DNA from: Taklimakanibacter albus
Lineage (GTDB): Bacteria; Pseudomonadota; Alphaproteobacteria; Rhizobiales; Aestuariivirgaceae
DNA: 64,000 nt
Direction: 5' to 3'
NCBI RefSeq assembly: GCF_016595235.1
Contig: NZ_JAENHL010000007.1
Span: forward strand, 2,054,043 to 2,118,042
Shown in pieces: positions 1-64,000 of the stretch. The notes beneath the pieces were generated by a model, which had not been told where the DNA came from, ran no database searches, and saw nothing but the letters and a program-made list of their open reading frames with translations. Each line of letters starts with the position of its first letter. The stretch's first letter is position 1. The position numbers and the translations under genes were made by a program.

Positions 1-35
1 CGGCCACCCTCTCCCATCCTTCGGACGGGAGAGGG
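1..35. repeat. Rhizobial-type palindromic repeat, partial at window edge
   Basis: A nine-base stem (CCCTCTCCC at 7-15, GGGAGAGGG at 27-35) closes an 11-base loop. The same arms with a different loop recur in inverted orientation at 9172-9213, so this is a dispersed element rather than a one-off hairpin. It lies just upstream of the first permease gene and probably separates it from an upstream gene outside the window, where I would expect the binding protein of this importer. Confidence 0.6.
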
Positions 36-66
36 AGAAAACTGGAGATATGAGCGCGTTTCCGAC

Positions 67-951
67 ATGACCGCATTACAAAGCCAGAAGCTCAAGCCCT
101 ATCTCTATGTACTGCCGCTGATCCTGCTGCTGGCTTTCGTCTTCGGCTATCCCTTGCTGCGCATCTTCGAATTCAGCTTCAAACTGGTGCGTGGCATCGA
201 CGGGCCGTGGATCGGCCTGCGCAATTACGAATTGATCCTTGGCCAGTCGCTGTTCTGGGAATCGGTGCTGCATAATATCCAGCTCCTGCTGGCGATCCCG
301 GCGATGGTGGTGATCTCGCTCCTCATCTCCATCCTGCTCTATGAGCGCATCACCGGCTGGAAGCTCTACCGCATCATCGTCTTCGTGCCCTTCGTGCTCG
401 CCATCCCGATCATCGCGGTGGTGATGAAGCGCATGTTCCAGTTTTCCGGACCCGTCAACGAGGTGCTGCGCTGGCTGAGCCTCGATTTTCTGGCGCTCGA
501 CTGGATCGGCTCCTCCGACGTGGCGTTGTGGACAGTGATGATCCTGATCGTCTGGCGCGAATCGGCGCTCGGCATCATCCTGTTCCTCGCCCGGCTTCTG
601 AGCCTCGATGAATCGATGCTGGAGGCGGCACGCCTCGAAGGCGCCAATTGGTGGCAGCGCGTCTGGCACATCATCCTGCCGCAGATGCGCGGCGTCATCG
701 AATTTTATGTCGTGGTCTCGGTCATCACCATTCTCGCCGCCGTGTTCTCTTATGTCTATGTGGTGGGCGGCGGCCGCGGCGGGCCGGGCACCGCTACCAT
801 GGTCATCGAATTCTACATCTTCAATGCCTTGATCCGCACCAGCCTGCCCGGCATCGCGGCGGCCGCCTCCGTACTGCTGTTCCTGGTCTCGGTGCTGCTC
901 ATCTTCCCGATGTTCCGCGCCCGCCGCCGGGTTCGGGAAGAGGAGGCATGA
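67..951 (+). CDS. Sugar ABC transporter permease, MalF/UgpA type
   Basis: One of two inner-membrane subunits of a carbohydrate ABC importer (CUT1 family). The 294-residue protein has six evident hydrophobic segments, starting about residue 14 and ending about 283. The cytoplasmic EAA loop that contacts the ATPase is at about residues 186-206 (EAARLEGAN then ILPQ). Length is normal for a MalF-like protein without the large periplasmic insertion. The stop overlaps the start of the next permease (ATGA), so the two are translationally coupled. The substrate cannot be read from sequence; the epimerase downstream argues for an aldose. The binding protein is not in the window. Confidence 0.9.
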   Translation: MTALQSQKLKPYLYVLPLILLLAFVFGYPLLRIFEFSFKLVRGIDGPWIGLRNYELILGQSLFWESVLHNIQLLLAIPAMVVISLLISILLYERITGWKLYRIIVFVPFVLAIPIIAVVMKRMFQFSGPVNEVLRWLSLDFLALDWIGSSDVALWTVMILIVWRESALGIILFLARLLSLDESMLEAARLEGANWWQRVWHIILPQMRGVIEFYVVVSVITILAAVFSYVYVVGGGRGGPGTATMVIEFYIFNALIRTSLPGIAAAASVLLFLVSVLLIFPMFRARRRVREEEA

Positions 952-1817
952 CGATGTCCGAGATCGCCACCCAAGACAGAAGACGCCGCGCCCGCGCGCA
1001 GACCGCCCTCGGCGATGCGCTCAAGCAGGGTGTCCTCCTTATCGCCTCCTTCGTCGCTCTGGTGCCGACCTTCTACATGATCATGACGGCACTCAAGAGC
1101 GAGGAGGAATATGCGATCGACAAGCTCGGCCTGCCCGACGCGCCGATCCTCGACAATTTCCGCGCCGTGCTCGTCGACAGCCCGTTTCTCGCCTGGATGC
1201 TCAACAGCTTCATCCTGGTGGTGGGGTCGGTCGCGCTCAGCATCGTGGTCTCCTGCCTCGCCGCCTATGCCATCGCGCGGATGGAGTTCAAGGGCCGCGA
1301 GACGCTCCTGGCGCTCAGCACCTCGCTGATGGCGGTGCCGCCGGTGGTCATGATCGTGCCGCTCTTCGTGCTCTATACCCAGCTCGACCTGATCAGCACC
1401 TATCAGGGCGCCATCATCATCTATGCCGGCCTGATCACGCCGTTCTCGGTCTATCTGCTCACCACCTTCTTCCGCACCGTGCCGAAGGAATTGTTCGAAT
1501 CGGCGAAACTCGACGGTGCCGGCGACCTTTTGATCCTGTGGAAGATCGTGCTGCCTTTGTCGCTGCCGGCATTGGTGACCCTGGTTGTGGTGAACTCGCT
1601 TTATGTCTGGAATGACCTCTTGATCGCCATTATCTTTCTGCAGGAAGATGCCAAGCGGACGCTGATGGCCGGCATCAGCGTCTTCCAGGGCCGCTACAAC
1701 AACCAGGTGCCCTTGACCATGGCCGGCATGGTGATCGCCAGCGCCCCGATGTTCATTCTCTATATCGCCTTCCAGAAGCATTTCATCCGAGGCCTCATGG
1801 CGGGCGCCATCAAATGA
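948..1817 (+). CDS. Sugar ABC transporter permease, MalG/UgpE type
   Basis: Second membrane subunit of the same CUT1 importer, 289 residues. I start it at the ATG at 948, which overlaps the TGA of the upstream permease; the open frame extends further upstream but only as antiphase sequence inside that gene. A basic N-terminus (RRRRARAQ, residues 11-18) precedes the first membrane segment at about 25-47. The EAA loop is at about 184-205 (ESAKLDGAG then VLPL). The stop overlaps the next start (ATGA at 1814), giving a three-gene coupled operon. The ATPase partner may be the UgpC/MalK-like gene at 11768-12856. Confidence 0.9.
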   Translation: MTMSEIATQDRRRRARAQTALGDALKQGVLLIASFVALVPTFYMIMTALKSEEEYAIDKLGLPDAPILDNFRAVLVDSPFLAWMLNSFILVVGSVALSIVVSCLAAYAIARMEFKGRETLLALSTSLMAVPPVVMIVPLFVLYTQLDLISTYQGAIIIYAGLITPFSVYLLTTFFRTVPKELFESAKLDGAGDLLILWKIVLPLSLPALVTLVVVNSLYVWNDLLIAIIFLQEDAKRTLMAGISVFQGRYNNQVPLTMAGMVIASAPMFILYIAFQKHFIRGLMAGAIK

Positions 1818-2812
1818 TCATCCTCGAAAGCGCCGAACTCCAGGTCGCGGTCAGCTGCCAAGTCGGCGGCAGCATCACCCGCATGACCGTCAAGGAGAGC
1901 GGCCTCGATGTGCTGGGTGAAGTCCCCTGGCCGGTGACGGATGAGCCGATCGCCAGTGGCGCGGCGCGCGATGAGCCCGAATTCCTGACCCGCTTCACGG
2001 GCGGCTGGCCCCTGCTCTTTCCCAATGCCGGCGATGCCTGCGATTTCGACGGAGCATTCCACGGCTTTCATGGCGAAGGCGCAGTCACGCCCTGGGATGT
2101 GGTGGCGCGCGCCGCCGACCGGATCGTTCTTTCGCGGCATTTCGACATCGTGCCGGTGACGATGCGGCGTGAAATGCGCCTCGAAGGCGATCTCCTGATC
2201 ATGACCGAGCATCTCCAGATGACCGGCGCCCGGCCGATCGAGGTGATGTGGGGCCATCATCCAACCTTAGGATCGGATCTCCTCGCCGCACCGATCGAGA
2301 TCACCTCGGGCGCCCGTAAAGCGCGGGTCTGCACCAGCCATGATCTCGCCAGCAATCCCTTGGCGCTCGGCGCCGAGGGCCAATGGCCGATCGTTCCCGG
2401 CAAGACCGGCCCCTTCGATCTGAGCCGGCCGCGGGAGCCGATGGCGAGCCTCGCCTATCTCACGGATTTCGATGACGACGCGTGGATCGCGGCGCGCCGC
2501 CTCGACAACAAGGTGGCCGTCGCTTTGTCCTGGGACGAGAAACTCTTTCCCTGCGCCTGGCTCTGGTACGAGCTCGCCGGCAACCCGGATGCGCCCTGGC
2601 TCAACCGTACCCGCCTCATCGGCATCGAGCCCAACACGACCTGGCCGGCCTGGGGCCTCGCCAAGGCGAAACAGGCGGGCGGCACGCTGCTCACGCTCAA
2701 CCCGGGCGACGAGCTCGCCACGACGCTGCGTTTCCAGGCCTTTACGCCAACGGGCCCCATCACTGCTCTCGACGGCGAAGGCCGCGCGTTGCCGGTGCGC
2801 ATTGCAAGATGA
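1814..2812 (+). CDS. Aldose 1-epimerase-like mutarotase
   Basis: A 332-residue protein of the galactose mutarotase-like superfamily, which interconverts alpha and beta anomers of aldoses in the cytoplasm. Supporting motifs are GFHGEGAVTPW at about residue 81, WGHHPTLG at about 150 and IGIEPNTTWPAWG near the C-terminus. It is coupled to the upstream permease, consistent with processing the imported sugar. Its last 29 or so codons are duplicated in diverged form at 9076-9162, beyond the efflux and FabF genes, suggesting that the gene's 3' end was a recombination site. The exact sugar is unknown. Confidence 0.82.
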   Translation: MIILESAELQVAVSCQVGGSITRMTVKESGLDVLGEVPWPVTDEPIASGAARDEPEFLTRFTGGWPLLFPNAGDACDFDGAFHGFHGEGAVTPWDVVARAADRIVLSRHFDIVPVTMRREMRLEGDLLIMTEHLQMTGARPIEVMWGHHPTLGSDLLAAPIEITSGARKARVCTSHDLASNPLALGAEGQWPIVPGKTGPFDLSRPREPMASLAYLTDFDDDAWIAARRLDNKVAVALSWDEKLFPCAWLWYELAGNPDAPWLNRTRLIGIEPNTTWPAWGLAKAKQAGGTLLTLNPGDELATTLRFQAFTPTGPITALDGEGRALPVRIAR

Positions 2813-2863
2813 GCGTGGCGCCCGCCTTTGTCTTTCTATCTCGGGCGAGGCAGGGCCTTGCAA

Positions 2864-5800
2864 TCACGCAACTGCTCGCAGTCCCGGTGTCTCCGTCGAA
2901 ACCTCACGGATATCACCCGCAACCGGCTTGATCCGGAACCAAGCGGCATAGAGCGCGGGAAGGAAAAGGAGAATCAGCACCGTGCCGACGGCAGTACCAC
3001 CGATCAGCGTATAGGCCATCGATCCCCAGAAGACGGAGTGTGTGAGAGGGATGAAGGCCAGCACGGCGGCAAGTGCCGTCAGGACCACAGGCCTCGTGCG
3101 TTGCACTGTTGCTTCAATGACGGCGTGATAACCGTCGAGGCCGGCACTACGGTTCTCCTTGATCTGTTCAGTCAGGATCAACGTATTGCGCATCAGGATG
3201 CCGGCCAGTCCGATCAGGCCCAGAATGGCGTTGAACCCGAAGGGCTGATTAAAGGCGAGCAGCATCGGCACGACGCCGACGAGCCCGAGCGGTGCCGTCA
3301 GCAGCACCATGAACATCATCGAGAAGGATCGCACCTGCAGCATGATGACGATCAGCGTGGCGGCGATCATGGCCGGGAAGACCTTGCCCAGCGCCACGTT
3401 GGCCTTGGCAGCCTCCTCGATCGACCCGCCCATGTCGATACGATAGCCGACGGGAAGGGATGCGATCAGCGGCTGAAGCGCCGTCATGATCTCTTTGGAG
3501 ACCTCAGGAGGCTGGGTCGCCTCGTTGATGTCGGAACGGATCGTGATGACAGGCGTGCGATCGCGGCGCTTCAGGATCGGCTCTTCCAGTCGGATTTCCG
3601 AATGACCGATCTGGTCAAGCGGAACCTGGCGACCATCACGGCTCATCAGCGAAAAATCCGCCAGACGCGCCGGATCGAGCCGCTCGCCGCCGGCGCTACG
3701 CGCCACGATGGGGACATTGCGGATGTCCTCGCGGACTTCCGTGACGGCGATGCCCGTGAGGAGAAACTGGAGCTGCTGGCCCACCTCCGCCGGCGAGAGG
3801 CCGATGAGATTCAACCGATCCTGATCCGGAACGAAGCGAAGCACTGGGGTGCGATTGCCCCAGTCGCGGTTGGCCTGGCGCACGTCGGGAATGCCCCGCA
3901 TGATGTCGAGGGCCTTTTCGGAAATACTGTAGAGTTGCGCCGGATCAGGTCCCATGACCCGGAACTCGACCGGGAACGGCGTGTAGGGTCCGAAGACGAG
4001 CTGCGTGACGCGGATATAGGCCTCGGGTGCAAGCCCCTGTGCCACCGCCTCCCGGAGCCGGTGCTTCAATGCCTCGCGCGCCCCGGTGTCCGGAGTCAGT
4101 ACGACGATCTTGGCGAAGGCAGGGTCAGGCAATTCCGGCGCCATCGCGAAGAAAAAGCGCGGAGCGCCCTGCCCGACATAGCTCGTGACGATCCTGGCCT
4201 CGGGCTGGCTGTCCAGCCAGTGTTCGAGCTTCTCGACCGTGGCGGTCGTCGTCTCGATGCTGGCGCCTTCCGGCAGGCGAACCTCCACCAGCACTTCGGG
4301 GCGGTCGGATGTCGGGAAGAACTGCTGTTTGATGGCGCCCGTGCCGATAACGGAAAGCACGAAGGCGATGGCGACGACAGCGCAGGTTACGAACTTGTGG
4401 CGAACGGCAAAGGTGATAAGCCGGCGCAGGCGCCGATAGTTCGGTGTGTCGTAGATCGCGTGATGACCACCCGCGATCGGTTTGATCGCGGGCAGCATCT
4501 TCACGCCGAGATAGGGCGTGAAGACCACCGCGACGATCCAGGAGACGATGAGGGCGAAGCCCACGACCCAGAAGATGTTGCCGGCATATTCGCCGGCGGT
4601 CGAACGCGCGAAGCCCACCGGCAGGAAGCCGGCGATCGTCACGAGCGTTCCGGAGAGCATCGGCGCCGCAGTGTGGCTCCACGCATAAGCGGCCGCCTTG
4701 ATGCGATCCAGGCCTTCTTCCATCTTCACCACCATCACCTCGATGGCGATGATGGCGTCGTCCACCAGCAGACCGAGCGCCAGGATCAGGGCGCCGAGCG
4801 TGATACGGTCAAAGAACCGGCCGGTCTCCAGCATGATGAGGAAGACGACGGCGAGCGTCAGGGGAACAGCCGCCGCGACCACGATGCCGACGCGCCAGCC
4901 GAGACTGAGCAGGCTCACCAGCAGCACGACGCCGAGCGCCATCGCGAACTTCATCATGAATTCGTCGACCGCCGAGGTGATGTTGACGGCCTGGTCGGTC
5001 ACCTTGTCGAGCGTCATGCCGAGCGGCAGTGTCTGCGCGATAGCCGCCGTCCTGTCCTCCAGCGCCTTGCCGAGCGCCAGACCATCCCAGCCTTCCTGCA
5101 TGACGGCCGCGAGCATGATGGTGGGCTCGCCCTGACGCCGGATGAGGTATGTGGGAGGGTCTTCGTAGCCGCGACGCACCTCGGCGATGTCGGAGAGCTT
5201 CAGCGTCCGCCCCGCAGCGACAATCGGCGTGTCGGCGATGGCCTGGATGCTGTCATAAGCGCCGTCGATGCGGATGAAGACCCGCGGCCCCTTTGTGTCG
5301 ACCGAGCCTGCCGGCGTCACGGTGTTCTGCCGCTGCAAGGCGGCGACGATATCTTGTGCCGACACACCCAACGTCGCGAGCCTTGCATAGGAAAACTCGA
5401 CGAAGATCTGTTCGGGTCGTTCACCAAGAATGTTGATCTTCTTGACGCCAGGCACGTGCAGGAGGTCCTGGCGAATCGCCTCGGCCTGCCGGACCAACTC
5501 ACGCATCGGCATGCCCTTGGCCTTGAGCGCATAGAGAGCGAAGCTGACGTCCGAATATTCGTCGTTGACGAAGGGGCCGAAGACACCGCTGGGCAGGTTG
5601 CGGGATTCATCCCCGAGCTTCTTACGAGCTTGGTAGAACTCCTCCTGCACGACAGATGGCGGCGTGCTGTCCTTCAGCGTGACCGTCATATACGCATAGC
5701 CCGGCCGCGTGGTCGTCTCCACCCGGTCGTACCAGGTCAGCTCCTGCAGCCGCTTCTCCAGAGGTTCGGCAACGAGGTCCTGCATCTCGCGCGCCGTGGC

Positions 5801-5965
5801 ACCCGGCCATGCCGTCGTGACCGTCAGGGTCTTGATGGTGAAGTTTGGATCCTCCGCCCGCCCGAGCATGACGAAAGCGTAGGCACCGGCGGCCACCAGC
5901 AGGAGGATAAAGAAGAGGGTGACGGCGCGTTCGCGAACGGCGATTGCGGAAAGATTGAGGTTCAT
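2864..5965 (-). CDS. RND-family efflux pump, inner membrane transporter
   Basis: A 1033-residue proton-driven exporter of the AcrB/HAE1 class. It has the N-terminal membrane helix (residues 12-34), two large periplasmic porter regions, and the proton-relay pair D402-D403 in LLVDDAIIAIE of TM4. Two clusters of membrane helices near 335-540 and 855-1015 match the duplicated RND fold. It is the second gene of an adaptor-transporter operon (adaptor stop at 5968, start here at 5965). No outer-membrane TolC-type gene is adjacent, so it would borrow one. Substrates unknown. A 1064-codon antisense reading frame here is a GC-composition shadow. Confidence 0.95.
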   Translation of the reverse strand: MNLNLSAIAVRERAVTLFFILLLVAAGAYAFVMLGRAEDPNFTIKTLTVTTAWPGATAREMQDLVAEPLEKRLQELTWYDRVETTTRPGYAYMTVTLKDSTPPSVVQEEFYQARKKLGDESRNLPSGVFGPFVNDEYSDVSFALYALKAKGMPMRELVRQAEAIRQDLLHVPGVKKINILGERPEQIFVEFSYARLATLGVSAQDIVAALQRQNTVTPAGSVDTKGPRVFIRIDGAYDSIQAIADTPIVAAGRTLKLSDIAEVRRGYEDPPTYLIRRQGEPTIMLAAVMQEGWDGLALGKALEDRTAAIAQTLPLGMTLDKVTDQAVNITSAVDEFMMKFAMALGVVLLVSLLSLGWRVGIVVAAAVPLTLAVVFLIMLETGRFFDRITLGALILALGLLVDDAIIAIEVMVVKMEEGLDRIKAAAYAWSHTAAPMLSGTLVTIAGFLPVGFARSTAGEYAGNIFWVVGFALIVSWIVAVVFTPYLGVKMLPAIKPIAGGHHAIYDTPNYRRLRRLITFAVRHKFVTCAVVAIAFVLSVIGTGAIKQQFFPTSDRPEVLVEVRLPEGASIETTTATVEKLEHWLDSQPEARIVTSYVGQGAPRFFFAMAPELPDPAFAKIVVLTPDTGAREALKHRLREAVAQGLAPEAYIRVTQLVFGPYTPFPVEFRVMGPDPAQLYSISEKALDIMRGIPDVRQANRDWGNRTPVLRFVPDQDRLNLIGLSPAEVGQQLQFLLTGIAVTEVREDIRNVPIVARSAGGERLDPARLADFSLMSRDGRQVPLDQIGHSEIRLEEPILKRRDRTPVITIRSDINEATQPPEVSKEIMTALQPLIASLPVGYRIDMGGSIEEAAKANVALGKVFPAMIAATLIVIMLQVRSFSMMFMVLLTAPLGLVGVVPMLLAFNQPFGFNAILGLIGLAGILMRNTLILTEQIKENRSAGLDGYHAVIEATVQRTRPVVLTALAAVLAFIPLTHSVFWGSMAYTLIGGTAVGTVLILLFLPALYAAWFRIKPVAGDIREVSTETPGLRAVA

Positions 5966-5967
5966 CG

Positions 5968-7074
5968 TCAGCCCCCGCTTTCGGATGCAGTCCTGACACG
6001 AGCGCCCTCCTGCAGGAGATGAGCGCCGAGCGAGACAATCGGATCGCTGGAGTTCAGTCCGGAGATCACAGCGGCTTCGCCGCTCACGCGAATGAGTTTG
6101 ACGGGCAGAAAGCGTACGGTCGAGTTGGCGCTATCCAAGACCCAGACGCCGGTCCTCTCGCCGTCATCGAGCAGGGCTCCGAGCGGCACCTGGACTTCCG
6201 GCTGGCGGGCCTGGCTTGCTAGCCGAATGGTTACCGTTGCGCCAAGCGGCGCTGCCGCGGCCTCACCGTCGAGCACATAACGGGCCTCATAGGTACGCGT
6301 CTGGGCATCGGCGGAGTTCGATAATTGCCGGAGATGTGCCGTATAGCGGTGTCCATCGCCACCATACAGGCTGGCCTCGGCCGCCGACCCGATCGCCGGC
6401 CGGATTGTTTCGGGAAGCGCCACCACCGCTTCGCGCGGGCCGGCCTGGGCAACCCGGACCACTGTCTGGCCGGAGGCGACGACCTGCCCCGGCTCGCCCA
6501 GCGTTTCAATCACCGTTCCATCCGCGTCCGCCAACAGGACCGCGTAGGTCGCCTCGTTCTCGGCGACCCGTGCCTCGGCGTCGGCGGCGGCAAATTGTGC
6601 CTTGGCCGTAGCCAACGCGGCCTTCGCCTGCTCGTAGCGCTGCCGTGGAACCCAGCCACCCTCGAGCAACTTTGAATATCGCCGTTCATCCGGTTCCGTC
6701 TGAACGACGAGGGCGCGCGCTGCGGCAACGGCGTTGCGCTTCGCCGTGAGCGCAAAGCGCAGGTCGGTATCGTCGATCCGCATCAACGGCTGGCCGGCTC
6801 TGACCACCTGACCGGCGTCCACGAGCCGCTCCATGATCTTGCCCGGTATGCGAAAGCCGAGATTACTCTCAACCTTAGCCCCGATGAGGCCAGTGAAGCC
6901 GCGTTCGGACCCGATCACCGGCTGTGGCGTCACCAATCTGACGATCGGCGGTTCCTGCCGCGGGTCGCTCACGGCAGAGGCTTCCTGGGCGGGAACGATA
7001 AGGGGGGCGAATGCCGCCGCCGCTGACATCGCGATCAGAACGCCCCCGAGCACAATAACGGTCCTCTTTTTCAT
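5968..7074 (-). CDS. RND efflux periplasmic adaptor subunit (membrane fusion protein)
   Basis: A 368-residue HlyD/AcrA-type adaptor that bridges the RND transporter and an outer-membrane channel. The N-terminus is basic (MKKR) followed by a hydrophobic signal or anchor segment at 7-28. A lipoyl half-motif (GFRIPGKIMERLVDAGQVV) begins at about residue 73, a helical hairpin rich in Ala, Lys and Glu occupies about 107-170, and beta-barrel sequence follows. No lipobox cysteine is seen. It is first in the pump operon and faces the TetR gene across an 85-base region with two palindromic operators. Confidence 0.92.
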   Translation of the reverse strand: MKKRTVIVLGGVLIAMSAAAAFAPLIVPAQEASAVSDPRQEPPIVRLVTPQPVIGSERGFTGLIGAKVESNLGFRIPGKIMERLVDAGQVVRAGQPLMRIDDTDLRFALTAKRNAVAAARALVVQTEPDERRYSKLLEGGWVPRQRYEQAKAALATAKAQFAAADAEARVAENEATYAVLLADADGTVIETLGEPGQVVASGQTVVRVAQAGPREAVVALPETIRPAIGSAAEASLYGGDGHRYTAHLRQLSNSADAQTRTYEARYVLDGEAAAAPLGATVTIRLASQARQPEVQVPLGALLDDGERTGVWVLDSANSTVRFLPVKLIRVSGEAAVISGLNSSDPIVSLGAHLLQEGARVRTASESGG

Positions 7075-7092
7075 GCTCGTCGCCTCTCAAAA

Positions 7093-7144
7093 ATAGATTG
7101 CGTTCGACATCTATTTAACTTATATAGATTACGAACACAATCTA
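7093..7144. promoter_or_regulatory. Two palindromic operators between divergent adaptor and tetR genes
   Basis: Box 1 (7093-7114) has arms ATAGAT and ATCTAT; box 2 (7125-7144) has arms TAGATT and AATCTA. In addition AGATTGCGTTCG at 7095-7106 is an almost exact inverted match (11 of 12) to CGAACACAATCT at 7132-7143, so the two boxes are related. The region is markedly AT-rich against its surroundings. Placement between divergent start codons fits a TetR repressor controlling both the pump and itself. That the TetR at 7160 binds here is inference. Confidence 0.7.
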
Positions 7145-7159
7145 AAAAGGAAACTGACG

Positions 7160-7765
7160 ATGCGGGTGAGTCGCATTCAGGCCGCGGAGAACCGCGAAAC
7201 CGTGATCAATGTGGCAAGCCGCCTCTTTCGGGAGCACGGCTTCGACGGCATCGGCCTGAAGGATGTGATGGAAGGTGCCGGATTCACCCAGGGCGCCTTT
7301 TACAAGCAATTCGCGTCAAAGGACGACTTGGCGGCACAGGCGTCCAGGCGGGCGATGGAAAGCGCCTTCTACCGGTGGTCAGCCGCTGCCGAGGCCAATC
7401 CGAAAGATCCCCTTCGCGCGGTGATCGCGTTCTATCTCAGCATGGAGCATCGCGCAGAAAGGATGGACGGCTGCCCGGTCGTTGCGCTCGGCTCCGATGT
7501 TGCGAGGCAGGGCGCCGACGTGAGAGCGTCCTTCGAAGCCGGGATCAGGGAGTATCTCAAGATGCTCGGCAGTTGGATTGGCGAGGCCGACGGCGAGGAG
7601 CCCGGCGGCAAGACTATGGCGATTCTCTCGACAATGGTCGGTGCGGTGCTCCTCTCGCGGGCCGTCAATGACGAGCGGCTTTCGAAGCGGTTCCTGCAAG
7701 CAGCCGCCGAGAGCGTGCTGACGGTGTCACCTGCGGGCGATGCCCAGAAAGGACCGCACCAGTGA
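7160..7765 (+). CDS. TetR family transcriptional regulator
   Basis: A 201-residue repressor-type regulator. The N-terminal helix-turn-helix region (about residues 9-55) contains the family signature FREHGFDGIGLKDVMEGAGF followed by FYKQFASKDDL. The remainder is an all-helical ligand-binding domain with a TetR_C-type CPVVALGSD segment. It diverges from the RND adaptor gene and is followed 26 bases later by the fabF-like gene in the same direction. It probably represses the pump, and possibly the synthase, until a pump substrate binds. The ligand cannot be predicted. Confidence 0.92.
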   Translation: MRVSRIQAAENRETVINVASRLFREHGFDGIGLKDVMEGAGFTQGAFYKQFASKDDLAAQASRRAMESAFYRWSAAAEANPKDPLRAVIAFYLSMEHRAERMDGCPVVALGSDVARQGADVRASFEAGIREYLKMLGSWIGEADGEEPGGKTMAILSTMVGAVLLSRAVNDERLSKRFLQAAAESVLTVSPAGDAQKGPHQ

Positions 7766-7791
7766 GCATATCCAGATCGATAGGACGATAG

Positions 7792-9072
7792 ATGCGACGG
7801 ATTGTTGTAACAGGCATGGGTGCGGTCACGCCCCTCGCCGCCGATGTCGAAACGTCTTGGTCGCGTCTCCTGGCCGGTTGTTCGGGCATCCGAAGGCTTC
7901 CGGACGACGTGGTGAGAGATCTGCCGGCTAAGATCGGCGGGGTCGTACCCTCCCTCGAAGAAGACGATGCTGGCTTCGATCCAATGACCGTCTTTGCGCA
8001 GAAGGATCAACGCAAGGTAGACCGGTTTATCCTCTTCGGGCTTGCCGCCGCACGAGAGGCACTCGCTCAGGCGAAGTGGAACCCTGTTTCGGAAGCGGAC
8101 AGCTTACGCACAGCAACGGTCGTCGCTTCGGGCGTTGGCGGTTTTCCCGCCATCACCGAGGCGGTGCGCACGGTCGACCAGCGCGGCGTCCGGCGCCTGT
8201 CGCCGTTTACGATACCGTCCTTTTTGGTGAATCTCGCGGCGGGTCATATCTCGATCCGACATAAATTCAAAGGCCCACTCGGCGCGCCGGTGACGGCGTG
8301 CGCGGCCGGCATCCAAGCGATCGGCGATGCGGCTCGTCTTATCCGCGCAAACGAAGCAGATATCGCCGTGTGCGGTGGGACAGAAGCATGTATGAACACA
8401 GTCAGTCTCGGTGGCTTTGCTGCCGCACGCTCTCTTTCCGCCGGCTTCAATGACGCACCAGCTCGAGCATCACGGCCTTTCGATGTCTCACGGGACGGTT
8501 TCGTCATGGGTGAAGGAGCCGGTATCCTGGTTATCGAGGAATTGAGCCACGCGCTCACGCGCGGTGCGAAACCGGTCGCCGAGCTTGTAGGCTACGGCAC
8601 GACCGCGGATGCTCACCACGTCACGTCCGGTCCCGAGGACGGCGATGGCGCGCGGCGGGCCATGCAGATCGCGATTGCCCGAGCGGGGATTTCGCCGCGC
8701 GAGGTTCGTCACCTCAACGCGCATGCGACCTCTACGCTGGTAGGCGATCTGGGGGAGATCGAAGCGATTAAGAGCGTGTTCGGTCGCGAATTCGCGATAG
8801 CTGTCAGCGCGACGAAATCGGCCACAGGACATCTGCTCGGCGCCGCCGGCGGGCTTGGTGCCATCTTTGCGATCCTGGCGCTTAAGGACCAGGTGGCGCC
8901 GCCGACACTCAATTTGAGCGCGCCCGATCCGGCCGGCGATGGGATTGACTTCGTCGCAGGTCAAGCCCGGCCGATGGCGATGGACTACGCAATTTCCAAT
9001 GGTTTCGGCTTCGGAGGAGTCAACGCCAGCGTTTTGTTCCGACGTTGGACGGACGAATCGGTCGGCTCATGA
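7792..9072 (+). CDS. Beta-ketoacyl-ACP synthase II (FabF-type), extra copy
   Basis: A 426-residue condensing enzyme that elongates acyl-ACP with malonyl-ACP. The Cys-His-His triad is visible: C170 in VTACAAG, H311 in NAHATST and H347 in GHLLGAAG, with the conserved K342. Length is normal for FabF. Unlike the housekeeping gene it is not beside acpP, fabG or mltG; it sits after tetR in a block with an RND pump. That suggests a specialised role: fatty-acid remodelling, or a spare target for a synthase inhibitor. Its bases look less GC-rich than the flanking sugar genes, in keeping with transfer. Confidence 0.9.
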   Translation: MRRIVVTGMGAVTPLAADVETSWSRLLAGCSGIRRLPDDVVRDLPAKIGGVVPSLEEDDAGFDPMTVFAQKDQRKVDRFILFGLAAAREALAQAKWNPVSEADSLRTATVVASGVGGFPAITEAVRTVDQRGVRRLSPFTIPSFLVNLAAGHISIRHKFKGPLGAPVTACAAGIQAIGDAARLIRANEADIAVCGGTEACMNTVSLGGFAAARSLSAGFNDAPARASRPFDVSRDGFVMGEGAGILVIEELSHALTRGAKPVAELVGYGTTADAHHVTSGPEDGDGARRAMQIAIARAGISPREVRHLNAHATSTLVGDLGEIEAIKSVFGREFAIAVSATKSATGHLLGAAGGLGAIFAILALKDQVAPPTLNLSAPDPAGDGIDFVAGQARPMAMDYAISNGFGFGGVNASVLFRRWTDESVGS

Positions 9073-9075
9073 CTA

Positions 9076-9162
9076 CTCGCCACGACGTTACGTTTCCAGG
9101 CCTTTACGCCTAAGGGACCGATCCCCTGCCTCGACGGCGAAGGCCGTGCGTTGCCGGTCTGA
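9076..9162 (+). pseudogene. Remnant duplicate of the aldose epimerase 3' end
   Basis: Read from 9076 this encodes LATTLRFQAFTPKGP, then LDGEGRALPV and TGA. It is the C-terminus of the epimerase at 1814-2812 with a few changes. By hand alignment 83 bases match with about 12 differences (2715-2797 against 9076-9158). There is no start or upstream part of the gene. The block 2813-9075 therefore looks inserted at, or swapped into, the end of the epimerase gene, leaving the old tail behind. Confidence 0.8.
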
Positions 9163-9171
9163 AACCATTAT

Positions 9172-9305
9172 CCCCCTCTCCCGTCCGCAGGATGGGAGAG
9201 GACGCCCGATAGGGCGGGTGAGGGCTCTGGCCTTGTTTGCTTTAGAGAAGAGCCTCATCCGGCCTTCGGCCACCTTCTCCCATTGCTTCGCAACGGGAGA
9301 AGGGA
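9172..9305. repeat. Two adjacent palindromic repeat elements (rhizobial REP-like)
   Basis: This holds most of the 270-base gap between the epimerase remnant and the lipid kinase gene. The first element (9172-9234) has arms CCTCTCCC and GGGAGAGG, then GCCC/GGGC and GGGTGAGGG. The second (9252-9305) reads CCTCATCCGGCCTTCGGCCA, then CCTTCTCCC, a short spacer and GGGAGAAGG. Both types recur elsewhere in the window (1-35, 21727-21776, 21849-21897). They may act as transcription barriers or processing sites. The remaining bases to 9432 show no gene. Confidence 0.7.
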
Positions 9306-9432
9306 AAGCGTTGGAATGAGCTGGCCCCACGACTTGCGACAGTGGGCGCATCTCAGAGCGGCGATCCCGCCACATATCCGCCTTGCCCCGACCATAGAGC
9401 ATCCGGCCCATCCACTCTGATCCGGAGACGCC

Positions 9433-10308
9433 GTGCCGAAGTCCCGTGCCTTGATTTTCGCGAACCGGCGGGCACGCCGCGGCGGCCAGTCCTTGCGGGC
9501 GGCGATCGAGCGCCTCAACGGCGCCGGCATCGAGACGATCGAGCGCGATGTCAGCCGCTCGCTGAGTGATGACATCCGCGCCGAGGCGAAGGATGTCGAC
9601 ATGGTGATCCTCGGCGGTGGCGACGGCACGCTCAACGGCGCCGCGGCCGCCCTTCAGGAGACGCAACTGCCTTTCGGTGTGCTGCCGCTCGGCACCGCCA
9701 ATGATTTCGCCCGCACCATCGGCGTGCCGCGCGACCTGGCGCGCGCCGCGCAGATCATCATCGACGGTCATCGCCGTCCCGTCGATCTGGGCGAGGTGAA
9801 CGGCCATTTCTTCTTCAATGTGGCGAGCATTGGCTTTTCCGCCGCTCTGGCGCGCCAGCTGACCGCGGAGGCGAAGCGGCGCTGGGGCACGCTCGGTTAT
9901 GCGCTCGCCGCCTTCAATCTCCTGCGCCAGAGCCGGCCCTTCACCGTCGAGATCGACCATGACGGGACGATCGAGCGGGTGAAGACGGTGCAGATCAGCG
10001 TCGGCAATGGCCGCTTCTATGGCGGCGGGATGACGGTCGAGAAGGACGCAGCACCCGATGACGGTCGCCTCGACGTCTACAGCCTGGAGATCGACCACTG
10101 GTGGGAATTGCTGGCTTTGGCGCCGTCACTGCGCCGCGGCACGCACGGAAATTGGCGCAAGGTGCGGGCCTTTTCGGCAACCGATCTGGTGATCCGGACC
10201 AAAAGGCCGCATGACATCAATGCCGATGGCGAGATCGTCAGCGAGACGCCGGCGACCTTCCGCATCCGGGCCAAGGCGGTGACGGTATTCGCCCCGCCCA
10301 AGACGTAA
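9433..10308 (+). CDS. Diacylglycerol kinase family lipid kinase (YegS/DgkB-like)
   Basis: A 291-residue cytoplasmic or membrane-associated kinase. The nucleotide-binding GGGDGT motif lies at about residues 61-66 and LPLGTANDFART at about 87-98, both diagnostic of the DAGK catalytic fold. The start is a GTG preceded by GGAG. Related enzymes phosphorylate diacylglycerol, sphingoid bases or phosphatidylglycerol; the lipid used here cannot be told. It stands alone, separated from the transglycosylase gene by 120 bases. Confidence 0.88.
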   Translation: MPKSRALIFANRRARRGGQSLRAAIERLNGAGIETIERDVSRSLSDDIRAEAKDVDMVILGGGDGTLNGAAAALQETQLPFGVLPLGTANDFARTIGVPRDLARAAQIIIDGHRRPVDLGEVNGHFFFNVASIGFSAALARQLTAEAKRRWGTLGYALAAFNLLRQSRPFTVEIDHDGTIERVKTVQISVGNGRFYGGGMTVEKDAAPDDGRLDVYSLEIDHWWELLALAPSLRRGTHGNWRKVRAFSATDLVIRTKRPHDINADGEIVSETPATFRIRAKAVTVFAPPKT

Positions 10309-10428
10309 ACGGCAAATTTCCGAACCCCATCATCGACTTAAGCGGAGATCGGCTGACAAGATCGTGATCAGCAAAACGTTGCGATTGGTATCCTTATTTT
10401 AATCATATTCGCCGTTAATGGAGGGAGA

Positions 10429-11643
10429 ATGGCGAAGAGGAACTGGCCTAGATTCAGGTCGTGGAAGACCGGCGCGCTGTGTGTCGCGACGGTGCTGACT
10501 CTCGTCTCCAGCCTCACATTATATATATACGGCCCCGGCAATATTGGCCGGTTCGTCGCCTCGCTGTGGACCAGCTCCTATAAGAGCGTCCTCGATCTGG
10601 CGCGCAGCCAGCCGGAAGTCCTGTCCAGCGTCGAAGATTACATCAAGCTCCGGGTCTCGGCGCGGCGCATCGCGACCGGCCAGGAGAAGGCGGCCGAGTG
10701 GAAGGACACGATCTCCGCCATCGAAAAGAAATACGGCGTCCCCGCCGAGACGCTGGTTTCCATCTGGGGCATCGAATCCAATTTCGGCAAGAACATGGGC
10801 GACCATAGTGTGCTGGGCTCGCTCGCCGCACTTGCCGATGGCGGCCATCGCTCCGACTATTTCCGCGCTGAGCTGTGGGCCGCCGAGGAAATGATCCGCG
10901 ACGGGCATGCCAAGAAATCGCAGATGACCGGATCCTGGGCCGGCGCCATAGGCCAGACCCAGTTCATGCCGTCGAACTTTCTCACCTACGCCGTCGACCA
11001 GGATGGCGACGGGCGCAAGGACCTGTGGAATTCCGTGCCGGATTCGCTCGCCTCAACCGCCAACTTCCTGAAGGAGAAGGGTTGGCGGCGCGGTGGTGAC
11101 TGGGGTTATGAGGTGAAGCTTCCGGCCGGCTTCGATTTCGGCAAGGTGTGGAAGAAGAATGCCAGCATGACCCTGCGCGACTGGGGAAAGCTCGGCGTCA
11201 CCCGCGTGACCGGCAAGCCCTTGCCGCAGACGACCGAGGCGGCGCGCTTTTATCAGCCGGCCGGCGGCAATGGCCCGGTCTTCCTGGTGCTCAAGAATTT
11301 CGAGGTCATCAAGCGCTACAACAACGCCGATTCCTATGCGCTCGCCGTGGCGCATCTGGCCGACCGCATCGAGGGTGGCACCGAGTTCGTGCAGGCCTGG
11401 CCCGCCGACATGATGCCGCTGACGCGCGAGGAGCGCCGCGAGCTCGAGGACCTGATGGCCGACAAGGGATATGACGCGAGCAAGGCCGACGGCATCCTCA
11501 GTCCCGCGGGGCGTCTCGCCATCATCAAATTCCAGAAACGCGAAGGCCTGCTCGCCGACGGCCATCCCTCGCGCGCGCTGCTGCAACGCCTGCGCAGTGC
11601 CAGCCAGATCTCGTCGAGCAAGACGAGCAAGGCCGGGTCGTAG
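10429..11643 (+). CDS. Lytic murein transglycosylase, MltB family, with peptidoglycan-binding domain
   Basis: A 404-residue envelope enzyme that cleaves the glycan backbone of peptidoglycan. A basic N-terminus is followed by a hydrophobic signal or anchor at about 14-36 with no lipobox, so it is not a typical lipoprotein. The SLT_2 catalytic domain has E116 in SIWGIESNFG, and MTGSWAGAIGQTQFMPSNF at about 162 is the family signature. A PG_binding_1 domain occupies about 337-390 (GYDASKADGILSPAG). The start has a strong ribosome site, GGAGGGAGA. It resembles soluble MltB-type proteins common in rhizobia. Confidence 0.92.
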   Translation: MAKRNWPRFRSWKTGALCVATVLTLVSSLTLYIYGPGNIGRFVASLWTSSYKSVLDLARSQPEVLSSVEDYIKLRVSARRIATGQEKAAEWKDTISAIEKKYGVPAETLVSIWGIESNFGKNMGDHSVLGSLAALADGGHRSDYFRAELWAAEEMIRDGHAKKSQMTGSWAGAIGQTQFMPSNFLTYAVDQDGDGRKDLWNSVPDSLASTANFLKEKGWRRGGDWGYEVKLPAGFDFGKVWKKNASMTLRDWGKLGVTRVTGKPLPQTTEAARFYQPAGGNGPVFLVLKNFEVIKRYNNADSYALAVAHLADRIEGGTEFVQAWPADMMPLTREERRELEDLMADKGYDASKADGILSPAGRLAIIKFQKREGLLADGHPSRALLQRLRSASQISSSKTSKAGS

Positions 11644-11650
11644 CTTTTTC

Positions 11651-11764
11651 CCTCACCCAGAGGTGCGAGCGAAGCGAGCCTCGAAGGGTGTCTCGCAACA
11701 GTCTCGCTCTATCCTGATGGACGCTTCGAGGGCCGCTTCGCGGCCACCTCAGCGTGAGGAGGCT
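11651..11764. repeat. Inverted repeat element between convergent genes
   Basis: The gap between the convergent transglycosylase and ATPase genes begins CCTCACCCAGAGGTGCGAG and ends with CACCTCAGCGTGAGG. The inner parts (CGAAGCGAGCCTCGAAGGG and CGCTTCGAGGGCCGCTTCG) are also roughly inverted. This is a different family from the CTCTCCC elements. It can fold into a long interrupted stem and may serve as a bidirectional terminator. Confidence 0.6.
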
Positions 11765-11767
11765 TTT

Positions 11768-12856
<1,089 letters not shown>

Positions 12857-12924
12857 AGGGGGTGATCCAGGCTCGGGCGCTTGTCCAGAATTGCGGAACA
12901 GAGTACAGTATTCTAAACTACCCT

Positions 12925-13746
12925 ATGCGCATCACCGCGGAGACTCAAGCCTTGAAAACCCCTCGCGAGACGGAGAACGGCGCCGGCTCGGACGACAATG
13001 CCGGCTCGCGCAGCGTGCGCCGCGCGCTCGACATCCTCGAGCTCGTGCTGAAGCACAACCAGCCGGTGACAGTGGCGCAGATCATCGCCGAATTGGGCAT
13101 CCCCAAATCGACCGCCTATGAGCTGGTCCGCACCTTGTCGGACGGCGACTATCTGGAGGCGGCCGGCAAAGGCGCCGGGCTGTTCCTCGGCCGCCGCCTC
13201 TATGAGCTCGGCATGGCCTATAAGAGCCATGTCGACCTTCTGCGCGACGGCAGCCGCATCGCCGCCGAATTGCGCGACGAGACCGGCGAGACGGTGCAGC
13301 TCTCGGTGTTCGAGAACGACATGATGATGGTGCTGTTCAAGGAAGAAGGCATCCGTCCGCTGCGCATCATCAGCCATGTCGGCTCGCGCGTGCCGGTCAA
13401 CTGGGCGGCGGCCGGCCGCCTGCTCGTTTCCGACATGGATGATGCGGCGCTGACCAAGCTCTTGACCGCGACGATGCGCCCGTCGCCGACCGGGCGCGCC
13501 CCGGTCGAGGTCGACAAGCTCATCGCCCAGATCCGCAAATTCCGCCGCCAGGGTTATGCGACCGAGATCAACGAGACGAATGAGCATGCGGGCTGCGTCG
13601 CCGCCCCGGTGATCGATGCCACCGGGCGCTGCATCGCCGCCTTGAGCATCGCCGCGCCCGAACAGCGTCTCGCCAAGCCCAATCGCGACCAGCTGATCGC
13701 CGCCGTCATCGCCGCGGCGCAGAAGCTTTCGCGCCGGCTTGGTTAG
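12925..13746 (+). CDS. IclR family transcriptional regulator
   Basis: A 273-residue regulator with an N-terminal winged helix (SVRRALDILELVLKHN then IPKSTAYELVRTLS, about residues 26-70) and a C-terminal effector domain (about 95-265) that ends with the family block CVAAPVIDATG and ALSIAAP. I choose the ATG at 12925; an upstream in-frame start at 12862 would reach into the divergent promoter. It probably controls the adjacent sugar ATPase gene and the nearby sugar operon. Effector unknown. Confidence 0.9.
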   Translation: MRITAETQALKTPRETENGAGSDDNAGSRSVRRALDILELVLKHNQPVTVAQIIAELGIPKSTAYELVRTLSDGDYLEAAGKGAGLFLGRRLYELGMAYKSHVDLLRDGSRIAAELRDETGETVQLSVFENDMMMVLFKEEGIRPLRIISHVGSRVPVNWAAAGRLLVSDMDDAALTKLLTATMRPSPTGRAPVEVDKLIAQIRKFRRQGYATEINETNEHAGCVAAPVIDATGRCIAALSIAAPEQRLAKPNRDQLIAAVIAAAQKLSRRLG

Positions 13747-13759
13747 GTGGCGCGCGCCG

Positions 13760-14593
13760 TCACTTCCTGGCCAGCAGATGCTGGATGAAGAGATTGAACA
13801 GTTCGGTCTGGCTGGAGATCGCGAGCTTCGCATAGATGTTGCGGCGGTGGATCTTGACGGTGCCTTCGGCGATATCGAGCAGCTTGCCGATCGAGATGCT
13901 GGAATGGCCGCGCAGAATGAGGCTGACGATGGTCTGCTCGCGCGCCGTGAGCTTGGTCGGCGCGAAGCTGCCGAAAGCATGCTCGATATCGTCATGGCCA
14001 TCGCGCGGCAGAAAGGCGGCCTGGCCTTGCGGCGGCGACAGCTTCCGCCAATGTTGCGCCAGCAAGGCCAGAACCATGGTTGCGGTCTGGTGGAGGCGCG
14101 TGAATTCGGCATCTGAGAATTCGGGACTGCCATTCTGGCGGAGCAGCGAATAAGCCAGATAGAAGGTGCCCTCGAGCGGTACTAGAAAGACGATCTCCTC
14201 GGCGAGGCTGCCGGTTTCCATCGAGATGCAAGGATGCACATCGGGTGAATTGTAATATTCACCCTCGAAGAAGGCGTCGGGCGCCAGCGTCTTGAGCCGA
14301 TAGAGGCCGGCCGGCGTCAGATGGGCGCAGGCCGTATAGACCGCATCGAGCAGATAGGTGCCGTTGAGATAATTGCTCATGATCTGCGGTGAGGAGACAT
14401 CGCCCAGCCCGTCATGCAGGAAGATCGGCGTCGCCCTTCCGGGATAGGCGAAAGTGCAACTGAGATCGAAAGGCGCGACGGCTCTGAGCGCCTCGTCCAG
14501 CGCCTGGGCGAAGCCCGCGGTCCCGATCCGGCCGACAAGCGCCGGCGTCGTCTCCTGCCAGCCGGCGAGGCCTTCTGTGGTGGAGTGGTCCAT
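13760..14593 (-). CDS. LuxR-type DNA-binding regulator with unassigned N-terminal sensor
   Basis: A 277-residue protein whose C-terminal 65 residues are a LuxR helix-turn-helix (LTAREQTIVSLILRGHSS then GTVKIHRRNIYAKL). The first 200 residues do not show the conserved tryptophans and aspartate pattern of an acyl-homoserine-lactone domain that I could identify, so I leave the sensor unassigned. The start is the ATG at 14593; the frame opens further upstream. It diverges from the ethanolamine-type permease gene across 109 bases, so control of that permease is the simplest reading. Confidence 0.85.
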   Translation of the reverse strand: MDHSTTEGLAGWQETTPALVGRIGTAGFAQALDEALRAVAPFDLSCTFAYPGRATPIFLHDGLGDVSSPQIMSNYLNGTYLLDAVYTACAHLTPAGLYRLKTLAPDAFFEGEYYNSPDVHPCISMETGSLAEEIVFLVPLEGTFYLAYSLLRQNGSPEFSDAEFTRLHQTATMVLALLAQHWRKLSPPQGQAAFLPRDGHDDIEHAFGSFAPTKLTAREQTIVSLILRGHSSISIGKLLDIAEGTVKIHRRNIYAKLAISSQTELFNLFIQHLLARK

Positions 14594-14702
14594 TACGCGC
14601 CCCGAATACCCCTTTCGTGATATATACGCCATCGCCCCCCTCAAGAACTATGCCCCCGGATCAGAAAGCGGGACGTCACGTTTCCGCGCAGGGAGGATTT
14701 TC

Positions 14703-16181
14703 ATGGCCGAGGGACAAACGTCAGGCGTCACCTATCAGAAGGTCGGCAAGGAATATTTCGAGCAGCGGCAATTGCAGCGCCATGCCGGGCTGTTCGCTCT
14801 GTGGATGATGGGCGTCGGCGCCGTGGTGGCAGGTGAATATTCGGGCTGGAATATCGGCCTCGCCCAGGGCGGCTTCGGCGGCATGCTGCTCGCCACCTTG
14901 ATCATCGGCTTCATGTATATCTGTCTGTGCTGCTCGATCGGCGAGATGAGCGCGGCGCTCCCTCATACCGGCGGCGCCTATTCCTTCGCCCGCACCGCCA
15001 TGGGGCCGTGGGGCGGCTTCACCACCGGCCTCGCCGAGAATATCGAATTCGTGCTGGCGCCCGCCGCCAACATGTTCTTCATGAGCCTCTATCTGGCGGC
15101 GATCTTCGGCACGCCTCCCTCGGCGCTGCCGCTCTGGTGGATCGGCGGCTATGCCATCATGCTGCTGCTTTCGCTGCGCGGCCTCGAGCTGTCGATGCGT
15201 GTCGTCATCTATGTGACGGTTGCCGCCATCGCGGTGCTGCTGTTCTTCTTCGTGGTGGCGATCCCGCATGTCGATTTCGCCCGTTATGCGCTGAATATCG
15301 GTATCGATGCGTCGGGCGCCGCCGTGAAGCTCGAGGGCGGCAATGGCATGTGGTTCCCCTTCGGCCTGACCGGCGTCATGCTGGCGCTGCCCTTCGGCGT
15401 CTATATGTTCCTTGCCGTCGAGCAGCTGCCGCTGACGGCGGAAGAATCCAAGAATCCGACCCGCGATATGCCGCGCGCTCTCGTGCTCTCGATCCTGACT
15501 TTGATCGCGCTGGCGCTCGGCGTGTTGTTCTTCAGTGCCTCCATTCCGCAAGGCGCCCATGCCATGGGCTCTTCCGGCGAGCCGCTGCTCGACGGATTCC
15601 GCACCATCTTCGGCGACAGCTGGGCCAAGTTGCTCGCTTCCGTCGCGGTGCTGGGCCTCGCCGCCAGCTTCTTTGCCGGCAGCTTCGCCTCCGGCCGCAA
15701 CATCTATTCACTGTCGCGCGCCGGCTATCTGCCGACCCGCCTCTCGGTGACGGCGGAACGCACCAAGACGCCCAATATGGCGCTGGCGACGGGAGCGGCC
15801 ATGGCGCTCTTCATGCTGCTGGTCGTCTGGTATCTGGGCGGCAGCGGCAATATCGCCTTCATGGGCGGCTTCCTGGTCAGCATGATCGTCTTCGCCGGCA
15901 TGGTCTCCTATATCCTGCAGAGCATCGCTTTCCTGCGCCTGCGCAGCCGCTTCGCCGGCATCACGCGGCCCTTCGTCAGCCCGCTCGGCAAGGTCGGCGC
16001 CTATGCGACGATCCTCATCTGCATCGTGACGCTGGCCTATCAGTTCTTCGACCCGCTCTATCGCTGGGCGGCGATCGCGGCGGCCGCCTGGTACCTGATC
16101 GGGCTCGCCTATTTCGCTTTCTACCGCCGCCACCGCCTCGTCCTCTCGCCGGAGGAGCAATTCGCGGTCGAGGCTCGCTGA
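14703..16181 (+). CDS. APC superfamily permease, ethanolamine permease-like
   Basis: A 492-residue secondary transporter with about twelve hydrophobic segments. The N-terminal QRHAGLFALWMMGVGAVVAGEYSGWN and the following glycine-rich helix fit the ethanolamine permease branch (EutP/Eat) of the amino acid-polyamine-cation superfamily. The start at 14703 has the ribosome site GGAGGA; the open frame begins earlier but inside the luxR promoter. No ethanolamine ammonia-lyase genes are present in the window, so a related amine or amino acid is equally possible. An SDR gene follows after 28 bases. Confidence 0.85.
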   Translation: MAEGQTSGVTYQKVGKEYFEQRQLQRHAGLFALWMMGVGAVVAGEYSGWNIGLAQGGFGGMLLATLIIGFMYICLCCSIGEMSAALPHTGGAYSFARTAMGPWGGFTTGLAENIEFVLAPAANMFFMSLYLAAIFGTPPSALPLWWIGGYAIMLLLSLRGLELSMRVVIYVTVAAIAVLLFFFVVAIPHVDFARYALNIGIDASGAAVKLEGGNGMWFPFGLTGVMLALPFGVYMFLAVEQLPLTAEESKNPTRDMPRALVLSILTLIALALGVLFFSASIPQGAHAMGSSGEPLLDGFRTIFGDSWAKLLASVAVLGLAASFFAGSFASGRNIYSLSRAGYLPTRLSVTAERTKTPNMALATGAAMALFMLLVVWYLGGSGNIAFMGGFLVSMIVFAGMVSYILQSIAFLRLRSRFAGITRPFVSPLGKVGAYATILICIVTLAYQFFDPLYRWAAIAAAAWYLIGLAYFAFYRRHRLVLSPEEQFAVEAR

Positions 16182-16209
16182 CATATCTCTTGCAAGGAAC
16201 GGACTGACC

Positions 16210-16977
16210 ATGGCCCGACGGCTCGACGGCAAATTCGCGATCATTTCAGGCGGCGCCACCGGCATGGGCGCCGCCGCCGCCCGGCTCTTCGCCGCCGAGG
16301 GCGCCCGCATCGCCATCATCGACCGCAATGAGGCGGAAGCGATCAACACCGCCGTCGCTATCCGCGAAGCGGGCGGCGAGGCACGGCACTGGCTGGCCGA
16401 TGTGTCGGACGAAGCCCAGGTCGGAGCGGCCGTCACGGCGGCCACGGCGCATTTCGGTCCCGCCGATATCCTCTTCAATCATGCGGGCTCGATCGTCATC
16501 AAACCCTTCCTCGAAACGACGCTTGCCGAGTGGGACGGGCTGCATGCCGTCAATGTCCGCTCGATGTTCCTGATGACCCGCGCCGTATTGCCCGGCATGA
16601 TCGCCAAGGGCGGCGGCTCGATCATCTGCACCTCATCGATCTCGGCGGTGGCGGCGACACCGATGGAAGTCCTCTATGACACGACCAAAGGCGCCTGCCA
16701 CATGTTCGCGCGCGCCATCGCGGTCGAGTTCCGCGACCGTAATATCCGCTGCAATGCGCTCTGCCCAGGCTTCATCCGCACGCCACATGGCCTGCGCGAA
16801 GTGGCCGAGCTCGGCCGTCTCGGCGTCGATGTGTCCGATGCCGCCTTGGCCGCCCAGCAGGGCCGCATCGGCGAGCCCGAGGAAGTCGCCAAGGCGGCGC
16901 TCTTCCTCGCCAGCGACGACTCGAGCTTCATCAACGGCACGCATCTCTTCGTCGATAACGGCTTCACTGCGATGTAG
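16210..16977 (+). CDS. SDR family NAD(P)-dependent oxidoreductase
   Basis: A 255-residue classical short-chain dehydrogenase. It has the cofactor motif GGATGMGAA at about 13-21, the NHAG structural motif, a serine in the TSSISAV strand, catalytic YDTTK (Tyr and Lys) at about 156-160, and a normal C-terminus (DDSSFINGTHLFVDNG). It follows the amine permease in the same direction and may oxidise a product of the imported compound. Its last 14 bases overlap the end of the convergent DUF427 gene. Substrate unknown. Confidence 0.88.
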   Translation: MARRLDGKFAIISGGATGMGAAAARLFAAEGARIAIIDRNEAEAINTAVAIREAGGEARHWLADVSDEAQVGAAVTAATAHFGPADILFNHAGSIVIKPFLETTLAEWDGLHAVNVRSMFLMTRAVLPGMIAKGGGSIICTSSISAVAATPMEVLYDTTKGACHMFARAIAVEFRDRNIRCNALCPGFIRTPHGLREVAELGRLGVDVSDAALAAQQGRIGEPEEVAKAALFLASDDSSFINGTHLFVDNGFTAM

Positions 16978-17833
16978 ACAAAGGATGCGCCGCACCTCGG
17001 TCCGAGCCATGCGAGAAGGAGGTCACGGGCCGCGCCTGCTCGACGCCATCCACCAGAACCCGGTCGACGAACTCATTGGCGAAGGAAACGAGGCCTTTGA
17101 TCTTCGCACTTTCATGCACGGGCTCTGGATAATACCAAGCGAGATCGGGATAGTGCTTTCCCTTCACCGTCGCATGGTAATAGCTGGCGATGCCCTTATA
17201 GGGACAGCGGCTCCTTGTATCGCTGGCTGTGAGGAACTCGCGCCTGACGTCGTCGAGCGGCAGATAGAAGCGCGTCGGCAGGCCGGTCTCGAACAGGAAG
17301 ACGGCAGCCCGTGAATCGGCGATGAGCTCGCCATTGAGAAAGATCTCGACATGCCGGCTCGAGGGCAGCGTGTCGACGCGGCGGAACGGATCGCGCGGAT
17401 GGACGAAGATCTCCTCATCCTCCTCGAACCAACGCGCTTTCTCCCAGTCGAAGCTCGCATGATCGCCGATATCCGGCCCGCTGCGGCCCGGAGCCGCATA
17501 GCGCCACATGAAGTCGGGGATCACCTCGTCACCGAGCTTGAGCGAATAGTAGCGCGCCTCGCCCTTGAAGGGATCGACGGTCAACCGTCCGCTGGCCGAC
17601 ATCAGATCGGTGCGGATGTCGCGCAAGGGGAAATAATAGACGGGAATATGATCCGATTCATGCAGGATCACGCCATTGACCGTGTCGGCGACGACGGTCT
17701 CGCCGACAATGACCCGCAGTCTTTTCGGCACCGGCATGGTGAAGGCGACATAACCCGGCTCGACGTCATATTGCCGGACCTTGTCCAGAGGTGGCAGATG
17801 AGGCCCGCGGCCTCGCAAATGAGCCTGGCGCAT
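16964..17833 (-). CDS. Tandem DUF427 domain protein
   Basis: A 289-residue protein with two copies of the DUF427 fold, at about residues 37-125 and 155-255. Each shows the VxVxGExVADxxxxxxLxE-type strand (VIVGETVVADTVNG; IFLNGELIADSRAA), the YYFPLxDxR / FYLPLDDVR segment and a PFKGEARYY / PYKGIASYY segment. DUF427 proteins are small beta-tent proteins of unsettled function. It starts two bases after the stop of the fused peptide-transport ATPase and is the last gene of that operon, so it may act on an imported compound. Confidence 0.85.
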   Translation of the reverse strand: MRQAHLRGRGPHLPPLDKVRQYDVEPGYVAFTMPVPKRLRVIVGETVVADTVNGVILHESDHIPVYYFPLRDIRTDLMSASGRLTVDPFKGEARYYSLKLGDEVIPDFMWRYAAPGRSGPDIGDHASFDWEKARWFEEDEEIFVHPRDPFRRVDTLPSSRHVEIFLNGELIADSRAAVFLFETGLPTRFYLPLDDVRREFLTASDTRSRCPYKGIASYYHATVKGKHYPDLAWYYPEPVHESAKIKGLVSFANEFVDRVLVDGVEQARPVTSFSHGSDRGAAHPLSTSQ

Positions 17834-17835
17834 GA

Positions 17836-19866
17836 TTAGTCTCCTTCACTGAATGTCTGAGCAGCGCCGAACTGCTCCCAGGATAGATGGCAGAAAATGA
17901 CGTGGCCGTCTGGTGTCGCCTGACGCGGCGGCTCCTTGATCTCGCACAGGCCGTCGATGCGGCGCGGACAGCGGCCGGCATAGCGGCACCCTGTCCGGGG
18001 CGGTGGAGCCGGGTCGAAGGCCGGCACCTTGCGCCGTCCCTCACGCGCCGCCTGCAGCAGCGCCTCGGTATAGGGATGATAAGGCGGCGCGAATATCTCG
18101 GCCGGGCGGCCAATTTCCATGATGCGGCCGCCGAACATCACCACCACGCGGTCGGAGATATGGCGCACCAGAGCGAGGTCATGGCTGATGAAGACGAAGG
18201 TGGTGCCGGCCTCCCGCTGCATGTCGAGCAGCAGATTGACGATCGCCGCCTGCACCGACACATCGAGCGCCGAGACCGGCTCATCGGCGATGATGATGTC
18301 CGGCTCGCCGGCGAAAGCGCGCGCGATGCCGACGCGCTGGCGCTGCCCGCCCGACAATTCATGCGGATATTTGCCGACGAAGCTCTGCGGCAATTGCACT
18401 TGCGCCAGAAGCTCATCGACACGCGCCGTGATCGCCTGCCTTCCCTGGATCTGTCCCAGGCGCTTGACGGCGCGCCCGATGATGGCACCCACCTTGTGGG
18501 AGGGGTTGAGCGTGCTGTCCGGGTTCTGGAACACCATTTGCAGCGCCCGGAGCAAAGACCTGGGCCGCCGCCACGCCCGGCGCCGCGCGACATCCTGGTC
18601 GAGCAGCAGGACCCGGCCCTCGCTCGCCTCTTCGAGGCCGATCAGGATGCGGGCGAGCGTCGATTTACCGGAGCCCGATTCGCCCACCACCGACAGGATT
18701 TCGGACTGCCGGACCGACAGCGAGATATCGTCATTGGCCTTGGGCAGCTGCGCCAGATCCACCCGGCGCGCGAGCCCGAAGGCATTGCGCGGCAGGTAGG
18801 CCTTGCTCAGATGCTCGATACGGATCACCTCGGGACCGGGCAATGGCCGCGTTTCCGCTTCAGAGGCCACAGCTGCGATCGCCAGGTCATCATCCGCCCG
18901 GGCACAGCGCACAAAGTGATTACCGGCAAGTGTCTTCACGGCGATGGCCGCGGCCTGATCGCAGCGCCCCGGCACCGCATGCGGGCAGCGCGGTACGAAA
19001 GCACACCCTTCAATATGAATGCCGGGCGCCGGCGGCTGTCCGGGAATGACGGTGAGGCGGCGACTCGCCGTTCCTTCCGTGACCGCGGGACGGCAGGCGA
19101 TGAGGGCTTGTGTATAAGGATGCCGCGGCCGGCCGAAAATATCGCGGGTGCTTCCCTCCTCGACGACACGGCCGGCATACATCACGCCGACTCTTTCGCA
19201 GATGCGCCCGACCAGCGCCAGATTATGCGAGATATAGAGCAGCCCCATGCCGATCTTCCGGGCCAGCTCGCCGATGAGATCGACGACCCCCGCTTCGACC
19301 GTCGCATCGAGGCCAGTCGTCGGCTCGTCGAGCACCAGGAGCTTCGGTTCCGCGAGAAGCGCCATGGCGATCACCACACGCTGCGCCTGGCCGCCCGACA
19401 ATTGATGCGGATAACGCCGCAGCATCGCCTGAACGTCGCCGATGCTCACCTTCGTCAGCATATCGGCGGCGTCGGCCAGCGCCTGCGCCTTGCTGCCCGG
19501 GCGATGAGCCAGCCGCGCCTCGACCAGTTGCCGGCCGATGGTGAGCACCGGATTGAGCGCGCTCGCCGGCTCCTGATAGACCATGGCGATGTCGCCGCCG
19601 CGCAGACGCCGCAGGCCCTCTTCGTCGAGCGTCGTGATTTCGGCGCCATTCACCTTGATGCTGCCCGAAACGATGCGGCCGCCTTCGGCGAGATAGCCCA
19701 GAAGCGCGAAAGCCGCCGTCGATTTGCCGGAACCCGATTCGCCCACCAGCCCGTAGGTCTCGGCCGAACCCAGCGTCAGCGAGAAATCCTTGACGACGGT
19801 AACGTCGCCCTTGTCGCCCCGATAGGCGATATGGAGATTGTCGACGACGAGAAGAGGTGCGCTCAT
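17836..19866 (-). CDS. Oligopeptide-type ABC transporter, fused DppD-DppF ATPase
   Basis: A 676-residue double ATPase for a peptide/nickel/opine family importer. Domain 1 has Walker A GESGSGKS at 42-49, LSGGQAQRV at about 156 and Walker B LLVLDEPTTGLD. Domain 2 has Walker A GESGSGKS at 395-402, LSGGQRQRVGIARA and IIADEPVSALD. Each half ends with the oligo_HPN cysteine segment (CAFVPRCPH; CRYAGRCPR). Fusion of the usual two proteins is common in alphaproteobacteria (GsiA/YejF style). Coupled to dppC by ATGA. Confidence 0.94.
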   Translation of the reverse strand: MSAPLLVVDNLHIAYRGDKGDVTVVKDFSLTLGSAETYGLVGESGSGKSTAAFALLGYLAEGGRIVSGSIKVNGAEITTLDEEGLRRLRGGDIAMVYQEPASALNPVLTIGRQLVEARLAHRPGSKAQALADAADMLTKVSIGDVQAMLRRYPHQLSGGQAQRVVIAMALLAEPKLLVLDEPTTGLDATVEAGVVDLIGELARKIGMGLLYISHNLALVGRICERVGVMYAGRVVEEGSTRDIFGRPRHPYTQALIACRPAVTEGTASRRLTVIPGQPPAPGIHIEGCAFVPRCPHAVPGRCDQAAAIAVKTLAGNHFVRCARADDDLAIAAVASEAETRPLPGPEVIRIEHLSKAYLPRNAFGLARRVDLAQLPKANDDISLSVRQSEILSVVGESGSGKSTLARILIGLEEASEGRVLLLDQDVARRRAWRRPRSLLRALQMVFQNPDSTLNPSHKVGAIIGRAVKRLGQIQGRQAITARVDELLAQVQLPQSFVGKYPHELSGGQRQRVGIARAFAGEPDIIIADEPVSALDVSVQAAIVNLLLDMQREAGTTFVFISHDLALVRHISDRVVVMFGGRIMEIGRPAEIFAPPYHPYTEALLQAAREGRRKVPAFDPAPPPRTGCRYAGRCPRRIDGLCEIKEPPRQATPDGHVIFCHLSWEQFGAAQTFSEGD

Positions 19867-20693
19867 GTGAGCCCCTCCTTGCGCAGGCCGTCGGCCAGCA
19901 GATTACAGCCGATCACGAGACTCGCAATAGCGACACAGGGAAACACCGCCATGTGCCAGGCGATCGGCAGCAGATGGGCGCTTTCGACCACCATGCCGCC
20001 CCAGTCGGGTGTCGGCGGCGGCAGGCCCAGGCCCAGGAAGCCGAGCGTGCCGGTGAGGATGACCGTATAGCCGGCACGCAGGCAGAGATCGACGATGAGC
20101 GGTCCCCGCGCATTGGGCAAGATCTCGGCGAACATGATGTAGAGGCTCGATTCGCCGCGCGCCTGTGCCGCCGCCACATAATCCTGCTCGCGCAGAGCGA
20201 GCGTGATGCCGCGTGCGATGCGGCTCACCCCAGGCGCATAGGCGAGCGTCACCGCGATGATGATGTTGAGGAGCGACGGCCCCAGTGCGGTGATGAGGAT
20301 GATGTAGATGATGAGCGCCGGGAAGGCGAGAATGACATCCGACAGACGGCTCACCAGCGCATCGAACCAACCGCCGAAATAACCGGCCGGCACGCCGAGC
20401 AGGATGCCGGCGGCGAAGGCGCTCACCACCGCGAGCGGCACCACCGTGAAGGTCGTGCGCGCTCCCCAGATGAGGCGGGAGAGAATGTCACGCCCGCTGC
20501 TGTCGGTGCCGAGCCAATGGGCGAGGGACGGATGCGGATCGGCGGCCGCCGCGAAATCGATGGCGCTCGGATCATAAGGCGCGATGAGCGGCGCCAGGAG
20601 CGCCACGAGGCCCCAGGCGACGATCAGCGCCACGCCGATCAGGGCGGAGGGCGAGGGCGAGAAGCGGCGGAGGATGGTGCGCATCATCGTCAT
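19863..20693 (-). CDS. Oligopeptide-type ABC transporter permease, DppC type
   Basis: A 276-residue inner-membrane subunit with the OppC N-terminal helix (about 10-40), LAHWLGTDSSGRDILSRLIWGAR at about 62, which marks the DppC family, and an EAA loop at about 180-200 (AAAQARGES then ILPNARGP). I place the start at 20693, overlapping the TGA of the DppB gene (ATGA); the frame runs open far upstream only as antiphase sequence. It pairs with the DppB-type permease and the fused ATPase. Confidence 0.92.
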   Translation of the reverse strand: MTMMRTILRRFSPSPSALIGVALIVAWGLVALLAPLIAPYDPSAIDFAAAADPHPSLAHWLGTDSSGRDILSRLIWGARTTFTVVPLAVVSAFAAGILLGVPAGYFGGWFDALVSRLSDVILAFPALIIYIILITALGPSLLNIIIAVTLAYAPGVSRIARGITLALREQDYVAAAQARGESSLYIMFAEILPNARGPLIVDLCLRAGYTVILTGTLGFLGLGLPPPTPDWGGMVVESAHLLPIAWHMAVFPCVAIASLVIGCNLLADGLRKEGLT

Positions 20694-21715
20694 CCGAGCT
20701 TGATCTTCGGATCGAGCGCCAGATAGCAGAGATCGCCGATCAATTGCGTGCCGACCGCCACGATGAGCGCCAGGAGCGTCAGGGCCTGGACGAGATAGAT
20801 ATCGCCGAACAGGGCCGCCTGCAGCAGGAGCGAGCCGACGCCCGGATAGGCGAAGATCGATTCGACCACCACGACGCCGGTGAGCAGCCAGTTGATCTGC
20901 AGCAGAATGACGGTGATCGGCGGGATCATCGCATTGCGCAGCACGTGATGGAGGATGATGTCGCGGCGCTTGAGGCCTTTGAGCAGAGCGGTGCGCACAT
21001 AGGGCTTGCGCATCGTGTCGGCGACCGAGGCGCGCACGATGCGCAGCACATAACTCGCCGAGGCGATGACGAGGACGCCGACCGGCAGAACGAGCTGCAG
21101 GCTCAAGGGCCAGCGCCCGCCTTGTGTCATCGGGCTGGTGCCGGGCAGAATCCCGAGCCACACCACGCCGACGAGCAGCAGCGCCACCGCGACGACGAAT
21201 TCCGGCAGCGAGGTGAGGATGACGGCGCCCATCGACAGGATGCGGTCGACGGGCCGCCCCGGATTGACGCCGGCGGCGACGCCGGCGGCGAGCGACACCG
21301 GGATGATGACGAGGATGGCGAGCAGCGTGAGCAGCACCGTATAACCGATGCGCTCCCCCACCACATCGACGACCGGCTCCTTCAGCATCAGCGAATAGCC
21401 GAAATTGCCGACATAGCGGTTGCCGCGCGGATCGCTCAGGCCGAGCCCGATCGTCGGATCACCGAGCGGATTCTCGACGACACCCGCAACGATGCCGAGC
21501 CAGCGCAGATAACGCACCAGCAACGGATCGCCCAGATGCAGCTTCTCGGTGAGGAGATCGACTTGCGATGAGACTGCATAAGGACCGAGGATCTTGGACG
21601 CCACGGTGCCCGGCGAAAATTCCGTCACCGCGAAGAGCAGGAACGATGCCGCGAGAAAGGTGATGATGAACTGGCCGATGCGGCGAAGGAGGAAGCGGAT
21701 CATCCCCGCGTCCAT
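20690..21715 (-). CDS. Oligopeptide-type ABC transporter permease, DppB type
   Basis: A 341-residue inner-membrane subunit. The N-terminal FLLRRIGQFIITFLAASFLLF, the long periplasmic stretch at about 35-130 and the C-terminal FAYPGVGSLLLQAALFGDI are DppB hallmarks. An alternative ATG is four codons in (21703). It is separated from the binding-protein gene by 185 bases carrying two inverted palindromic repeats, so expression of the permease genes is probably lower than that of the binding protein. Confidence 0.92.
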   Translation of the reverse strand: MDAGMIRFLLRRIGQFIITFLAASFLLFAVTEFSPGTVASKILGPYAVSSQVDLLTEKLHLGDPLLVRYLRWLGIVAGVVENPLGDPTIGLGLSDPRGNRYVGNFGYSLMLKEPVVDVVGERIGYTVLLTLLAILVIIPVSLAAGVAAGVNPGRPVDRILSMGAVILTSLPEFVVAVALLLVGVVWLGILPGTSPMTQGGRWPLSLQLVLPVGVLVIASASYVLRIVRASVADTMRKPYVRTALLKGLKRRDIILHHVLRNAMIPPITVILLQINWLLTGVVVVESIFAYPGVGSLLLQAALFGDIYLVQALTLLALIVAVGTQLIGDLCYLALDPKIKLG

Positions 21716-21726
21716 ACCAAATTATT

Positions 21727-21776
21727 CCCCTTCTCCCGCTTGCGGGAGAAGGTGGCCGATAGGCCGGATGAGGGTG
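21727..21776. repeat. Palindromic repeat, copy A of an inverted pair
   Basis: It reads CCCCTTCTCCCGCTTGCGGG then AGAAGG, GGCCGATAGGCC and GGATGAGGGTG. Its reverse complement closely matches the copy at 21849-21897. It lies between the binding-protein gene and the DppB gene of one transport operon. The element can form its own hairpin or pair with copy B. Confidence 0.75.
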
Positions 21777-21848
21777 TCGGGCAGATAATCATGAACTCCG
21801 CATTTCGAGATGAGTCACTCGCCGAAGGCTCACACAATCGGCACGAAC

Positions 21849-21897
21849 ACCCTCATCCGCCCTTCGGGCACCTTCTCCCGCAGGCGGGAGAAGGGAA
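21849..21897. repeat. Palindromic repeat, copy B of an inverted pair
   Basis: It reads CACCCTCATCCGCCCTTCGG, then GCACCTTCTCCC and GCAGGCGGGAGAAGGG, inverted relative to copy A with about 72 bases between them. It begins only four bases beyond the stop of the binding-protein gene, the position where such elements usually protect or terminate the upstream message. Confidence 0.75.
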
Positions 21898-21900
21898 AAC

Positions 21901-23580
21901 TCAGCTTTTGATCGCCAGCTCGTTGCAGAAGACCATGTAGGTCGGATGCATGGCGAAGCCCACCACCTTCTTGTCGTAGAAGGAGATCAGGTTGCGCCAA
22001 TAGGTCTGGACGATCGGGCCTTCGCGCTGCATCAGCGCCTCGATATCGGCCATCCTGGCGCTGCGCGCCTTGGGATCGGGGATCGCCTCGGCTTCGTCGA
22101 GCAATTTGTCAAATTCGGGATTGGCGAAGGCGCTTTCATTCCAGGCGGCATTGGAGCGATAAGCGAGCGCCAGATTCATGACGCCGAGCGGGCGATGCGC
22201 CCAGACCGTCATGCCGAGCGGCGCCGTCATCCAGACATCCCAATATTGCGGGTTGGGCACCACCTTGATGGCGGCGCGGATGCCGGCCTCCTTCCACATC
22301 TCGGTGAGCGCGGTGGCATTGCGCAAGTGATGCGGCGGGTTCTGCTGGATGACCAGCTCGACATCGACGCCGTCCTTGTAACCGGCCTCGGCGAGCAGCG
22401 CCTTGGCCTTTTCGACGTCGCGCACGGGCTCCGGCAGCTTGGCGTAGTCGGGATGGATCGGCGAGACATGATGATGCTCGGCCGGCGTACTGAACTGGCC
22501 GAAAGTGATCTGGTTGGCCTTGACCGGGTCGACCGCCAGCCGGAAGGCCTGGCGGACCTTCGCATCGTCGAAGGGTTTGTTCTTGAGATTCATGCGCACC
22601 ACCGAAGTATCGGCGGTGGTGACCTGGTAATATTGCAGGGCGGCATTGTCCTTCAGCAGCGGATAGAAGTCGGGCAGGATCTGGAAGGCGCCATCGACCT
22701 GGCCGGAGATCAGCGCATTGACGATCGCCTGCTCATTGCCGCCGACATCGACGAATTCGATGCGGTCGAGATAAGGCCCCTCGCCCCAGTAACCAGGCTT
22801 GGCTTCCAGCACCGCATTGCGCGAGACATTGAGTTCCTTCAACGTGAAGGCGCCGGTGCCGACAGCGCCCGGCCCGAACACGCCCTTCTCCTCCGGATAG
22901 AGCATGACCGCCGGATAATGGAAGAGATGCTCGGGCACCGCGAGCTGCGGGGCTTTGAGATTGAGGCGCACCGTCTTGTCGTCGACCTTCTCGATGGCCT
23001 TCGGGTCCCACAATTCGTGCCGAATGATCTTCTTGCCCTTGTCGTCGACCTTGCCGGTGTCGACGCTGTTGAGCAGGTAGCCTTCCATCAGCCCCAGAAC
23101 CGAGGAGCCGACGTCGTCGCTCAACAGCCGCGTCAGGTTCCACACGACATCGTCGGCGACGAAGGAGCGGCCGCTGTGCCATTTGACGTCGTCGCGCAGA
23201 TGGAGCGTCCACGTCTTGAGATCGGCGGACGGCTCCCAGGATTTGAGGAGATGCGGTCGCGTGACATTGTCGGCGCCGGTCTTGGTCAGATATTCGACCA
23301 CTTGCGAATAAATGAGCGGGTGGGCGGTGGTGGAGGCGATGGCCGGCGATTTGACGTCATAGACCGTGGTGCTGATTCGCAAGGTCCCGCCCTTGGGCTT
23401 CGCGTCTTGCGCCTGTGCCTCGCTTGGTACCCCCGTCACCTTGTCGGCGAAGGCGTAAGCCGAGGCCGCCGAGAGGCCCAGCAAGGTTGCGGTACGCAGG
23501 AAACTGCGTCGGCTCACCTTCCCGTCAGCGAGATCGCGCTTGAGGATGGGCAAGTAGTCATGGTCGCGAGGACGGGTCAT
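21901..23580 (-). CDS. Oligopeptide-type ABC transporter substrate-binding protein (SBP_bac_5)
   Basis: A 559-residue periplasmic binding protein. The N-terminus carries a twin-arginine export signal (SRRSFLRTATLLGL, residues 23-36), so it is probably exported folded by Tat. The body has the family features LLKSWEPSADLKTWTLHLRD and DDVVWNLTRL. It is the first gene of the operon running to 16964 and diverges from a LysR gene across 123 bases. Ligand may be a peptide, opine or similar small molecule; the sequence does not decide. Confidence 0.93.
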   Translation of the reverse strand: MTRPRDHDYLPILKRDLADGKVSRRSFLRTATLLGLSAASAYAFADKVTGVPSEAQAQDAKPKGGTLRISTTVYDVKSPAIASTTAHPLIYSQVVEYLTKTGADNVTRPHLLKSWEPSADLKTWTLHLRDDVKWHSGRSFVADDVVWNLTRLLSDDVGSSVLGLMEGYLLNSVDTGKVDDKGKKIIRHELWDPKAIEKVDDKTVRLNLKAPQLAVPEHLFHYPAVMLYPEEKGVFGPGAVGTGAFTLKELNVSRNAVLEAKPGYWGEGPYLDRIEFVDVGGNEQAIVNALISGQVDGAFQILPDFYPLLKDNAALQYYQVTTADTSVVRMNLKNKPFDDAKVRQAFRLAVDPVKANQITFGQFSTPAEHHHVSPIHPDYAKLPEPVRDVEKAKALLAEAGYKDGVDVELVIQQNPPHHLRNATALTEMWKEAGIRAAIKVVPNPQYWDVWMTAPLGMTVWAHRPLGVMNLALAYRSNAAWNESAFANPEFDKLLDEAEAIPDPKARSARMADIEALMQREGPIVQTYWRNLISFYDKKVVGFAMHPTYMVFCNELAIKS

Positions 23581-23703
23581 GGACGGGCTCCCTGGACGCT
23601 TCTATCTGTCGGTAAGTAGGCGATGGTCCATGAAGTGGTCTTGATCTTGCAAGCAAATTTTTCGAATAGTTGCTATCGGAAATCTCAATCGAACGGGATC
23701 GCC

Positions 23704-24564
23704 ATGAATGTCGACCAGTTGCGCAGCTTTGTCGAGGTGGTGGCGACCGGCAGTTTCAGCCTGGCCGCCAGCCGGCTGAATGTCACGCAGTCGACCGTCT
23801 CGGCGCGGATCCGGGCGCTCGAGGAACAGCTCGGCCAGCCGCTTTTCCTGCGCGGGCGCGAAGGCGCCGACCTCACCCCGGCGGGCCTCAGGCTCGAGGC
23901 CCATGCGCTGGCGATCCTGAGCTCCTGGGAACAGGCGCGCCAGGAAATCGCCCTGCCGCAAGGTTTTCAGACCATATTCCGCCTAGGCGGCCCGGCCAGC
24001 CTGTGGAGCAGCCTGCTGCGCCCCTGGCTTTCCTCGATGCGCGAGCGCGCGCCCGACGTGGCGGTGAGGCTCGAAGGCAGCCATTCCGACAATATCATCG
24101 AACGCCTGTCGGAAGGGCTGCTCGATCTGGGCGTGGTGTTCATTCCCCGCCGCAGGCCCGGTCTCCTCGTCGAGACCTTGTTCGACGAACGCCTGGTCCT
24201 TGTCTGCCACAAGGAGATCATCGACGACTGGCACAGCCATTATGTCAATCTCGATTGGGACGACGAATTGCGCTCGGCCCACCGCGAGGCCTATCCCGAT
24301 CTGCCAACGCCGGCCATCACCATCGGTCCGGCGGTCCTGGGCTTGAACTATCTTCTCGACCAGCGCGCCGCGGGCTACCTGCCCTGGAGCCTCGCCGCGC
24401 CCTGGATTGCGAGCGGCCATATCACACCGGTCGAGAACGCGCCCGAGATCCGCCGGCCGGTCTATGTGATCGCACCCGACACACACGCCCACACCGAGCT
24501 GCTCGACCTGGCGCTGCGCTGCCTGCGCTCCATCGGCAGCCTGCTGCAGGATTTTCGCGATTAG
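23704..24564 (+). CDS. LysR family transcriptional regulator
   Basis: A 286-residue regulator with the N-terminal LysR helix-turn-helix (NVDQLRSFVEVVATGSF then NVTQSTVSARIRALEEQLG, residues 2-49) and a type 2 periplasmic-binding-fold effector domain from about 90. The ATG at 23704 gives the canonical N-terminus; an earlier in-frame ATG at 23623 would add 27 atypical residues. It diverges from the peptide-type binding-protein gene and is its probable regulator. Its end overlaps the end of the convergent aquaporin gene by four bases. Confidence 0.92.
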   Translation: MNVDQLRSFVEVVATGSFSLAASRLNVTQSTVSARIRALEEQLGQPLFLRGREGADLTPAGLRLEAHALAILSSWEQARQEIALPQGFQTIFRLGGPASLWSSLLRPWLSSMRERAPDVAVRLEGSHSDNIIERLSEGLLDLGVVFIPRRRPGLLVETLFDERLVLVCHKEIIDDWHSHYVNLDWDDELRSAHREAYPDLPTPAITIGPAVLGLNYLLDQRAAGYLPWSLAAPWIASGHITPVENAPEIRRPVYVIAPDTHAHTELLDLALRCLRSIGSLLQDFRD

Positions 24565-25238
24565 CGCTCGAGGAAGCGCCAAGTCCAGCCGGCAACGAGA
24601 ATGCCGATGATGGGTCCCAATACATAAATCCAATAGAACCGCCAGTCGCCGAGAAACATGGTCGGGCCGAAGGCGCGCGCCGGATTCATCGCCGCTCCCG
24701 CAATCGGCCCCATCAGCATGACCTCGATGCCGACGACGAGGCCGATCGGCACCGCGGCGAAAGAGCGAAGCGGCGGCGCGACCGCGAAAGCGGCGCGAAT
24801 GACCAGCATCATCACGAAGGACAGGAAACATTCGATGGCGAAGGCGCCGGCGAGCGGAAGGGCCAAACCCGGATTGGGCAGATTGGCGCCCATGCCACCT
24901 TGCGCGCCGAGCGTATAATAAAGAAGAGCCGCACCCGCACAGGACCCGGCGAGCTGCGCCACGATATAGCCAGGCACCAATCGCTTGGGGAAGTCACCGA
25001 AGGCGGCGAGCCCCAGGGTCAAGGCCGGATTGAAATGCGCGCCCGAAATATCGAACAAGGCCCAGATCAGAATCATCAGCGCCAATCCTGAGGCCGAGCC
25101 GGCGATCAGCGGTCCCGGCAGATTGCCGAGCATGGTGGTGACCATGACCGCGCCCGCCGCGAAAAACACGAGAATGGCCGTGCCGAGGAATTCCGCGGCA
25201 TAGAGCCTGGCACTGCTCAAGCGATTGCCGTCCTGCAT
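24561..25238 (-). CDS. Aquaporin-family channel with non-water selectivity filter
   Basis: A 225-residue MIP-family channel with six hydrophobic segments and both pore motifs, NPA at 70-72 and NPAR at 185-188. Aligned by hand to E. coli AqpZ (filter F43, H174, T183, R189), the constriction here reads S50, V173, A182, R188. Loss of the Phe and His argues for a wider, less polar pore than a strict water channel, as in solute-conducting members. It starts two bases after the VWA gene stop, making it the last gene of the amide operon. A role in amide, urea or ammonia passage is inference. Confidence 0.88.
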   Translation of the reverse strand: MQDGNRLSSARLYAAEFLGTAILVFFAAGAVMVTTMLGNLPGPLIAGSASGLALMILIWALFDISGAHFNPALTLGLAAFGDFPKRLVPGYIVAQLAGSCAGAALLYYTLGAQGGMGANLPNPGLALPLAGAFAIECFLSFVMMLVIRAAFAVAPPLRSFAAVPIGLVVGIEVMLMGPIAGAAMNPARAFGPTMFLGDWRFYWIYVLGPIIGILVAGWTWRFLER

Positions 25239-25240
25239 GA

Positions 25241-27520
25241 TCAGATGGTGAGTCTGAAATAGAGCATCGGCAATTTTTCGGGAAGGGCCTCGACCCGATT
25301 GATCATCAGGTGGTTGCGCGGACCGAAGATGCGCGGCAGATAGTTTTCACCGCCGCCGTCGAGGCCGACACAGAAGACGTCGACACCCTGCCGGGCCAGC
25401 TCCTGCACCGCTTTGCGCGCATCCTCGACCAGATATCGCTTGTCGGCGACGTCGATATCGGCGGGCTCGCCGTCGGTGATGACGAGCACCAGCTTACGAT
25501 GCGTGGCCTGGGTCGCGATTTCCGCCCCCGCCTGGCGCAGCGCGGCGCCGAGCCTGGTCGACAGCATGCCACGCAACCCCGCCAGTCGCGCTTTCACCAC
25601 CGCCAGATTGTCCTCGGTGAAATCCTTCACCCGGTAGTAGCGCACCTCTTCGCGCCCATTCGAGCAGAAGGCATGGAGCGCGAAAGGGTCACCGAGATCG
25701 GCCATGGCCTGGGCGAGCAGCGCCGCCGCCGCCCGCTCGAGCGCGATGACGGTGGTCGTCGTGTCGCGTACCCGGTCGCGGGTCGATTCCGATATGTCGA
25801 GCAAAGCCAGCACCGAGAGATCGCGCGCCCGCATCTCCTGCGTTTCATAGAGGCGCGTGTCGGGAGGAAGGCCGGCGCGATAATCGATCATCGCCCGGAT
25901 GGCGGCATCGAGATCGAGGCGGTCGCCTTGCGGCTGGCGGCGCATCCGCACCGGCCGGCTGACCTTGGCCGCCTTCACCAGCCGGGCGATGCGGCGCTCG
26001 ACATCGGCGTGATCGGCGAGGATGGCATCGATCGCTTCGGCCGCCGCCGGTTTCGGCTTGAATTCCAGGATCGTCGTCCAGTCATGCCGCATCAGGCCGC
26101 CGACATGATCCCATTCGGAACGCCGGGCGATCGGGATGCCGGCATCCTCCGGCAGTGCCGTCAGCTTTCCGGCCCGGTTCGCCGAAACGTCGCTCGTATC
26201 ATCACGCTCGCGCCGCTCGCTCCCCTCAGGCGTCTCCTGCTCATTGAGACGCACCGCCTCGAGCAGCATCTCGGCGGTTTCCGCCTGCTCCGGCGGCGTC
26301 TCGCCGAAATCCCACAGGCCCAGATTGTCATCGCGATAGGACGGCTCGATCACATGGCTTCTGGCATTGAACTGGATGCGCATCTGGCCGATGTCATTGC
26401 CGAGCAGCCCGCCGATGCGCCGGCTGATCGCCGGATCCTCCCATTGATCACGGGCATCGCGAAACATCCGGCGCGCCTTGCTGATCCACGGATCGTCATC
26501 GACATAAGCGGGATCGATCAGCGCCCGCGCCAGGCGCATCATCAGAAGCTCGGCGGTGAGGGCCGTGCCGGGCTCGGCGACATGGAAGCGCGACCACAGC
26601 CGGCGCAGGCCCGGATATTCCTCGGCGGCCAGCGCCTCGATACGCGCATCCTCGATCAGCCCGACCAGCGCCAGCTGCACGGGCCGGAGCGAGCCGACCG
26701 GAAATTTGGCCCTTCCATACCTCAGATGCGCGCCGATATGGGCGAAGACCGCGTGATAATGGGCGGCTGCCGCCGCGCCGCGATAACCGGCATAGATCTC
26801 GGGCACGCGGATGAAGGCGCCATCGAAGGAGGCCCGCCGCATCACCCGCCCGCCCGGCCTGACGCTGGCCGCGCGGATCACCGGGCGGATCTTCCACAGG
26901 GCGATCAGGAAGGCGCGCAGCGATGCCTCGATATCGGTGAAGGCGACATCGTCCGGATCGCGCTCGAAGGCTTTGAGCGTCGCCATGTCGGTGACGGCGA
27001 AATAGAGCGCCGCCTTGGCGGCATCACCACCGCTCTGACGGATGCCGTTTGCCGCCCAGGCGCGAAAGGCGAGCACGCTGAGCCGGCCGAGCACGAAGCC
27101 CGAGGCGCGAATGATGAGGGACGCAGCGCCTGGCGCCAGCGTCGCCGCCTCCTCGACCGTCCGCAACCAGATCCGCAAGGCGGCGTTTTCCTCGAGAAGT
27201 GCGGCCACCGCCGGCAGCGTGCTGAGGAAGCGCAGAGCGGCTTCAGGTCCCGCCGCCTTGGCGATGCCGGTCGCGGTGTCGGCAGTGGCGAGCGCCAGAT
27301 CGACGCCGTGAAGCCGCGCCACCTCGACGCTACCGGTGGCGAAGGCGAAAGGCGCCGCGGGGTCGCTGATCTTCGCCGCGACCCGCTCGAAGCCGTCGAT
27401 CCACAGGTCGAAGGCAGGCCCGGGAAAGACCTCGCGCACGCTCTGCCAGGTGCGCCGGTCGATGGCCTGGGCGAAGCGGACGCTGCGCAGCAAGCCGTCT
27501 ATGAGACCGTCGTCGGTCAT
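25241..27520 (-). CDS. VWA-domain protein of the NorD/CbbO type
   Basis: A 759-residue cytoplasmic protein with a C-terminal von Willebrand A domain from about 565. The MIDAS residues are visible: DISES at 575-579, a threonine near 655 (STRLG) and D683 in VITDGEPAD. The long N-terminal part is helical and acidic around 430-450. NorD/CbbO proteins work with a MoxR-type AAA+ partner to activate or mature a target enzyme (nitric oxide reductase, Rubisco). Here the partner is encoded immediately upstream (stop 27523, start 27520) and the linked enzyme is the amidase AmiE rather than those classical targets. Confidence 0.88.
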   Translation of the reverse strand: MTDDGLIDGLLRSVRFAQAIDRRTWQSVREVFPGPAFDLWIDGFERVAAKISDPAAPFAFATGSVEVARLHGVDLALATADTATGIAKAAGPEAALRFLSTLPAVAALLEENAALRIWLRTVEEAATLAPGAASLIIRASGFVLGRLSVLAFRAWAANGIRQSGGDAAKAALYFAVTDMATLKAFERDPDDVAFTDIEASLRAFLIALWKIRPVIRAASVRPGGRVMRRASFDGAFIRVPEIYAGYRGAAAAAHYHAVFAHIGAHLRYGRAKFPVGSLRPVQLALVGLIEDARIEALAAEEYPGLRRLWSRFHVAEPGTALTAELLMMRLARALIDPAYVDDDPWISKARRMFRDARDQWEDPAISRRIGGLLGNDIGQMRIQFNARSHVIEPSYRDDNLGLWDFGETPPEQAETAEMLLEAVRLNEQETPEGSERRERDDTSDVSANRAGKLTALPEDAGIPIARRSEWDHVGGLMRHDWTTILEFKPKPAAAEAIDAILADHADVERRIARLVKAAKVSRPVRMRRQPQGDRLDLDAAIRAMIDYRAGLPPDTRLYETQEMRARDLSVLALLDISESTRDRVRDTTTTVIALERAAAALLAQAMADLGDPFALHAFCSNGREEVRYYRVKDFTEDNLAVVKARLAGLRGMLSTRLGAALRQAGAEIATQATHRKLVLVITDGEPADIDVADKRYLVEDARKAVQELARQGVDVFCVGLDGGGENYLPRIFGPRNHLMINRVEALPEKLPMLYFRLTI

Positions 27521-27522
27521 CC

Positions 27523-28335
27523 TCAGACGCAGGCGGCGATCGTTTCGGTGAGGGCGCGGCGCATATCGGGATCATCGCTGATCGGCAGCACGATCGCCAC
27601 CTCGCAAGCCTCGCGCAGCGGGATCGACCGGCTCATCAGCCGGCCGGCCTGGACCAGCATGCGGGTCGAGGCGCCTTCATCCAATCCATGTCCCTTCAGA
27701 TTGCGGGTGCGTCCGGCGATCCGCACCAGCACGGCGGCGTCCTCATGCGCGATCCCTGATTCATGGGCGACGATCTCGGTTTCGATCGACGCTTCGGGAT
27801 AGGAAAAGTCGAGCGCCGCGAAACGCTGCTTGGTCGATTCCTTCAGATCCTTGATGACGCTCTGATAACCGGGATTGTAGGAGATCACGATCTGGAAGTC
27901 GGGATGCGCCCGGACCAGCTCGTTCTTCTTCTCGAGCGGCAGGATGCGACGGTCATCGGTCAAGGGATGGATGACGACGGTGGTATCCTGGCGCGCCTCG
28001 ACGATCTCGTCGAGATAGCAGATGGCGCCGTGGCGAACACTGAGTGTCAGCGGGCCGTCATGCCAGACGGTGCCTTCGGCATCGAGAAGGAAACGCCCGA
28101 CCAGATCCGACGCCGTCATGTCCTCATGGCAGGCGACCGTGATCAGCGGCTTGCCGAGCCGCCAGGCCATATGCTCGATGAAACGTGTCTTGCCGCAGCC
28201 CGTCGGCCCCTTCAGCATCATCGGCAGGCGCGCCGCATAGGCCGCTTCGAACAGCGCCACCTCATTGCCGACGGGATGATAATAAGGCTGTCCGGTGAGG
28301 AGATAATTGCTCAGATCCATGACTACGACATCCAT
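27523..28335 (-). CDS. MoxR-family AAA+ ATPase of the NorQ/CbbQ type
   Basis: A 270-residue ATPase. Walker A is GPTGCGKT at 43-50 and Walker B ICYLDE at 105-110; [19 protein letters not shown] supplies the sensor and arginine-rich segment. Length and motifs match CbbQ/NorQ. An alternative ATG is at 28320; neither has a strong ribosome site. It forms an operon pair with the VWA gene downstream. The P. aeruginosa amidase operon also contains an ATPase gene (amiB) beside amiE, so a chaperone-like ATPase in an amidase locus has precedent; the VWA partner is the unusual part. Confidence 0.9.
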
Positions 28336-28343
28336 TCAGGCAT

Positions 28344-28375
28344 GACCGGAGAGTGGCCCCGACCACTCTCCGGTC
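28344..28375. terminator. Perfect 13-bp hairpin between amiE and the MoxR gene
   Basis: The arms GACCGGAGAGTGG (28344-28356) and CCACTCTCCGGTC (28363-28375) pair perfectly around a six-base loop. On the minus strand no run of T follows, so it is not a canonical intrinsic terminator. It more likely stabilises or delimits the 3' end of the amidase message and lowers expression of the ATPase, VWA and channel genes. Confidence 0.65.
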
Positions 28376-28387
28376 CCCGGCTCTTAC

Positions 28388-29428
28388 TCAACGATGGGCG
28401 CGCGTCTTCGGATTCGGAATGCCCTCGATCGGCGACTCCTCGGTGCCGACGGTCGAACGGGTGATGGCCTCCACCATCTCGCGCGTGCCTTCCGGATCGG
28501 TGATCCACTTCTTGTAGAAATCATAGGGGCAGCTGGCGACGCCCTGCGCCCCCTCGCCCGAATTGATCATGCCGGTATAGCCGCGATGCACCAGCTTGAA
28601 GAGATGGTTGTTGGACTGGCTGTTCTTGCGCGCGTCGCGAATGAGCATCTTCGACAGCTGGGCATATTGGATGCCCATCTCCTCTTCGCCGCATTCGCCG
28701 AGCGTGCGACCGTCGAAACCGATGATCGCCGAATGGCCGAAATAGGAGTAGACGCCGTCGAAGCCGGTAGCGTTCGAAACCGCCACATAGCTGTTATTGG
28801 CCCAGGCCATCGCCTTGGCCATCAGCACCTGCTGGTCCTTGGCCGGATACATATAGCCCTGGCAGCGCACGATGAGCTCGGCGCCCTTCATCGCGCAGTC
28901 ACGCCAGATTTCCGGGTAATTGCCGTCATCGCAGATGATCAGGCTCACCTTGAGGCCCTTGGGGCCCTCCGACACATAGGTGCAATTGCCGGGATACCAG
29001 CCTTCGATCGGCACCCAGGGCATGATCTTGCGGTATTTCTGCACGATCTCGCCCTTGTCATTCATCAGGATGAGCGTGTTGTAGGGCGCCTTGTTGGGAT
29101 GCTCCTCATGGCGTTCGCCGGTGAGCGAGAACACGCCCCAGACCTTGGCCTTGCGGCAGGCAGCCGCGAAGATCTCGGTCTCCTCGCCCGGGATCTGCGA
29201 GGCGGTCTCATACATCTCCTTCTGATCATACATGATGCCGTGGGTGCTGTATTCCGGGAAGATCACCAGATCCATGCCGGGCAGGCCCACTTTCATGCCG
29301 ACCAGCATCTCGGCGATCTTGCGGGCATTGTCGAGCACCTCCTTCTTGGTATGGAGGCGCGGCATCTTGTAGTTGACCACCGCAACGCCGACCGTGTCGT
29401 TGCTGCTACCGATATCGCCATGAATCAT
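28388..29428 (-). CDS. amiE: Aliphatic amidase AmiE
   Basis: A 346-residue nitrilase-superfamily amidase that hydrolyses short-chain aliphatic amides to carboxylate and ammonia in the cytoplasm. It is the same length as P. aeruginosa AmiE and nearly collinear with it from memory, including [18 protein letters not shown] and [18 protein letters not shown]. The catalytic residues are E59 (FPEYS), K134 (YRKIMPW) and C166 ([10 protein letters not shown]). I start at the ATG at 29428 (MIHGDIG) with ribosome site GGGAG; an upstream in-frame start at 29464 would add 12 residues. It lies between the transporter genes and the MoxR gene. Confidence 0.96.
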
Positions 29429-29474
29429 GTTCGTCTCCCAGATGGTTGCCTGATCATTGCGCACCGACGCATGG

Positions 29475-30173
29475 TCACACCGCCATGTGCTTGTGCATGA
29501 GATTGTCCGTCAGGTTCTTGACGGGACCCTCCGCCACGACGCGGCCCTTCTCCATGATTACGAAGGAGTCGGAGGCGCGCCGTGCGAATTCGATATCCTG
29601 CTCGACCAGGATGATGGTGATGCCATGCGCCTTGTTGAGCTTGATGATCGCTTCCTCGATCTGCTCGACGATGTTGGGCTGGATGCCCTCGGTCGGCTCG
29701 TCGAGCAGGATGATCTTAGGGTTTGTCAGAAGCGCCCGGCCGATCGCCAGCTGCTGTTGCTGGCCGCCGGAAAGATTGCCGCCCTGCCGGTCGAGAAACT
29801 CGCCGAGCACGGGGAATATCTCGAAGACGAGATCGTCATAGGAATGCTTGTCGCCGCCGGAACGCGCGAAGGTGCCGAGCTTCAGATTCTCCCGCACCGT
29901 GAAGGTCGGGATGATGCCGCGGCCCTGCGGCACATACCCGAGGCCCGCATGGGCGCGCTTGAAGGTCGGCAGCGGGTCGAGGCGTTTACCCGACAGCGCG
30001 ATCTCCCCGCCGCAGCGGTCCATGAGGCCGAGGATCGCCTTGAACAGAGTGGTCTTGCCCACCCCGTTGCGACCCAGAACGGCCAGGAATTTGCCCGTTT
30101 CGAGCGTGAGATTGACGCCCTGAAGGGCGCGCGAATTGCCGTAATAGGCTTCGAGATTCTTGAGCTCAAGCAC
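29475..30173 (-). CDS. HAAT-type ABC transporter ATPase (UrtE/LivF-like)
   Basis: A 232-residue ATP-binding subunit with Walker [10 protein letters not shown] at about 34-42, signature [15 protein letters not shown] and Walker [16 protein letters not shown], the last typical of the LivF/UrtE branch. It overlaps the other ATPase gene by eight bases and sits 46 bases before amiE. Together the five genes make a complete importer. Linkage to amiC, amiR and amiE makes short-chain amides or urea the likely cargo, as in the FmdDEF system of Methylophilus. Confidence 0.92.
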
Positions 30174-30918
30174 CGCTGATCCCCACCGATCCCAGATAGA
30201 CCTGTTTGACTTTCGGATTGTTCTCGATCTCGGCGACCGGGCCTTCGGCGAGGAGCTTGCCCTGATGCATCACCGAGATGATGTCGCCGATCGCCTTGAC
30301 GAATCCCATATCGTGCTCGACCACGATGATCGTGTGTTTGCCCTTGAGGCGGTTGCAGATATCGGCGGTCTTCTGCGTCTCCTGCACCGTCATGCCGGCG
30401 GTCGGCTCATCGAGCAGGATGAGCTCGGCGTCCTGGGCGAGCAACAGCGCGATCTCGAGCCATTGCGTCTGGCCATGCGAAAGATGCGCCGCCGGCACGT
30501 TGAGCTGATCGCTGAGCCCCACGAATTCCGCGAGCTTGTCGAGGCCGTCGCTGTCGGCCGAATGCGCCCAGCGCAGCAGATTGGCGAGGACGCCATTGCG
30601 CTTGCAATAGGCGACTTCGAGATTCTCGCGCACGGTGAGCTGGCGGAAGACGCTCGGCACCTGGAATTTGCGCCCGACGCCTGAGCGCGCGATCTGATAG
30701 TCGTCATGCCGGCCGAGCTCGATGCCCTTGAAGCGGATCGAGCCGCCGCTCGGCACCGTTTTGCCGCAGATGAGGTCGAGGGCGGTGGTCTTGCCGGCGC
30801 CGTTCGGCCCGATGAGACAGCGCAACTCCCCCTTCTCCACCTTGAGCGACAGGCCGTTCACCGCCTTGAAGCCGTTGAAGCTGGCGCTGACATCGCTGAG
30901 TTCGAGATGCGCGGTCAT
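30166..30918 (-). CDS. HAAT-type ABC transporter ATPase (UrtD/LivG-like)
   Basis: A 250-residue ATP-binding subunit. Walker A is GPNGAGKTT at about 37-45, followed by GKTVPSGGSIRFKG and the LivG-type VGRKFQVPSVF segment; the signature is reduced to LSHGQTQWLEIALLL, the form usual in UrtD proteins, before Walker B LILLDEPTAGMT. Its start overlaps the permease stop (ATGA) and its end overlaps the next ATPase, so the transporter genes are tightly coupled. Confidence 0.92.
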   Translation of the reverse strand: MTAHLELSDVSASFNGFKAVNGLSLKVEKGELRCLIGPNGAGKTTALDLICGKTVPSGGSIRFKGIELGRHDDYQIARSGVGRKFQVPSVFRQLTVRENLEVAYCKRNGVLANLLRWAHSADSDGLDKLAEFVGLSDQLNVPAAHLSHGQTQWLEIALLLAQDAELILLDEPTAGMTVQETQKTADICNRLKGKHTIIVVEHDMGFVKAIGDIISVMHQGKLLAEGPVAEIENNPKVKQVYLGSVGISGA

Positions 30919-32042
30919 TTGCCCTCGGCGAGTTTGGTGGAGCGGGCGATGGAATTGCCGCGCTTGGCCGGTTCGGGCGTGGCGCGGCGGCCGCCGAACT
31001 TCTCGGTGAGTTTTTCGCCGAGGCTCGCTATGCCATTGGGCAGGAACAGCACCACCAGCACGAAAAGCGCGCCCATGACGAGCGTCCAGGTGTCGAGGAA
31101 GACCTCGGATTCAGAGAGCGCGCCCTGCATGCCGGCGACGAGAATGGCGCCGAGCAGCGCGCCGACCAGGCTTTGCCGGCCACCGACCGCGCACCAGATG
31201 ACGATCGACAGGCTGAGCTGCACGCCGAGAAAGGTCGGCGAGGCGAATTCCATGACGATCGTGTAGAGCATGCCGGCGAGACCGGCGATGCCGGCCGAGA
31301 TGCAGAACACCATGGTCTTGAACAGCGCCACGTCGTAACCGAAGAAGCGCACGCGGTCTTCCTGGTCGCGGATCGCCTGCAGGATGAGCCCGGCCTTGCT
31401 CTTGGTGACGGCAAGCGCCAGGAACAGGCACACCGTCAGACAGATAGCGATGAGATAATAGGTCGTCGCGCTATAGGCATCGAAGGTGATGCCGAAGAGC
31501 TCGAGCTGGGCGAGATCGGTGATGCCGTTGAAACCGCCCGTCGCCCATTGCTGGTCGATGATGACGAGATTGACGACTACCAGAGTGGCGAGCGTGATGA
31601 TCGCCACATAGACTCCGGTGACCCTGCCGCGGAACATGAACCAGGCGAGGATCGCCGAGACGATCATCGGTCCTATGATGCCCGCCGCGATGGCGAAGGG
31701 CATGGAATAGAACGGCTTCCAGAACCACGGCAGCGCCTCGACATTGTTCCACACCATGAAGTCGGGCAGCCCTTCCGAGCCGGTATGGACGGGAATGGTG
31801 CGCAGCTTGAGCGCCATCGCCATGCAATAGGAGCCGAGCCCGAAGCTCATCGCCTGGCCGAGATTGAGGATGCCGGCATAACCCCAGGACAGTGCCAGTG
31901 CCATCGACACCATGGCCAGCACCAGATAGCGGGCGAAGCGGTTGAGCAGGAAATCGTCGTTGATCAGCATCGGCAGGAGGAAGATGGCGAGGCACACCGC
32001 GCCATAGACGAAGACCTGCCTCATGGTGCGCTTCGACATCAT
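30915..32042 (-). CDS. HAAT-type ABC transporter permease (UrtC/LivM-like)
   Basis: A 375-residue inner-membrane subunit with eight to ten hydrophobic segments and the family stretch LSWGYAGILNLGQAMSFGLGSY at about 49-70. The long loop at about 90-130 and AVGGRQSLVGALLGAILV near 290 fit UrtC. I start at the ATG at 32042, which overlaps the TGA of the UrtB-like gene; upstream open sequence is antiphase. It forms the permease pair with the gene upstream. Confidence 0.92.
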   Translation of the reverse strand: MMSKRTMRQVFVYGAVCLAIFLLPMLINDDFLLNRFARYLVLAMVSMALALSWGYAGILNLGQAMSFGLGSYCMAMALKLRTIPVHTGSEGLPDFMVWNNVEALPWFWKPFYSMPFAIAAGIIGPMIVSAILAWFMFRGRVTGVYVAIITLATLVVVNLVIIDQQWATGGFNGITDLAQLELFGITFDAYSATTYYLIAICLTVCLFLALAVTKSKAGLILQAIRDQEDRVRFFGYDVALFKTMVFCISAGIAGLAGMLYTIVMEFASPTFLGVQLSLSIVIWCAVGGRQSLVGALLGAILVAGMQGALSESEVFLDTWTLVMGALFVLVVLFLPNGIASLGEKLTEKFGGRRATPEPAKRGNSIARSTKLAEGK

Positions 32043-32908
32043 GTGCGCACCCTTGTGACGAAGAGGCCCTGCGGCCTGAAGCGGATGAGAATGACGATAC
32101 CGACCAGCACCAGCGCCTTGGCGACGGTGTCGTTCTGCCAATATGCGAGCACGCCTGAGAGCTGGCCGAGAAGCACCGAGCTCGCCACCGTGCCGAACAG
32201 GCTCTGGACGCCGCCCAGCACCACGACGAAGAAGGCATCGACCACATAGCCGGTGCCCATTTCCGGTGACACGCTCTTGAGCGGCGCCACCAGCGCGCCG
32301 GCGAGGCCGGCAAGCCCCGCCCCATAGGCGAAGGTGCCGGTATAGATCGTGCTCGCATTGATGCCGAAGGCGGTGGCGATGCTGCGGTCCTGGACCACGG
32401 CGCGCAATTGCATGCCGACCGTCGTCTTGTTGACGAGCATCCAGGTCGCGGCGAAGAGGGCGGCGCCTGCGATGATGATGAAGACACGATAGGCCGAGAC
32501 GTCGACGCCGAAGATGTCGACAGTGGCGGCGAGGCTCGGCGGCATCTCGACATAACGCAATTCGCCGCCGGCGGTGAGCCGCACCAGCTGCTGCAGCATG
32601 ACGCCGATCCCCCAGGTGGCGAGGATGGTGTCGATCGGCCGGCGATAGAGATAGCGGATGACGCCGCGCTCGATGAGGGCGCCGAGGAGCGCCGTGGCGA
32701 TGAAAATGATGATGAGGCTCGGAAACAGGCTGATGCCGGCATAGGCTTTGAGCGCCCAGGCACCATAGGCGCCGAGCATGATGAACTCGCCATGCGCCAT
32801 GTTGATGACGCCCATCGAGCCATAGATGATCGACAGGCCGAGGGCGACGATGAGCAGGATCGAGCCGATGCTCAGGCCGGTGATGAATTGTTCGAACAGA
32901 AATTCCAT
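32039..32908 (-). CDS. HAAT-type ABC transporter permease (UrtB/LivH-like)
   Basis: A 289-residue inner-membrane subunit. The N-terminus (FEQFITGLSIGSILLIVALGLSIIYGSMGVINMAHGEF) is the classic LivH/UrtB signature, and the C-terminal VVLGGVQSLFGTVASSVLLG matches the same family. It follows the binding-protein gene after 62 bases that contain a strong hairpin. It is coupled by ATGA to the second permease. Confidence 0.93.
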   Translation of the reverse strand: MEFLFEQFITGLSIGSILLIVALGLSIIYGSMGVINMAHGEFIMLGAYGAWALKAYAGISLFPSLIIIFIATALLGALIERGVIRYLYRRPIDTILATWGIGVMLQQLVRLTAGGELRYVEMPPSLAATVDIFGVDVSAYRVFIIIAGAALFAATWMLVNKTTVGMQLRAVVQDRSIATAFGINASTIYTGTFAYGAGLAGLAGALVAPLKSVSPEMGTGYVVDAFFVVVLGGVQSLFGTVASSVLLGQLSGVLAYWQNDTVAKALVLVGIVILIRFRPQGLFVTRVRT

Positions 32909-32933
32909 GACCGAAAGCTCACAAGGCTAGAAA

Positions 32934-32960
32934 GCCGCGGCGGTACAAAGCCGCCGCGGC
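32934..32960. promoter_or_regulatory. Hairpin between binding-protein and permease genes
   Basis: A perfect ten-base stem (GCCGCGGCGG at 32934-32943, CCGCCGCGGC at 32951-32960) with a seven-base loop lies in the 62-base gap downstream of the amide binding-protein gene. No T tract follows on the minus strand. In ABC operons such hairpins commonly protect the 3' end of the abundant binding-protein message; that role is inferred. Confidence 0.65.
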
Positions 32961-32970
32961 CGGATGAGTC

Positions 32971-34218
32971 TCAGGCTTCCTTCAAGCCCGTCTCGGTGCA
33001 TTTCTGGTTCGGATAGGCGGCATAAGGATCGGGCGCCTTCCATTCGGCCGAATCCTTCAGCACCTCGAACTGGCCGTCAGATTTCGCGACGGCGATCTTC
33101 GGCCACAGCCAGGTGTGGAGATTCTCCTTGTCGAGATGGATCTTGCCTTGCGGGGCCACATATTCCTGCCCCTTGATCGCCTCGCGGATGCCGTCCGGCG
33201 TGATGTCGCTTTGGGCCAGCTTCTCGACTGCCTGCTTGAACAGATACATCTGGAAATAGCAGGCTTCCGAAACGAAATGCGTGACCTTGTCGTCGCCCCA
33301 GCGCTTCTTGTAGGCGGCGACGAATTTCTCGTTCTCGGGCGACTTGTGCACCATGAAATAGGGCGCCGAGGTGAAATGGCCGGCCGCGGCATCGCCGCCC
33401 ATCGCCGCCACTTCGTTTTCGGATGTGGTGAGGCTCGCCATCGGCATCTTGGCCGGATCGAGGCCGGCGGCGCGATATTGCCGATGCAGCGCCACCACCG
33501 AATCGCCCACCACCGTCGAGAAGATCACATTGGGTGCGGTGCTCTTGATCTTGTTGATCACCGAGGAGAACTCGGAATGGCCGAGCGGCACATATTCCTC
33601 GTTCACCACTTCGCCGCCGAGCTTCTCGAGCAGCTTCTTGCAGTAGTTGTTCTCCTCCTTCGGATAGATGTAGTTCGAGCCGATGAGGAAGAACTTCTTG
33701 CCGAACTTTTCGACCAGCCAGGGCACGAACTCGTCCTGCTGCTGGTTGGGCACGGCGCCCGTATAGATCACGTTCTTCGAGCATTCGCGGCCCTCATAGA
33801 GGGTCGGGTAGAAATAGAGATTGTTGCGCTTCTCGACCACCGGCAGCACCGCTTTGCGGCTGGCCGACGTGTAGGAGCCGAAGACGCTGACGCATTTGTC
33901 GCCAACGACGAGCTTGCGCGCTTTCTCCGCGAAGGTGGCGGGATCGGAGGCCGGGTCTTCGACGACCGCATTGATCTGCATGCCGTTGATGCCGCCGGCC
34001 GCGTTGATCTCCTCGATCGCCATGATCGTCGCCTTGTTCAGCGACTCCTCGATGATCGCCGTCGTGCCGGTGAGCGAGAACAGCACGCCGACCTTGATTT
34101 CACCGCCGGCGGCGCGCGCCAGCGAATAGTCCTTGATCCAGATATGTGGGAATCCGCCCAATAAACCTGCGCCGAGCGCAGCCGTTCCCGTCAGGAACGA
34201 TCTTCTCCTGATAGCCAT
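32971..34218 (-). CDS. HAAT-type ABC substrate-binding protein (UrtA/FmdD-like)
   Basis: A 415-residue exported binding protein of the urea/short-chain amide group. The N-terminus has a twin-arginine-like signal (AIRRRSFLTGTAALG). The mature part shows VGVLFSLTGTTAIIEESL and SASRKAVLPVVEKRNNLYFYPTLYEG, both shared with AmiC and UrtA. I start at the ATG at 34218, which has the strong ribosome site GGAGGAAACG; the open frame begins at 34275 inside the leader terminator. It is the first gene after the amiR leader. Confidence 0.93.
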   Translation of the reverse strand: MAIRRRSFLTGTAALGAGLLGGFPHIWIKDYSLARAAGGEIKVGVLFSLTGTTAIIEESLNKATIMAIEEINAAGGINGMQINAVVEDPASDPATFAEKARKLVVGDKCVSVFGSYTSASRKAVLPVVEKRNNLYFYPTLYEGRECSKNVIYTGAVPNQQQDEFVPWLVEKFGKKFFLIGSNYIYPKEENNYCKKLLEKLGGEVVNEEYVPLGHSEFSSVINKIKSTAPNVIFSTVVGDSVVALHRQYRAAGLDPAKMPMASLTTSENEVAAMGGDAAAGHFTSAPYFMVHKSPENEKFVAAYKKRWGDDKVTHFVSEACYFQMYLFKQAVEKLAQSDITPDGIREAIKGQEYVAPQGKIHLDKENLHTWLWPKIAVAKSDGQFEVLKDSAEWKAPDPYAAYPNQKCTETGLKEA

Positions 34219-34239
34219 CGTTTCCTCCATGACAACAAC

Positions 34240-34282
34240 AAAAAACCCCCAAGTTGACCTGGACCGGTCAATCATGAGGGCG
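34240..34282 (-). terminator. Leader intrinsic terminator between amiR and the amide binding-protein gene
   Basis: On the minus strand the arms GCCCUC and UUGACC pair with GGUCAA and GGGGGU around a GGUCCA loop and a four-base internal mismatch, followed directly by six T residues (34245-34240). This is a complete intrinsic terminator placed upstream of the structural genes and downstream of the gene for the AmiR antiterminator. It ends only about 20 bases before the binding-protein start codon. Confidence 0.78.
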
Positions 34283-34300
34283 TTACTGCCTGATTATGTG

Positions 34301-34334
34301 AGCGGCGCTTTTGCCGCTGTCCGCATTTTTGCGG
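34301..34334 (-). promoter_or_regulatory. Tandem hexaloop hairpins, candidate ANTAR (AmiR) RNA target
   Basis: Reading the minus strand, CCGC-AAAAAU-GCGG (34334-34321) is followed two bases later by AGCGGC-AAAAGC-GCCGCU (34318-34301). Known ANTAR targets are pairs of hexanucleotide-loop hairpins with A at loop position 1 and G at position 4. Both loops here have A1; neither has a clean G4 (the second has G at position 5). The position just upstream of the leader terminator is right. The match is incomplete, so this remains a candidate. Confidence 0.5.
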
Positions 34335-34346
34335 GGTGCGCGTTTC

Positions 34347-34928
34347 TTATACGAGGCTGTCGGAAGTGTCAACGAGTTTGGACGCGAGCGACGCGACAGT
34401 GACGCGTTTCTTCATCGCCATATCGCGCAGTACACGGAAGGCTTCCGTTTCATTGATGCGATTGCGCCGCATGATCAGCTGCTTCGCCTTCTCAATATCG
34501 CGCATGGCGCGCGCATTCTCTTCCATGCGCGCGATGCGCGTCTTCTGGCGCCGGAAGAAGGCGAACTGGTCGAAGGCGAGCAGCATCGCTGCATCGATGA
34601 GATGCGGCTGATAGGGCCGGCTCAGCACCGCATTGGGGCAGGCCACATGCAGCTCGTGGTAATCGAGGCGCACATTCTGCGGCAGCAGGACGATGAGCGC
34701 CGCCTCCGCCTCGCCCGGCATCCAGGCGAGCCGGTTGCCGAGGCCCGGCCCATATTCGCAGAACAGTACATCGGCATTTTCGCCGATACGGTCGGGCGCC
34801 GGCCATTGATGCCGGACCTGCGCGCGGCTGCGCTGGAGGTGGCGCAGAAGCGACTGGCCGTCCTCATCGGGCTCGCAGACGACCAGCAGGCGCAGGCGCG
34901 AGAACTGGGCCAGGGGATTGATCGCCAT
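34347..34928 (-). CDS. amiR: AmiR-like ANTAR transcription antiterminator
   Basis: A 193-residue RNA-binding regulator. Residues about 10-120 form a degenerate response-regulator fold (RLRLLVVCEPDEDG), a helix at about 120-140 is likely coiled coil (RRQKTRIARMEENARAMRDIEKAKQ), and the C-terminal ANTAR segment is about 133-185 (NRINETEAFRVLRDMAMKK). Length and layout match P. aeruginosa AmiR. It starts three bases after the amiC stop. In the known system AmiC holds AmiR inactive until amide binds, then AmiR prevents leader termination. Confidence 0.93.
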   Translation of the reverse strand: MAINPLAQFSRLRLLVVCEPDEDGQSLLRHLQRSRAQVRHQWPAPDRIGENADVLFCEYGPGLGNRLAWMPGEAEAALIVLLPQNVRLDYHELHVACPNAVLSRPYQPHLIDAAMLLAFDQFAFFRRQKTRIARMEENARAMRDIEKAKQLIMRRNRINETEAFRVLRDMAMKKRVTVASLASKLVDTSDSLV

Positions 34929-34931
34929 GGC

Positions 34932-36080
34932 TCAGGCGCTTTCCGCCAACCGATAGGGGCTGATGAGATAGGGATCGGCGTCGATCTGCGACAGCGACTG
35001 ATGCATGATGGCGAAGTGTCCGGCCCGGTTGACGCGCCCGACGCGCGACCAGACATTGGCATGGCTGCAGGCCGGATTGATCGACACGGTGCCCTGCGGC
35101 GCATCGATGGTCGAGCCGAGCACCAAAGGCCGCAATATGTCGGTGTCGAGCGTGTTCACCTGCGCCAGCGCCTTGGCCAGGAGATGCACCTGAAAATAGG
35201 CCGCTTCCACGCACATATTCGTGTTTTCGCTGTCGCCGTAGCGCTTGCGGTAGCGCTGGACGAAGGCCTCTTCCTTGGACCCGCCGATGCCCTGGAAATA
35301 AGGCGCGGCGGTGATGTGGTGCTCACCGACATCGGCGCCCATCGCCTGGATCTCGGCCTCGGTGGTGGTGAGGCTGGCGATCGGCAGCTTCTTGGCGTCG
35401 AGGCCGAAATCGTTGAAGGCCTGATAGAGAAACACGGTCGCCTCGCCGACCACCGTCGAGAAGATGACGTCCGGGCTGGCGGTCCGGATGTCGCGCATGA
35501 TCGGATAGAACTCCTCGCGCCGGGCATTGAGCGACACATACATCTCGCCGACCACCTCGCCGCCCGACTGATTGACGAGGGCGCGCATGATGCGGTTCGA
35601 TTCGCGCGGATAGACATAGTCGGAACCGACGAAATAGAAACGCGTGCCGTAATTCTGGGCGAGATAGGTGAACAGCGTCAGGCTGTTCTGGTTGGGCGCG
35701 GCGCCCGTATAGATGATGTTGGGCGAGAATTCGAAGCCTTCATAGAGGGTCGGATACCACAGGAGGCCGTTGAGGCGCTCGACGATCGGCAGCACCGCCT
35801 TGCGGCTCGACGACGTGTAGCAGCCGAAGATGGTGCGGATGCCGTCCTCGGCCAGCATCTTGCGCGTATAGGCGCGGAACTGCGCATTGTCGGAGCCCGG
35901 ATCGAAGACGGCGGGGACGAGTTCGCGGCCATTGATGCCGCCGGCCTCGTTGATCTCGTCGATCGCCAGCATCGTGCCGCGATACTGCGTCTCTTCGATG
36001 AGCGCCATATAGCCGGTGCGCGAAAACAATACGCCCACCCGCCAGGGCTCCGACGTCTGCTCTCGTCCAATGCCAGGCAT
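34932..36080 (-). CDS. amiC: AmiC-like cytoplasmic amide sensor
   Basis: A 382-residue periplasmic-binding-protein fold with no signal peptide, as expected for AmiC, the amide-responsive partner of AmiR (P. aeruginosa AmiC is similar in length). Motifs include VGVLFSRTGYMALIEETQYRG and YTSSSRKAVLPIVERLNGLLWYPTLYEG. It is clearly paralogous to the exported binding protein at 32971-34218. Being first in the locus, it and amiR probably share a constitutive promoter upstream of the controlled leader. Confidence 0.92.
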   Translation of the reverse strand: MPGIGREQTSEPWRVGVLFSRTGYMALIEETQYRGTMLAIDEINEAGGINGRELVPAVFDPGSDNAQFRAYTRKMLAEDGIRTIFGCYTSSSRKAVLPIVERLNGLLWYPTLYEGFEFSPNIIYTGAAPNQNSLTLFTYLAQNYGTRFYFVGSDYVYPRESNRIMRALVNQSGGEVVGEMYVSLNARREEFYPIMRDIRTASPDVIFSTVVGEATVFLYQAFNDFGLDAKKLPIASLTTTEAEIQAMGADVGEHHITAAPYFQGIGGSKEEAFVQRYRKRYGDSENTNMCVEAAYFQVHLLAKALAQVNTLDTDILRPLVLGSTIDAPQGTVSINPACSHANVWSRVGRVNRAGHFAIMHQSLSQIDADPYLISPYRLAESA

Positions 36081-36551
36081 GTTCCAAAGCCTCAGCGCAT
36101 ATCCGGAAAATAGCGAGGGAGCATGCTCGCTTTGACCGATCCGATCAACACTTCATTTTTGCGGCGGCGAAAATCCAGTTCGCGGGCACAGGAAAGTGTG
36201 TCTGATGCGCTGCGATGATCGCGGTCATCGACCGCCGCATTCACGACCTTGGCGTACAATGCCGGAGGGAATCACGACGCGCGCGGAGACGCGAAATATT
36301 GATCAGGGCACTGATGATTTTCACCTGCTCCGGAGCGTCGCGGAGACGAGATCGGCAACGAGCCGGGAGAGGGGTCCCCCGAATCGCCATTTCGTAAAAT
36401 TTTAGTTACTTTTCATATATTTACCGCTTCCCCGACCAGATGTACCTAACGCTTGCCTAACCCGTTCATCTGCATTTAGCTTACCCAGGTCACGATCACT
36501 TAGGGTTAATTCCGGCCCGGACGGCCCGTGACCGGTTAGTGCAGGTGCGGC
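36081..36551. other. Intergenic region between divergent amiC and membrane protein genes
   Basis: This 471-base region must hold the amiC promoter (minus strand) and that of the gene at 36552. A short AT-rich stretch lies at 36397-36425, and a small hairpin (AGCGAG/CTCGCT, 36112-36131) lies just upstream of amiC. I see no convincing sigma-70 or sigma-54 hexamers, no tRNA and no supported small ORF. Confidence 0.5.
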
Positions 36552-38588
36552 ATGACGACTGCAGCGGCCATTTCTTTTGCCGGGGCCCTTCTCGGCATTG
36601 CGGTATTCTCCCGAGTTCCGATCTGGGCGCTGAAGGCCTGGAAGGAGATGAGCTTGCGGCGGCTCCTGGCCGCCCATCTCCTCACTTATGCTGTCGCCGT
36701 CATCGTCTCGGCCTTCGCCCTCGCCCATGGCGGCGCACCGCAGTGGCAGGTGGCCTTGGCCAGCTTTGTCGTGCCGTCCGCCCTGGTCTTCGCGCTCGAT
36801 GCGCTCGGCATCTACTTTAAGATGAGGGATGGCACGCGGCCCATCGCCTGGTTTACCCATGTCGGCGGCAAACGGAACGGGCCGATGGCGACGGAAGCCG
36901 TCACCGCGGCATTGGCCGACAATTCGCTCAAGCCGACCGACTGGATCTGGCGGGTGGGCTTCAAGGAATGGCAGCAAGTCCAGACGGTCGATGTCGCCGC
37001 CGCGGCGGAGCCTCCGCCTGCTCCCGTCGAACCTAAAACACCGTATCTTCTGCGCCACTGGAAGGGCGTGCTGTCGCTGCCGAAGAGCTTCTGGCTGAGC
37101 GGCCTCGTGATCGCCTTTCTGTTCGGCGTCCTCTATTTCTCCCTCATGCGACTCGACATCGCCGACTATCCGATCCTGGTGAGCGTCGGGGTGATCGGCC
37201 TGTGGCTGGCGCTGCTCGCCGCCATGGTGTGGTTCGCCGTCGGCGTCGTCCGCGCCGCCGAGCGTTATGAAGCCGAACATCCGAAACGCATCTGGAGCAT
37301 CGCCGCAAAAGGGGCGACGGTCATCGCGGCGCTCTCCGTGCTCGCCATCTTCGCCAGGCTCGGCGTGCCGCAGATCCAGCATTTCGCCGACGCCATCTTC
37401 GAGACCACGGAGCCGCGCTACACGGTGGCGCTGCTGCGCGACGACACCGAGCTCAACGTCACCGGCCCGATGGATCTGGGCCTGTCGGAAACGGTCGATG
37501 AGGTCCTGCATGATCATCCGGCGATCGCGACCATCTATCTGAACAGCCCGGAAGGCCGCCCCGCCGAAGCTGACAGGCTGAGCGAGATCATCCTCGCCAA
37601 TAATCTCAACACCTATGTCTCGGCCGTCTGCGCCGGGCCCTGCGTCAAGGCCTTCGCCGCCGGCAAGAGCCGCTGGCTGTCGCGCGACGCGGTCCTGGCC
37701 CTTGGTCGTCCCGAATCCGGCGCGCAGGACTCCGCCGAAGCGCAACCTCATATCGCCAAGCTGCGCAGCTTCCTCCGCGGCCGCGGCGTCGAAGCGGACT
37801 TCATCGAGCGCGCTTTGGCGGTGACGGAGAAAAATGCCTGGCGGCCGAGCCATGCCGAGCTCTTCGCGTCGGGTCTCGTGACCTCTTATGCGACCGACGC
37901 CGATGTGGCGCAGGCCGGCATTCCGCTGCAGGAGATCGACGACGCCGAAAAGGCCCTCGACCAGGTCGCCCTTTATCGGACCTTGCGCGAAAAGCATCCG
38001 AAAGCGCGCGAGGAGATCTTCGCCATCCTGCGCCAAGGCACGGTCAAAGGCGAAGCCGCCGCTGAGATGCGCCGGCGCATGTGGGCGATCATCACGCCGA
38101 TCGTGGCGCAGAGCATATCTTCCGCGTCCGACGCGGCACTCACCTCCTTCTACCAGATCGCGGCGGAAGAGGCCGAAGCTCTGGCGGCGAAGGACGCCAA
38201 GGCCTGCGAGGCCTATCTCAAGGGTGAGACGGGCGGTTTCGATCCGGCTCTGCTGCCCGCGTCCCTGCAGGAGCGCGAGCTCGCCGCCACGGCGGAGGTG
38301 ATCCGCACCAGCGGCAGCTATGCCGGCCAGCCGGTCGATCAGAAAGATGTCGAGGCTCCGTTGATGCAGCTCCTGCTCGCAGCCACGGCGGATGGCTTCA
38401 CGGCGGCCGAGTTCCGCAATGCGATCGAGTTCAAGCTCGATGCGGCGCGCAACTGCAAAGGCACGATCCTGTTCCTCAAGTCGCTGCAGGGTCTGAATGA
38501 ACCCGGGCGCTCGGCTCTCCTGCGCTTCGTCGCCCAGCGAACCGCCGCGCTGCAGAGACTGAGCAGGCAGATGATTTCCGGCGGTTGA
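36552..38588 (+). CDS. Membrane protein with GYF_2-like domain and ClpP-like (COG3904-type) domain
   Basis: A 678-residue protein. Two to three membrane segments occupy residues 5-90, a GYF_2-like domain about 98-143 (WFTHVGGKRNGPM then DWIWRVGFKEWQQV), more membrane segments about 180-200, 207-232 and 252-270, then a ClpP-like periplasmic domain about 288-390 (YLNSPEGRPAEADRLSEII, YVSAVCAGPCVKAFAAGKSRW) and a helical tail. Where active relatives have serine in C-x-S-A-C, this protein has C360-A-G-P-C364, so the nucleophile is missing. Function unknown. It stands alone, 32 bases before an MDR gene. Confidence 0.8.
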   Translation: MTTAAAISFAGALLGIAVFSRVPIWALKAWKEMSLRRLLAAHLLTYAVAVIVSAFALAHGGAPQWQVALASFVVPSALVFALDALGIYFKMRDGTRPIAWFTHVGGKRNGPMATEAVTAALADNSLKPTDWIWRVGFKEWQQVQTVDVAAAAEPPPAPVEPKTPYLLRHWKGVLSLPKSFWLSGLVIAFLFGVLYFSLMRLDIADYPILVSVGVIGLWLALLAAMVWFAVGVVRAAERYEAEHPKRIWSIAAKGATVIAALSVLAIFARLGVPQIQHFADAIFETTEPRYTVALLRDDTELNVTGPMDLGLSETVDEVLHDHPAIATIYLNSPEGRPAEADRLSEIILANNLNTYVSAVCAGPCVKAFAAGKSRWLSRDAVLALGRPESGAQDSAEAQPHIAKLRSFLRGRGVEADFIERALAVTEKNAWRPSHAELFASGLVTSYATDADVAQAGIPLQEIDDAEKALDQVALYRTLREKHPKAREEIFAILRQGTVKGEAAAEMRRRMWAIITPIVAQSISSASDAALTSFYQIAAEEAEALAAKDAKACEAYLKGETGGFDPALLPASLQERELAATAEVIRTSGSYAGQPVDQKDVEAPLMQLLLAATADGFTAAEFRNAIEFKLDAARNCKGTILFLKSLQGLNEPGRSALLRFVAQRTAALQRLSRQMISGG

Positions 38589-38620
38589 GTCGGATCCGCG
38601 CGCGGCCTATCCTTGCTCGC

Positions 38621-39613
38621 ATGAAAGCAGCCTATTACGACCGGCAAGGCCCGGCGCGCGATGTTCTCCTCCTAGGCGATCTGCCGGAACCAGAACCCGG
38701 ATCCGGCGAAGTGCGCGTGCGCATCCACGTTTCAGGGCTCAATCCTTCAGACACCAAGACGCGTGGCGCTTTCGGCGGCCGGCCGATGGGTTTTCCGCGC
38801 ATCGTGCCGCATCAGGATGGCGCAGGTGTCATCGACAGAGTTGGGCCTGGTGTATCCGAGACGCGACTTGGCGAGCGCGTCTGGCTCTATGAAGCGCAAT
38901 TCGGCCGCGCCTTTGGGACAGCTGCGCAGTTCACCGTCATTCCCTCGGCCCAGGCCGTGCCTTTGCCGGATGACATCTCCTTCACGACCGGCGCCTGCCT
39001 CGGCGTGCCGGCATTGACCGCACATCGCTGCCTGTTCGCCGATGGTGATATCAGGGGCCGGCATGTGCTGGTGCAGGGCGGCGCCGGTGCCGTGGGCACC
39101 GCAGCCATCATGCTCGCCAAATGGGCGGGCGCTTTCGTTGCGACGACGGTGAGCCGGCCTGAGCAGGAAAAGGTCGCGCGTGAAGCGGGCGCCGATCTCG
39201 TCATCAACCGGCAGACGGAGGATGTCGCGGCGCGCGTGAAGGAAGCCACGCGCGGCAAAGGTGTCGAGCGTATCGTCGAGGTCAATCTCAAGGCCAATCT
39301 CGCCATCGACATGGCGTGCCTGGCGCTCGATGGCGCGGTCGTTTCCTACGCGACCGACGATCCGGCCGCGGTGATCCCCATCCCCTTCGTGCCGGCGATG
39401 CAGCGCGGCTACAATTTCCGCTTCATGCTCGTCTACACCATGTCGGAGGAGGCACATCGCCTGGCGGTGCGCGACGTGACCGCCTGCCTGACGGCCGGCG
39501 CCTATAGTCCCGTGATCGGGCTGAGATTGCCGCTCGAACGTATCATCGAGGCGCATGAGGCCCAGGATTCAGGTCAGGTGATCGGCAAGATACTGCTCGA
39601 TCCCGGCGTCTGA
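38621..39613 (+). CDS. NADPH:quinone reductase-like MDR oxidoreductase
   Basis: A 330-residue zinc-independent medium-chain reductase. It has the GroES-like domain with NPSDTKTRGAFGG (the quinone reductase-type segment), PHQDGAGVIDRVG, and the Rossmann motif VQGGAGAVGTAAIMLAKWAG at about 148-167. Start chosen at the ATG at 38621 (MKAAYYD), typical of the family; an earlier GTG-frame extension has no homology. Likely a quinone or enone reductase of detoxification; substrate unknown. Confidence 0.88.
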   Translation: MKAAYYDRQGPARDVLLLGDLPEPEPGSGEVRVRIHVSGLNPSDTKTRGAFGGRPMGFPRIVPHQDGAGVIDRVGPGVSETRLGERVWLYEAQFGRAFGTAAQFTVIPSAQAVPLPDDISFTTGACLGVPALTAHRCLFADGDIRGRHVLVQGGAGAVGTAAIMLAKWAGAFVATTVSRPEQEKVAREAGADLVINRQTEDVAARVKEATRGKGVERIVEVNLKANLAIDMACLALDGAVVSYATDDPAAVIPIPFVPAMQRGYNFRFMLVYTMSEEAHRLAVRDVTACLTAGAYSPVIGLRLPLERIIEAHEAQDSGQVIGKILLDPGV

Positions 39614-39657
39614 ATTTTAATATTCACCAATATCTCCAATAGCTTGCAGGGCCTTAC

Positions 39658-39678
39658 CCGGGATTGACGGAATCCCGG
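39658..39678. terminator. Hairpin downstream of the MDR gene
   Basis: Arms CCGGGATT (39658-39665) and AATCCCGG (39671-39678) pair perfectly around a five-base loop, 45 bases after the MDR stop and 60 bases before the GntR start. The following bases are CCCTTG, not a T run, so it is only a plausible terminator. Confidence 0.4.
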
Positions 39679-39737
39679 CCCTTGACTCCGTTTCTGCTCT
39701 GCGCTCTGGTGGTCTGACAATATGACATGAGCATCCC

Positions 39738-40451
39738 GTGGAATTCGTCCCCATCGTCAAGACGACTTCGGCCCAACAGGTCGCCCAGCAATTGCTGGGC
39801 ATGATCCGCCGCGGGCTGCTCAAGCCCGGCGATCAGTTGCCGACCGAACGCGAGCTGATCGAAAGCTTAGGGGTTGGACGCTCCACCATCCGCGAAGGCC
39901 TGCAGATCCTCTCCACCCTCAATATCGTCCAGGCGAGCCCCGGCCACGGCACCTTCATCAAGGCGCCGAGGACCGAGGATGTTTTGCGGGTCGAGCAGAT
40001 CGGCTTCCTGATCAACAATGTCGTGGCGCTCGACCTCCTCGAGGCGCGCGAGCTGATCGAGCCGCAATCGGTCCGCCTCGCTTGCATCAGGGCCACGCCC
40101 GAGGATCTGGCGCCGATCGAGCGATTGCTCGACGATCACCGCGCGGCGCTCGATCGTAGCCTGCCCACCGATGAGCATGCGGCGAAATTCCATGTGCTTC
40201 TGGCCGAGGCGACACGCAACCAGGTCTTCGTCACTTTCATGGGATCGATCCTCGATCTCCTGCGTGCCCGCGGCCGCACCGGGCGCCTGAGCGATGAGCT
40301 GCGCGAGACCGAGCTTGCCGAGCACCGCGAGATCCTGCGCCTGGTGCGCGCCCGCGACCAGCAGGCGGCCGCCGATTATGTGACCGGCCATATCGTGCGC
40401 TGGGCCGTGCATTACGACGTCGTCCTTGCCGGCAAGGCCGACAACAAATGA
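39738..40451 (+). CDS. GntR family regulator, FadR/FCD subfamily
   Basis: A 237-residue regulator with a winged helix at about 10-75 (QQLLGMIRRGLLKPGDQLPTERELIESLGVGRSTIREGLQIL) and a helical FCD ligand-binding domain from about 85 to 225. It precedes a sugar ABC operon in the same direction with 28 bases to the next gene, so it probably autoregulates and controls the downstream genes. TGGTCTGACAA at 39708-39718, just before the gene, resembles a FadR-type half operator but is unproven. Confidence 0.92.
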   Translation: MEFVPIVKTTSAQQVAQQLLGMIRRGLLKPGDQLPTERELIESLGVGRSTIREGLQILSTLNIVQASPGHGTFIKAPRTEDVLRVEQIGFLINNVVALDLLEARELIEPQSVRLACIRATPEDLAPIERLLDDHRAALDRSLPTDEHAAKFHVLLAEATRNQVFVTFMGSILDLLRARGRTGRLSDELRETELAEHREILRLVRARDQQAAADYVTGHIVRWAVHYDVVLAGKADNK

Positions 40452-40479
40452 AGCATCACAACAAACAGGGAGCAGAAGA

Positions 40480-41454
40480 ATGAAGAAAACGTCACGTCGC
40501 GAGGCTTTGGCCTCGATGATTGCCGGCTCGGCCGCCCTTGTGGCGGCAAGCGCCATGCCGGCGGGCACCGCTCTGGCCGAGGAAGAGAAGGTCAATGTCA
40601 CCTTCATCATCTACACCGCCGCCGGCGATCCCTTCTGGAATCCGGTGATCCAGGGCGCGCAGGAAGCCGCCAAGGATCGCGGTGTCTCCGTCGACATCCA
40701 ATATGCCGACAGCGATCCGGTGAAGCAGAACAACCTCATCGAGACCGCGATCGCCAACAAGGTGCAGGGCATCGCCCTCGTCAACTGGCTGCCCGACGCC
40801 TTCACCGCCAACATCGCCAAGGCGCGCGCCGCCGGCATCGCCGTCATCACCTTCGACACTGATGATCCGAAGCCCAACGCGACCGAGAGCCAGGCCTATG
40901 TCGGCCAGGATTTCTTCGCCGCCGGCCAGCGCATCGCGCGCAAGATGGTCGAGGCGGGTAGCCTCAAGAAAGGCGATCACGTCGTGGCGCCGGTCGAGGA
41001 TCCGGATGCCTTCTACGGCACCGAGCGTTATCGCGGCATCAAGGCGGCGCTCGACGAAGCGGGCATCACCTCGGAACGTCTCGACGCCTCGCCGACCATG
41101 GCGACCGCGTTGACCCGCATCTCGCAATATCTCGTCGGCCGTCCCGACACCAAGGCGGTCATCGGTCTCGGCAGCGTGGTGACCGAAGTCGGCCCCCAGG
41201 CGGCGGCGGAAGCGAATGTGACGCCGGTCATCGGCGGCTTCGATCTGAGCCCCGGCATCATCGACTCCATTCTCGCCGGCAAGATGGTCGCGACCGTCGA
41301 TTCGGGCGCCTATTACGAAGGCTATATGCCGATCGTGATGCTCTATTACTTCGTCAAATATGGCGTGCCGCCCTCCAGCATTCCGATCGGCGGCACGGTG
41401 ATCGACAAGAGCAATGCCGAGCTCGTCAAGAAATGGGCCGGCACCTACCGGTAA
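40480..41454 (+). CDS. Sugar ABC transporter substrate-binding protein (Peripla_BP_4, RbsB-like)
   Basis: A 324-residue periplasmic protein. The N-terminus KKTSRREALASMIAGSAALVA carries a twin-arginine-like signal; cleavage after ALA at about 33 is likely. The mature part begins VNVTFIIYTAAGDPFWNPVIQGA, typical of ribose/galactofuranose-type binding proteins. Start at 40480 rather than the upstream in-frame codon at 40426 inside the gntR gene. A hairpin follows the stop. Neighbouring SMP-30 and SDR genes suggest an oxidatively degraded sugar or polyol. Confidence 0.92.
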   Translation: MKKTSRREALASMIAGSAALVAASAMPAGTALAEEEKVNVTFIIYTAAGDPFWNPVIQGAQEAAKDRGVSVDIQYADSDPVKQNNLIETAIANKVQGIALVNWLPDAFTANIAKARAAGIAVITFDTDDPKPNATESQAYVGQDFFAAGQRIARKMVEAGSLKKGDHVVAPVEDPDAFYGTERYRGIKAALDEAGITSERLDASPTMATALTRISQYLVGRPDTKAVIGLGSVVTEVGPQAAAEANVTPVIGGFDLSPGIIDSILAGKMVATVDSGAYYEGYMPIVMLYYFVKYGVPPSSIPIGGTVIDKSNAELVKKWAGTYR

Positions 41455-41469
41455 AACAGTAACCTACAT

Positions 41470-41496
41470 GCCGGCTCGCATTCAGGGCGAGCCGGC
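41470..41496. promoter_or_regulatory. Hairpin between binding-protein and permease genes
   Basis: Arms GCCGGCTCG (41470-41478) and CGAGCCGGC (41488-41496) pair perfectly around a nine-base loop and are followed by CCCTTTAG. It lies in the 58-base gap after the binding-protein stop, equivalent in position to the hairpin at 32934-32960. It probably raises binding-protein message relative to the permease and ATPase. Confidence 0.65.
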
Positions 41497-41512
41497 CCTT
41501 TAGCGATATGAC

Positions 41513-42526
41513 ATGACGCAAGACGCCGCTCCTCTTCTCAAATCCACGACGCCCGCAATCCCGCATTGGCGCCGCCTCATGCGGCAGCCGATCGTCAATA
41601 TCTGCCTGTTCTTCTTCGTCCTGCAGGTGATCTGCATCGTGGCGTCGCTCCTTTATCCGAACGATTTCAGATATGTTTCGGAAACTAATATCGGTCTTCT
41701 GCTGCGCGCCATTCCGGTGCTCGGCATCATCTCGCTGGGCGTCGGCGTCCTGATGATCACCGGTGAATATGATCTGTCCGTCGGATCGGTCTATACGCTG
41801 GCGGGCTACAGCATCGCGCTTCTGTTTGGCATGGGCCTGCCGGTATGGCTTGCGGTCATCGCCACGCTTGCCATCGCGATCGCCATCGGCGTCACCAACG
41901 GCCTCATCACCGTCAAATTCGCCATTCCCTCCTTCATCGCCACCATGGGCGCCATGCTGGTGGTGCGCGGCGTGGTGCGCTGGCTGTCGGAAGGCCGCAC
42001 CGTTTCCTTCAAGCCGGACGAGACCTTTTCGGGCCTGCTCACCGGTGCCTTTTACGGCATCGAGGCGCCCTTCATCTGGTTCATCGGCCTAGCGCTGCTC
42101 ACCGGTCTGCTTGTTCACAAAAGCAAGCTCGGCAATCATTTCTATCTGGTCGGCGGCCATGAGAAGACCGCCATCGCGGTCGGCATCAACAGCCACCGGG
42201 TCAAGGTCATCGCTTTCGCACTGGCGAGCCTCGCCGCGGCGATCGCCGGCATCCTCAGCATCACCCGCGTCGGCACCGCGACGCCGGCGCAGGGCATCGG
42301 CCTCGAATTGAAAGCCATCGCCGTCTGCGTCATCGGCGGCCTGTTCCTGTCGGGCGGCCGCGGCACGGTGCTCGGCATCGTGGTCGGCGCCTGCCTGATG
42401 TATATGGTCGAGGACGTCCTGCTGCTCCTGCGCGCGCCTGGCTTCTATCTCGACGTCTTTGTCGGCGCGATCCTGGTCGTGGCCGTGATCCTGAACACCT
42501 GGCTCACGCGGAAGGCCGGCAAATGA
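41513..42526 (+). CDS. Sugar ABC transporter permease (RbsC-like)
   Basis: A 337-residue inner-membrane subunit of the CUT2 family (BPD_transp_2). Segments include GVGVLMITGEYDLSVGSVYTLAGY at about 77 and the glycine-rich GLELKAIAVCVIGGLFLSGGRGTVLG near 262, both family hallmarks. About nine to ten hydrophobic helices are seen. The stop overlaps the ATPase start (ATGA at 42523). Confidence 0.92.
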   Translation: MTQDAAPLLKSTTPAIPHWRRLMRQPIVNICLFFFVLQVICIVASLLYPNDFRYVSETNIGLLLRAIPVLGIISLGVGVLMITGEYDLSVGSVYTLAGYSIALLFGMGLPVWLAVIATLAIAIAIGVTNGLITVKFAIPSFIATMGAMLVVRGVVRWLSEGRTVSFKPDETFSGLLTGAFYGIEAPFIWFIGLALLTGLLVHKSKLGNHFYLVGGHEKTAIAVGINSHRVKVIAFALASLAAAIAGILSITRVGTATPAQGIGLELKAIAVCVIGGLFLSGGRGTVLGIVVGACLMYMVEDVLLLLRAPGFYLDVFVGAILVVAVILNTWLTRKAGK

Positions 42527-43269
42527 CCATTCCCTCCTCCACCCCGCTGCTGGCACTCAAGGGCATTTCCAAGCAATATGGCCATGTCCAGGCGCTGAGC
42601 GGCGTCGACTTCCAGATCAACCGCAACGAGATCGTCGGCCTTCTCGGCGACAATGGCGCCGGCAAGTCGACTTTGGTGCGCATCATGTCGGGCGTCGAAT
42701 TCCCCGACAGCGGCCAGGTCTTCCGCGACGGCCAGCCTGCCACCATCAAATCGCGCAAGGATTCCGAGAAGCTCGGCATCGAGACGATCTACCAGGACTC
42801 GGCGCTGGTCGGCTCGGCCTCGATCATGCGCAATTTCTTCGCCGGACGCGAATTGACGAAGGGCCTGGGGATTCTCGACACCCACAAGATGAACGCCATC
42901 GTGATGGACATTCTCGTCAATATGGTGCGCATCTCCGGCATCAATTCGCCGGATATCCTGGTCGAGGCTTTGTCGGGCGGCCAGCGCCAGGCGGTCGCCA
43001 TTGCCCGCGCCGTTTATTTCAAGACCGCGATGCTGCTGCTCGACGAGCCGACCAGCGCTCTGTCGGTGCGCGAGACGGCGAAGCTGCTCGAGCATCTGGC
43101 CGAGCTCAAGCGCGAGGGCGTGTCGGCGGTCTTCATCACCCACAATCTCTATCACGCCTATGAAAGCTGCGACCGCTTCACCATTCTCTCGCGCGGCCAG
43201 GTGATCGGCTCGCTCGCCAAGGCGGAGACGAGCGTGCGCGAGCTCAACGACCTGATCGTCAAATATTGA
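42523..43269 (+). CDS. Sugar ABC transporter ATPase, single-domain (FrcA-like)
   Basis: A 248-residue ATPase with one nucleotide-binding domain: Walker A GDNGAGKST at about 44-52, signature LSGGQRQAVAIARAVYF at about 147, Walker B MLLLDEPTSALS. Most CUT2 systems use a fused double-domain protein of about 500 residues (as at 51962-53524); the half-size form resembles FrcA of the Sinorhizobium fructose importer and probably works as a homodimer. It is coupled to the permease. Confidence 0.92.
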   Translation: MTIPSSTPLLALKGISKQYGHVQALSGVDFQINRNEIVGLLGDNGAGKSTLVRIMSGVEFPDSGQVFRDGQPATIKSRKDSEKLGIETIYQDSALVGSASIMRNFFAGRELTKGLGILDTHKMNAIVMDILVNMVRISGINSPDILVEALSGGQRQAVAIARAVYFKTAMLLLDEPTSALSVRETAKLLEHLAELKREGVSAVFITHNLYHAYESCDRFTILSRGQVIGSLAKAETSVRELNDLIVKY

Positions 43270-43276
43270 GGGCAGC

Positions 43277-44176
43277 GTGAAGATAGAATGCATCTACGAA
43301 GCGCGCTCTGTCCTGTCGGAAGGCGCATTGTGGTCTTCGAGGGAGCAGGCGCTTTACTGGATCGATCAGATGCGCCCCGAGATCCACCGCCTCGATGTGG
43401 CCCAGGGCATCGACACCAAATTCGACCTGCCGCTGCCCGAGCAATTGGGCGCCGTGCTGCCACGCGCGGCAGGCGGCTTCGTTCTCGCCGCCTCGGATGG
43501 CGTTTCCTTCATCGACAAAGACTTCCGCGGCCGCGTCCCTTATGTGAATCCGATCGCCGATACGCCGCGCGCCAGCTTCAATGACGCGAAATGCGACCGG
43601 CAGGGCAGATTATGGGCGGGCACCACCGACCGGCTCGAAACCGAGAAAGTCGGCGCCCTCTTCCGCATCGATCGCGACAACGACGCGGCGCGTGTGGTCG
43701 ACGGCTTCATCTGCTCGAACGGCCCGTCTTTCAGCCCGGATGGGCGCGTGATGTATCACAGCCGTACCCATGACCGCGCCATCTATGCGCATGACATCGA
43801 TCCGGTGACAGGCACGGCGAGTGACAGCCGCATCTTCGCCAGGATCGAGCCCGAAGCGGGCGTGCCCGACGGCTCGACCGTCGACGCCGAGGGTTTTCTC
43901 TGGTCCACCCATTGGGGCGGCTCTCGCATCACCCGCTACGCGCCCGACGGCCGCGTCGACCGGGTGATCGAAATGCCGGTCGAAAGCCCGACCAGCTGCG
44001 CCTTTGGCGGGCCCGACATGACCACGTTGTTCGTGACCTCGGCCTCGATCCGCTTCGTCGACGGGAAATGGGTCTATCTCGACGACGCAGGTTTCGCGCG
44101 CACCCCTTTGGAAGGCGCCATCTTTGCCATCGAGACGGGAATCCGTGGTCTGCCGGAACCGGCCTTCCGCGGCTGA
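43277..44176 (+). CDS. SMP-30/gluconolactonase family lactonase
   Basis: A 299-residue six-bladed beta-propeller hydrolase, expected to open a sugar lactone made by oxidation of the imported aldose. The metal-site glutamate is E17 in LSEGALW, and the family segments FNDAKCDRQGRLWAGT and NGPSFSPDGRVMYH (with the ligand Asn) and GVPDGSTVDAEGFLWS are intact. Translation begins with GTG at 43277, seven bases after the ATPase stop. Together with the following SDR it suggests a non-phosphorylative sugar oxidation route. Confidence 0.9.
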   Translation: MKIECIYEARSVLSEGALWSSREQALYWIDQMRPEIHRLDVAQGIDTKFDLPLPEQLGAVLPRAAGGFVLAASDGVSFIDKDFRGRVPYVNPIADTPRASFNDAKCDRQGRLWAGTTDRLETEKVGALFRIDRDNDAARVVDGFICSNGPSFSPDGRVMYHSRTHDRAIYAHDIDPVTGTASDSRIFARIEPEAGVPDGSTVDAEGFLWSTHWGGSRITRYAPDGRVDRVIEMPVESPTSCAFGGPDMTTLFVTSASIRFVDGKWVYLDDAGFARTPLEGAIFAIETGIRGLPEPAFRG

Positions 44177-44200
44177 GAAGAAGAAACGAAAGGAACCGCC

Positions 44201-44986
44201 ATGCCGGGACGTTTTGAAGGAAAAAGCGCCATCGTGACGGGTGCCGGACGCGGCATCGGCCTCGGCATAACCCGCTGTCTCGCCGGCGAGGGCGCTCGTG
44301 TGCTGCTCGTCGATCGCGATCAGGACCTCCTGGCCAAGGCGGTGCAGGCTCTCGGCGCCGACGGCGGGCAAGTCCAGGGCTTTGCGGCCGATGTCAGCAA
44401 GGCGGCCGATATGCGCCGCGCCGCCGAGGCCGCCATATCGGCATTCGGCAAGATCGACATTCTCTGCCCCAATGCGGCGGTGTTCGATTCATCGCCGCTC
44501 GTCACCATGCCGGAAGAACTGTGGGACCGCCTCCTCACCATCAATCTCAAAGGTGTCTTCCTGGCGGTACAGGCCTGCCTGCCGCATATGATGGCGCGCC
44601 GCTATGGCCGCATCGTCGTCACCTCCTCGATCACCGGCAACCGCACCGCCATCGGCAACATGGCGCATTACGCGGCGAGCAAGGGCGGCATCAACGGCTT
44701 CGTCAAGGCGGCGGCGATCGAGATCGCCCGCCACGGCATCACCATCAATGCTGTCGAGCCCGGCCATGTGATGACCGAGGGGGCGGCGCCGCAATATGAC
44801 GATGAATTCAAGGCAGCCGTCGAAGCCTTCATCCCCATGGGCCGCTTCGGCCTGCCCGAAGATATCGGCAAGGCCGTCCTCTATCTGGCGAGCGACGATG
44901 CCAACTATGTCACCGGCCAGACCGTGACCGTCGATGGCGGCGTCACCTTGCCTGAATATCCACCGGGTTTCCCGCGCGCCGGCTGA
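44201..44986 (+). CDS. SDR family oxidoreductase, putative sugar dehydrogenase
   Basis: A 261-residue classical SDR: cofactor motif GAGRGIGLG at about 14-22, NAAVF at about 90, serine in TSSITGN, catalytic YAASK at about 156-160, and the standard C-terminal YVTGQTVTVDGG. As the last gene of the sugar ABC-lactonase operon it most likely oxidises the sugar to the lactone that SMP-30 hydrolyses. NAD or NADP preference is not decided here. Confidence 0.88.
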   Translation: MPGRFEGKSAIVTGAGRGIGLGITRCLAGEGARVLLVDRDQDLLAKAVQALGADGGQVQGFAADVSKAADMRRAAEAAISAFGKIDILCPNAAVFDSSPLVTMPEELWDRLLTINLKGVFLAVQACLPHMMARRYGRIVVTSSITGNRTAIGNMAHYAASKGGINGFVKAAAIEIARHGITINAVEPGHVMTEGAAPQYDDEFKAAVEAFIPMGRFGLPEDIGKAVLYLASDDANYVTGQTVTVDGGVTLPEYPPGFPRAG

Positions 44987-45012
44987 CTCTTTTAATACTG
45001 GAAAGTCTTCGC

Positions 45013-45294
45013 CTACTGAACTTTCACAAGCCGGCAGACGGCCGTCTTCAAATTCCGGTAGGAGGCCGCGCTCTTGCAATGACCGAGAGCGCTGTTGATT
45101 GCTTTCTTCTGGCTGCCCCACGCGTAAGAATATCCGCAAGCCTGCTGCCCGTCGAGAACCTGGGAGGCAGCGAACGCCTTATGCATCGCAACCTTGCGCC
45201 ATTCCTTATAGAGCACACGACATAGTCTGGTCATGCCGGCGGTTTCGTCCGCACGCACGGGAAGCGCCGTACCGGAAAATCCGATCACAAACAC
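45013..45294 (-). CDS. Small four-cysteine secreted protein, copy 2 (start uncertain)
   Basis: About 93 residues, starting at a GTG. The mature part DETAGMTRLCRVLYKEW, HKAFAASQVLDGQQACGYSYAWG, ALGHCKS and CRLVKVQ parallels the protein encoded just upstream, including all four cysteines. The start is weak: there is no ATG, the GTG gives a signal sequence without basic residues, and an in-frame TAG lies 18 codons upstream. A CTG nine codons further out would give a better signal. It may be a decaying duplicate. Function unknown. Confidence 0.6.
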   Translation of the reverse strand: MFVIGFSGTALPVRADETAGMTRLCRVLYKEWRKVAMHKAFAASQVLDGQQACGYSYAWGSQKKAINSALGHCKSAASYRNLKTAVCRLVKVQ

Positions 45295-45378
45295 AGTTGC
45301 GGCCGCATAGCGAAACAGGGATCCCCCTGTCGGCCCTTTCGACTATCTCCGCCCCATACTTTCCCCCTGGTCTGGTCC

Positions 45379-45720
45379 CTAATGCACCTTGATCACCCGG
45401 CAGGTATCTCCGAGCTTCAGGTTGCGCATATGATCGTCCCTCTTGCACAGGCTGATAGCCTTGGCGATCGCCCTATCTTGATTCTCCCAGCCCCATGAAA
45501 TATCACAGGCCTGCAGGCCATTGACGATCTTGGAGGCCGCAAAAGCCCTGTGCGGGAGCTTCTTGTTCCAATCCCGGTAGAGATCACGACAGATTCTCGT
45601 GAGCCCGGAAGTTTCATCAGCCACGGCGGGCAGGGTCCGGTTGAAAATTATCGCCGTGAAAACGGCCGCGATCACAAGACAAACCCGTCGCCTTCGGGAA
45701 CTCGCGCCTGCATGTTTCAT
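45379..45720 (-). CDS. Small four-cysteine secreted protein, copy 1
   Basis: A 113-residue protein with a basic N-terminus (SSRRRRVC) and hydrophobic stretch (LVIAAVFTAIIF) that look like a signal peptide cleaved near AVADE. The mature 78 residues hold four cysteines in the pattern TRICRDLY, LQACDIS, SLCKRD, DTCRVIKVH, matching copy 2 one for one, so two disulfides are likely. A WGWENQDRAIAKAISLCK segment resembles small Cys-containing domains of rhizobial secreted proteins of unknown function. No named family is assigned. Confidence 0.7.
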   Translation of the reverse strand: MKHAGASSRRRRVCLVIAAVFTAIIFNRTLPAVADETSGLTRICRDLYRDWNKKLPHRAFAASKIVNGLQACDISWGWENQDRAIAKAISLCKRDDHMRNLKLGDTCRVIKVH

Positions 45721-45813
45721 TTTTGATCTCCCCCGCTTTGCTGTTACCGGGCAGGAGGAGATTTGGCAAGCCTTCCAGTCCAGCTGCTGCGATCCGCCAA
45801 CAGCGCGCCGACA

Positions 45814-46467
45814 TTACCGCGCGGCGAGACGTCGGTCGATCACACGGCCTGCTTGCTCGATGGCAAAATTGATGAGGAAGAAAAGCGCGCCGGCAAAACC
45901 ATAGAACTCCAGCGTCATGAAATTGCGCCCGATGACCTCCTGGGTGCGGAACAGCAGCTCACCGGTGCCGATGACCGACAGCAACGTCGAGGTCTTGACC
46001 AGCTCGGCGCCGGTATTGATCCACACCGGCATGATCATCCTGGCCGCTTGCGGCAGGAGCACCAGGGCAAAGATACGAAACGAGCTCAGGCCCAGCGCCT
46101 TGCCGGCATCGATCTGTCCGGTGGGGATAGCGCTCAGGGCGCCGCGCACGATCTCGGCCATATGGGCGCCCGAAAACAGACTGAGCGCGATGAGCCCCGA
46201 TTCGACGGCGGTGAAATTGATGCCGGCGAAGGTCAGGAGATAGAAGACCGCGAGGATCAGCACCAGGACCGGAATGCCACGCAGCGCATCGACCAGAGCA
46301 CGCACCGGCCAGCGCACCAGCCGGCCGCCATAGGTGAGCGCGACACCGCCCAGGATACCGAGGATCGTTCCGGCGATGATCGAAACCAGCGAGAGCCACA
46401 AAGTAAGAATGAGGCCCTGCGTCAGAGCGAAACGGGCGATCCACAGCTGATGCAGGAAATCGGCCAT
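45814..46467 (-). CDS. Polar amino acid ABC transporter permease (HisM/GlnP type)
   Basis: A 217-residue inner-membrane subunit with about five hydrophobic segments. TLWLSLVSIIAGTILGILGG and VDALRGIPVLVLILAVFYLL are the HEQRo permease signatures and the EAA loop is DAGKALGLSSFRIFALVLLPQAAR. Start at the ATG at 46467, one base after the upstream permease stop. It is last in a minus-strand operon. No ATPase follows, although these importers need one. Confidence 0.9.
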   Translation of the reverse strand: MADFLHQLWIARFALTQGLILTLWLSLVSIIAGTILGILGGVALTYGGRLVRWPVRALVDALRGIPVLVLILAVFYLLTFAGINFTAVESGLIALSLFSGAHMAEIVRGALSAIPTGQIDAGKALGLSSFRIFALVLLPQAARMIMPVWINTGAELVKTSTLLSVIGTGELLFRTQEVIGRNFMTLEFYGFAGALFFLINFAIEQAGRVIDRRLAAR

Positions 46468-46468
46468 G

Positions 46469-47125
46469 TCAGAATTTCGGGAAACGCCGCTCGGCGAAAC
46501 GCAAGGCCGCAGCGATGAGGAGACAGGTGGCGAGATAGAGTACGCTGGCAGTGGCCCAGGCTTCCGCCACCCGGAAGGTCTCGGCATTGAGCTTGCGCGC
46601 CTCATAAGTGAGTTCAGGGACCGCGATCACCGCGGCGAGCGATGTGTCCTTGAACAGCGAGATGAAGGTCGTGCCGAGCGCCGGCAGGCAGTTGCGCAGC
46701 ATGATCGGCAGCACGATACGCCACAGAAGCGGGAGACGTTTAAGTCCCATCGCGCGGCCGGCATCGATGACGCCCTTGGGCACGCCGGAGAGACCGGCGC
46801 GGAAGACTTCCGTCAGATAGGCGCCCGAATAGACCGCGAGCGCCAGGATGAAGCTTTCGAGCTTGCCGAAGCGCAAGCCCCATTGCGGTAGGCCGAAATA
46901 GACGAAGAGCACGATCACCAGAAGCGGCGTGTTGCGGAAGAGCGAGACATAGACGGCGACGAGCTTTCGCCTGACGCCACCCGCCTCGGCGGCGAAAGCG
47001 GCCGCGAGGCCCAGCACCGTCCCGATGGCGAGAGCGGCGAGCGCGAGGGCAAGACCCAGTGCCAGACCGAGGAGGAAGACATCAATCCTGGCCCAGATCA
47101 CTCCGAAATTGAAGGAGTATCCCAT
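46469..47125 (-). CDS. Polar amino acid ABC transporter permease (HisQ type)
   Basis: A 218-residue inner-membrane subunit of the same importer. The segment YVSLFRNTPLLVIVLFVYFGLPQ at about 68 is the family hallmark (FRxTPxL), and the EAA loop is DAGRAMGLKRLPLLWRIVLPIMLR. It lies 19 bases after the binding-protein gene. Both permeases are similar in length, consistent with a heterodimer. Confidence 0.92.
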   Translation of the reverse strand: MGYSFNFGVIWARIDVFLLGLALGLALALAALAIGTVLGLAAAFAAEAGGVRRKLVAVYVSLFRNTPLLVIVLFVYFGLPQWGLRFGKLESFILALAVYSGAYLTEVFRAGLSGVPKGVIDAGRAMGLKRLPLLWRIVLPIMLRNCLPALGTTFISLFKDTSLAAVIAVPELTYEARKLNAETFRVAEAWATASVLYLATCLLIAAALRFAERRFPKF

Positions 47126-47144
47126 TGCCCTCGCGCCTTCCCCG

Positions 47145-47975
47145 CTACCGATGCTCGGACGGGAAACCGACTTGCGGCTCGGGCGGCTTGACGCCGAACC
47201 ACTGTTCGAAGGACTTCGAGAAGGTGCCGAATTCGACGCCGGTCAACGCTTCACGCAGCGCGATATTGACGAAATTGAGCCAGTCCTGCTCGCCGCGCTT
47301 CACCGCGCAGGAATAGGTTTGTGGATTCCAGCCATAGCCGCCATCGGCATATTTGCCGGGATTCTGCTTCATGAACCACTGCAGCGACGACATGTCGGTC
47401 GCCACCGTATCGGCGCGGCCGGAATTGAGCGCCTGATAGGCGAGATCGACGCTTTCATATTGATCGACCTTGGCCTCGGGCAGCGCGTAATGCACCATGT
47501 CCTCGGCATAGACATTCTGCAGCACCGATACGGTGACGGCATTGCCGGCCGCCTTCATGTCGTCGCGCGATTTGTACTTGCCGCCCGCCTGCAGCATCAA
47601 TCCGACACCTTCGCGATAATAGGGAATGGTGAAATTGACCTGCTGGGCGCGCTCGGCGGTCACCGTCATGAACTGGCAGGTGATGTCGACCTTGTCGGTG
47701 ACGATATTGGGGATACGTGCATCCGACGCCTGGTTGACGAATTCGATCTTGGTGTCGTCGCCGAACAGGCCCTTGGCGACGATCTTGGCGATATCCACGT
47801 CATAGCCCGCCATGTTGCCGGCCTCATCGCGGAAATGCCAGGGCGGGTTGCCGACGCCGGTGCCGACGACGAGCTTGCCGCGCGCCAGGACATCGGCGAG
47901 CTTGTCCGCTTCGGCCCCACTGGTGAGGGCGGCGAGGCTCGCCGCCGTCAACAGGCAAAACACGATCTTCTTCAT
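47145..47975 (-). CDS. Polar amino acid ABC transporter substrate-binding protein (SBP_bac_3)
   Basis: A 276-residue periplasmic binding protein with a Sec signal peptide (KKIVFCLLTAASLAALTSGAEA). The mature part shows LVVGTGVGNPPWHFRDEAGNMAGYDVDIAKIVA, the SBP_bac_3 N-terminal signature, and DKVDITCQFMTVTAERAQQVNFTIPYYREG. Start at the ATG at 47975; the frame opens earlier. Its neighbours, a D-threonine aldolase-like enzyme and an SDR, suggest a hydroxylated amino acid as ligand. Confidence 0.92.
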   Translation of the reverse strand: MKKIVFCLLTAASLAALTSGAEADKLADVLARGKLVVGTGVGNPPWHFRDEAGNMAGYDVDIAKIVAKGLFGDDTKIEFVNQASDARIPNIVTDKVDITCQFMTVTAERAQQVNFTIPYYREGVGLMLQAGGKYKSRDDMKAAGNAVTVSVLQNVYAEDMVHYALPEAKVDQYESVDLAYQALNSGRADTVATDMSSLQWFMKQNPGKYADGGYGWNPQTYSCAVKRGEQDWLNFVNIALREALTGVEFGTFSKSFEQWFGVKPPEPQVGFPSEHR

Positions 47976-48032
47976 GTCCACTCCTCCCGTCGCTCGCTCC
48001 GCCGCCATCCGGCGAAGTCGAAATTCTTTGCA

Positions 48033-48803
48033 TCAGCGCGCCATCCAGCCGCCATCGACCACCACCATCGTGCCCGTCACATAGGAGCTGGCGGGCGAGG
48101 CGAGGAACAAGGTGGCGGTGGTGAGATCGTCAGGCGCGCCCCAACGTCCCATCGGGATGCGGCCCAATATTTCACTTGATCTCTGCGCGTCGGCACGCAG
48201 CGCTTCCGTATTGGCGGTCATCATGTAACCGGGCGCGATCGCATTGACGGTGATGCCGGCAGGCGCCAGCTCGTTCGCCATTGCCCGCGTCAGGCCGGCG
48301 ACGCCATGTTTGGCCGCCGCATAGGCCGCCACCCTGATGCCGCCCTGAAAAGCGAGCACCGAGGCGACATTGATGATGCGGCCTTGCCGTCCGTAAGCCA
48401 CCATGCTGCGTGCCGCCGCCTGGCTCAGCAGGAACAGGCTGCGCAGATTGACGTCGAGCACCTCGTCCCAGGCTTCGGCCGCGTGGTTCGATATCTCGGC
48501 ACGCCGGATGATGCCGGCGCAATTGACCAATATGTCGATCGGTCCCAGCTCATGGGTGACGCCGCACACCACCTCGTCCGCATCGTCGAGCTGCGCCAGA
48601 TCACATTGGACCTCGCAGAAGGCGCGTCCCGCCTGTTCGATGAGCCGGCGCGTCTCCGGCATCGGCGAGGAGCCGAGGCCCGATATGTCGGCGCCTGCCG
48701 CGGCGAGCGCCAGCGCCATCGCCTGGCCGAGCCCGCTGCGCGCCCCCGTCACCAGCGCGATCTTGCCGGTGAGGTCGAACAAGCGGGTGATCTCGTCGCG
48801 CAT
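48033..48803 (-). CDS. SDR family oxidoreductase, KduD-like
   Basis: A 256-residue classical SDR: GARSGLGQA cofactor motif at about 21-29, NCAGIIRR at about 97, catalytic YAAAKHG at about 163, and C-terminus TMVVVDGGWMAR, which resembles 2-deoxy-D-gluconate 3-dehydrogenase (KduD). Start at 48803 overlaps the stop of the aldolase-like gene (TGATG). Its place between the aldolase-like enzyme and an amino acid importer suggests it oxidises a hydroxy-acid or hydroxy-amino acid instead of a uronate; this is inference. Confidence 0.86.
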   Translation of the reverse strand: MRDEITRLFDLTGKIALVTGARSGLGQAMALALAAAGADISGLGSSPMPETRRLIEQAGRAFCEVQCDLAQLDDADEVVCGVTHELGPIDILVNCAGIIRRAEISNHAAEAWDEVLDVNLRSLFLLSQAAARSMVAYGRQGRIINVASVLAFQGGIRVAAYAAAKHGVAGLTRAMANELAPAGITVNAIAPGYMMTANTEALRADAQRSSEILGRIPMGRWGAPDDLTTATLFLASPASSYVTGTMVVVDGGWMAR

Positions 48804-49864
48804 CAGCGTACCTTGCCGCGCGCCGCCACCGGCCAGGTGAGCTCGACCACGCCATTGCGCACGCCATGCACCTCGTCGGTCATGTTGGAGACCGAGCAGC
48901 AATGATTGGGGATCACCTCCACCACCTCACCGACCTTCGGCCGCTTGGGCGCATTGGTCAGGTCGACGATCGCGTGTTCCTCGGAAAGGCCTGAGATGAC
49001 GGCGCCCGGATAGTGAGCGAGCCGGCCATAATGCTGCACATAATACTGGTCGGAGGTGAGCACCTTCGAGCCGCAATCGAGCACGGCGCGCCCGGCGGTC
49101 GGGCGGCTCACCACGGTGGCGCGCACTTGCAGGGCGCAGTCCTGCCAGGACGCGACACCCGAATGCACCATCATCACATCGTTATAGACATAGGTGCCGG
49201 CGCGGTGCTCGGTCATCATCGAAAATTCGGCGAGCCGGTTGAGCGCCGGCGTGCCGCCACCCGACAGGATCGGCAGCGCAATGCCCGCCTCGCGGAAGAG
49301 CTTGAGCGAACGACTGAAGAATTCATGTGTATTGGGCGCGCTGTTGGGGAACACCATCAGCCCCTCGAAGACGATACGCGGCAGCTTGAGCGCCAGCCGC
49401 GCCAAGTCGAGAGCGGCTTCCGGCGATTGCACGCCATTACGCCCGAAACCGGTATCGCATTCGATGAGAAGCGGAATATCGCGGCTGTGACGCAGGCCGG
49501 CTTCGGAAAGGCCGCGCAGCACGACGTCATTGTCGGCCACCACCGCCAGGCGTTTGACACGGGACGCCAGTTGCATCAGCCGGTCGGTCTTGCGTGCTCC
49601 TAATATATTGTAGCTGAGCAGATAATCGTCGCAGACATTCGCGTCGATGAAGACTTCGAGCTCGCCGAGCTTCTGGCAGGTGAGGCCGACGGCGCCCGCC
49701 TCGATCTGCATCCGGCCGATGGCCGGGATCTTGTGGGTCTTGATATGGGGCCGGTTGCCGATGCCCTGCCGGGCGATCAGGCGCTGCACCCGCTCGATGT
49801 TGGTTTCGAGTCGGTCGAGAAAGATGATGACGGCCGGCGTGTCGAGATCTTCAACGCGAAGCAT
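48803..49864 (-). CDS. D-threonine aldolase / D-serine dehydratase-like PLP enzyme
   Basis: A 353-residue fold-type III PLP enzyme with an alanine-racemase-like barrel. The PLP lysine lies in RPHIKTHK (residues 38-45). The C-terminal zinc site of this family is visible as IPNHCCSVSN (His and the Cys two residues on). Relatives cleave D-threonine or D-3-hydroxyaspartate, or dehydrate D-serine. It opens a five-gene minus-strand operon with an SDR and an amino acid importer, behind an AT-rich operator-like sequence. Confidence 0.88.
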   Translation of the reverse strand: MLRVEDLDTPAVIIFLDRLETNIERVQRLIARQGIGNRPHIKTHKIPAIGRMQIEAGAVGLTCQKLGELEVFIDANVCDDYLLSYNILGARKTDRLMQLASRVKRLAVVADNDVVLRGLSEAGLRHSRDIPLLIECDTGFGRNGVQSPEAALDLARLALKLPRIVFEGLMVFPNSAPNTHEFFSRSLKLFREAGIALPILSGGGTPALNRLAEFSMMTEHRAGTYVYNDVMMVHSGVASWQDCALQVRATVVSRPTAGRAVLDCGSKVLTSDQYYVQHYGRLAHYPGAVISGLSEEHAIVDLTNAPKRPKVGEVVEVIPNHCCSVSNMTDEVHGVRNGVVELTWPVAARGKVR

Positions 49865-49875
49865 GGGGCGTTTCC

Positions 49876-49898
49876 AATTAATATTTTAATATGATAAT
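49876..49898. promoter_or_regulatory. AT-rich operator-like sequence upstream of the aldolase operon
   Basis: On the minus strand the sequence ATTATCATATTAAAATATTAATT shares the half-site TTATCATATTA with the perfect palindrome at 53550-53568. It lies 12-34 bases before the aldolase-like start codon, overlapping any promoter. Shared half-sites suggest that the GntR protein encoded at 53604 controls both operons. Confidence 0.5.
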
Positions 49899-49904
49899 TT
49901 AAAG

Positions 49905-49937
49905 GACAGCCCCCGCAGGGAGTACCGGGGGCTGCCC
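49905..49937 (-). terminator. Intrinsic terminator after the ribose-type binding-protein gene
   Basis: On the minus strand GGGCAGCCCCCGG and GCGGGGGCTGTCC pair in a stem of about eleven bases with a loop of about eight, followed by TTTAAATT. It lies nine bases past the stop of the binding-protein gene at 49946 and separates the sugar ABC operon from the aldolase operon. Confidence 0.7.
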
Positions 49938-49945
49938 AACGACGA

Positions 49946-50890
49946 TCAGAATCCCTTGCCGAGGAACTGATCGACATTGCTGCTGTCGACCTGATGGGTG
50001 GGGAGCACGATCTCTTTGTCGAGCTTCTCGCCCTTGGCGATCTTGTAGCCATACTGGACGCCTTCCGGCGCCACGAAGTGATAGGTGAAGGTGGCCACCA
50101 TCTTACCGGCCTTGATCGCATCATAGGCGGCGTTCTCACCGTCGATGCCGACGACCATGACGCCCTTCTGGCGGTTGGCCGCTTCGAGGGCCGTCACCGC
50201 GCCCAGCGCCATGTCGTCATTGTGGGCATAGACGAGCTGGATCTCACCGTCCTTGAAGCGCTGCAGCGTATCCTCCATGAATTTGATGGCGGGCTCGCGG
50301 ACATAATTGGCGACCTGGCTGGCGACGATCTTCACATCCGGGCATTCCTTGCCGAGCGTCTCGACGAAGAGGTCATGCCGGTCGACGGTGGCGGAGGCGC
50401 CCGCCGTGCCCTGGATCTCGACCACATTGCCTTTGCCTCCGAGCGCCTTGCACACATAGCTGCCGGCCGATTTGCCGATCAGCTTGTTGTCGGCGCCGAT
50501 ATGCAAGGTGACGTCGGTATTGACCTTGCGGTCGAGCGTCACCACCGGAATGCCGGCATCCATCGCCTGCTTCACCACGGGGGTGAGCGCATCGGCGGTG
50601 ACCGGACTGATGATCAAGGTCTTGATGCCTTGCGCCAGCAGGCTTTCGACATCGGCCACCTGCTTCGAGGCATTGTTCTCGCCATTGGTGATGACGAGTT
50701 CGACATCGGGCAGATTGGCCTCTGCATATTTGCGGTTGCCCTCCACCATATTGACGCGCCACGAGCTCTCCATCGTGCCTTGCGAGAAGCCGATCTTGAG
50801 CTTGTCGCCGCCCGCCTGCGCCCCCGTCGCCACCCCCATGGCGAGCGCGCTTACAACGCATAGGGTACTCATCCTCAATTCTCTGTGCAT
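49946..50890 (-). CDS. Sugar ABC transporter substrate-binding protein (RbsB-like)
   Basis: A 314-residue periplasmic binding protein with a Sec signal (about residues 1-26, cleavage after AQA). LKIGFSQGTMESSWRVNMVEGN, VYAHNDDMALGAVTALEAAN and VVGIDGENAAYDAIKAGKM are Peripla_BP_4 hallmarks. It is last in the three-gene ribose-type operon, after ATPase and permease, the reverse of the order in the operon at 40480. Ligand unknown. Confidence 0.93.
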   Translation of the reverse strand: MHRELRMSTLCVVSALAMGVATGAQAGGDKLKIGFSQGTMESSWRVNMVEGNRKYAEANLPDVELVITNGENNASKQVADVESLLAQGIKTLIISPVTADALTPVVKQAMDAGIPVVTLDRKVNTDVTLHIGADNKLIGKSAGSYVCKALGGKGNVVEIQGTAGASATVDRHDLFVETLGKECPDVKIVASQVANYVREPAIKFMEDTLQRFKDGEIQLVYAHNDDMALGAVTALEAANRQKGVMVVGIDGENAAYDAIKAGKMVATFTYHFVAPEGVQYGYKIAKGEKLDKEIVLPTHQVDSSNVDQFLGKGF

Positions 50891-50942
50891 GACTACCTCC
50901 CGTTAATCGCCCCGACCGACAGGATTGCCGGCCGATGGTCGT

Positions 50943-51965
50943 TCATCCGTGTTTGGACACGGAATTCTTTCGTCTCCGAATGATCTCGAACAGCACGGCG
51001 GCGACGATGATGGCGCCCTTGACGATCTGCTGGGTGAAGGGCGAGACGCCGAACAGATTGAGGATATTGGCGAGCACCGCGACGATCGCCGCGCCGAGTA
51101 TGGTGCCGCTGATGCGGCCTTCGCCGCCGAACAGGCTGGTGCCGCCGATGACGGTGATGGCGATGGCTTCGAGCTCGAGGCCGGTGCCGGCAACCGGTTC
51201 GCCGACGGTGAGGCGTGAGATGAAGATGAGTGCCGTCAGCCCTGAGAGAAAGCCGCTGATCAGATAGACCAGGAAGATGGTGCGTTTGACGTCGATGCCG
51301 GCAAGGCGGGCGGCTTCCGGATTGCTGCCGACGGCATAGATGTTGCGGCCGAAGGCGGTGAAGCGCAGAAGCCCGGCCGCCAGCGCCGCGACGATGACGA
51401 AGACCCAGACCGGTACCGGCAGCCCCAGGAGATGCCCTTGCCCCAGCCAGGCGAACTGGTCGGCGACGGCGCGGAAATGGATCGGATGGCCGTCGGAAAT
51501 GGTCATGGCGAGGCCGCGCCCCATGACCATCGTGCCGAGCGTCATGATGAAGGGCGGAATGCCGCCGAGCGTGATGCCGGCGCCATTGACGGCGCCCATG
51601 ACCGAGCCGATGGCGAGGCCGGCGACGATGACGAGCGGAATGGGCAGCGAGGCGTCGAGCAGCATCGCCGCCGTGACCGCGACAACGGCGACGATCGAGC
51701 CTATCGAGAGATCGATGCCGGCCGTCAGGATGACGAAGGTCATGCCGACTGAGACGATGCCGAACAGCGCCACCTGGCGCAGCACATTAATGAGATTGAA
51801 CGGGTTGAGGAATGCGTCCGACACGAAAGCGGCGACAGCGCACATGATGACGAGCACCCAGATCAGGCCCGAGGCGCGCATGGCGCCAAGGCGCCTGAGC
51901 TGGGTGATGCCGAAGGCGGTCAAGTTGGGGGCAAGCTGCCGCCGCTCGAGCTTCTCGTCGATCAT
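50943..51965 (-). CDS. Sugar ABC transporter permease (RbsC-like)
   Basis: A 340-residue inner-membrane subunit. GMTFVILTAGIDLSIGSIVAVVAV at about 78 and GLELEAIAITVIGGTSLFGGEGRISG near 270 are CUT2 permease signatures. Its start overlaps the ATPase stop (ATGA at 51962). It pairs with the fused ATPase upstream and the binding protein downstream. Confidence 0.93.
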   Translation of the reverse strand: MIDEKLERRQLAPNLTAFGITQLRRLGAMRASGLIWVLVIMCAVAAFVSDAFLNPFNLINVLRQVALFGIVSVGMTFVILTAGIDLSIGSIVAVVAVTAAMLLDASLPIPLVIVAGLAIGSVMGAVNGAGITLGGIPPFIMTLGTMVMGRGLAMTISDGHPIHFRAVADQFAWLGQGHLLGLPVPVWVFVIVAALAAGLLRFTAFGRNIYAVGSNPEAARLAGIDVKRTIFLVYLISGFLSGLTALIFISRLTVGEPVAGTGLELEAIAITVIGGTSLFGGEGRISGTILGAAIVAVLANILNLFGVSPFTQQIVKGAIIVAAVLFEIIRRRKNSVSKHG

Positions 51966-53524
51966 GCCGCCGCTCCTTCGACGTGCCGCTGGTCGAGACC
52001 GAGGGCGGCGCGCATCAGGATCTCTTCACTCGCTTGCCCGCGATCGAAATTCGCGGCCACCCGGCCTTCGCGCATCACCAGGATGCGGTCGCTGAGGCCT
52101 AGTATTTCAGGAAGCTCCGAGGACACCATGATGATGGCGACGCCCTCTTCGTCGGCGAGCTTCGCCATCAGCTGATAGATCTCGCGCTTGGCGCCGACAT
52201 CGACGCCGCGCGTCGGCTCGTCGATCAGGAGCACCCGGCATTTCGCATGGAGGCTGCGGGCGATCAGGCATTTCTGCTGGTTGCCGCCGGAGAGCTGGCT
52301 GATCTTTTCGGCGGGACTCCTCGTGCGGATGCGCAGGCGCTCGATCAGCGCCATGGCGGCTGCATCCTCGACGCGGCGGTCGAGCAGGCCCTTGCGGCGG
52401 ATGCGGGAGAGACCCGCAATGCTGATATTGAAGGCGACGTCCTGCGGCAGGAAGCAGCCTTCCGACTTGCGGTCTTCGGGCAGGAGGCACAGGCCGCGTG
52501 CGATCGCCTGCCTGGGGTTCGAAGGCCGCTTCCCGCCGAGCAAGGTGAAGGACGCTGCCTCGGCGCGATCGGCGCCGGCGAGAGCGCGCAGCAACTCGGA
52601 GCGGCCGGCGCCTGCCAGCCCGCAAATGCCAAGGATTTCACCGGTCCGCACCGCGATGCCGACGTCGCGCAGAGCAGCACCCCGCGAGAGCCCCTTGGCT
52701 TCGAGCGCGACGGCGCCCGGCCGGCGCTGCCGCGCGGGGTAGATGTCCTCGATCTTGCGGCCGACCATCAGGCCGACGAGATCCTGGTGATCGAGCTCAG
52801 TGGTTTTACCACCACCCACGACGCGCCCGTCGCGCAGCACCGTGACCCGGCTGCAGATCTCGAAGACTTCACGCAAACGGTGCGAGATATAGATGAAACT
52901 CACGCCCACGCCCGACAGACGGCGGATGATCTCGAACAATTTATCGAGCTCGGCCGCGCCCAGCACCGCCGAGGGCTCGTCCAGCACCACGAGCCGCGCC
53001 TTACGCGACAGGGCGCCGGCGATCTCGGTCATCTGCCGCTGCGCGACGCTCAAAGTGCCGGTGATCGCCTTTGGATCAAGATTGAAGCCGAGGCGCGCCA
53101 GCACATCCAGGCTGCGTCGCCTTGTTTCCGGCCAGTCGATGAGGCCGGTGCGGGTCTTCGGCAGTCGCCCGAGCCACATATTCTCGGCGACGCTCAAATG
53201 CGGCGCCAGCATGGTTTCCTGGTAGATGACGGCGATGCCGCGTTCGATCATGTCGAGCGGCGTCGGGCGGTCGACCTTCTCGCCGGCGACGACGACCTCG
53301 CCCTGATCGGCATGATGGGCTCCGGACAGGATCTTGATGAGCGTGGATTTGCCGGCGCCATTCTCACCGATGAGGCCCAGCACCTCGCCGGGCGCAACAT
53401 CGAGATCGACATTTTCGAGCGCCACGACGCCGGGAAAACTTTTGCCGACACCGCGCATCACGAGTATCGGAGCGGCCGCGCCGTGCGCCTGATCGCCCCC
53501 TTCCCTGTGCTCGCGCCCGCTCAT
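51962..53524 (-). CDS. Sugar ABC transporter double ATPase (RbsA-like)
   Basis: A 520-residue fused ATPase. Domain 1 has Walker A GENGAGKST and signature LSVAQRQMTEIAGAL; domain 2 has the usual degenerate first half (GLAGAGRSE) and LSGGNQQKCLIARSL with LLIDEPTRGVDVGAKREIY. I use the ATG at 53524 with ribosome site GGAGGG rather than the GTG five codons upstream. It is the first gene of the operon, facing the GntR gene across an 79-base region with a perfect palindrome. Confidence 0.93.
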   Translation of the reverse strand: MSGREHREGGDQAHGAAAPILVMRGVGKSFPGVVALENVDLDVAPGEVLGLIGENGAGKSTLIKILSGAHHADQGEVVVAGEKVDRPTPLDMIERGIAVIYQETMLAPHLSVAENMWLGRLPKTRTGLIDWPETRRRSLDVLARLGFNLDPKAITGTLSVAQRQMTEIAGALSRKARLVVLDEPSAVLGAAELDKLFEIIRRLSGVGVSFIYISHRLREVFEICSRVTVLRDGRVVGGGKTTELDHQDLVGLMVGRKIEDIYPARQRRPGAVALEAKGLSRGAALRDVGIAVRTGEILGICGLAGAGRSELLRALAGADRAEAASFTLLGGKRPSNPRQAIARGLCLLPEDRKSEGCFLPQDVAFNISIAGLSRIRRKGLLDRRVEDAAAMALIERLRIRTRSPAEKISQLSGGNQQKCLIARSLHAKCRVLLIDEPTRGVDVGAKREIYQLMAKLADEEGVAIIMVSSELPEILGLSDRILVMREGRVAANFDRGQASEEILMRAALGLDQRHVEGAAA

Positions 53525-53549
53525 TTCCGCCCTCCCCACTTTCTTTTAT

Positions 53550-53568
53550 CATATTATCAGATAATATG
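53550..53568. promoter_or_regulatory. Perfect 19-base palindrome between divergent ABC and gntR genes
   Basis: CATATTATCAGATAATATG is an exact palindrome around a central A. It is 26 bases from the ATPase start and 36 bases from the gntR start. It is the obvious operator for the GntR-family protein encoded at 53604, which would then repress both itself and the sugar importer. Confidence 0.8.
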
Positions 53569-53603
53569 CAGACGAGAGTCAAGCGGTCTGGTCAGGACGT
53601 CGG

Positions 53604-54323
53604 ATGGCCCAGCAAATCCCAGCTCCCCTCGGGCGCGGCCCGAAGCGTAATCTTTTCACCCATGTGGTGGCGAGCCTTGGCCTGCGCATCATCAAAGGCG
53701 AGCTCAACCCGGCGCTGCCTTTCCCCAAGGAGGCCGATCTCGGCGCCGAATTCGGCGCCAGCCGCTCGGTCATCCGCGAGGCGGTCAAATCGCTGGCGGC
53801 GCGCGGCCTCATCGCATCCCAGACCCGCACCGGCATCCGCGTGCTCGAGCCGATCAACTGGAACCTGCTCGACGCCGAGGTGCTGAACTGGCGCTACAGC
53901 ACCATGCCGCAAGCCGAGTTCTATGGTGAGCTGTTCGAGATCCGCCTGCTGATCGAGCCCGAGGCGGCGCGCCTTGCCGCGATACGCGGCAGTACCGCCG
54001 AAATCGCCATCATCGAAAAGGCCTTCGCCGCGATGAGCGAAGCGGCGCGCACCGGAACCTCAGGCGTCGCGGCCGATCTCGCCTTTCACCGCGCCATTCT
54101 TGCGGCCGCGCATAATGCGCTGCTGCTGCAGATGGGCAATCTCATCGCTGTCGGCCTCGATATCGCGCATCGCCTGTCGAGCGAATCCTTCGCGGTGTTC
54201 CTGCCGATGCATCAGCGGGTGCTCGACGCCATCATCGCGCGCGACAGCGATGCCGCCGGAAATGCGATGCGGCATCTATTGTCGGAGACCAGAGAGTTCA
54301 TGAGCCGCCTGATCTGGGCTTGA
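53604..54323 (+). CDS. GntR family regulator, FadR/FCD subfamily
   Basis: A 239-residue regulator with a winged helix at about 12-75 (HVVASLGLRIIKGELNP, FPKEADLGAEFGASRSVIREAVKSLAARGLI) and a helical FCD domain from about 95 to 230 with the metal-site pattern FHRAILAAAHN. It diverges from the ribose-type ABC operon across a region with a 19-base perfect palindrome, its likely operator. Members of this branch often sense sugar acids. Confidence 0.92.
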   Translation: MAQQIPAPLGRGPKRNLFTHVVASLGLRIIKGELNPALPFPKEADLGAEFGASRSVIREAVKSLAARGLIASQTRTGIRVLEPINWNLLDAEVLNWRYSTMPQAEFYGELFEIRLLIEPEAARLAAIRGSTAEIAIIEKAFAAMSEAARTGTSGVAADLAFHRAILAAAHNALLLQMGNLIAVGLDIAHRLSSESFAVFLPMHQRVLDAIIARDSDAAGNAMRHLLSETREFMSRLIWA

Positions 54324-54418
54324 CCCAAATGCCGTCCCTCTTGCGGGGCCTCTCCGGACAATCCTATTAAGGGATATCTGAGAGAGTCGGGGCTTTGCAA
54401 TTCCTGCAGGATAGATTC

Positions 54419-54967
54419 ATGGAAATCAGTGTCGGCCAGCGATTGAAGGAGATTCGTGAGCGACTGGGCATGTCGCAACGCGAAGTCGCTCGCCGATCAG
54501 GGCAAAGCGCCGGTGCTGTTTCGGCGATCGAACTTGGCAAGGTCAGCCCGTCGGTCGAGACATTGAAACGCTTGTGCGATTGCCTCGACATATCGCTCGC
54601 CGATTTCTTCGCGCCGGACCAGACCAACCCGACCTCGGCCTTCTTCAGCCCGGAAGAGATGGTCGGCGTCCCTATGGGGCTGATCCACTATCAGCAAGTC
54701 CACCGCTCCACCCCCAAGGCGCCAATGCAATTTGTCCGGGTGGTCGTTCAGCCGGGATCGGACACCGGTAATGTCGGCAATCCGGTCGGCACCGATGAGG
54801 TCGGCTACATCGTCTCAGGCACGGTGGAGGCGACGATCGGCGGCGAGACCCGGCAACTGAAGGCCGGCGACGGTTATCTTGCCAGAGGGGGGCAGAAGCA
54901 GCGCTTCCGCAATGTGTCGAAGGACACGTGCGAATATGTGTTCGTGACCGCGGCCATCGGATTCTGA
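54419..54967 (+). CDS. XRE-cupin transcriptional regulator (PuuR-like)
   Basis: A 182-residue regulator: an N-terminal XRE helix-turn-helix at about 5-60 (VGQRLKEIRERLGMSQREVARRSGQSAGAVSAIE) and a C-terminal cupin at about 105-180 (GTDEVGYIVSGTVEATIGGE, LKAGDGYLARGG). The ATG at 54419 is used; a TTG eight codons earlier is possible. PuuR-type proteins repress polyamine catabolism. Here the downstream operon encodes a PLP decarboxylase and a spermidine/putrescine-type importer, a coherent target. Confidence 0.9.
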   Translation: MEISVGQRLKEIRERLGMSQREVARRSGQSAGAVSAIELGKVSPSVETLKRLCDCLDISLADFFAPDQTNPTSAFFSPEEMVGVPMGLIHYQQVHRSTPKAPMQFVRVVVQPGSDTGNVGNPVGTDEVGYIVSGTVEATIGGETRQLKAGDGYLARGGQKQRFRNVSKDTCEYVFVTAAIGF

Positions 54968-54984
54968 TACTCAGGATGACAAAA

Positions 54985-55014
54985 ATAATTGACACTCAAC
55001 ATTATAATTGCCAC
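54985..55014. promoter_or_regulatory. Direct repeat upstream of the decarboxylase operon
   Basis: ATAATTGACAC (54985-54995) and ATAATTGCCAC (55004-55014) are direct repeats with one difference, 19 bases apart, in the AT-rich 76-base gap before the decarboxylase gene. TATAAT at 55003-55008 lies within the second copy. Spacing near two helical turns would place a dimeric regulator on one face of the DNA; the XRE-cupin protein encoded just upstream is the candidate. Confidence 0.55.
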
Positions 55015-55043
55015 CATACCTCTCAACAAAGAGAGGAAACAGC

Positions 55044-56348
55044 ATGTTGGGTGGTGCCTTGGGCGAGGCGGGACAATCCCTGCCTGAACTCGAAGAGACT
55101 CTGAAAAAAGCCAAGCAGCGCAATCTCGCCTGGTATGGGCCGCGGATGTTCCGGCCCTCCTATTTCGCCGGAACCGACGTCCTCGACGTCGCGACCAAGG
55201 CCTTCAATCTGTTCGCCTCCGAGAACTGGCTCTATGGGCGCACCTCCTATCCGGCGCTGGGCGAGTTCGAGGACGATGTTCTCGACACCCTATATGACCT
55301 GTTCCACGCCCCCGCCGGCGCCGCCGGAATCCTGACCAGCGGCGGGACCGAAAGCCTGATCGAAGCCGTGCATATTGCCCGCGACAAGGCCCAGGCCACC
55401 GGAAAGACCGGTCGTCTCAACATCGTCATTCCCAACACGGCCCATCCGGCTCTCGACAAGGCCACCCACCTGCTCGCCATGGATGTGCGCCGTGCCCCAC
55501 CGCAAGAGACACAAGAAGCGGAACTGGACTGGCTGGCGCGCGCGCTCGACCGGAATACGGTACTTCTTGTCGGCTCGGCCCCACCCTATCCTTTCGGCGA
55601 AGTCGATCCCATCGACAGGCTGGCGCAACTCGCCAAAGCACATGGCATCCGTCTGCATGTGGATGCGTGTCTCGGCGGCATGATACTGCCCTTTGCCGAG
55701 ATGCTCGGCCGTCAGCCGCCGCTCTTCGACTTCCGTATCGACGGCGTGAGTTCTCTCTCGGTCGACCTGCACAAATTCGGCTATTCCGCCAAGGGCATCT
55801 CGGCCCTGATCTTCCGCGAAGCCGACGATGCGACCTTCACCCGCACCGTCTTCACCGATTGGCCATCGGGCATGTATGGCACGCCGAGCATATCGGGAAC
55901 GCGGCCGGGTGGCGCGCTGGCCTCCGCCTGGGCGGTCATGCGTTATCTCGGTCGCGACGGTTTCATGGAACGGACCCGCAAGATCTATGAGATCAGGGAC
56001 GAATTCATCGAACGCCTGCGCGCCCTGGACGCCAGCGTCATCGGGCGCCCGGATTGCTATCACTTCAACTTCGCGCTCGCCGGGCTCGACAATCTCCTTC
56101 TTGCCGCCGAACTCAGCAAGGAAGGCTGGATCGTGTCCAGCACCGAGAAACCGGCGGCGGTGCAACTCATGATCACCGCCGCGCATGAGGGCGTGGCCCA
56201 GCCCTTCGCCAAGGCCGTCGCTGATATCGCGATGGATATCCGCAAGGGCAAACGCACCGGCGGCGGCGAAAGCTCGGTCTATTCGAAGGTGGTGGTGAAG
56301 CAGCGCCTCGCGAAGGGAAACGAAGCGCGACCGACGGCCTCTACCTGA
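55044..56348 (+). CDS. Group II PLP-dependent decarboxylase / sphingosine-phosphate lyase-like enzyme
   Basis: A 434-residue fold-type I PLP enzyme. It has GGTES at 100-104 for phosphate binding, HVDACLGG with D207 pairing the pyridine nitrogen, and the Schiff-base lysine K244 in DLHKFGYSAKG. FMERTRKIYEIRDEF and the overall length match the branch shared by sphingosine-1-phosphate lyase and archaeal-type tyrosine/aspartate decarboxylases. Start at 55044 with ribosome site GAGAGGAAA. It leads an operon with a polyamine-type importer. The substrate could be an amino acid or a phosphorylated amino alcohol. Confidence 0.85.
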   Translation: MLGGALGEAGQSLPELEETLKKAKQRNLAWYGPRMFRPSYFAGTDVLDVATKAFNLFASENWLYGRTSYPALGEFEDDVLDTLYDLFHAPAGAAGILTSGGTESLIEAVHIARDKAQATGKTGRLNIVIPNTAHPALDKATHLLAMDVRRAPPQETQEAELDWLARALDRNTVLLVGSAPPYPFGEVDPIDRLAQLAKAHGIRLHVDACLGGMILPFAEMLGRQPPLFDFRIDGVSSLSVDLHKFGYSAKGISALIFREADDATFTRTVFTDWPSGMYGTPSISGTRPGGALASAWAVMRYLGRDGFMERTRKIYEIRDEFIERLRALDASVIGRPDCYHFNFALAGLDNLLLAAELSKEGWIVSSTEKPAAVQLMITAAHEGVAQPFAKAVADIAMDIRKGKRTGGGESSVYSKVVVKQRLAKGNEARPTAST

Positions 56349-56370
56349 AACCAAACGACAGGCAACGCAG

Positions 56371-57540
56371 ATGGCCACAAATCTGAGCGTAGCGCGATCG
56401 TCTTTGGCTATAGAAGAGCCGAATGCATCAGCGGCTCGGGATATGACGATGGCAGCGCGCAAGATTCTGGCAACCTTCAGAGACGTGGCGAAGAGTTATG
56501 ACGGGCGAACAACGGCCGTCCGCGACCTCAATCTCGACATATGCGAAGGTGAGTTTCTCACCCTTCTCGGCCCCTCGGGCTCGGGCAAGACCAGCACCTT
56601 GATGATGCTGGCGGGCTTCGAAGCGCCGAGCCGGGGTGAGATCATCTTCCAGGGCAAGGCTCTCAATGCTCTGCCGCCGCATCAGCGCAATTTCGGCGTG
56701 GTCTTCCAGGACTACGCGCTGTTTCCGCACCTGACCGTCGCCGAGAACCTGGCCTATCCCTTGCGCTTTCGCGCGACCGGACGCGCCGAGACCGAGGAAC
56801 GTGTCGGCAAGGCACTGAGCATGCTGCAGCTCGACCAGTTCCGCGATCGCTATCCGCGCCAGCTTTCCGGCGGCCAGCAGCAGCGTGTGGCGCTCGGCCG
56901 GGCACTTATCTTCGATCCCCATCTCGTCCTGATGGACGAGCCCCTGGGCGCGCTCGACCGGCAGTTGCGCGAGCGCATGCAGATGGAAATCAAGCATCTG
57001 CACAAACGTCTCGGCATAAGCTTCATCTCCGTCACCCATGATCAGGGCGAGGCGCTGACCATGTCGGATCGGATCGCCGTCTTCAATGATGGAACCTTGC
57101 AGCAGATCGGGAGTCCCCAGGATCTCTATGAAACGCCTGCCAATGCCTTCGTCGCGCGGTTCATCGGCGACAGCAATTTCCTTTCAGGCCATGTCGCAGC
57201 GATACGCGGTGATGCGGTTCTCGTCGAATGCCAGGACGGTCTCAAGATAACGGCCCGGAATGTCGATTGCGGCGCGGTGGGCAGCGCAGCGCTCATCAGC
57301 GTCAGGCCGGAACGCGTGCGTCCCGGAGCCGTCGCCTTGGGCGAACACAACCATGCCGAGGGCTCGGTTCTCGAACATGTCTATTTCGGTGACGCCACCC
57401 GGATCAGGCTGCGCGTCGCCGACTCGACGGAATTCCTTGTCAAGCTTCCAGCCGGCGACATGCCGTCCGGAGCGGAGGTGGGAAAGACCATCAAGCTGAG
57501 CTGGTCGCGCGCCCACTGTCACGCCTTTGCCAAGGAATGA
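56371..57540 (+). CDS. Spermidine/putrescine-type ABC transporter ATPase (PotA-like)
   Basis: A 389-residue ATPase. A 30-residue N-terminal extension precedes the core ([14 protein letters not shown]); an internal ATG at 56443 or 56449 may be the true start. Walker A is GPSGSGKTS, signature [15 protein letters not shown] and Walker [13 protein letters not shown], with a C-terminal TOBE region ([12 protein letters not shown]). Pot-family ATPases serve polyamines and other small cations or acids. The next gene's ribosome site lies just after its stop. Confidence 0.92.
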
Positions 57541-57578
57541 ACAAGCCAAACCAAAATAAACAAAACAGGGAGACGCCA

Positions 57579-58622
57579 ATGTTCAGGATAAAAGGACGAC
57601 ATCTCGTCATATCGTTTGCCGGCTTGCTGATCGCCGGCACGGCGCACGCGCAGGAGCTCCGCATCGTGTCCTGGGGCGGCGCGGTGAGCGATGCCTATCG
57701 CGCCGCGATGTGGGAGCCCTATATGAAGCAGAGCGGCGTGAAGCTTGTCGAGGACCTCTATAGTGGCGAATTCGGCAAGATCAAATCGCAGGTCGAAGCC
57801 GGAAATCTGCAATGGGATGTCGCCGATCCCGAATGGCCGGAAGTCGAGCAGGGTTGCCGCGAGGGCCTGTTCGAAAAGATCGACGTGTCGCAATTCGACG
57901 GCACGGATCTCATCAAAGGCGCCATCTCGGAATGCGGCGTGATGACGATCCTCGGCGGCACCGTGCTTGCCTATAACAACGAGAAGATCAGCGATCCGCC
58001 CAAATCCTGGGCCGAATTCTGGGACGTCACGAAATATCCCGGCAAACGCGGCATGCGCCGCGCGATCACCGAAACCCTGCCCATGGCGCTGATGGCGGAT
58101 GGCGTGCCCAATGGGGAGATTTACAAGGTGCTCGCCACCAAGGAAGGGCAGGATCGCGCCTTCCGCAAGCTCGACGAATTGAAGCCTCACATTGTCTGGT
58201 GGACATCGGGCACCGAGCAGATCCAGGGGCTTCTGACCGGCGAATATGATCTCGCAATGGCCTGGAATGGACGCATCACCACCGCCAATAAAGAGGAAGG
58301 CTCCAAGCTCGCCATCGCCTGGGATGCGGGCCAGGTGCTCAATGGCGACCGGTGGGTCATTCTCAAAGGCAGCCCGAACAAGCAGCAAGCCCTCGACTTC
58401 ATGAAATTCGCCCTTCAGCCGGAACAGCAGGCGGCCTTCATGCGCCTGATTCCCTATGGCCAGGTCAACCAGAAGGCCTACGCCCTCCTTTCGGAAGAAG
58501 AAAAGAAGGACCTGCCGACAACGGAAGCTCACCTGAAGAACGCGCTTCTGGTCGATCCCGCCTTCTTCCTCGAGCACCGTGAAGCCTTGACCGAGCGCTT
58601 CGAGAAATGGGTGACGGAATGA
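57579..58622 (+). CDS. Spermidine/putrescine-type ABC substrate-binding protein (PotD-like)
   Basis: A 347-residue periplasmic binding protein with a Sec signal (RIKGRHLVISFAGLLIAGTAHA, cleaved before QELRIVSWGG). WGGAVSDAYRAAMWEPYMKQSG and the central WDVTKYPGKRGMRRA segment place it in the SBP_bac_8 PotD-related group. Start at 57579 with ribosome site GGGAG; an in-frame ATG at 57537 overlapping the ATPase stop lacks a signal-like N-terminus. Its stop overlaps the next start. Confidence 0.9.
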   Translation: MFRIKGRHLVISFAGLLIAGTAHAQELRIVSWGGAVSDAYRAAMWEPYMKQSGVKLVEDLYSGEFGKIKSQVEAGNLQWDVADPEWPEVEQGCREGLFEKIDVSQFDGTDLIKGAISECGVMTILGGTVLAYNNEKISDPPKSWAEFWDVTKYPGKRGMRRAITETLPMALMADGVPNGEIYKVLATKEGQDRAFRKLDELKPHIVWWTSGTEQIQGLLTGEYDLAMAWNGRITTANKEEGSKLAIAWDAGQVLNGDRWVILKGSPNKQQALDFMKFALQPEQQAAFMRLIPYGQVNQKAYALLSEEEKKDLPTTEAHLKNALLVDPAFFLEHREALTERFEKWVTE

Positions 58623-59842
58623 CAGCCGCAAATGGCGCGGCACTGCCGCGCCATTCTGTCCGCCGCAGCCTCGACAAGGCCGAGCTTCGTCGGCGCGCGC
58701 GCATCCCGCTGCGGATCGCGCCGGCGGTTCTTTTCGTGCTGATCACCATCGCGGTTCCGATCGCCCTGTTCCTCTATCGGGCCGTCGACAACAGCGAGAT
58801 ACGCGACAATCTGCCCGCCACTCTGACGCAGCTCGCCGATTGGACGGCCACGGCCATGCCGGAAGACCGTCACTATGACGCATTGGCCCGGGACCTGCGC
58901 GCGATCGCGGGTGAGCCGCCTCTCTTCCAGCTGGCGCGCCGCCTCAACTATCACCAGACCGGCTATCGCAGCGCGATCCTGAGAGCTTCCGAAGCGGTGA
59001 GCATGGCAGCACCTGGCGCTTCACCGCGCGCGCTGATCACCGCCGCCGACCCTCTATGGGGCCAAAGGGATATCTGGCAGGTCCTGCATCGTGAATCGGG
59101 GGCCATGACCAGCTTCTTCCTGCTGAATGCGCTCGACCTCGAGATCAATGACGGCGCGATCCGCTCGACCGATTCTGATCGCGCTCTCTATCGGGCTGTT
59201 TTCCTGCGCACCGTGTGGATGAGCCTGCTGATCGCCGGCGCTTGCGCGGTGCTGGGTTACCCGGTGGCCTATTTCCTCGCCAACTCCCAATCCCGCTTCG
59301 CGCTCTGGGGCATGTATGCGGTGCTGCTGCCGTTCTGGACATCGCTTCTCGTGCGCACTCTGGCCTGGATCGTCATTTTCCAGAAAGGTGGTCTCGCCTC
59401 CGGCATCCTTGCAATATCGGGATTCGGAGCGACGAGCCTGCTCTACAGCCGAACGGCGGTGATCATCGGCATGGTCCATGTCATGCTGCCCTTCATGATC
59501 CTGCCCATCTATGCCGTGATGCGAGGCATTCCAGCTTCTTATACGCGCGCCGCGATCTCGCTTGGCGCGTCCCCTCTGCAGGCCTTCTTCACCGTCTATC
59601 TGCCGCAATCCGTGCCGGGCATCGGCGCCGGCTTCTTGATCGTGACCATCCTGTCGCTCGGCTTCTATCTGACACCCGCCTTGCTCGGATCTCCCAATGA
59701 TCAGCTGATCAGCTATTTCATCGCCTATTTCACCAATGAGCTGGTCAACTGGAACATGGCGGCGGCCTTGTCGGTCTGGCTGCTGGTCATCGCCACGATC
59801 CTGTTCGTCACCATCCGCGGTCTCACGGGGCAAAGATCGTGA
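58619..59842 (+). CDS. Spermidine/putrescine-type ABC permease (PotB-like) with large periplasmic insertion
   Basis: A 407-residue inner-membrane subunit, over 100 residues longer than E. coli PotB. After the first helix (about 34-56) there is a hydrophilic stretch of about 130 residues (60-190) before the permease core, which has the usual EAA loop (AAISLGASPLQAFFTVYLPQS). Start at 58619, overlapping the TGA of the binding-protein gene (ATGA). The insertion probably lies in the periplasm and may contact the binding protein. Confidence 0.9.
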   Translation: MTAANGAALPRHSVRRSLDKAELRRRARIPLRIAPAVLFVLITIAVPIALFLYRAVDNSEIRDNLPATLTQLADWTATAMPEDRHYDALARDLRAIAGEPPLFQLARRLNYHQTGYRSAILRASEAVSMAAPGASPRALITAADPLWGQRDIWQVLHRESGAMTSFFLLNALDLEINDGAIRSTDSDRALYRAVFLRTVWMSLLIAGACAVLGYPVAYFLANSQSRFALWGMYAVLLPFWTSLLVRTLAWIVIFQKGGLASGILAISGFGATSLLYSRTAVIIGMVHVMLPFMILPIYAVMRGIPASYTRAAISLGASPLQAFFTVYLPQSVPGIGAGFLIVTILSLGFYLTPALLGSPNDQLISYFIAYFTNELVNWNMAAALSVWLLVIATILFVTIRGLTGQRS

Positions 59843-60615
59843 AGAAGAGCGGCCTGATCCTTCCCGTCTATGTCGGCCTCGTCCTCGCTTTTCTCGTACT
59901 GCCGCTGGTCATCGTGATCGCTTTGTCTTTCAGCCCCTCGCGCTTCTTCGTATTCCCGCCGAGTGGCGTATCGCTGCGCTGGTATGTCGATCTCGTGAGC
60001 GCTCCCAAGTGGCGCGAGGCGGCGTTCAACAGCCTGATCGTCGGGCTCGGCGCGAGTTTCGTCGCGACAGCGGTGGGCCTCCTGGCGGCGTGGGGACTTT
60101 CCGAGGCGAAATCGCGTTGGGCGAACGTCGCCACCGCATGGCTGGTCCTGCCGATGGGGGTGCCCATCGTGGTGGTCGCCGTCGCGTCCTTCATCACCTA
60201 CAGCCAGTATGGGCTCGCCAGCACGCGGCTCGGCCTGATCCTGGCGCACGCGGCTCTGGGTCTTCCCTTCGTCACCATTGCGGTCACGGCCACCTTGCGC
60301 GGCTTCAACCGCAATCTCGTGCGCGCCGCCGAAAGTCTTGGCGCCTCGCCCTTCGCGGCGTTTCGCACCGTCACCATTCCCGTCGTCATGCCGGGCATTC
60401 TGACCGGAGCGATTTTCGCTTTTGCGGTCTCCTTCGATGAGGTCATCGTGGCGCTGTTCCAGGCCACGCCGCAGCTTCACACCTTGCCGGTCGAAATCTT
60501 TTCCGGCACCCGCGAGAGCATTACGCCCACGGTCACCGCCGCGGCGACCGTGCTGATGGTCATTTCCATTCTTCTGCTCGTCCTGGTCGAAAGACTGCGC
60601 AAGCTCTCCGGATGA
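59839..60615 (+). CDS. Spermidine/putrescine-type ABC permease (PotC-like)
   Basis: A 258-residue inner-membrane subunit starting with GTG that overlaps the stop of the upstream permease (GTGA). LSFSPSRFFVFPPSGVSLRWYVDL near residue 30 is the PotC hallmark, and the EAA loop is AAESLGASPFAAFRTVTIPVVMPG. About six hydrophobic helices. It ends the operon, seven bases before the end of the convergent M20 gene. Confidence 0.92.
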   Translation: MKKSGLILPVYVGLVLAFLVLPLVIVIALSFSPSRFFVFPPSGVSLRWYVDLVSAPKWREAAFNSLIVGLGASFVATAVGLLAAWGLSEAKSRWANVATAWLVLPMGVPIVVVAVASFITYSQYGLASTRLGLILAHAALGLPFVTIAVTATLRGFNRNLVRAAESLGASPFAAFRTVTIPVVMPGILTGAIFAFAVSFDEVIVALFQATPQLHTLPVEIFSGTRESITPTVTAAATVLMVISILLLVLVERLRKLSG

Positions 60616-60621
60616 CCTTCA

Positions 60622-61800
60622 TCAAGGCTTGAGCACCATTTCGGTGAGCCTGACCCAGTAACTGACACCGACCGGTATCGCCTCGTCATTGAAATCGTAA
60701 GCGGGATTGTGGCACCAGGCCGTATCGCCATTGCCGAGGAAGATCATGGCGCCCGGCCGCGCCTCCAGCATGAAGGCGAAATCCTCGGCCCCCATGATCG
60801 GCTTCGCTTCCGTCTCGATCGCCTCATGCCCCATGACGTCGCGCGCCGCGGCGATGGCGAGTTGGGTTTCGGTCGAATGATTGACGGTCACCGGATATTT
60901 GCGGACATAGGACAGCGTCGCCTGGCCGCCCAGAGCCTTCGCGACACCTTCCACCGTCTCGCGGATGCGTGTCTCGGCCGCCTCACGCACCTCTTTTGAC
61001 AAAGTGCGCACCGTGCCGGCAAGCTCGGCCGAGGGCGGGATCACATTCATCGCATCGCCGGCATGGAATTTGGTGATCGAGACGACGAGGGAATCGAGCG
61101 GATCGGTGTTGCGCGCCACGATGCCTTGCAGCGCCGTGATGATCTGGGCGCCGATGAAGATCGGATCGATCGTCTGATGCGGCATGGCGGCATGACCGCC
61201 GCGTCCGGTGACGGTGATGGTGATCTCGTCAAAGGCCGCCATGAAGGCGCCGGCACGGATCGAGAAGCGGCCGACCGCGACCCCCGGCTCGTTGTGAAGG
61301 CCGAAGACCTGGGTGATGGCGAAGCGCTCCATCATGCCGTCCTCGACCATTTCGCGCCCGCCGCCACCCCCTTCCTCGGCCGGCTGGAAGATGACCGCCA
61401 CGGCGCCTTTGAAATTGCGCGTCTCGCAGAGATGGCGGGCGGCGCCGAGCAGCATGGCGGTATGGCCGTCATGGCCGCAGGCATGCATCACGCCGGTGAC
61501 CTGCGAGGCATAGTCGAGGCCGGTCGCCTCGGTGATCGGCAGCGCATCCATGTCGGATCTGAGCCCGATCACCGGGCCATCGCCATGCCGACCGCGGATC
61601 AGGCCAACGACGCCGGTGCGGCCAATGCCGGTCACCACCTCGTCACAGCCGAAGTCGCGCAACTTTCCGGCGACGAACTTCGCCGTCTCATGGACGTCGA
61701 ACATGAGTTCCGGCCGGCTGTGCAGCTGGCGCCGCCAGCCGGTGATTTCGGGATGGGTTTCGGAAACATTGTTGAGAAGGGGCATCGGACCTTGCCGCAT
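60622..61800 (-). CDS. M20 family amidohydrolase (hippurate hydrolase/HipO-like)
   Basis: A 392-residue cytoplasmic metallohydrolase. WRRQLHSRPELMFDVHETAKF, the metal-site segment MHACGHDGHTAMLLGAARHL at about 108-127, and FQPAEEGGGGGREM at about 142 define the M20D aminoacylase/carboxypeptidase branch. Substrates are N-acyl or N-aryl amino acids, or indole-amino acid conjugates in plant-associated species. A second ATG five codons in (61785) is possible. It is convergent with the polyamine-type operon and not obviously part of it. Confidence 0.9.
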   Translation of the reverse strand: MRQGPMPLLNNVSETHPEITGWRRQLHSRPELMFDVHETAKFVAGKLRDFGCDEVVTGIGRTGVVGLIRGRHGDGPVIGLRSDMDALPITEATGLDYASQVTGVMHACGHDGHTAMLLGAARHLCETRNFKGAVAVIFQPAEEGGGGGREMVEDGMMERFAITQVFGLHNEPGVAVGRFSIRAGAFMAAFDEITITVTGRGGHAAMPHQTIDPIFIGAQIITALQGIVARNTDPLDSLVVSITKFHAGDAMNVIPPSAELAGTVRTLSKEVREAAETRIRETVEGVAKALGGQATLSYVRKYPVTVNHSTETQLAIAAARDVMGHEAIETEAKPIMGAEDFAFMLEARPGAMIFLGNGDTAWCHNPAYDFNDEAIPVGVSYWVRLTEMVLKP

Positions 61801-61979
61801 GAAGGGAGGGAGGCACTGACTTAAGCCAATCGATTACAGTTTGGCAATGTGGAGATGGGGAATAGCGGCGCGCGGGTGGCGTAAAGGAAATCAGGAACGG
61901 CATTCAAAGGACTGCGAATCCCGTCAAGGCCGGAGGCTTTGACGATCGACATTTGCGTTACCTCCAAGGAGAACCTCCC

Positions 61980-62327
61980 ATGAGCAAGCTGGCAATCTCT
62001 GCAGTGACCCTCACCGTGCTGCTGTCGGCGACGGGGGCTTATGCCGCCGGTATGCTGACCGATTCCAAGGGCATGACGCTCTACACCTTCGACAAGGACA
62101 AAGGTAAGATGTCCAGCTGCTATGACGACTGCGCCAAGCACTGGCCGCCTTATCTCGTCCACAAGGGCGACAAGATGGGCAAGGACTGGGCCAAGTCGAA
62201 GCGCAAGGACGGCGCCATGCAATGGACCTATGACGGCCATCCGCTTTATTATTACATGGACGACAAGAAGGCCGGCGATGCCATGGGCGATGGCAAGGGC
62301 GGCGTCTGGCACGTCGTCAAGGAATAG
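61980..62327 (+). CDS. Small secreted protein with COG4315-type repeats
   Basis: A 115-residue exported protein with a Sec signal (KLAISAVTLTVLLSATGAYA, cleaved before AGML). Two copies of the secreted-repeat motif follow: MLTDSKGMTLYTFDKDKGKMS with CYDDCAKHWPPYL at about 24-60, and MQWTYDGHPLYYYMDDKKAGD at about 84-104. Family members are small periplasmic or lipid-linked proteins of unknown role; no lipobox is seen here. Start at 61980 with ribosome site GGAG. It stands alone, nine bases before the end of the convergent GMC gene. Confidence 0.88.
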   Translation: MSKLAISAVTLTVLLSATGAYAAGMLTDSKGMTLYTFDKDKGKMSSCYDDCAKHWPPYLVHKGDKMGKDWAKSKRKDGAMQWTYDGHPLYYYMDDKKAGDAMGDGKGGVWHVVKE

Positions 62328-62336
62328 AGAACAGCT

Positions 62337-63941
62337 TCACGTGCCGATGAGTTGAGCCGCTTTTTCGGCGATCATCACCGCCGGCGCATGGGTATTGCCG
62401 GAAACGATGGTCGGCATGATCGAGGCGTCGGCGACGCGCAGAGCCTCGATGCCGTGAACGCGCAGTGTCGGGTCGACGACGCTTTGCGCGTCGGTTCCCA
62501 TTTTCGCCGTGCCGACGGGATGGAAGATGGTCGTCGCGATATCGCCCGCCGCACGCGCCAGCTCCTCCGGCGCCTGGATTTCCACGCCCGGCTTGAACTC
62601 GACCGGCTGATAGCGGGCGAGCCGTTTCGTCTGCATCAATCGCCGCGCGATGGTGATCGATTGCGCCGCGACATCGCGGTCGCCCGCGGTTGAGAGATAA
62701 TTTGGGGCAATCTCCGGATGCGCAAAGGGATCGGCCGAGGTGATGCGCACCGAGCCGCGCGATTCCGGGCGCAGATTGCACACCGACACGGTGATCGCCG
62801 GAAAGGCATGCAAAGGCTCGCCGAAACGCTCGAGCGACAGCGGCTGGACATGGAATTCGATATTCGGTGTCGCAAATCGCGGATCCGAGCGCATGAATAT
62901 GCCGAGCTGGCTCGGCGCCATCGCCATCGGCCCCGAGCGCCGGAAAGCATATTCGAGCGCGATGCCGAGCTTGCCCGAAAGCCGCGCCTGTCTTTCGTTC
63001 AAGGTGGCGGCGCCCGTTATCTTGAACGCCGTGCGGATCTGCAGATGGTCCTGCAGATTTTCACCGACGCCTGAAAGCTCATGCAGCACCGGAATGCCAT
63101 GCCGGCCGAGCAGCGCCGACGGGCCGATGCCTGACAACTGCAGGAGCTGCGGCGAGCCGATGGCGCCTGCCGACAGAACAAGCTCCTTGCCGATGCCGAG
63201 ACGGACGGTTTCGCCTTTGAGCTTCAGCTCGAGTCCGCTGGCGCGTTTGCCGTCGAACAGGATGCGTTCAGCCTGTGCGTAACTCAAAATGGTAAGATTG
63301 GAACGATGCCGCACTGGGGCCAGAAAGGCGCGCACGGCATTGAAGCGGAAGCCGGCTTTCTGATTCACTTCGAAATAGGATGAGCCGAAATTATCCCCGC
63401 CATTGAAATCATCGATCTTCGGCACGCCCAATTCTTCCGCGGCTTCCCGCACCGCATCGAGGATCGGCCAGGACAGCCGCTGCCGCTCGACCCGCAATTC
63501 GCCATCCTGGCCGTGAAACGGCCCGTCCAACGCATGGTGATGCTCCGACTTGCGGAACAGCGGCAGCACGTTTTCCCAGCTCCAGCCGGGATTGCCGAGC
63601 TGCTGCCAGTGATCATAGTCGGCCGCCTGGCCGCGCATATAGATCATGCCGTTGATGGACGAGCAGCCGCCCATCACCTTGCCGCGCGGATAAACCAGCG
63701 AACGCCCATTGAGCCCGGTTTCCGCCACCGTCTTGTAACCCCAATCGGTGCGCGGATTGCCCATGCAATAGAGATAGCCGATGGGAATGTGGATCCAGTG
63801 ATAGTTGTCGGAGCCGCCGGCCTCGAGCAGTAACACGCGATTGCGTGAGCTTGCGCTCAAGCGGTTGGCGAGCACGCAGCCCGCCGAGCCGGCGCCGATG
63901 ATCACATAATCCCAGGTCCCGAGATGGCGCCGTTGCGTCAC
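62337..63941 (-). CDS. GMC family FAD-dependent oxidoreductase (choline dehydrogenase-like)
   Basis: A 534-residue flavoprotein. The FAD-binding GAGSAGCVLANRLS is at about 17-30, GMC signature 1 PRGKVMGGCSSINGMIYMRG at about 84, signature 2 GAIGSPQLLQLSGIG at about 259, and the catalytic region has FHPVGTAKMG and SGNTHAPAVMIAEKAA with the paired His and Asn-His residues. It starts with GTG, overlapping the TGA of the upstream partial gene. It oxidises an alcohol, possibly choline, a polyol or an aromatic alcohol. Confidence 0.93.
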   Translation of the reverse strand: MTQRRHLGTWDYVIIGAGSAGCVLANRLSASSRNRVLLLEAGGSDNYHWIHIPIGYLYCMGNPRTDWGYKTVAETGLNGRSLVYPRGKVMGGCSSINGMIYMRGQAADYDHWQQLGNPGWSWENVLPLFRKSEHHHALDGPFHGQDGELRVERQRLSWPILDAVREAAEELGVPKIDDFNGGDNFGSSYFEVNQKAGFRFNAVRAFLAPVRHRSNLTILSYAQAERILFDGKRASGLELKLKGETVRLGIGKELVLSAGAIGSPQLLQLSGIGPSALLGRHGIPVLHELSGVGENLQDHLQIRTAFKITGAATLNERQARLSGKLGIALEYAFRRSGPMAMAPSQLGIFMRSDPRFATPNIEFHVQPLSLERFGEPLHAFPAITVSVCNLRPESRGSVRITSADPFAHPEIAPNYLSTAGDRDVAAQSITIARRLMQTKRLARYQPVEFKPGVEIQAPEELARAAGDIATTIFHPVGTAKMGTDAQSVVDPTLRVHGIEALRVADASIMPTIVSGNTHAPAVMIAEKAAQLIGT

Positions 63942-64000
63942 GAAATCTCCGATCGATAGGCCTTCCAGCGCCGTGGCAGCATTTCGGCCAGATCAAGATA
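63938..64000 (-). CDS. 3' end of an unidentified gene running off the window
   Basis: The last 20 codons and TGA of an open frame (ending LAEMLPRRWKAYRSEIS) overlap the GTG start of the GMC gene (GTGA), which is typical of translational coupling and supports it being real. Too little is present to assign a family. It is upstream of, and probably co-transcribed with, the GMC oxidoreductase. Confidence 0.5.
   Translation of the reverse strand, partial: YLDLAEMLPRRWKAYRSEIS

Follow-up and report, generated by a model that had tools for sequence, protein, structure and literature searches.

The amidase locus

The window analysed here, a stretch of 64,000 nucleotides of the Taklimakanibacter albus genome, carries eleven open reading frames on the minus strand between positions 24561 and 36080. 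Pfam and NCBIfam back every gene name: amiC, amiR, five genes of a urt-type importer, amiE, a CbbQ-type MoxR ATPase, a VWA protein and an MIP channel. An earlier note on this DNA had described eleven consecutive minus-strand genes with mostly overlapping or near-contiguous boundaries, and positions and families confirm this; its reading of the genes as one co-directional operon for amide uptake and hydrolysis, with AmiC-AmiR and an importer, which proves to be urt-type, is borne out by the families. With the preferred starts, neighbouring genes are separated by gaps of 2-62 nt or overlap by 4-8 nt. The sole exception is the junction between amiR and the binding-protein gene, where the gap is 116 nt and would shrink to 71 nt with the listed binding-protein start at 34275. 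Within the 116 nt lies a hairpin with a U-run that resembles a terminator.

All features described below lie on the minus strand. The amiC gene (34932..36080) encodes a predicted amide-sensing negative regulator of the UrtA/AmiC type (Peripla_BP_5, 4.1e-135) whose top PDB match is AmiC itself (1pea, E 1.4e-88); inspection of its start revealed no signal peptide. The product of amiR (34347..34928) is an ANTAR antiterminator with AmiR_N and ANTAR domains. By domains and PDB match the locus thus has both the AmiC sensor and the ANTAR-type AmiR of AmiC-AmiR antitermination. The leader that follows (34240..34334) contains hairpins H0 (34334-34321), H1 (34318-34301) and H2 (34290-34279), the last overlapping a terminator-like stem that closes in U6 (34245-34240), and the leader folds with a z of -2.87. 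A strict pattern of two hairpins plus a T-run is found in 9/26 leaders downstream of AmiR compared to 0.06 expected, and the window leader shows it through H0 and H1. Its loops (AAAAAT, AAAAGC and AGTAAC) all have A at position 1, while none has the G4 of ANTAR targets. A search of Rfam over 34000-36600 gave no match at gathering score.

The importer binding protein (32971..34275, likely start 34230 or 34218) is UrtA-like (Peripla_BP_5) and scores 424 bits against TIGR03407, below the urea cut-off of 493; from its sequence the ligand is probably an amide or urea. It is followed by urtB-type (32039..32908, TIGR03409) and urtC-type (30915..32042, TIGR03408, searched from 32048 with the ATG at 32042) permeases and by urtD-type (30166..30918, TIGR03411) and urtE-type (29475..30173, TIGR03410) ATP-binding proteins, all four over the NCBIfam cut-off. 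The aliphatic amidase gene amiE (28388..29464) scores 719.6 bits against NF009802 (cut-off 427) and matches PDB 2plq at E 4e-197, with translation probably starting at an internal ATG at 29428, codon 13. Its product ends in His-Arg (28391..28396), an HK/R motif as in CbbQO clients. Downstream lie the MoxR AAA+ ATPase, the putative motor (27523..28335, AAA_5 and CbbQ_C), the CbbO-type VWA protein, the putative adaptor (25241..27520, with VWA domain and DxSxS), and the MIP channel (24561..25238, PF00230). The filter residues of the channel, at what we take to be the filter positions, are S-V-A-R, common to 4/4 MIPs near amiE, two of which are near twins. We found no AmiB-like ATPase within 6 kb of the window amiE and, by Pfam, no AmiS among the eleven proteins.

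Family placement of the MoxR and VWA proteins

In trees of 28 rows, the window MoxR groups with CbbQ against NorQ (support 98/92) and the VWA protein with Rubisco CbbO across the branch from NorD (support 100/100), the amidase-linked rows not forming one clade within the CbbQ/CbbO side. The norQ/norD-like label given to the pair in the earlier note is therefore replaced. The MoxR protein is 70-71 % identical to four CbbQ from Rubisco or carboxysome loci compared to 53-60 % for four NorQ. In the PDB it matches 5c3c, a 'CbbQ/NirQ/NorQ domain protein' (E 1.5e-120), and the VWA protein matches NorD 9qhd (E 1.1e-41). The MIDAS motif DxSxS is present in 84/85 VWA ORFs. Membership in NorQD is ruled out by the CbbQO placement, by linkage to amiE rather than to nor genes and by the untagged NorB tails (tag in 0/4 NorB or NorB-like proteins). 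The HK/R motif is missing in 2/8 Rubisco large subunits checked, and the genome of the window has no Rubisco match (PF00016). The window thus combines a CbbQ-type MoxR, a partner protein with C-terminal VWA domain and MIDAS, grouping with CbbQ/CbbO and a candidate client ending in HK/R; since that client would be AmiE and not Rubisco, we regard the pair as a relative of CbbQO rather than CbbQO itself.

A C-terminal tag on AmiE accompanies MoxR/VWA

To place the window among other amidase loci we used 114 complete AmiE genes with their neighbourhoods, the window's own counted, at an AmiE identity cut of 60 %. An amiE was called linked when MoxR and/or VWA lay within 11 kb, and AmiB was sought within 6 kb. 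The 114 loci are not a random sample because four plasmid loci (L120, L122, L123 and L124) were reached via VWA. Left out were L054 (contig end), L116 (frame-broken AmiE), L059-L063 (no AmiE), L118 and L119 (AmiE 53 and 52 % identical, below the cut; unlinked and untagged) and a second, 34 % match in L140. A VWA search of genome contigs gave 6 loci, with AmiE in L058 only.

MoxR and/or VWA lie within this distance of amiE in 66/114 loci, both in 55, and amiC and the importer are present as well in 22/114. With the window VWA as query, only 3 genomes out of 190 in the class match at E <= 1e-40, its own counted, so the frequent linkage at amiE loci is not due to chance. Conservation of linkage, which the earlier note had set as a test of its proposal, holds for MoxR/VWA. 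At the other 48 loci the pair is not near amiE, indicating that MoxR-VWA is not required by the AmiE fold as such.

All 66 linked AmiE have a penultimate His (HR in 53, as in the window, HK in 10 and HA in 3, so that HK/R accounts for 63/66), while the tag is found in 2/48 AmiE without MoxR/VWA nearby. The first test, with H[RK], gave 38/40 linked versus 2/33 unlinked; HA joined the motif after two -THA tails were seen and before the later sets. In 24 genomes gathered after the motif was fixed, some of which share genera with the first set, the tag is found in 18/18 linked versus 0/6 unlinked AmiE. For 17 plasmid rows added later the test was not blind, since an earlier search had shown their alignment ends. 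A scan of AmiE columns (92 sequences, <95 % identity) identifies the penultimate residue as the most informative on linkage, with 0.794 of 0.978 bits. Counting the tag, 6-10 residues follow the GIP motif of AmiE, and the tag comes last in every case. Elsewhere in AmiE, position 325 (E325, window numbering) is D/E in 96 % of linked compared to 55 % of unlinked proteins and is the single acidic MIDAS-contact candidate found.

The tag is encoded by 23 codon/stop combinations, and MoxR lies directly 3' in 32/66 linked loci and on the opposite strand in 10. Because of this codon/stop variety and because MoxR is often distant or on the opposite strand, the tag is a protein-level feature, and an origin at the DNA level, as ribosome site or moxR overlap, is excluded. 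AmiC as the true correlate is likewise excluded, since the tag is carried by 31/31 AmiE from linked loci that have no amiC.

The 2 AmiE that carry the tag although unlinked (L113 and L114) belong to one genus, in genomes that have Rubisco and CbbQ/VWA genes and an amiE without adjoining VWA. An amidase VWA elsewhere does not account for them: the two pairs in G885 adjoin Rubisco genes, so both remain exceptions unless CbbQO itself serves those AmiE. The genome G922 is the opposite case, with a CbbQ-like MoxR, VWA and Rubisco and an untagged AmiE. In five genomes where amiE adjoins VWA but no MoxR, a CbbQ-like MoxR is present elsewhere in 5/5, suggesting that one motor may serve both Rubisco and AmiE. 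A search for AmiE in viral contigs gave no pattern match, and a single-sequence AlphaFold model of AmiE (mean pLDDT 39.5) was left out of the argument.

A proposed activase for the amidase

We propose, with a probability of about 0.7, that the MoxR ring and VWA protein encoded here would form a CbbQO-family activase with AmiE as its client, within an inducible amide-scavenging operon. The core of this proposal is comparative throughout: the gene content, the association of tag and partner genes and the kinship with CbbQO. Going by their families, AmiC would sense the amide, AmiR would let transcription through the terminator ahead of the importer gene, short amides would enter through the urt-type importer and perhaps the MIP channel, and AmiE would cleave them to ammonia and acid. 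The VWA adaptor would recognise the His-Arg/Lys tail of AmiE, presumably by direct binding, and ATP hydrolysis by MoxR would remodel AmiE. Our most tentative suggestion is that remodelling clears a dead-end state of the active site such as carbamoyl-cysteine from urea or cyanate; carbamoyl-cysteine is reported in a cited title and in a sentence on formamidases. Excerpts of PMC4660213 state that activation of Rubisco by CbbQO needs the C-terminal HK/R. That the AmiE tag matches this call for CbbQO suggests that AmiE likewise becomes blocked and that ATP is used to restore it.

A less probable but still serious alternative is that MoxR-VWA acts through the tail only once after synthesis, assisting folding or oligomer formation of AmiE with no repair. 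The tag data fit such an assembly factor equally well. However, AmiE, as a member of the nitrilase superfamily, has no metal centre to load, and close AmiE relatives exist without the pair. From the available parts of the literature, NorQD acts as a maturation factor (PMC9976466) and assembly or activation of the amidase by a CbbQ/NorQ-NorD pair has been proposed (PMC13209695), while the known job of the closer relative CbbQO is inhibitor release (PMC4660213).

We find it improbable that the tail is a handle by which AmiE is inactivated or passed to a protease. C-terminal tails are classic handles of AAA+ unfoldases and the alternative partner AmiB is Clp/Hsp100-like, but CbbQO-type rings are not known to feed proteases. 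Moreover CbbQ pore-loop mutants still activate Rubisco (PMC4660213, in part).

Even less credible is shared ancestry only, in which tagged AmiE and MoxR-VWA were inherited together as an old operon and make no contact. The labels do cluster on the tree, where many branches are weakly supported (20/111 starred). Yet linkage and tail flip together inside close groups: the Methylobacterium group (L082 versus L174), Azospirillum (L170/L178 versus L125) and Rhizobiaceae (L120 versus L172). An AmiE tree computed with the last 25 residues omitted shows 11 changes of linkage, and among 11 independent pairs the tag follows linkage in 10 or 11 and opposes it in none. Well-supported branches alone leave only 4 independent pairs, of which 3 or 4 agree and 0 oppose (sign test p 0.125-0.25). 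The identical tag is also functional in Rubisco, as excerpts of PMC4660213 report.

That the importer or MIP channel is the target, as the common operon with its tight junctions might suggest, is the least likely of all: UrtB is absent within 9.5 kb at 22/66 linked loci (about 9 kb was read on both sides for 18 of these), the MIP gene is rare and the sequence signal sits on AmiE.

Rubisco activases are usually seen as a peculiarity of carbon fixation. We hypothesize, at what we judge to be even odds, that CbbQO-type machines make up a general family for enzyme repair, its clients marked by a portable H-K/R tag at the C terminus, that the Rubisco and amidase tags were acquired independently, that in autotrophs an amidase-specific VWA works with the Rubisco motor CbbQ and that the tag can lead to more clients. 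A candidate of this kind is a 111-residue Shinella protein ending in AHA, encoded ahead of a MoxR-VWA pair that lies next to phosphonate/phosphite genes. If an amidase of the nitrilase family does use the motor class and two-residue tag of Rubisco, rescue of stuck active sites by AAA+ proteins would be a more general strategy, the C-terminal residues would allow MoxR-VWA clients to be predicted, and the ATPase genes in amidase operons would gain a testable job.

Comparison with known systems

The amidase operon of P. aeruginosa is amiEBCRS, with AmiB and AmiS. It shares with the window AmiE and an AAA+ ATPase, as do the amiE-amiB loci of Klebsiella (L165) and Rhodococcus (L164), and some of these loci also have AmiC/AmiR. 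The earlier note had read the window ATPase as AmiB with an added VWA partner. This does not hold: AmiB relatives are Clp/Hsp100-type (AAA_2 and ClpB_D2-small), the window MoxR is CbbQ-type, and of the 114 loci 66 have the MoxR/VWA type and 15 the AmiB type with an overlap of 0. Unlike the window AmiE, those at amiB loci lack a final H-K/R; E-K/R occurs within their last 12 residues in 15/15, compared to 3/66 linked and 3/33 remaining AmiE.

NorQ/NorD is also a MoxR ring with a MIDAS-containing VWA protein (PMC9976466 and PMC13036017, in part), and differs by its separate branch, its untagged NorB neighbours and metal insertion as its job.

The combination of genes itself, of which the earlier note knew no description, is not unique to the window. 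Plasmid pRsp8C3a of R. etli 8C-3 (NZ_CP017242.1 313658-326661) has ten of the eleven genes in the window's order, amiC-amiR-SBP-urtBCDE-amiE-cbbQ-VWA, with an AmiE ending in VHR; acs replaces the MIP gene and the public annotation makes no functional claim. All eleven genes are found in L058 ('Rhizobiales bacterium Y(2018)'), a near twin of the window. The MIP channel that the earlier note included is thus present in the window but rare among linked loci, with three cases in 66, two of them the window and L058. The 2026 paper PMC13209695, in the text covered, describes amiE-amiC-amiR with CbbQ/NorQ-like and NorD-like genes on a P. veronii Yu15 plasmid, naming no importer or MIP gene there, as well as amiE-amiC-amiR-importer operons; that text mentions neither a C-terminal tag nor kinship with CbbQO.

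CbbQO resembles the window in that a CbbQ-type MoxR and VWA adaptor are encoded beside a client ending in HK/R. Excerpts of PMC4660213 and PMC8718961 report that the Rubisco motif goes with cbbQ/cbbO and is lacking in Rubiscos without the pair, and that its last residue is replaceable and the His only partly so. The window differs in that the candidate client is a nitrilase-superfamily amidase unrelated to Rubisco, and its relatives in that a final Ala also occurs (3/66). What is new here is the HK/R-type tag on AmiE and its tie to MoxR/VWA.

The locus in the window

The earlier note had read eleven consecutive minus-strand genes at 24561-36080 as an amide locus, and they are present as claimed, each name being backed by family models: amiC, amiR, a binding protein with a urtBCDE-type importer, amiE, and genes for a MoxR ATPase, a VWA protein and a MIP channel. 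The genes are tightly spaced, apart from one gap of 116 nt that separates amiR from the start we prefer for the binding-protein gene. Family models and PDB matches place the ATPase in the CbbQ/NorQ group; its partner is a VWA protein of 759 residues. In family models the importer genes pass the urea-transporter cut-offs for UrtB/C/D/E and the binding protein stays under that for UrtA, so that its ligand could be an amide or urea. Under the numbering that we assume for them, the MIP selectivity positions read S-V-A-R, identical in four MIPs near amiE; this is a wide filter that small amides could fit.

Judged by eye, minus-strand ORFs within 19863-24564 resemble part of a peptide-type ABC importer, namely its binding protein and two permeases, and a plus-strand ORF, LysR-like by eye (23623-24564), overlaps the MIP gene end by 4 nt. 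Two more AmiC-AmiR sets with a urt-type importer lie in the same genome (contig C7, 62000-81000 and 1626000-1645000); the second has an amidase-like gene (28%), and AmiE, MoxR and VWA were sought in the first without a match.

The gap 3' of amiR is where an AmiR-controlled leader is expected, and it folds into small hairpins and, after them, a stem that resembles a terminator and carries a U-run. Of 26 leaders at this position, 9 show a strict pattern of two hairpins and a T-run, where shuffling predicts 0.06. ANTAR targets have loop A at position 1 and G at position 4, according to excerpts of PMC3369931. Because the window's loops have the A and lack the G, we consider AmiR control of this leader only likely.

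Occurrence of the combination

We collected amiE neighbourhoods from genomes sampled by order, phylum, class and family (the samples overlap) and from plasmids, with 64 plasmid records at E <= 1e-120 and 23 fetched stretches with AmiE. The usable sample holds 114 complete AmiE genes with flanks, the window's own included. MoxR and/or VWA genes lie within 11 kb at 66 of these loci, hereafter linked, and both at 55. Of the linked loci, 22 also have amiC and the importer and 3 have a MIP nearby; named cases come from Alphaproteobacteria, Betaproteobacteria and Acidithiobacillus.

On plasmids of Rhizobium etli (L120:10972-12921) and Shinella (L176:13226-15181) the VWA gene is followed by one for acetate-CoA ligase, as expected if acetamide is a substrate. 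On an Acidithiobacillus caldus megaplasmid (L121:10150-11940) the gene after amiE is of VWA type, with its annotation split in two; MoxR does not adjoin, and transposase genes flank both sides.

According to excerpts of a 2026 report (PMC13209695), a Pseudomonas veronii plasmid has amiE, amiC and amiR together with CbbQ/NorQ-like and NorD-like genes, and Klebsiella has amiE-amiC-amiR plus an importer; its authors suggest a possible role of the CbbQ/NorQ-like and NorD-like proteins in amidase assembly or activation. Among the matches listed in open-licence literature, it alone joins amiE with MoxR-VWA genes, and none joins an amidase to CbbQO or an HK/R tag.

A C-terminal tag on linked AmiE

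At the first loci, AmiE alignments ran to the last residue only with MoxR/VWA nearby. In the first set (n = 73) an H-R/K/A tail ends 40/40 linked and 2/33 unlinked AmiE (H-R/K alone, 38/40 and 2/33). The motif was then fixed and 41 further AmiE were collected, giving 26/26 linked and 0/15 unlinked, although 17 plasmid rows among them were not blind since an earlier plasmid search had revealed their alignment ends; the 24 genome rows alone give 18/18 versus 0/6. Linked tails are HR (53), HK (10) and HA (3), and linked loci without amiC have the tag in 31/31. As background, 19 of 1192 other mechanical ORFs (>= 300 codons) at these loci end likewise. Eight unlinked AmiE from a single large genus within the order (L042-L044, L065, L068-L070, L076) share an -NY tail, perhaps another type, with the unlinked AmiE of an Agrobacterium plasmid (L172), which lies apart from them on the AmiE tree.

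In a column scan of 92 AmiE sequences under 95% identity, the penultimate residue ranked first (0.794 of 0.978 bits). Fisher's tests on tag versus linkage ignore ancestry. When the last 25 residues are left out of the AmiE tree, linkage switches 11 times along it, and 10 or 11 of 11 independent pairs agree with none opposing; well-supported branches alone leave four pairs, three or four agreeing and none opposing, too few for significance. A DNA signal for moxR as the cause of the tag is rejected, since 23 codon/stop combinations encode it and MoxR is directly downstream at only 32 of 66 linked loci (elsewhere on the same strand at 14, on the opposite strand at 10, not found in the stretch at 10). 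Six to ten residues, tag counted, separate the GIP motif from the AmiE end, so the spacer varies and the tag is always terminal.

AmiB, a Clp/Hsp100-type ATPase, lies within 6 kb at 15/114 AmiE loci and never shares one with MoxR/VWA. An E-K/R in the last 12 AmiE residues is found at 15/15 AmiB loci, 3/66 linked loci and 3/33 other AmiE; since two changes on the tree are enough to account for the AmiB rows, a tie between this tail and AmiB is suggestive only.

Exceptions and the Rubisco motor

At six loci (L096, L121, L136, L137, L138, L140) amiE is followed by a VWA gene without MoxR. Five are in searchable genomes, all with a CbbQ-like MoxR elsewhere and Rubisco, the two <= 1 kb apart in 4/5; one (G1086, 93% complete) has a single CbbQ-like MoxR at E <= 1e-60. 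Read most simply, the amidase VWA adaptor would borrow the Rubisco motor. Rubisco was sought in the window's own genome without a match.

The tagged, unlinked AmiE (L113, L114) belong to one genus, whose genomes have Rubisco and CbbQ/VWA genes. CbbQO itself may serve them, which is a guess, and genome G922, with the same genes and an untagged AmiE, counts against it. In G1004, whose AmiE ends VHG, a search for MoxR, VWA and Rubisco matched none.

A proposed CbbQO-type machine

Beside the observed gene content, tag-partner association and kinship with CbbQO, we hypothesize that the VWA adaptor would bind AmiE and its tail and that MoxR would spend ATP to remodel AmiE. Most tentatively, the purpose may be to clear a stuck cysteine adduct. 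Such an adduct fits the inhibition by urea of formamidases, of the same superfamily as AmiE, in excerpts of PMC10781810, where a cited 2019 title names a cysteine carbamoyl-switch as its cause; beside it stands the importer's resemblance to a urea importer in family models. Urease gene clusters directly adjoin the amidase-locus MoxR-VWA pair on Ancylobacter (L123:10806-15893) and Shinella sumterensis (L171:13278-19031) plasmids. On a Shinella sp. WSC3-e plasmid (NZ_OZ000536.1, L181:6655-9879) a CbbQ-type pair adjoins phosphonate/phosphite genes and is preceded by a 111-residue protein ending AHA, without a Pfam match, possibly a further client.

Excerpts of Tsai et al. 2015 (PMC4660213) report that Rubisco large subunits end in an HK/R motif where they are associated with cbbQ and cbbO, and that others lack it; activation is abolished by loss of one or two C-terminal residues or one added alanine, and the last residue is replaceable, the histidine only partly. 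The motif is also described in a review (PMC5437159), and excerpts of a 2021 study (PMC8718961) report it absent from carboxysomal Rubiscos without cbbQ/cbbO and activase specificity set by the last three residues. At the loci covered here, the tails of three large subunits near cbbQ read GVHK, VAHK and VQHR; in another set of eight Rubisco loci, which includes the G885 locus a second time, the tail is AHK or SHK in six and without the motif in two. Linked AmiE follow the pattern published for Rubisco, including the invariant histidine and variable last residue. None of four NorB or NorB-like proteins encoded next to NorQ/NorD-type genes has the tag. Of 85 VWA ORFs, whether amidase-linked or not, 84 have the MIDAS motif DxSxS; a 243-residue Acidithiobacillus fragment lacks it. 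Trees of 28 MoxR and 28 VWA sequences group amidase and Rubisco pairs together against four NorQD pairs (support 98/92 and 100/100), with amidase rows not one clade within the CbbQO side. We rate the window's machine as CbbQO-type, with a new class of client.
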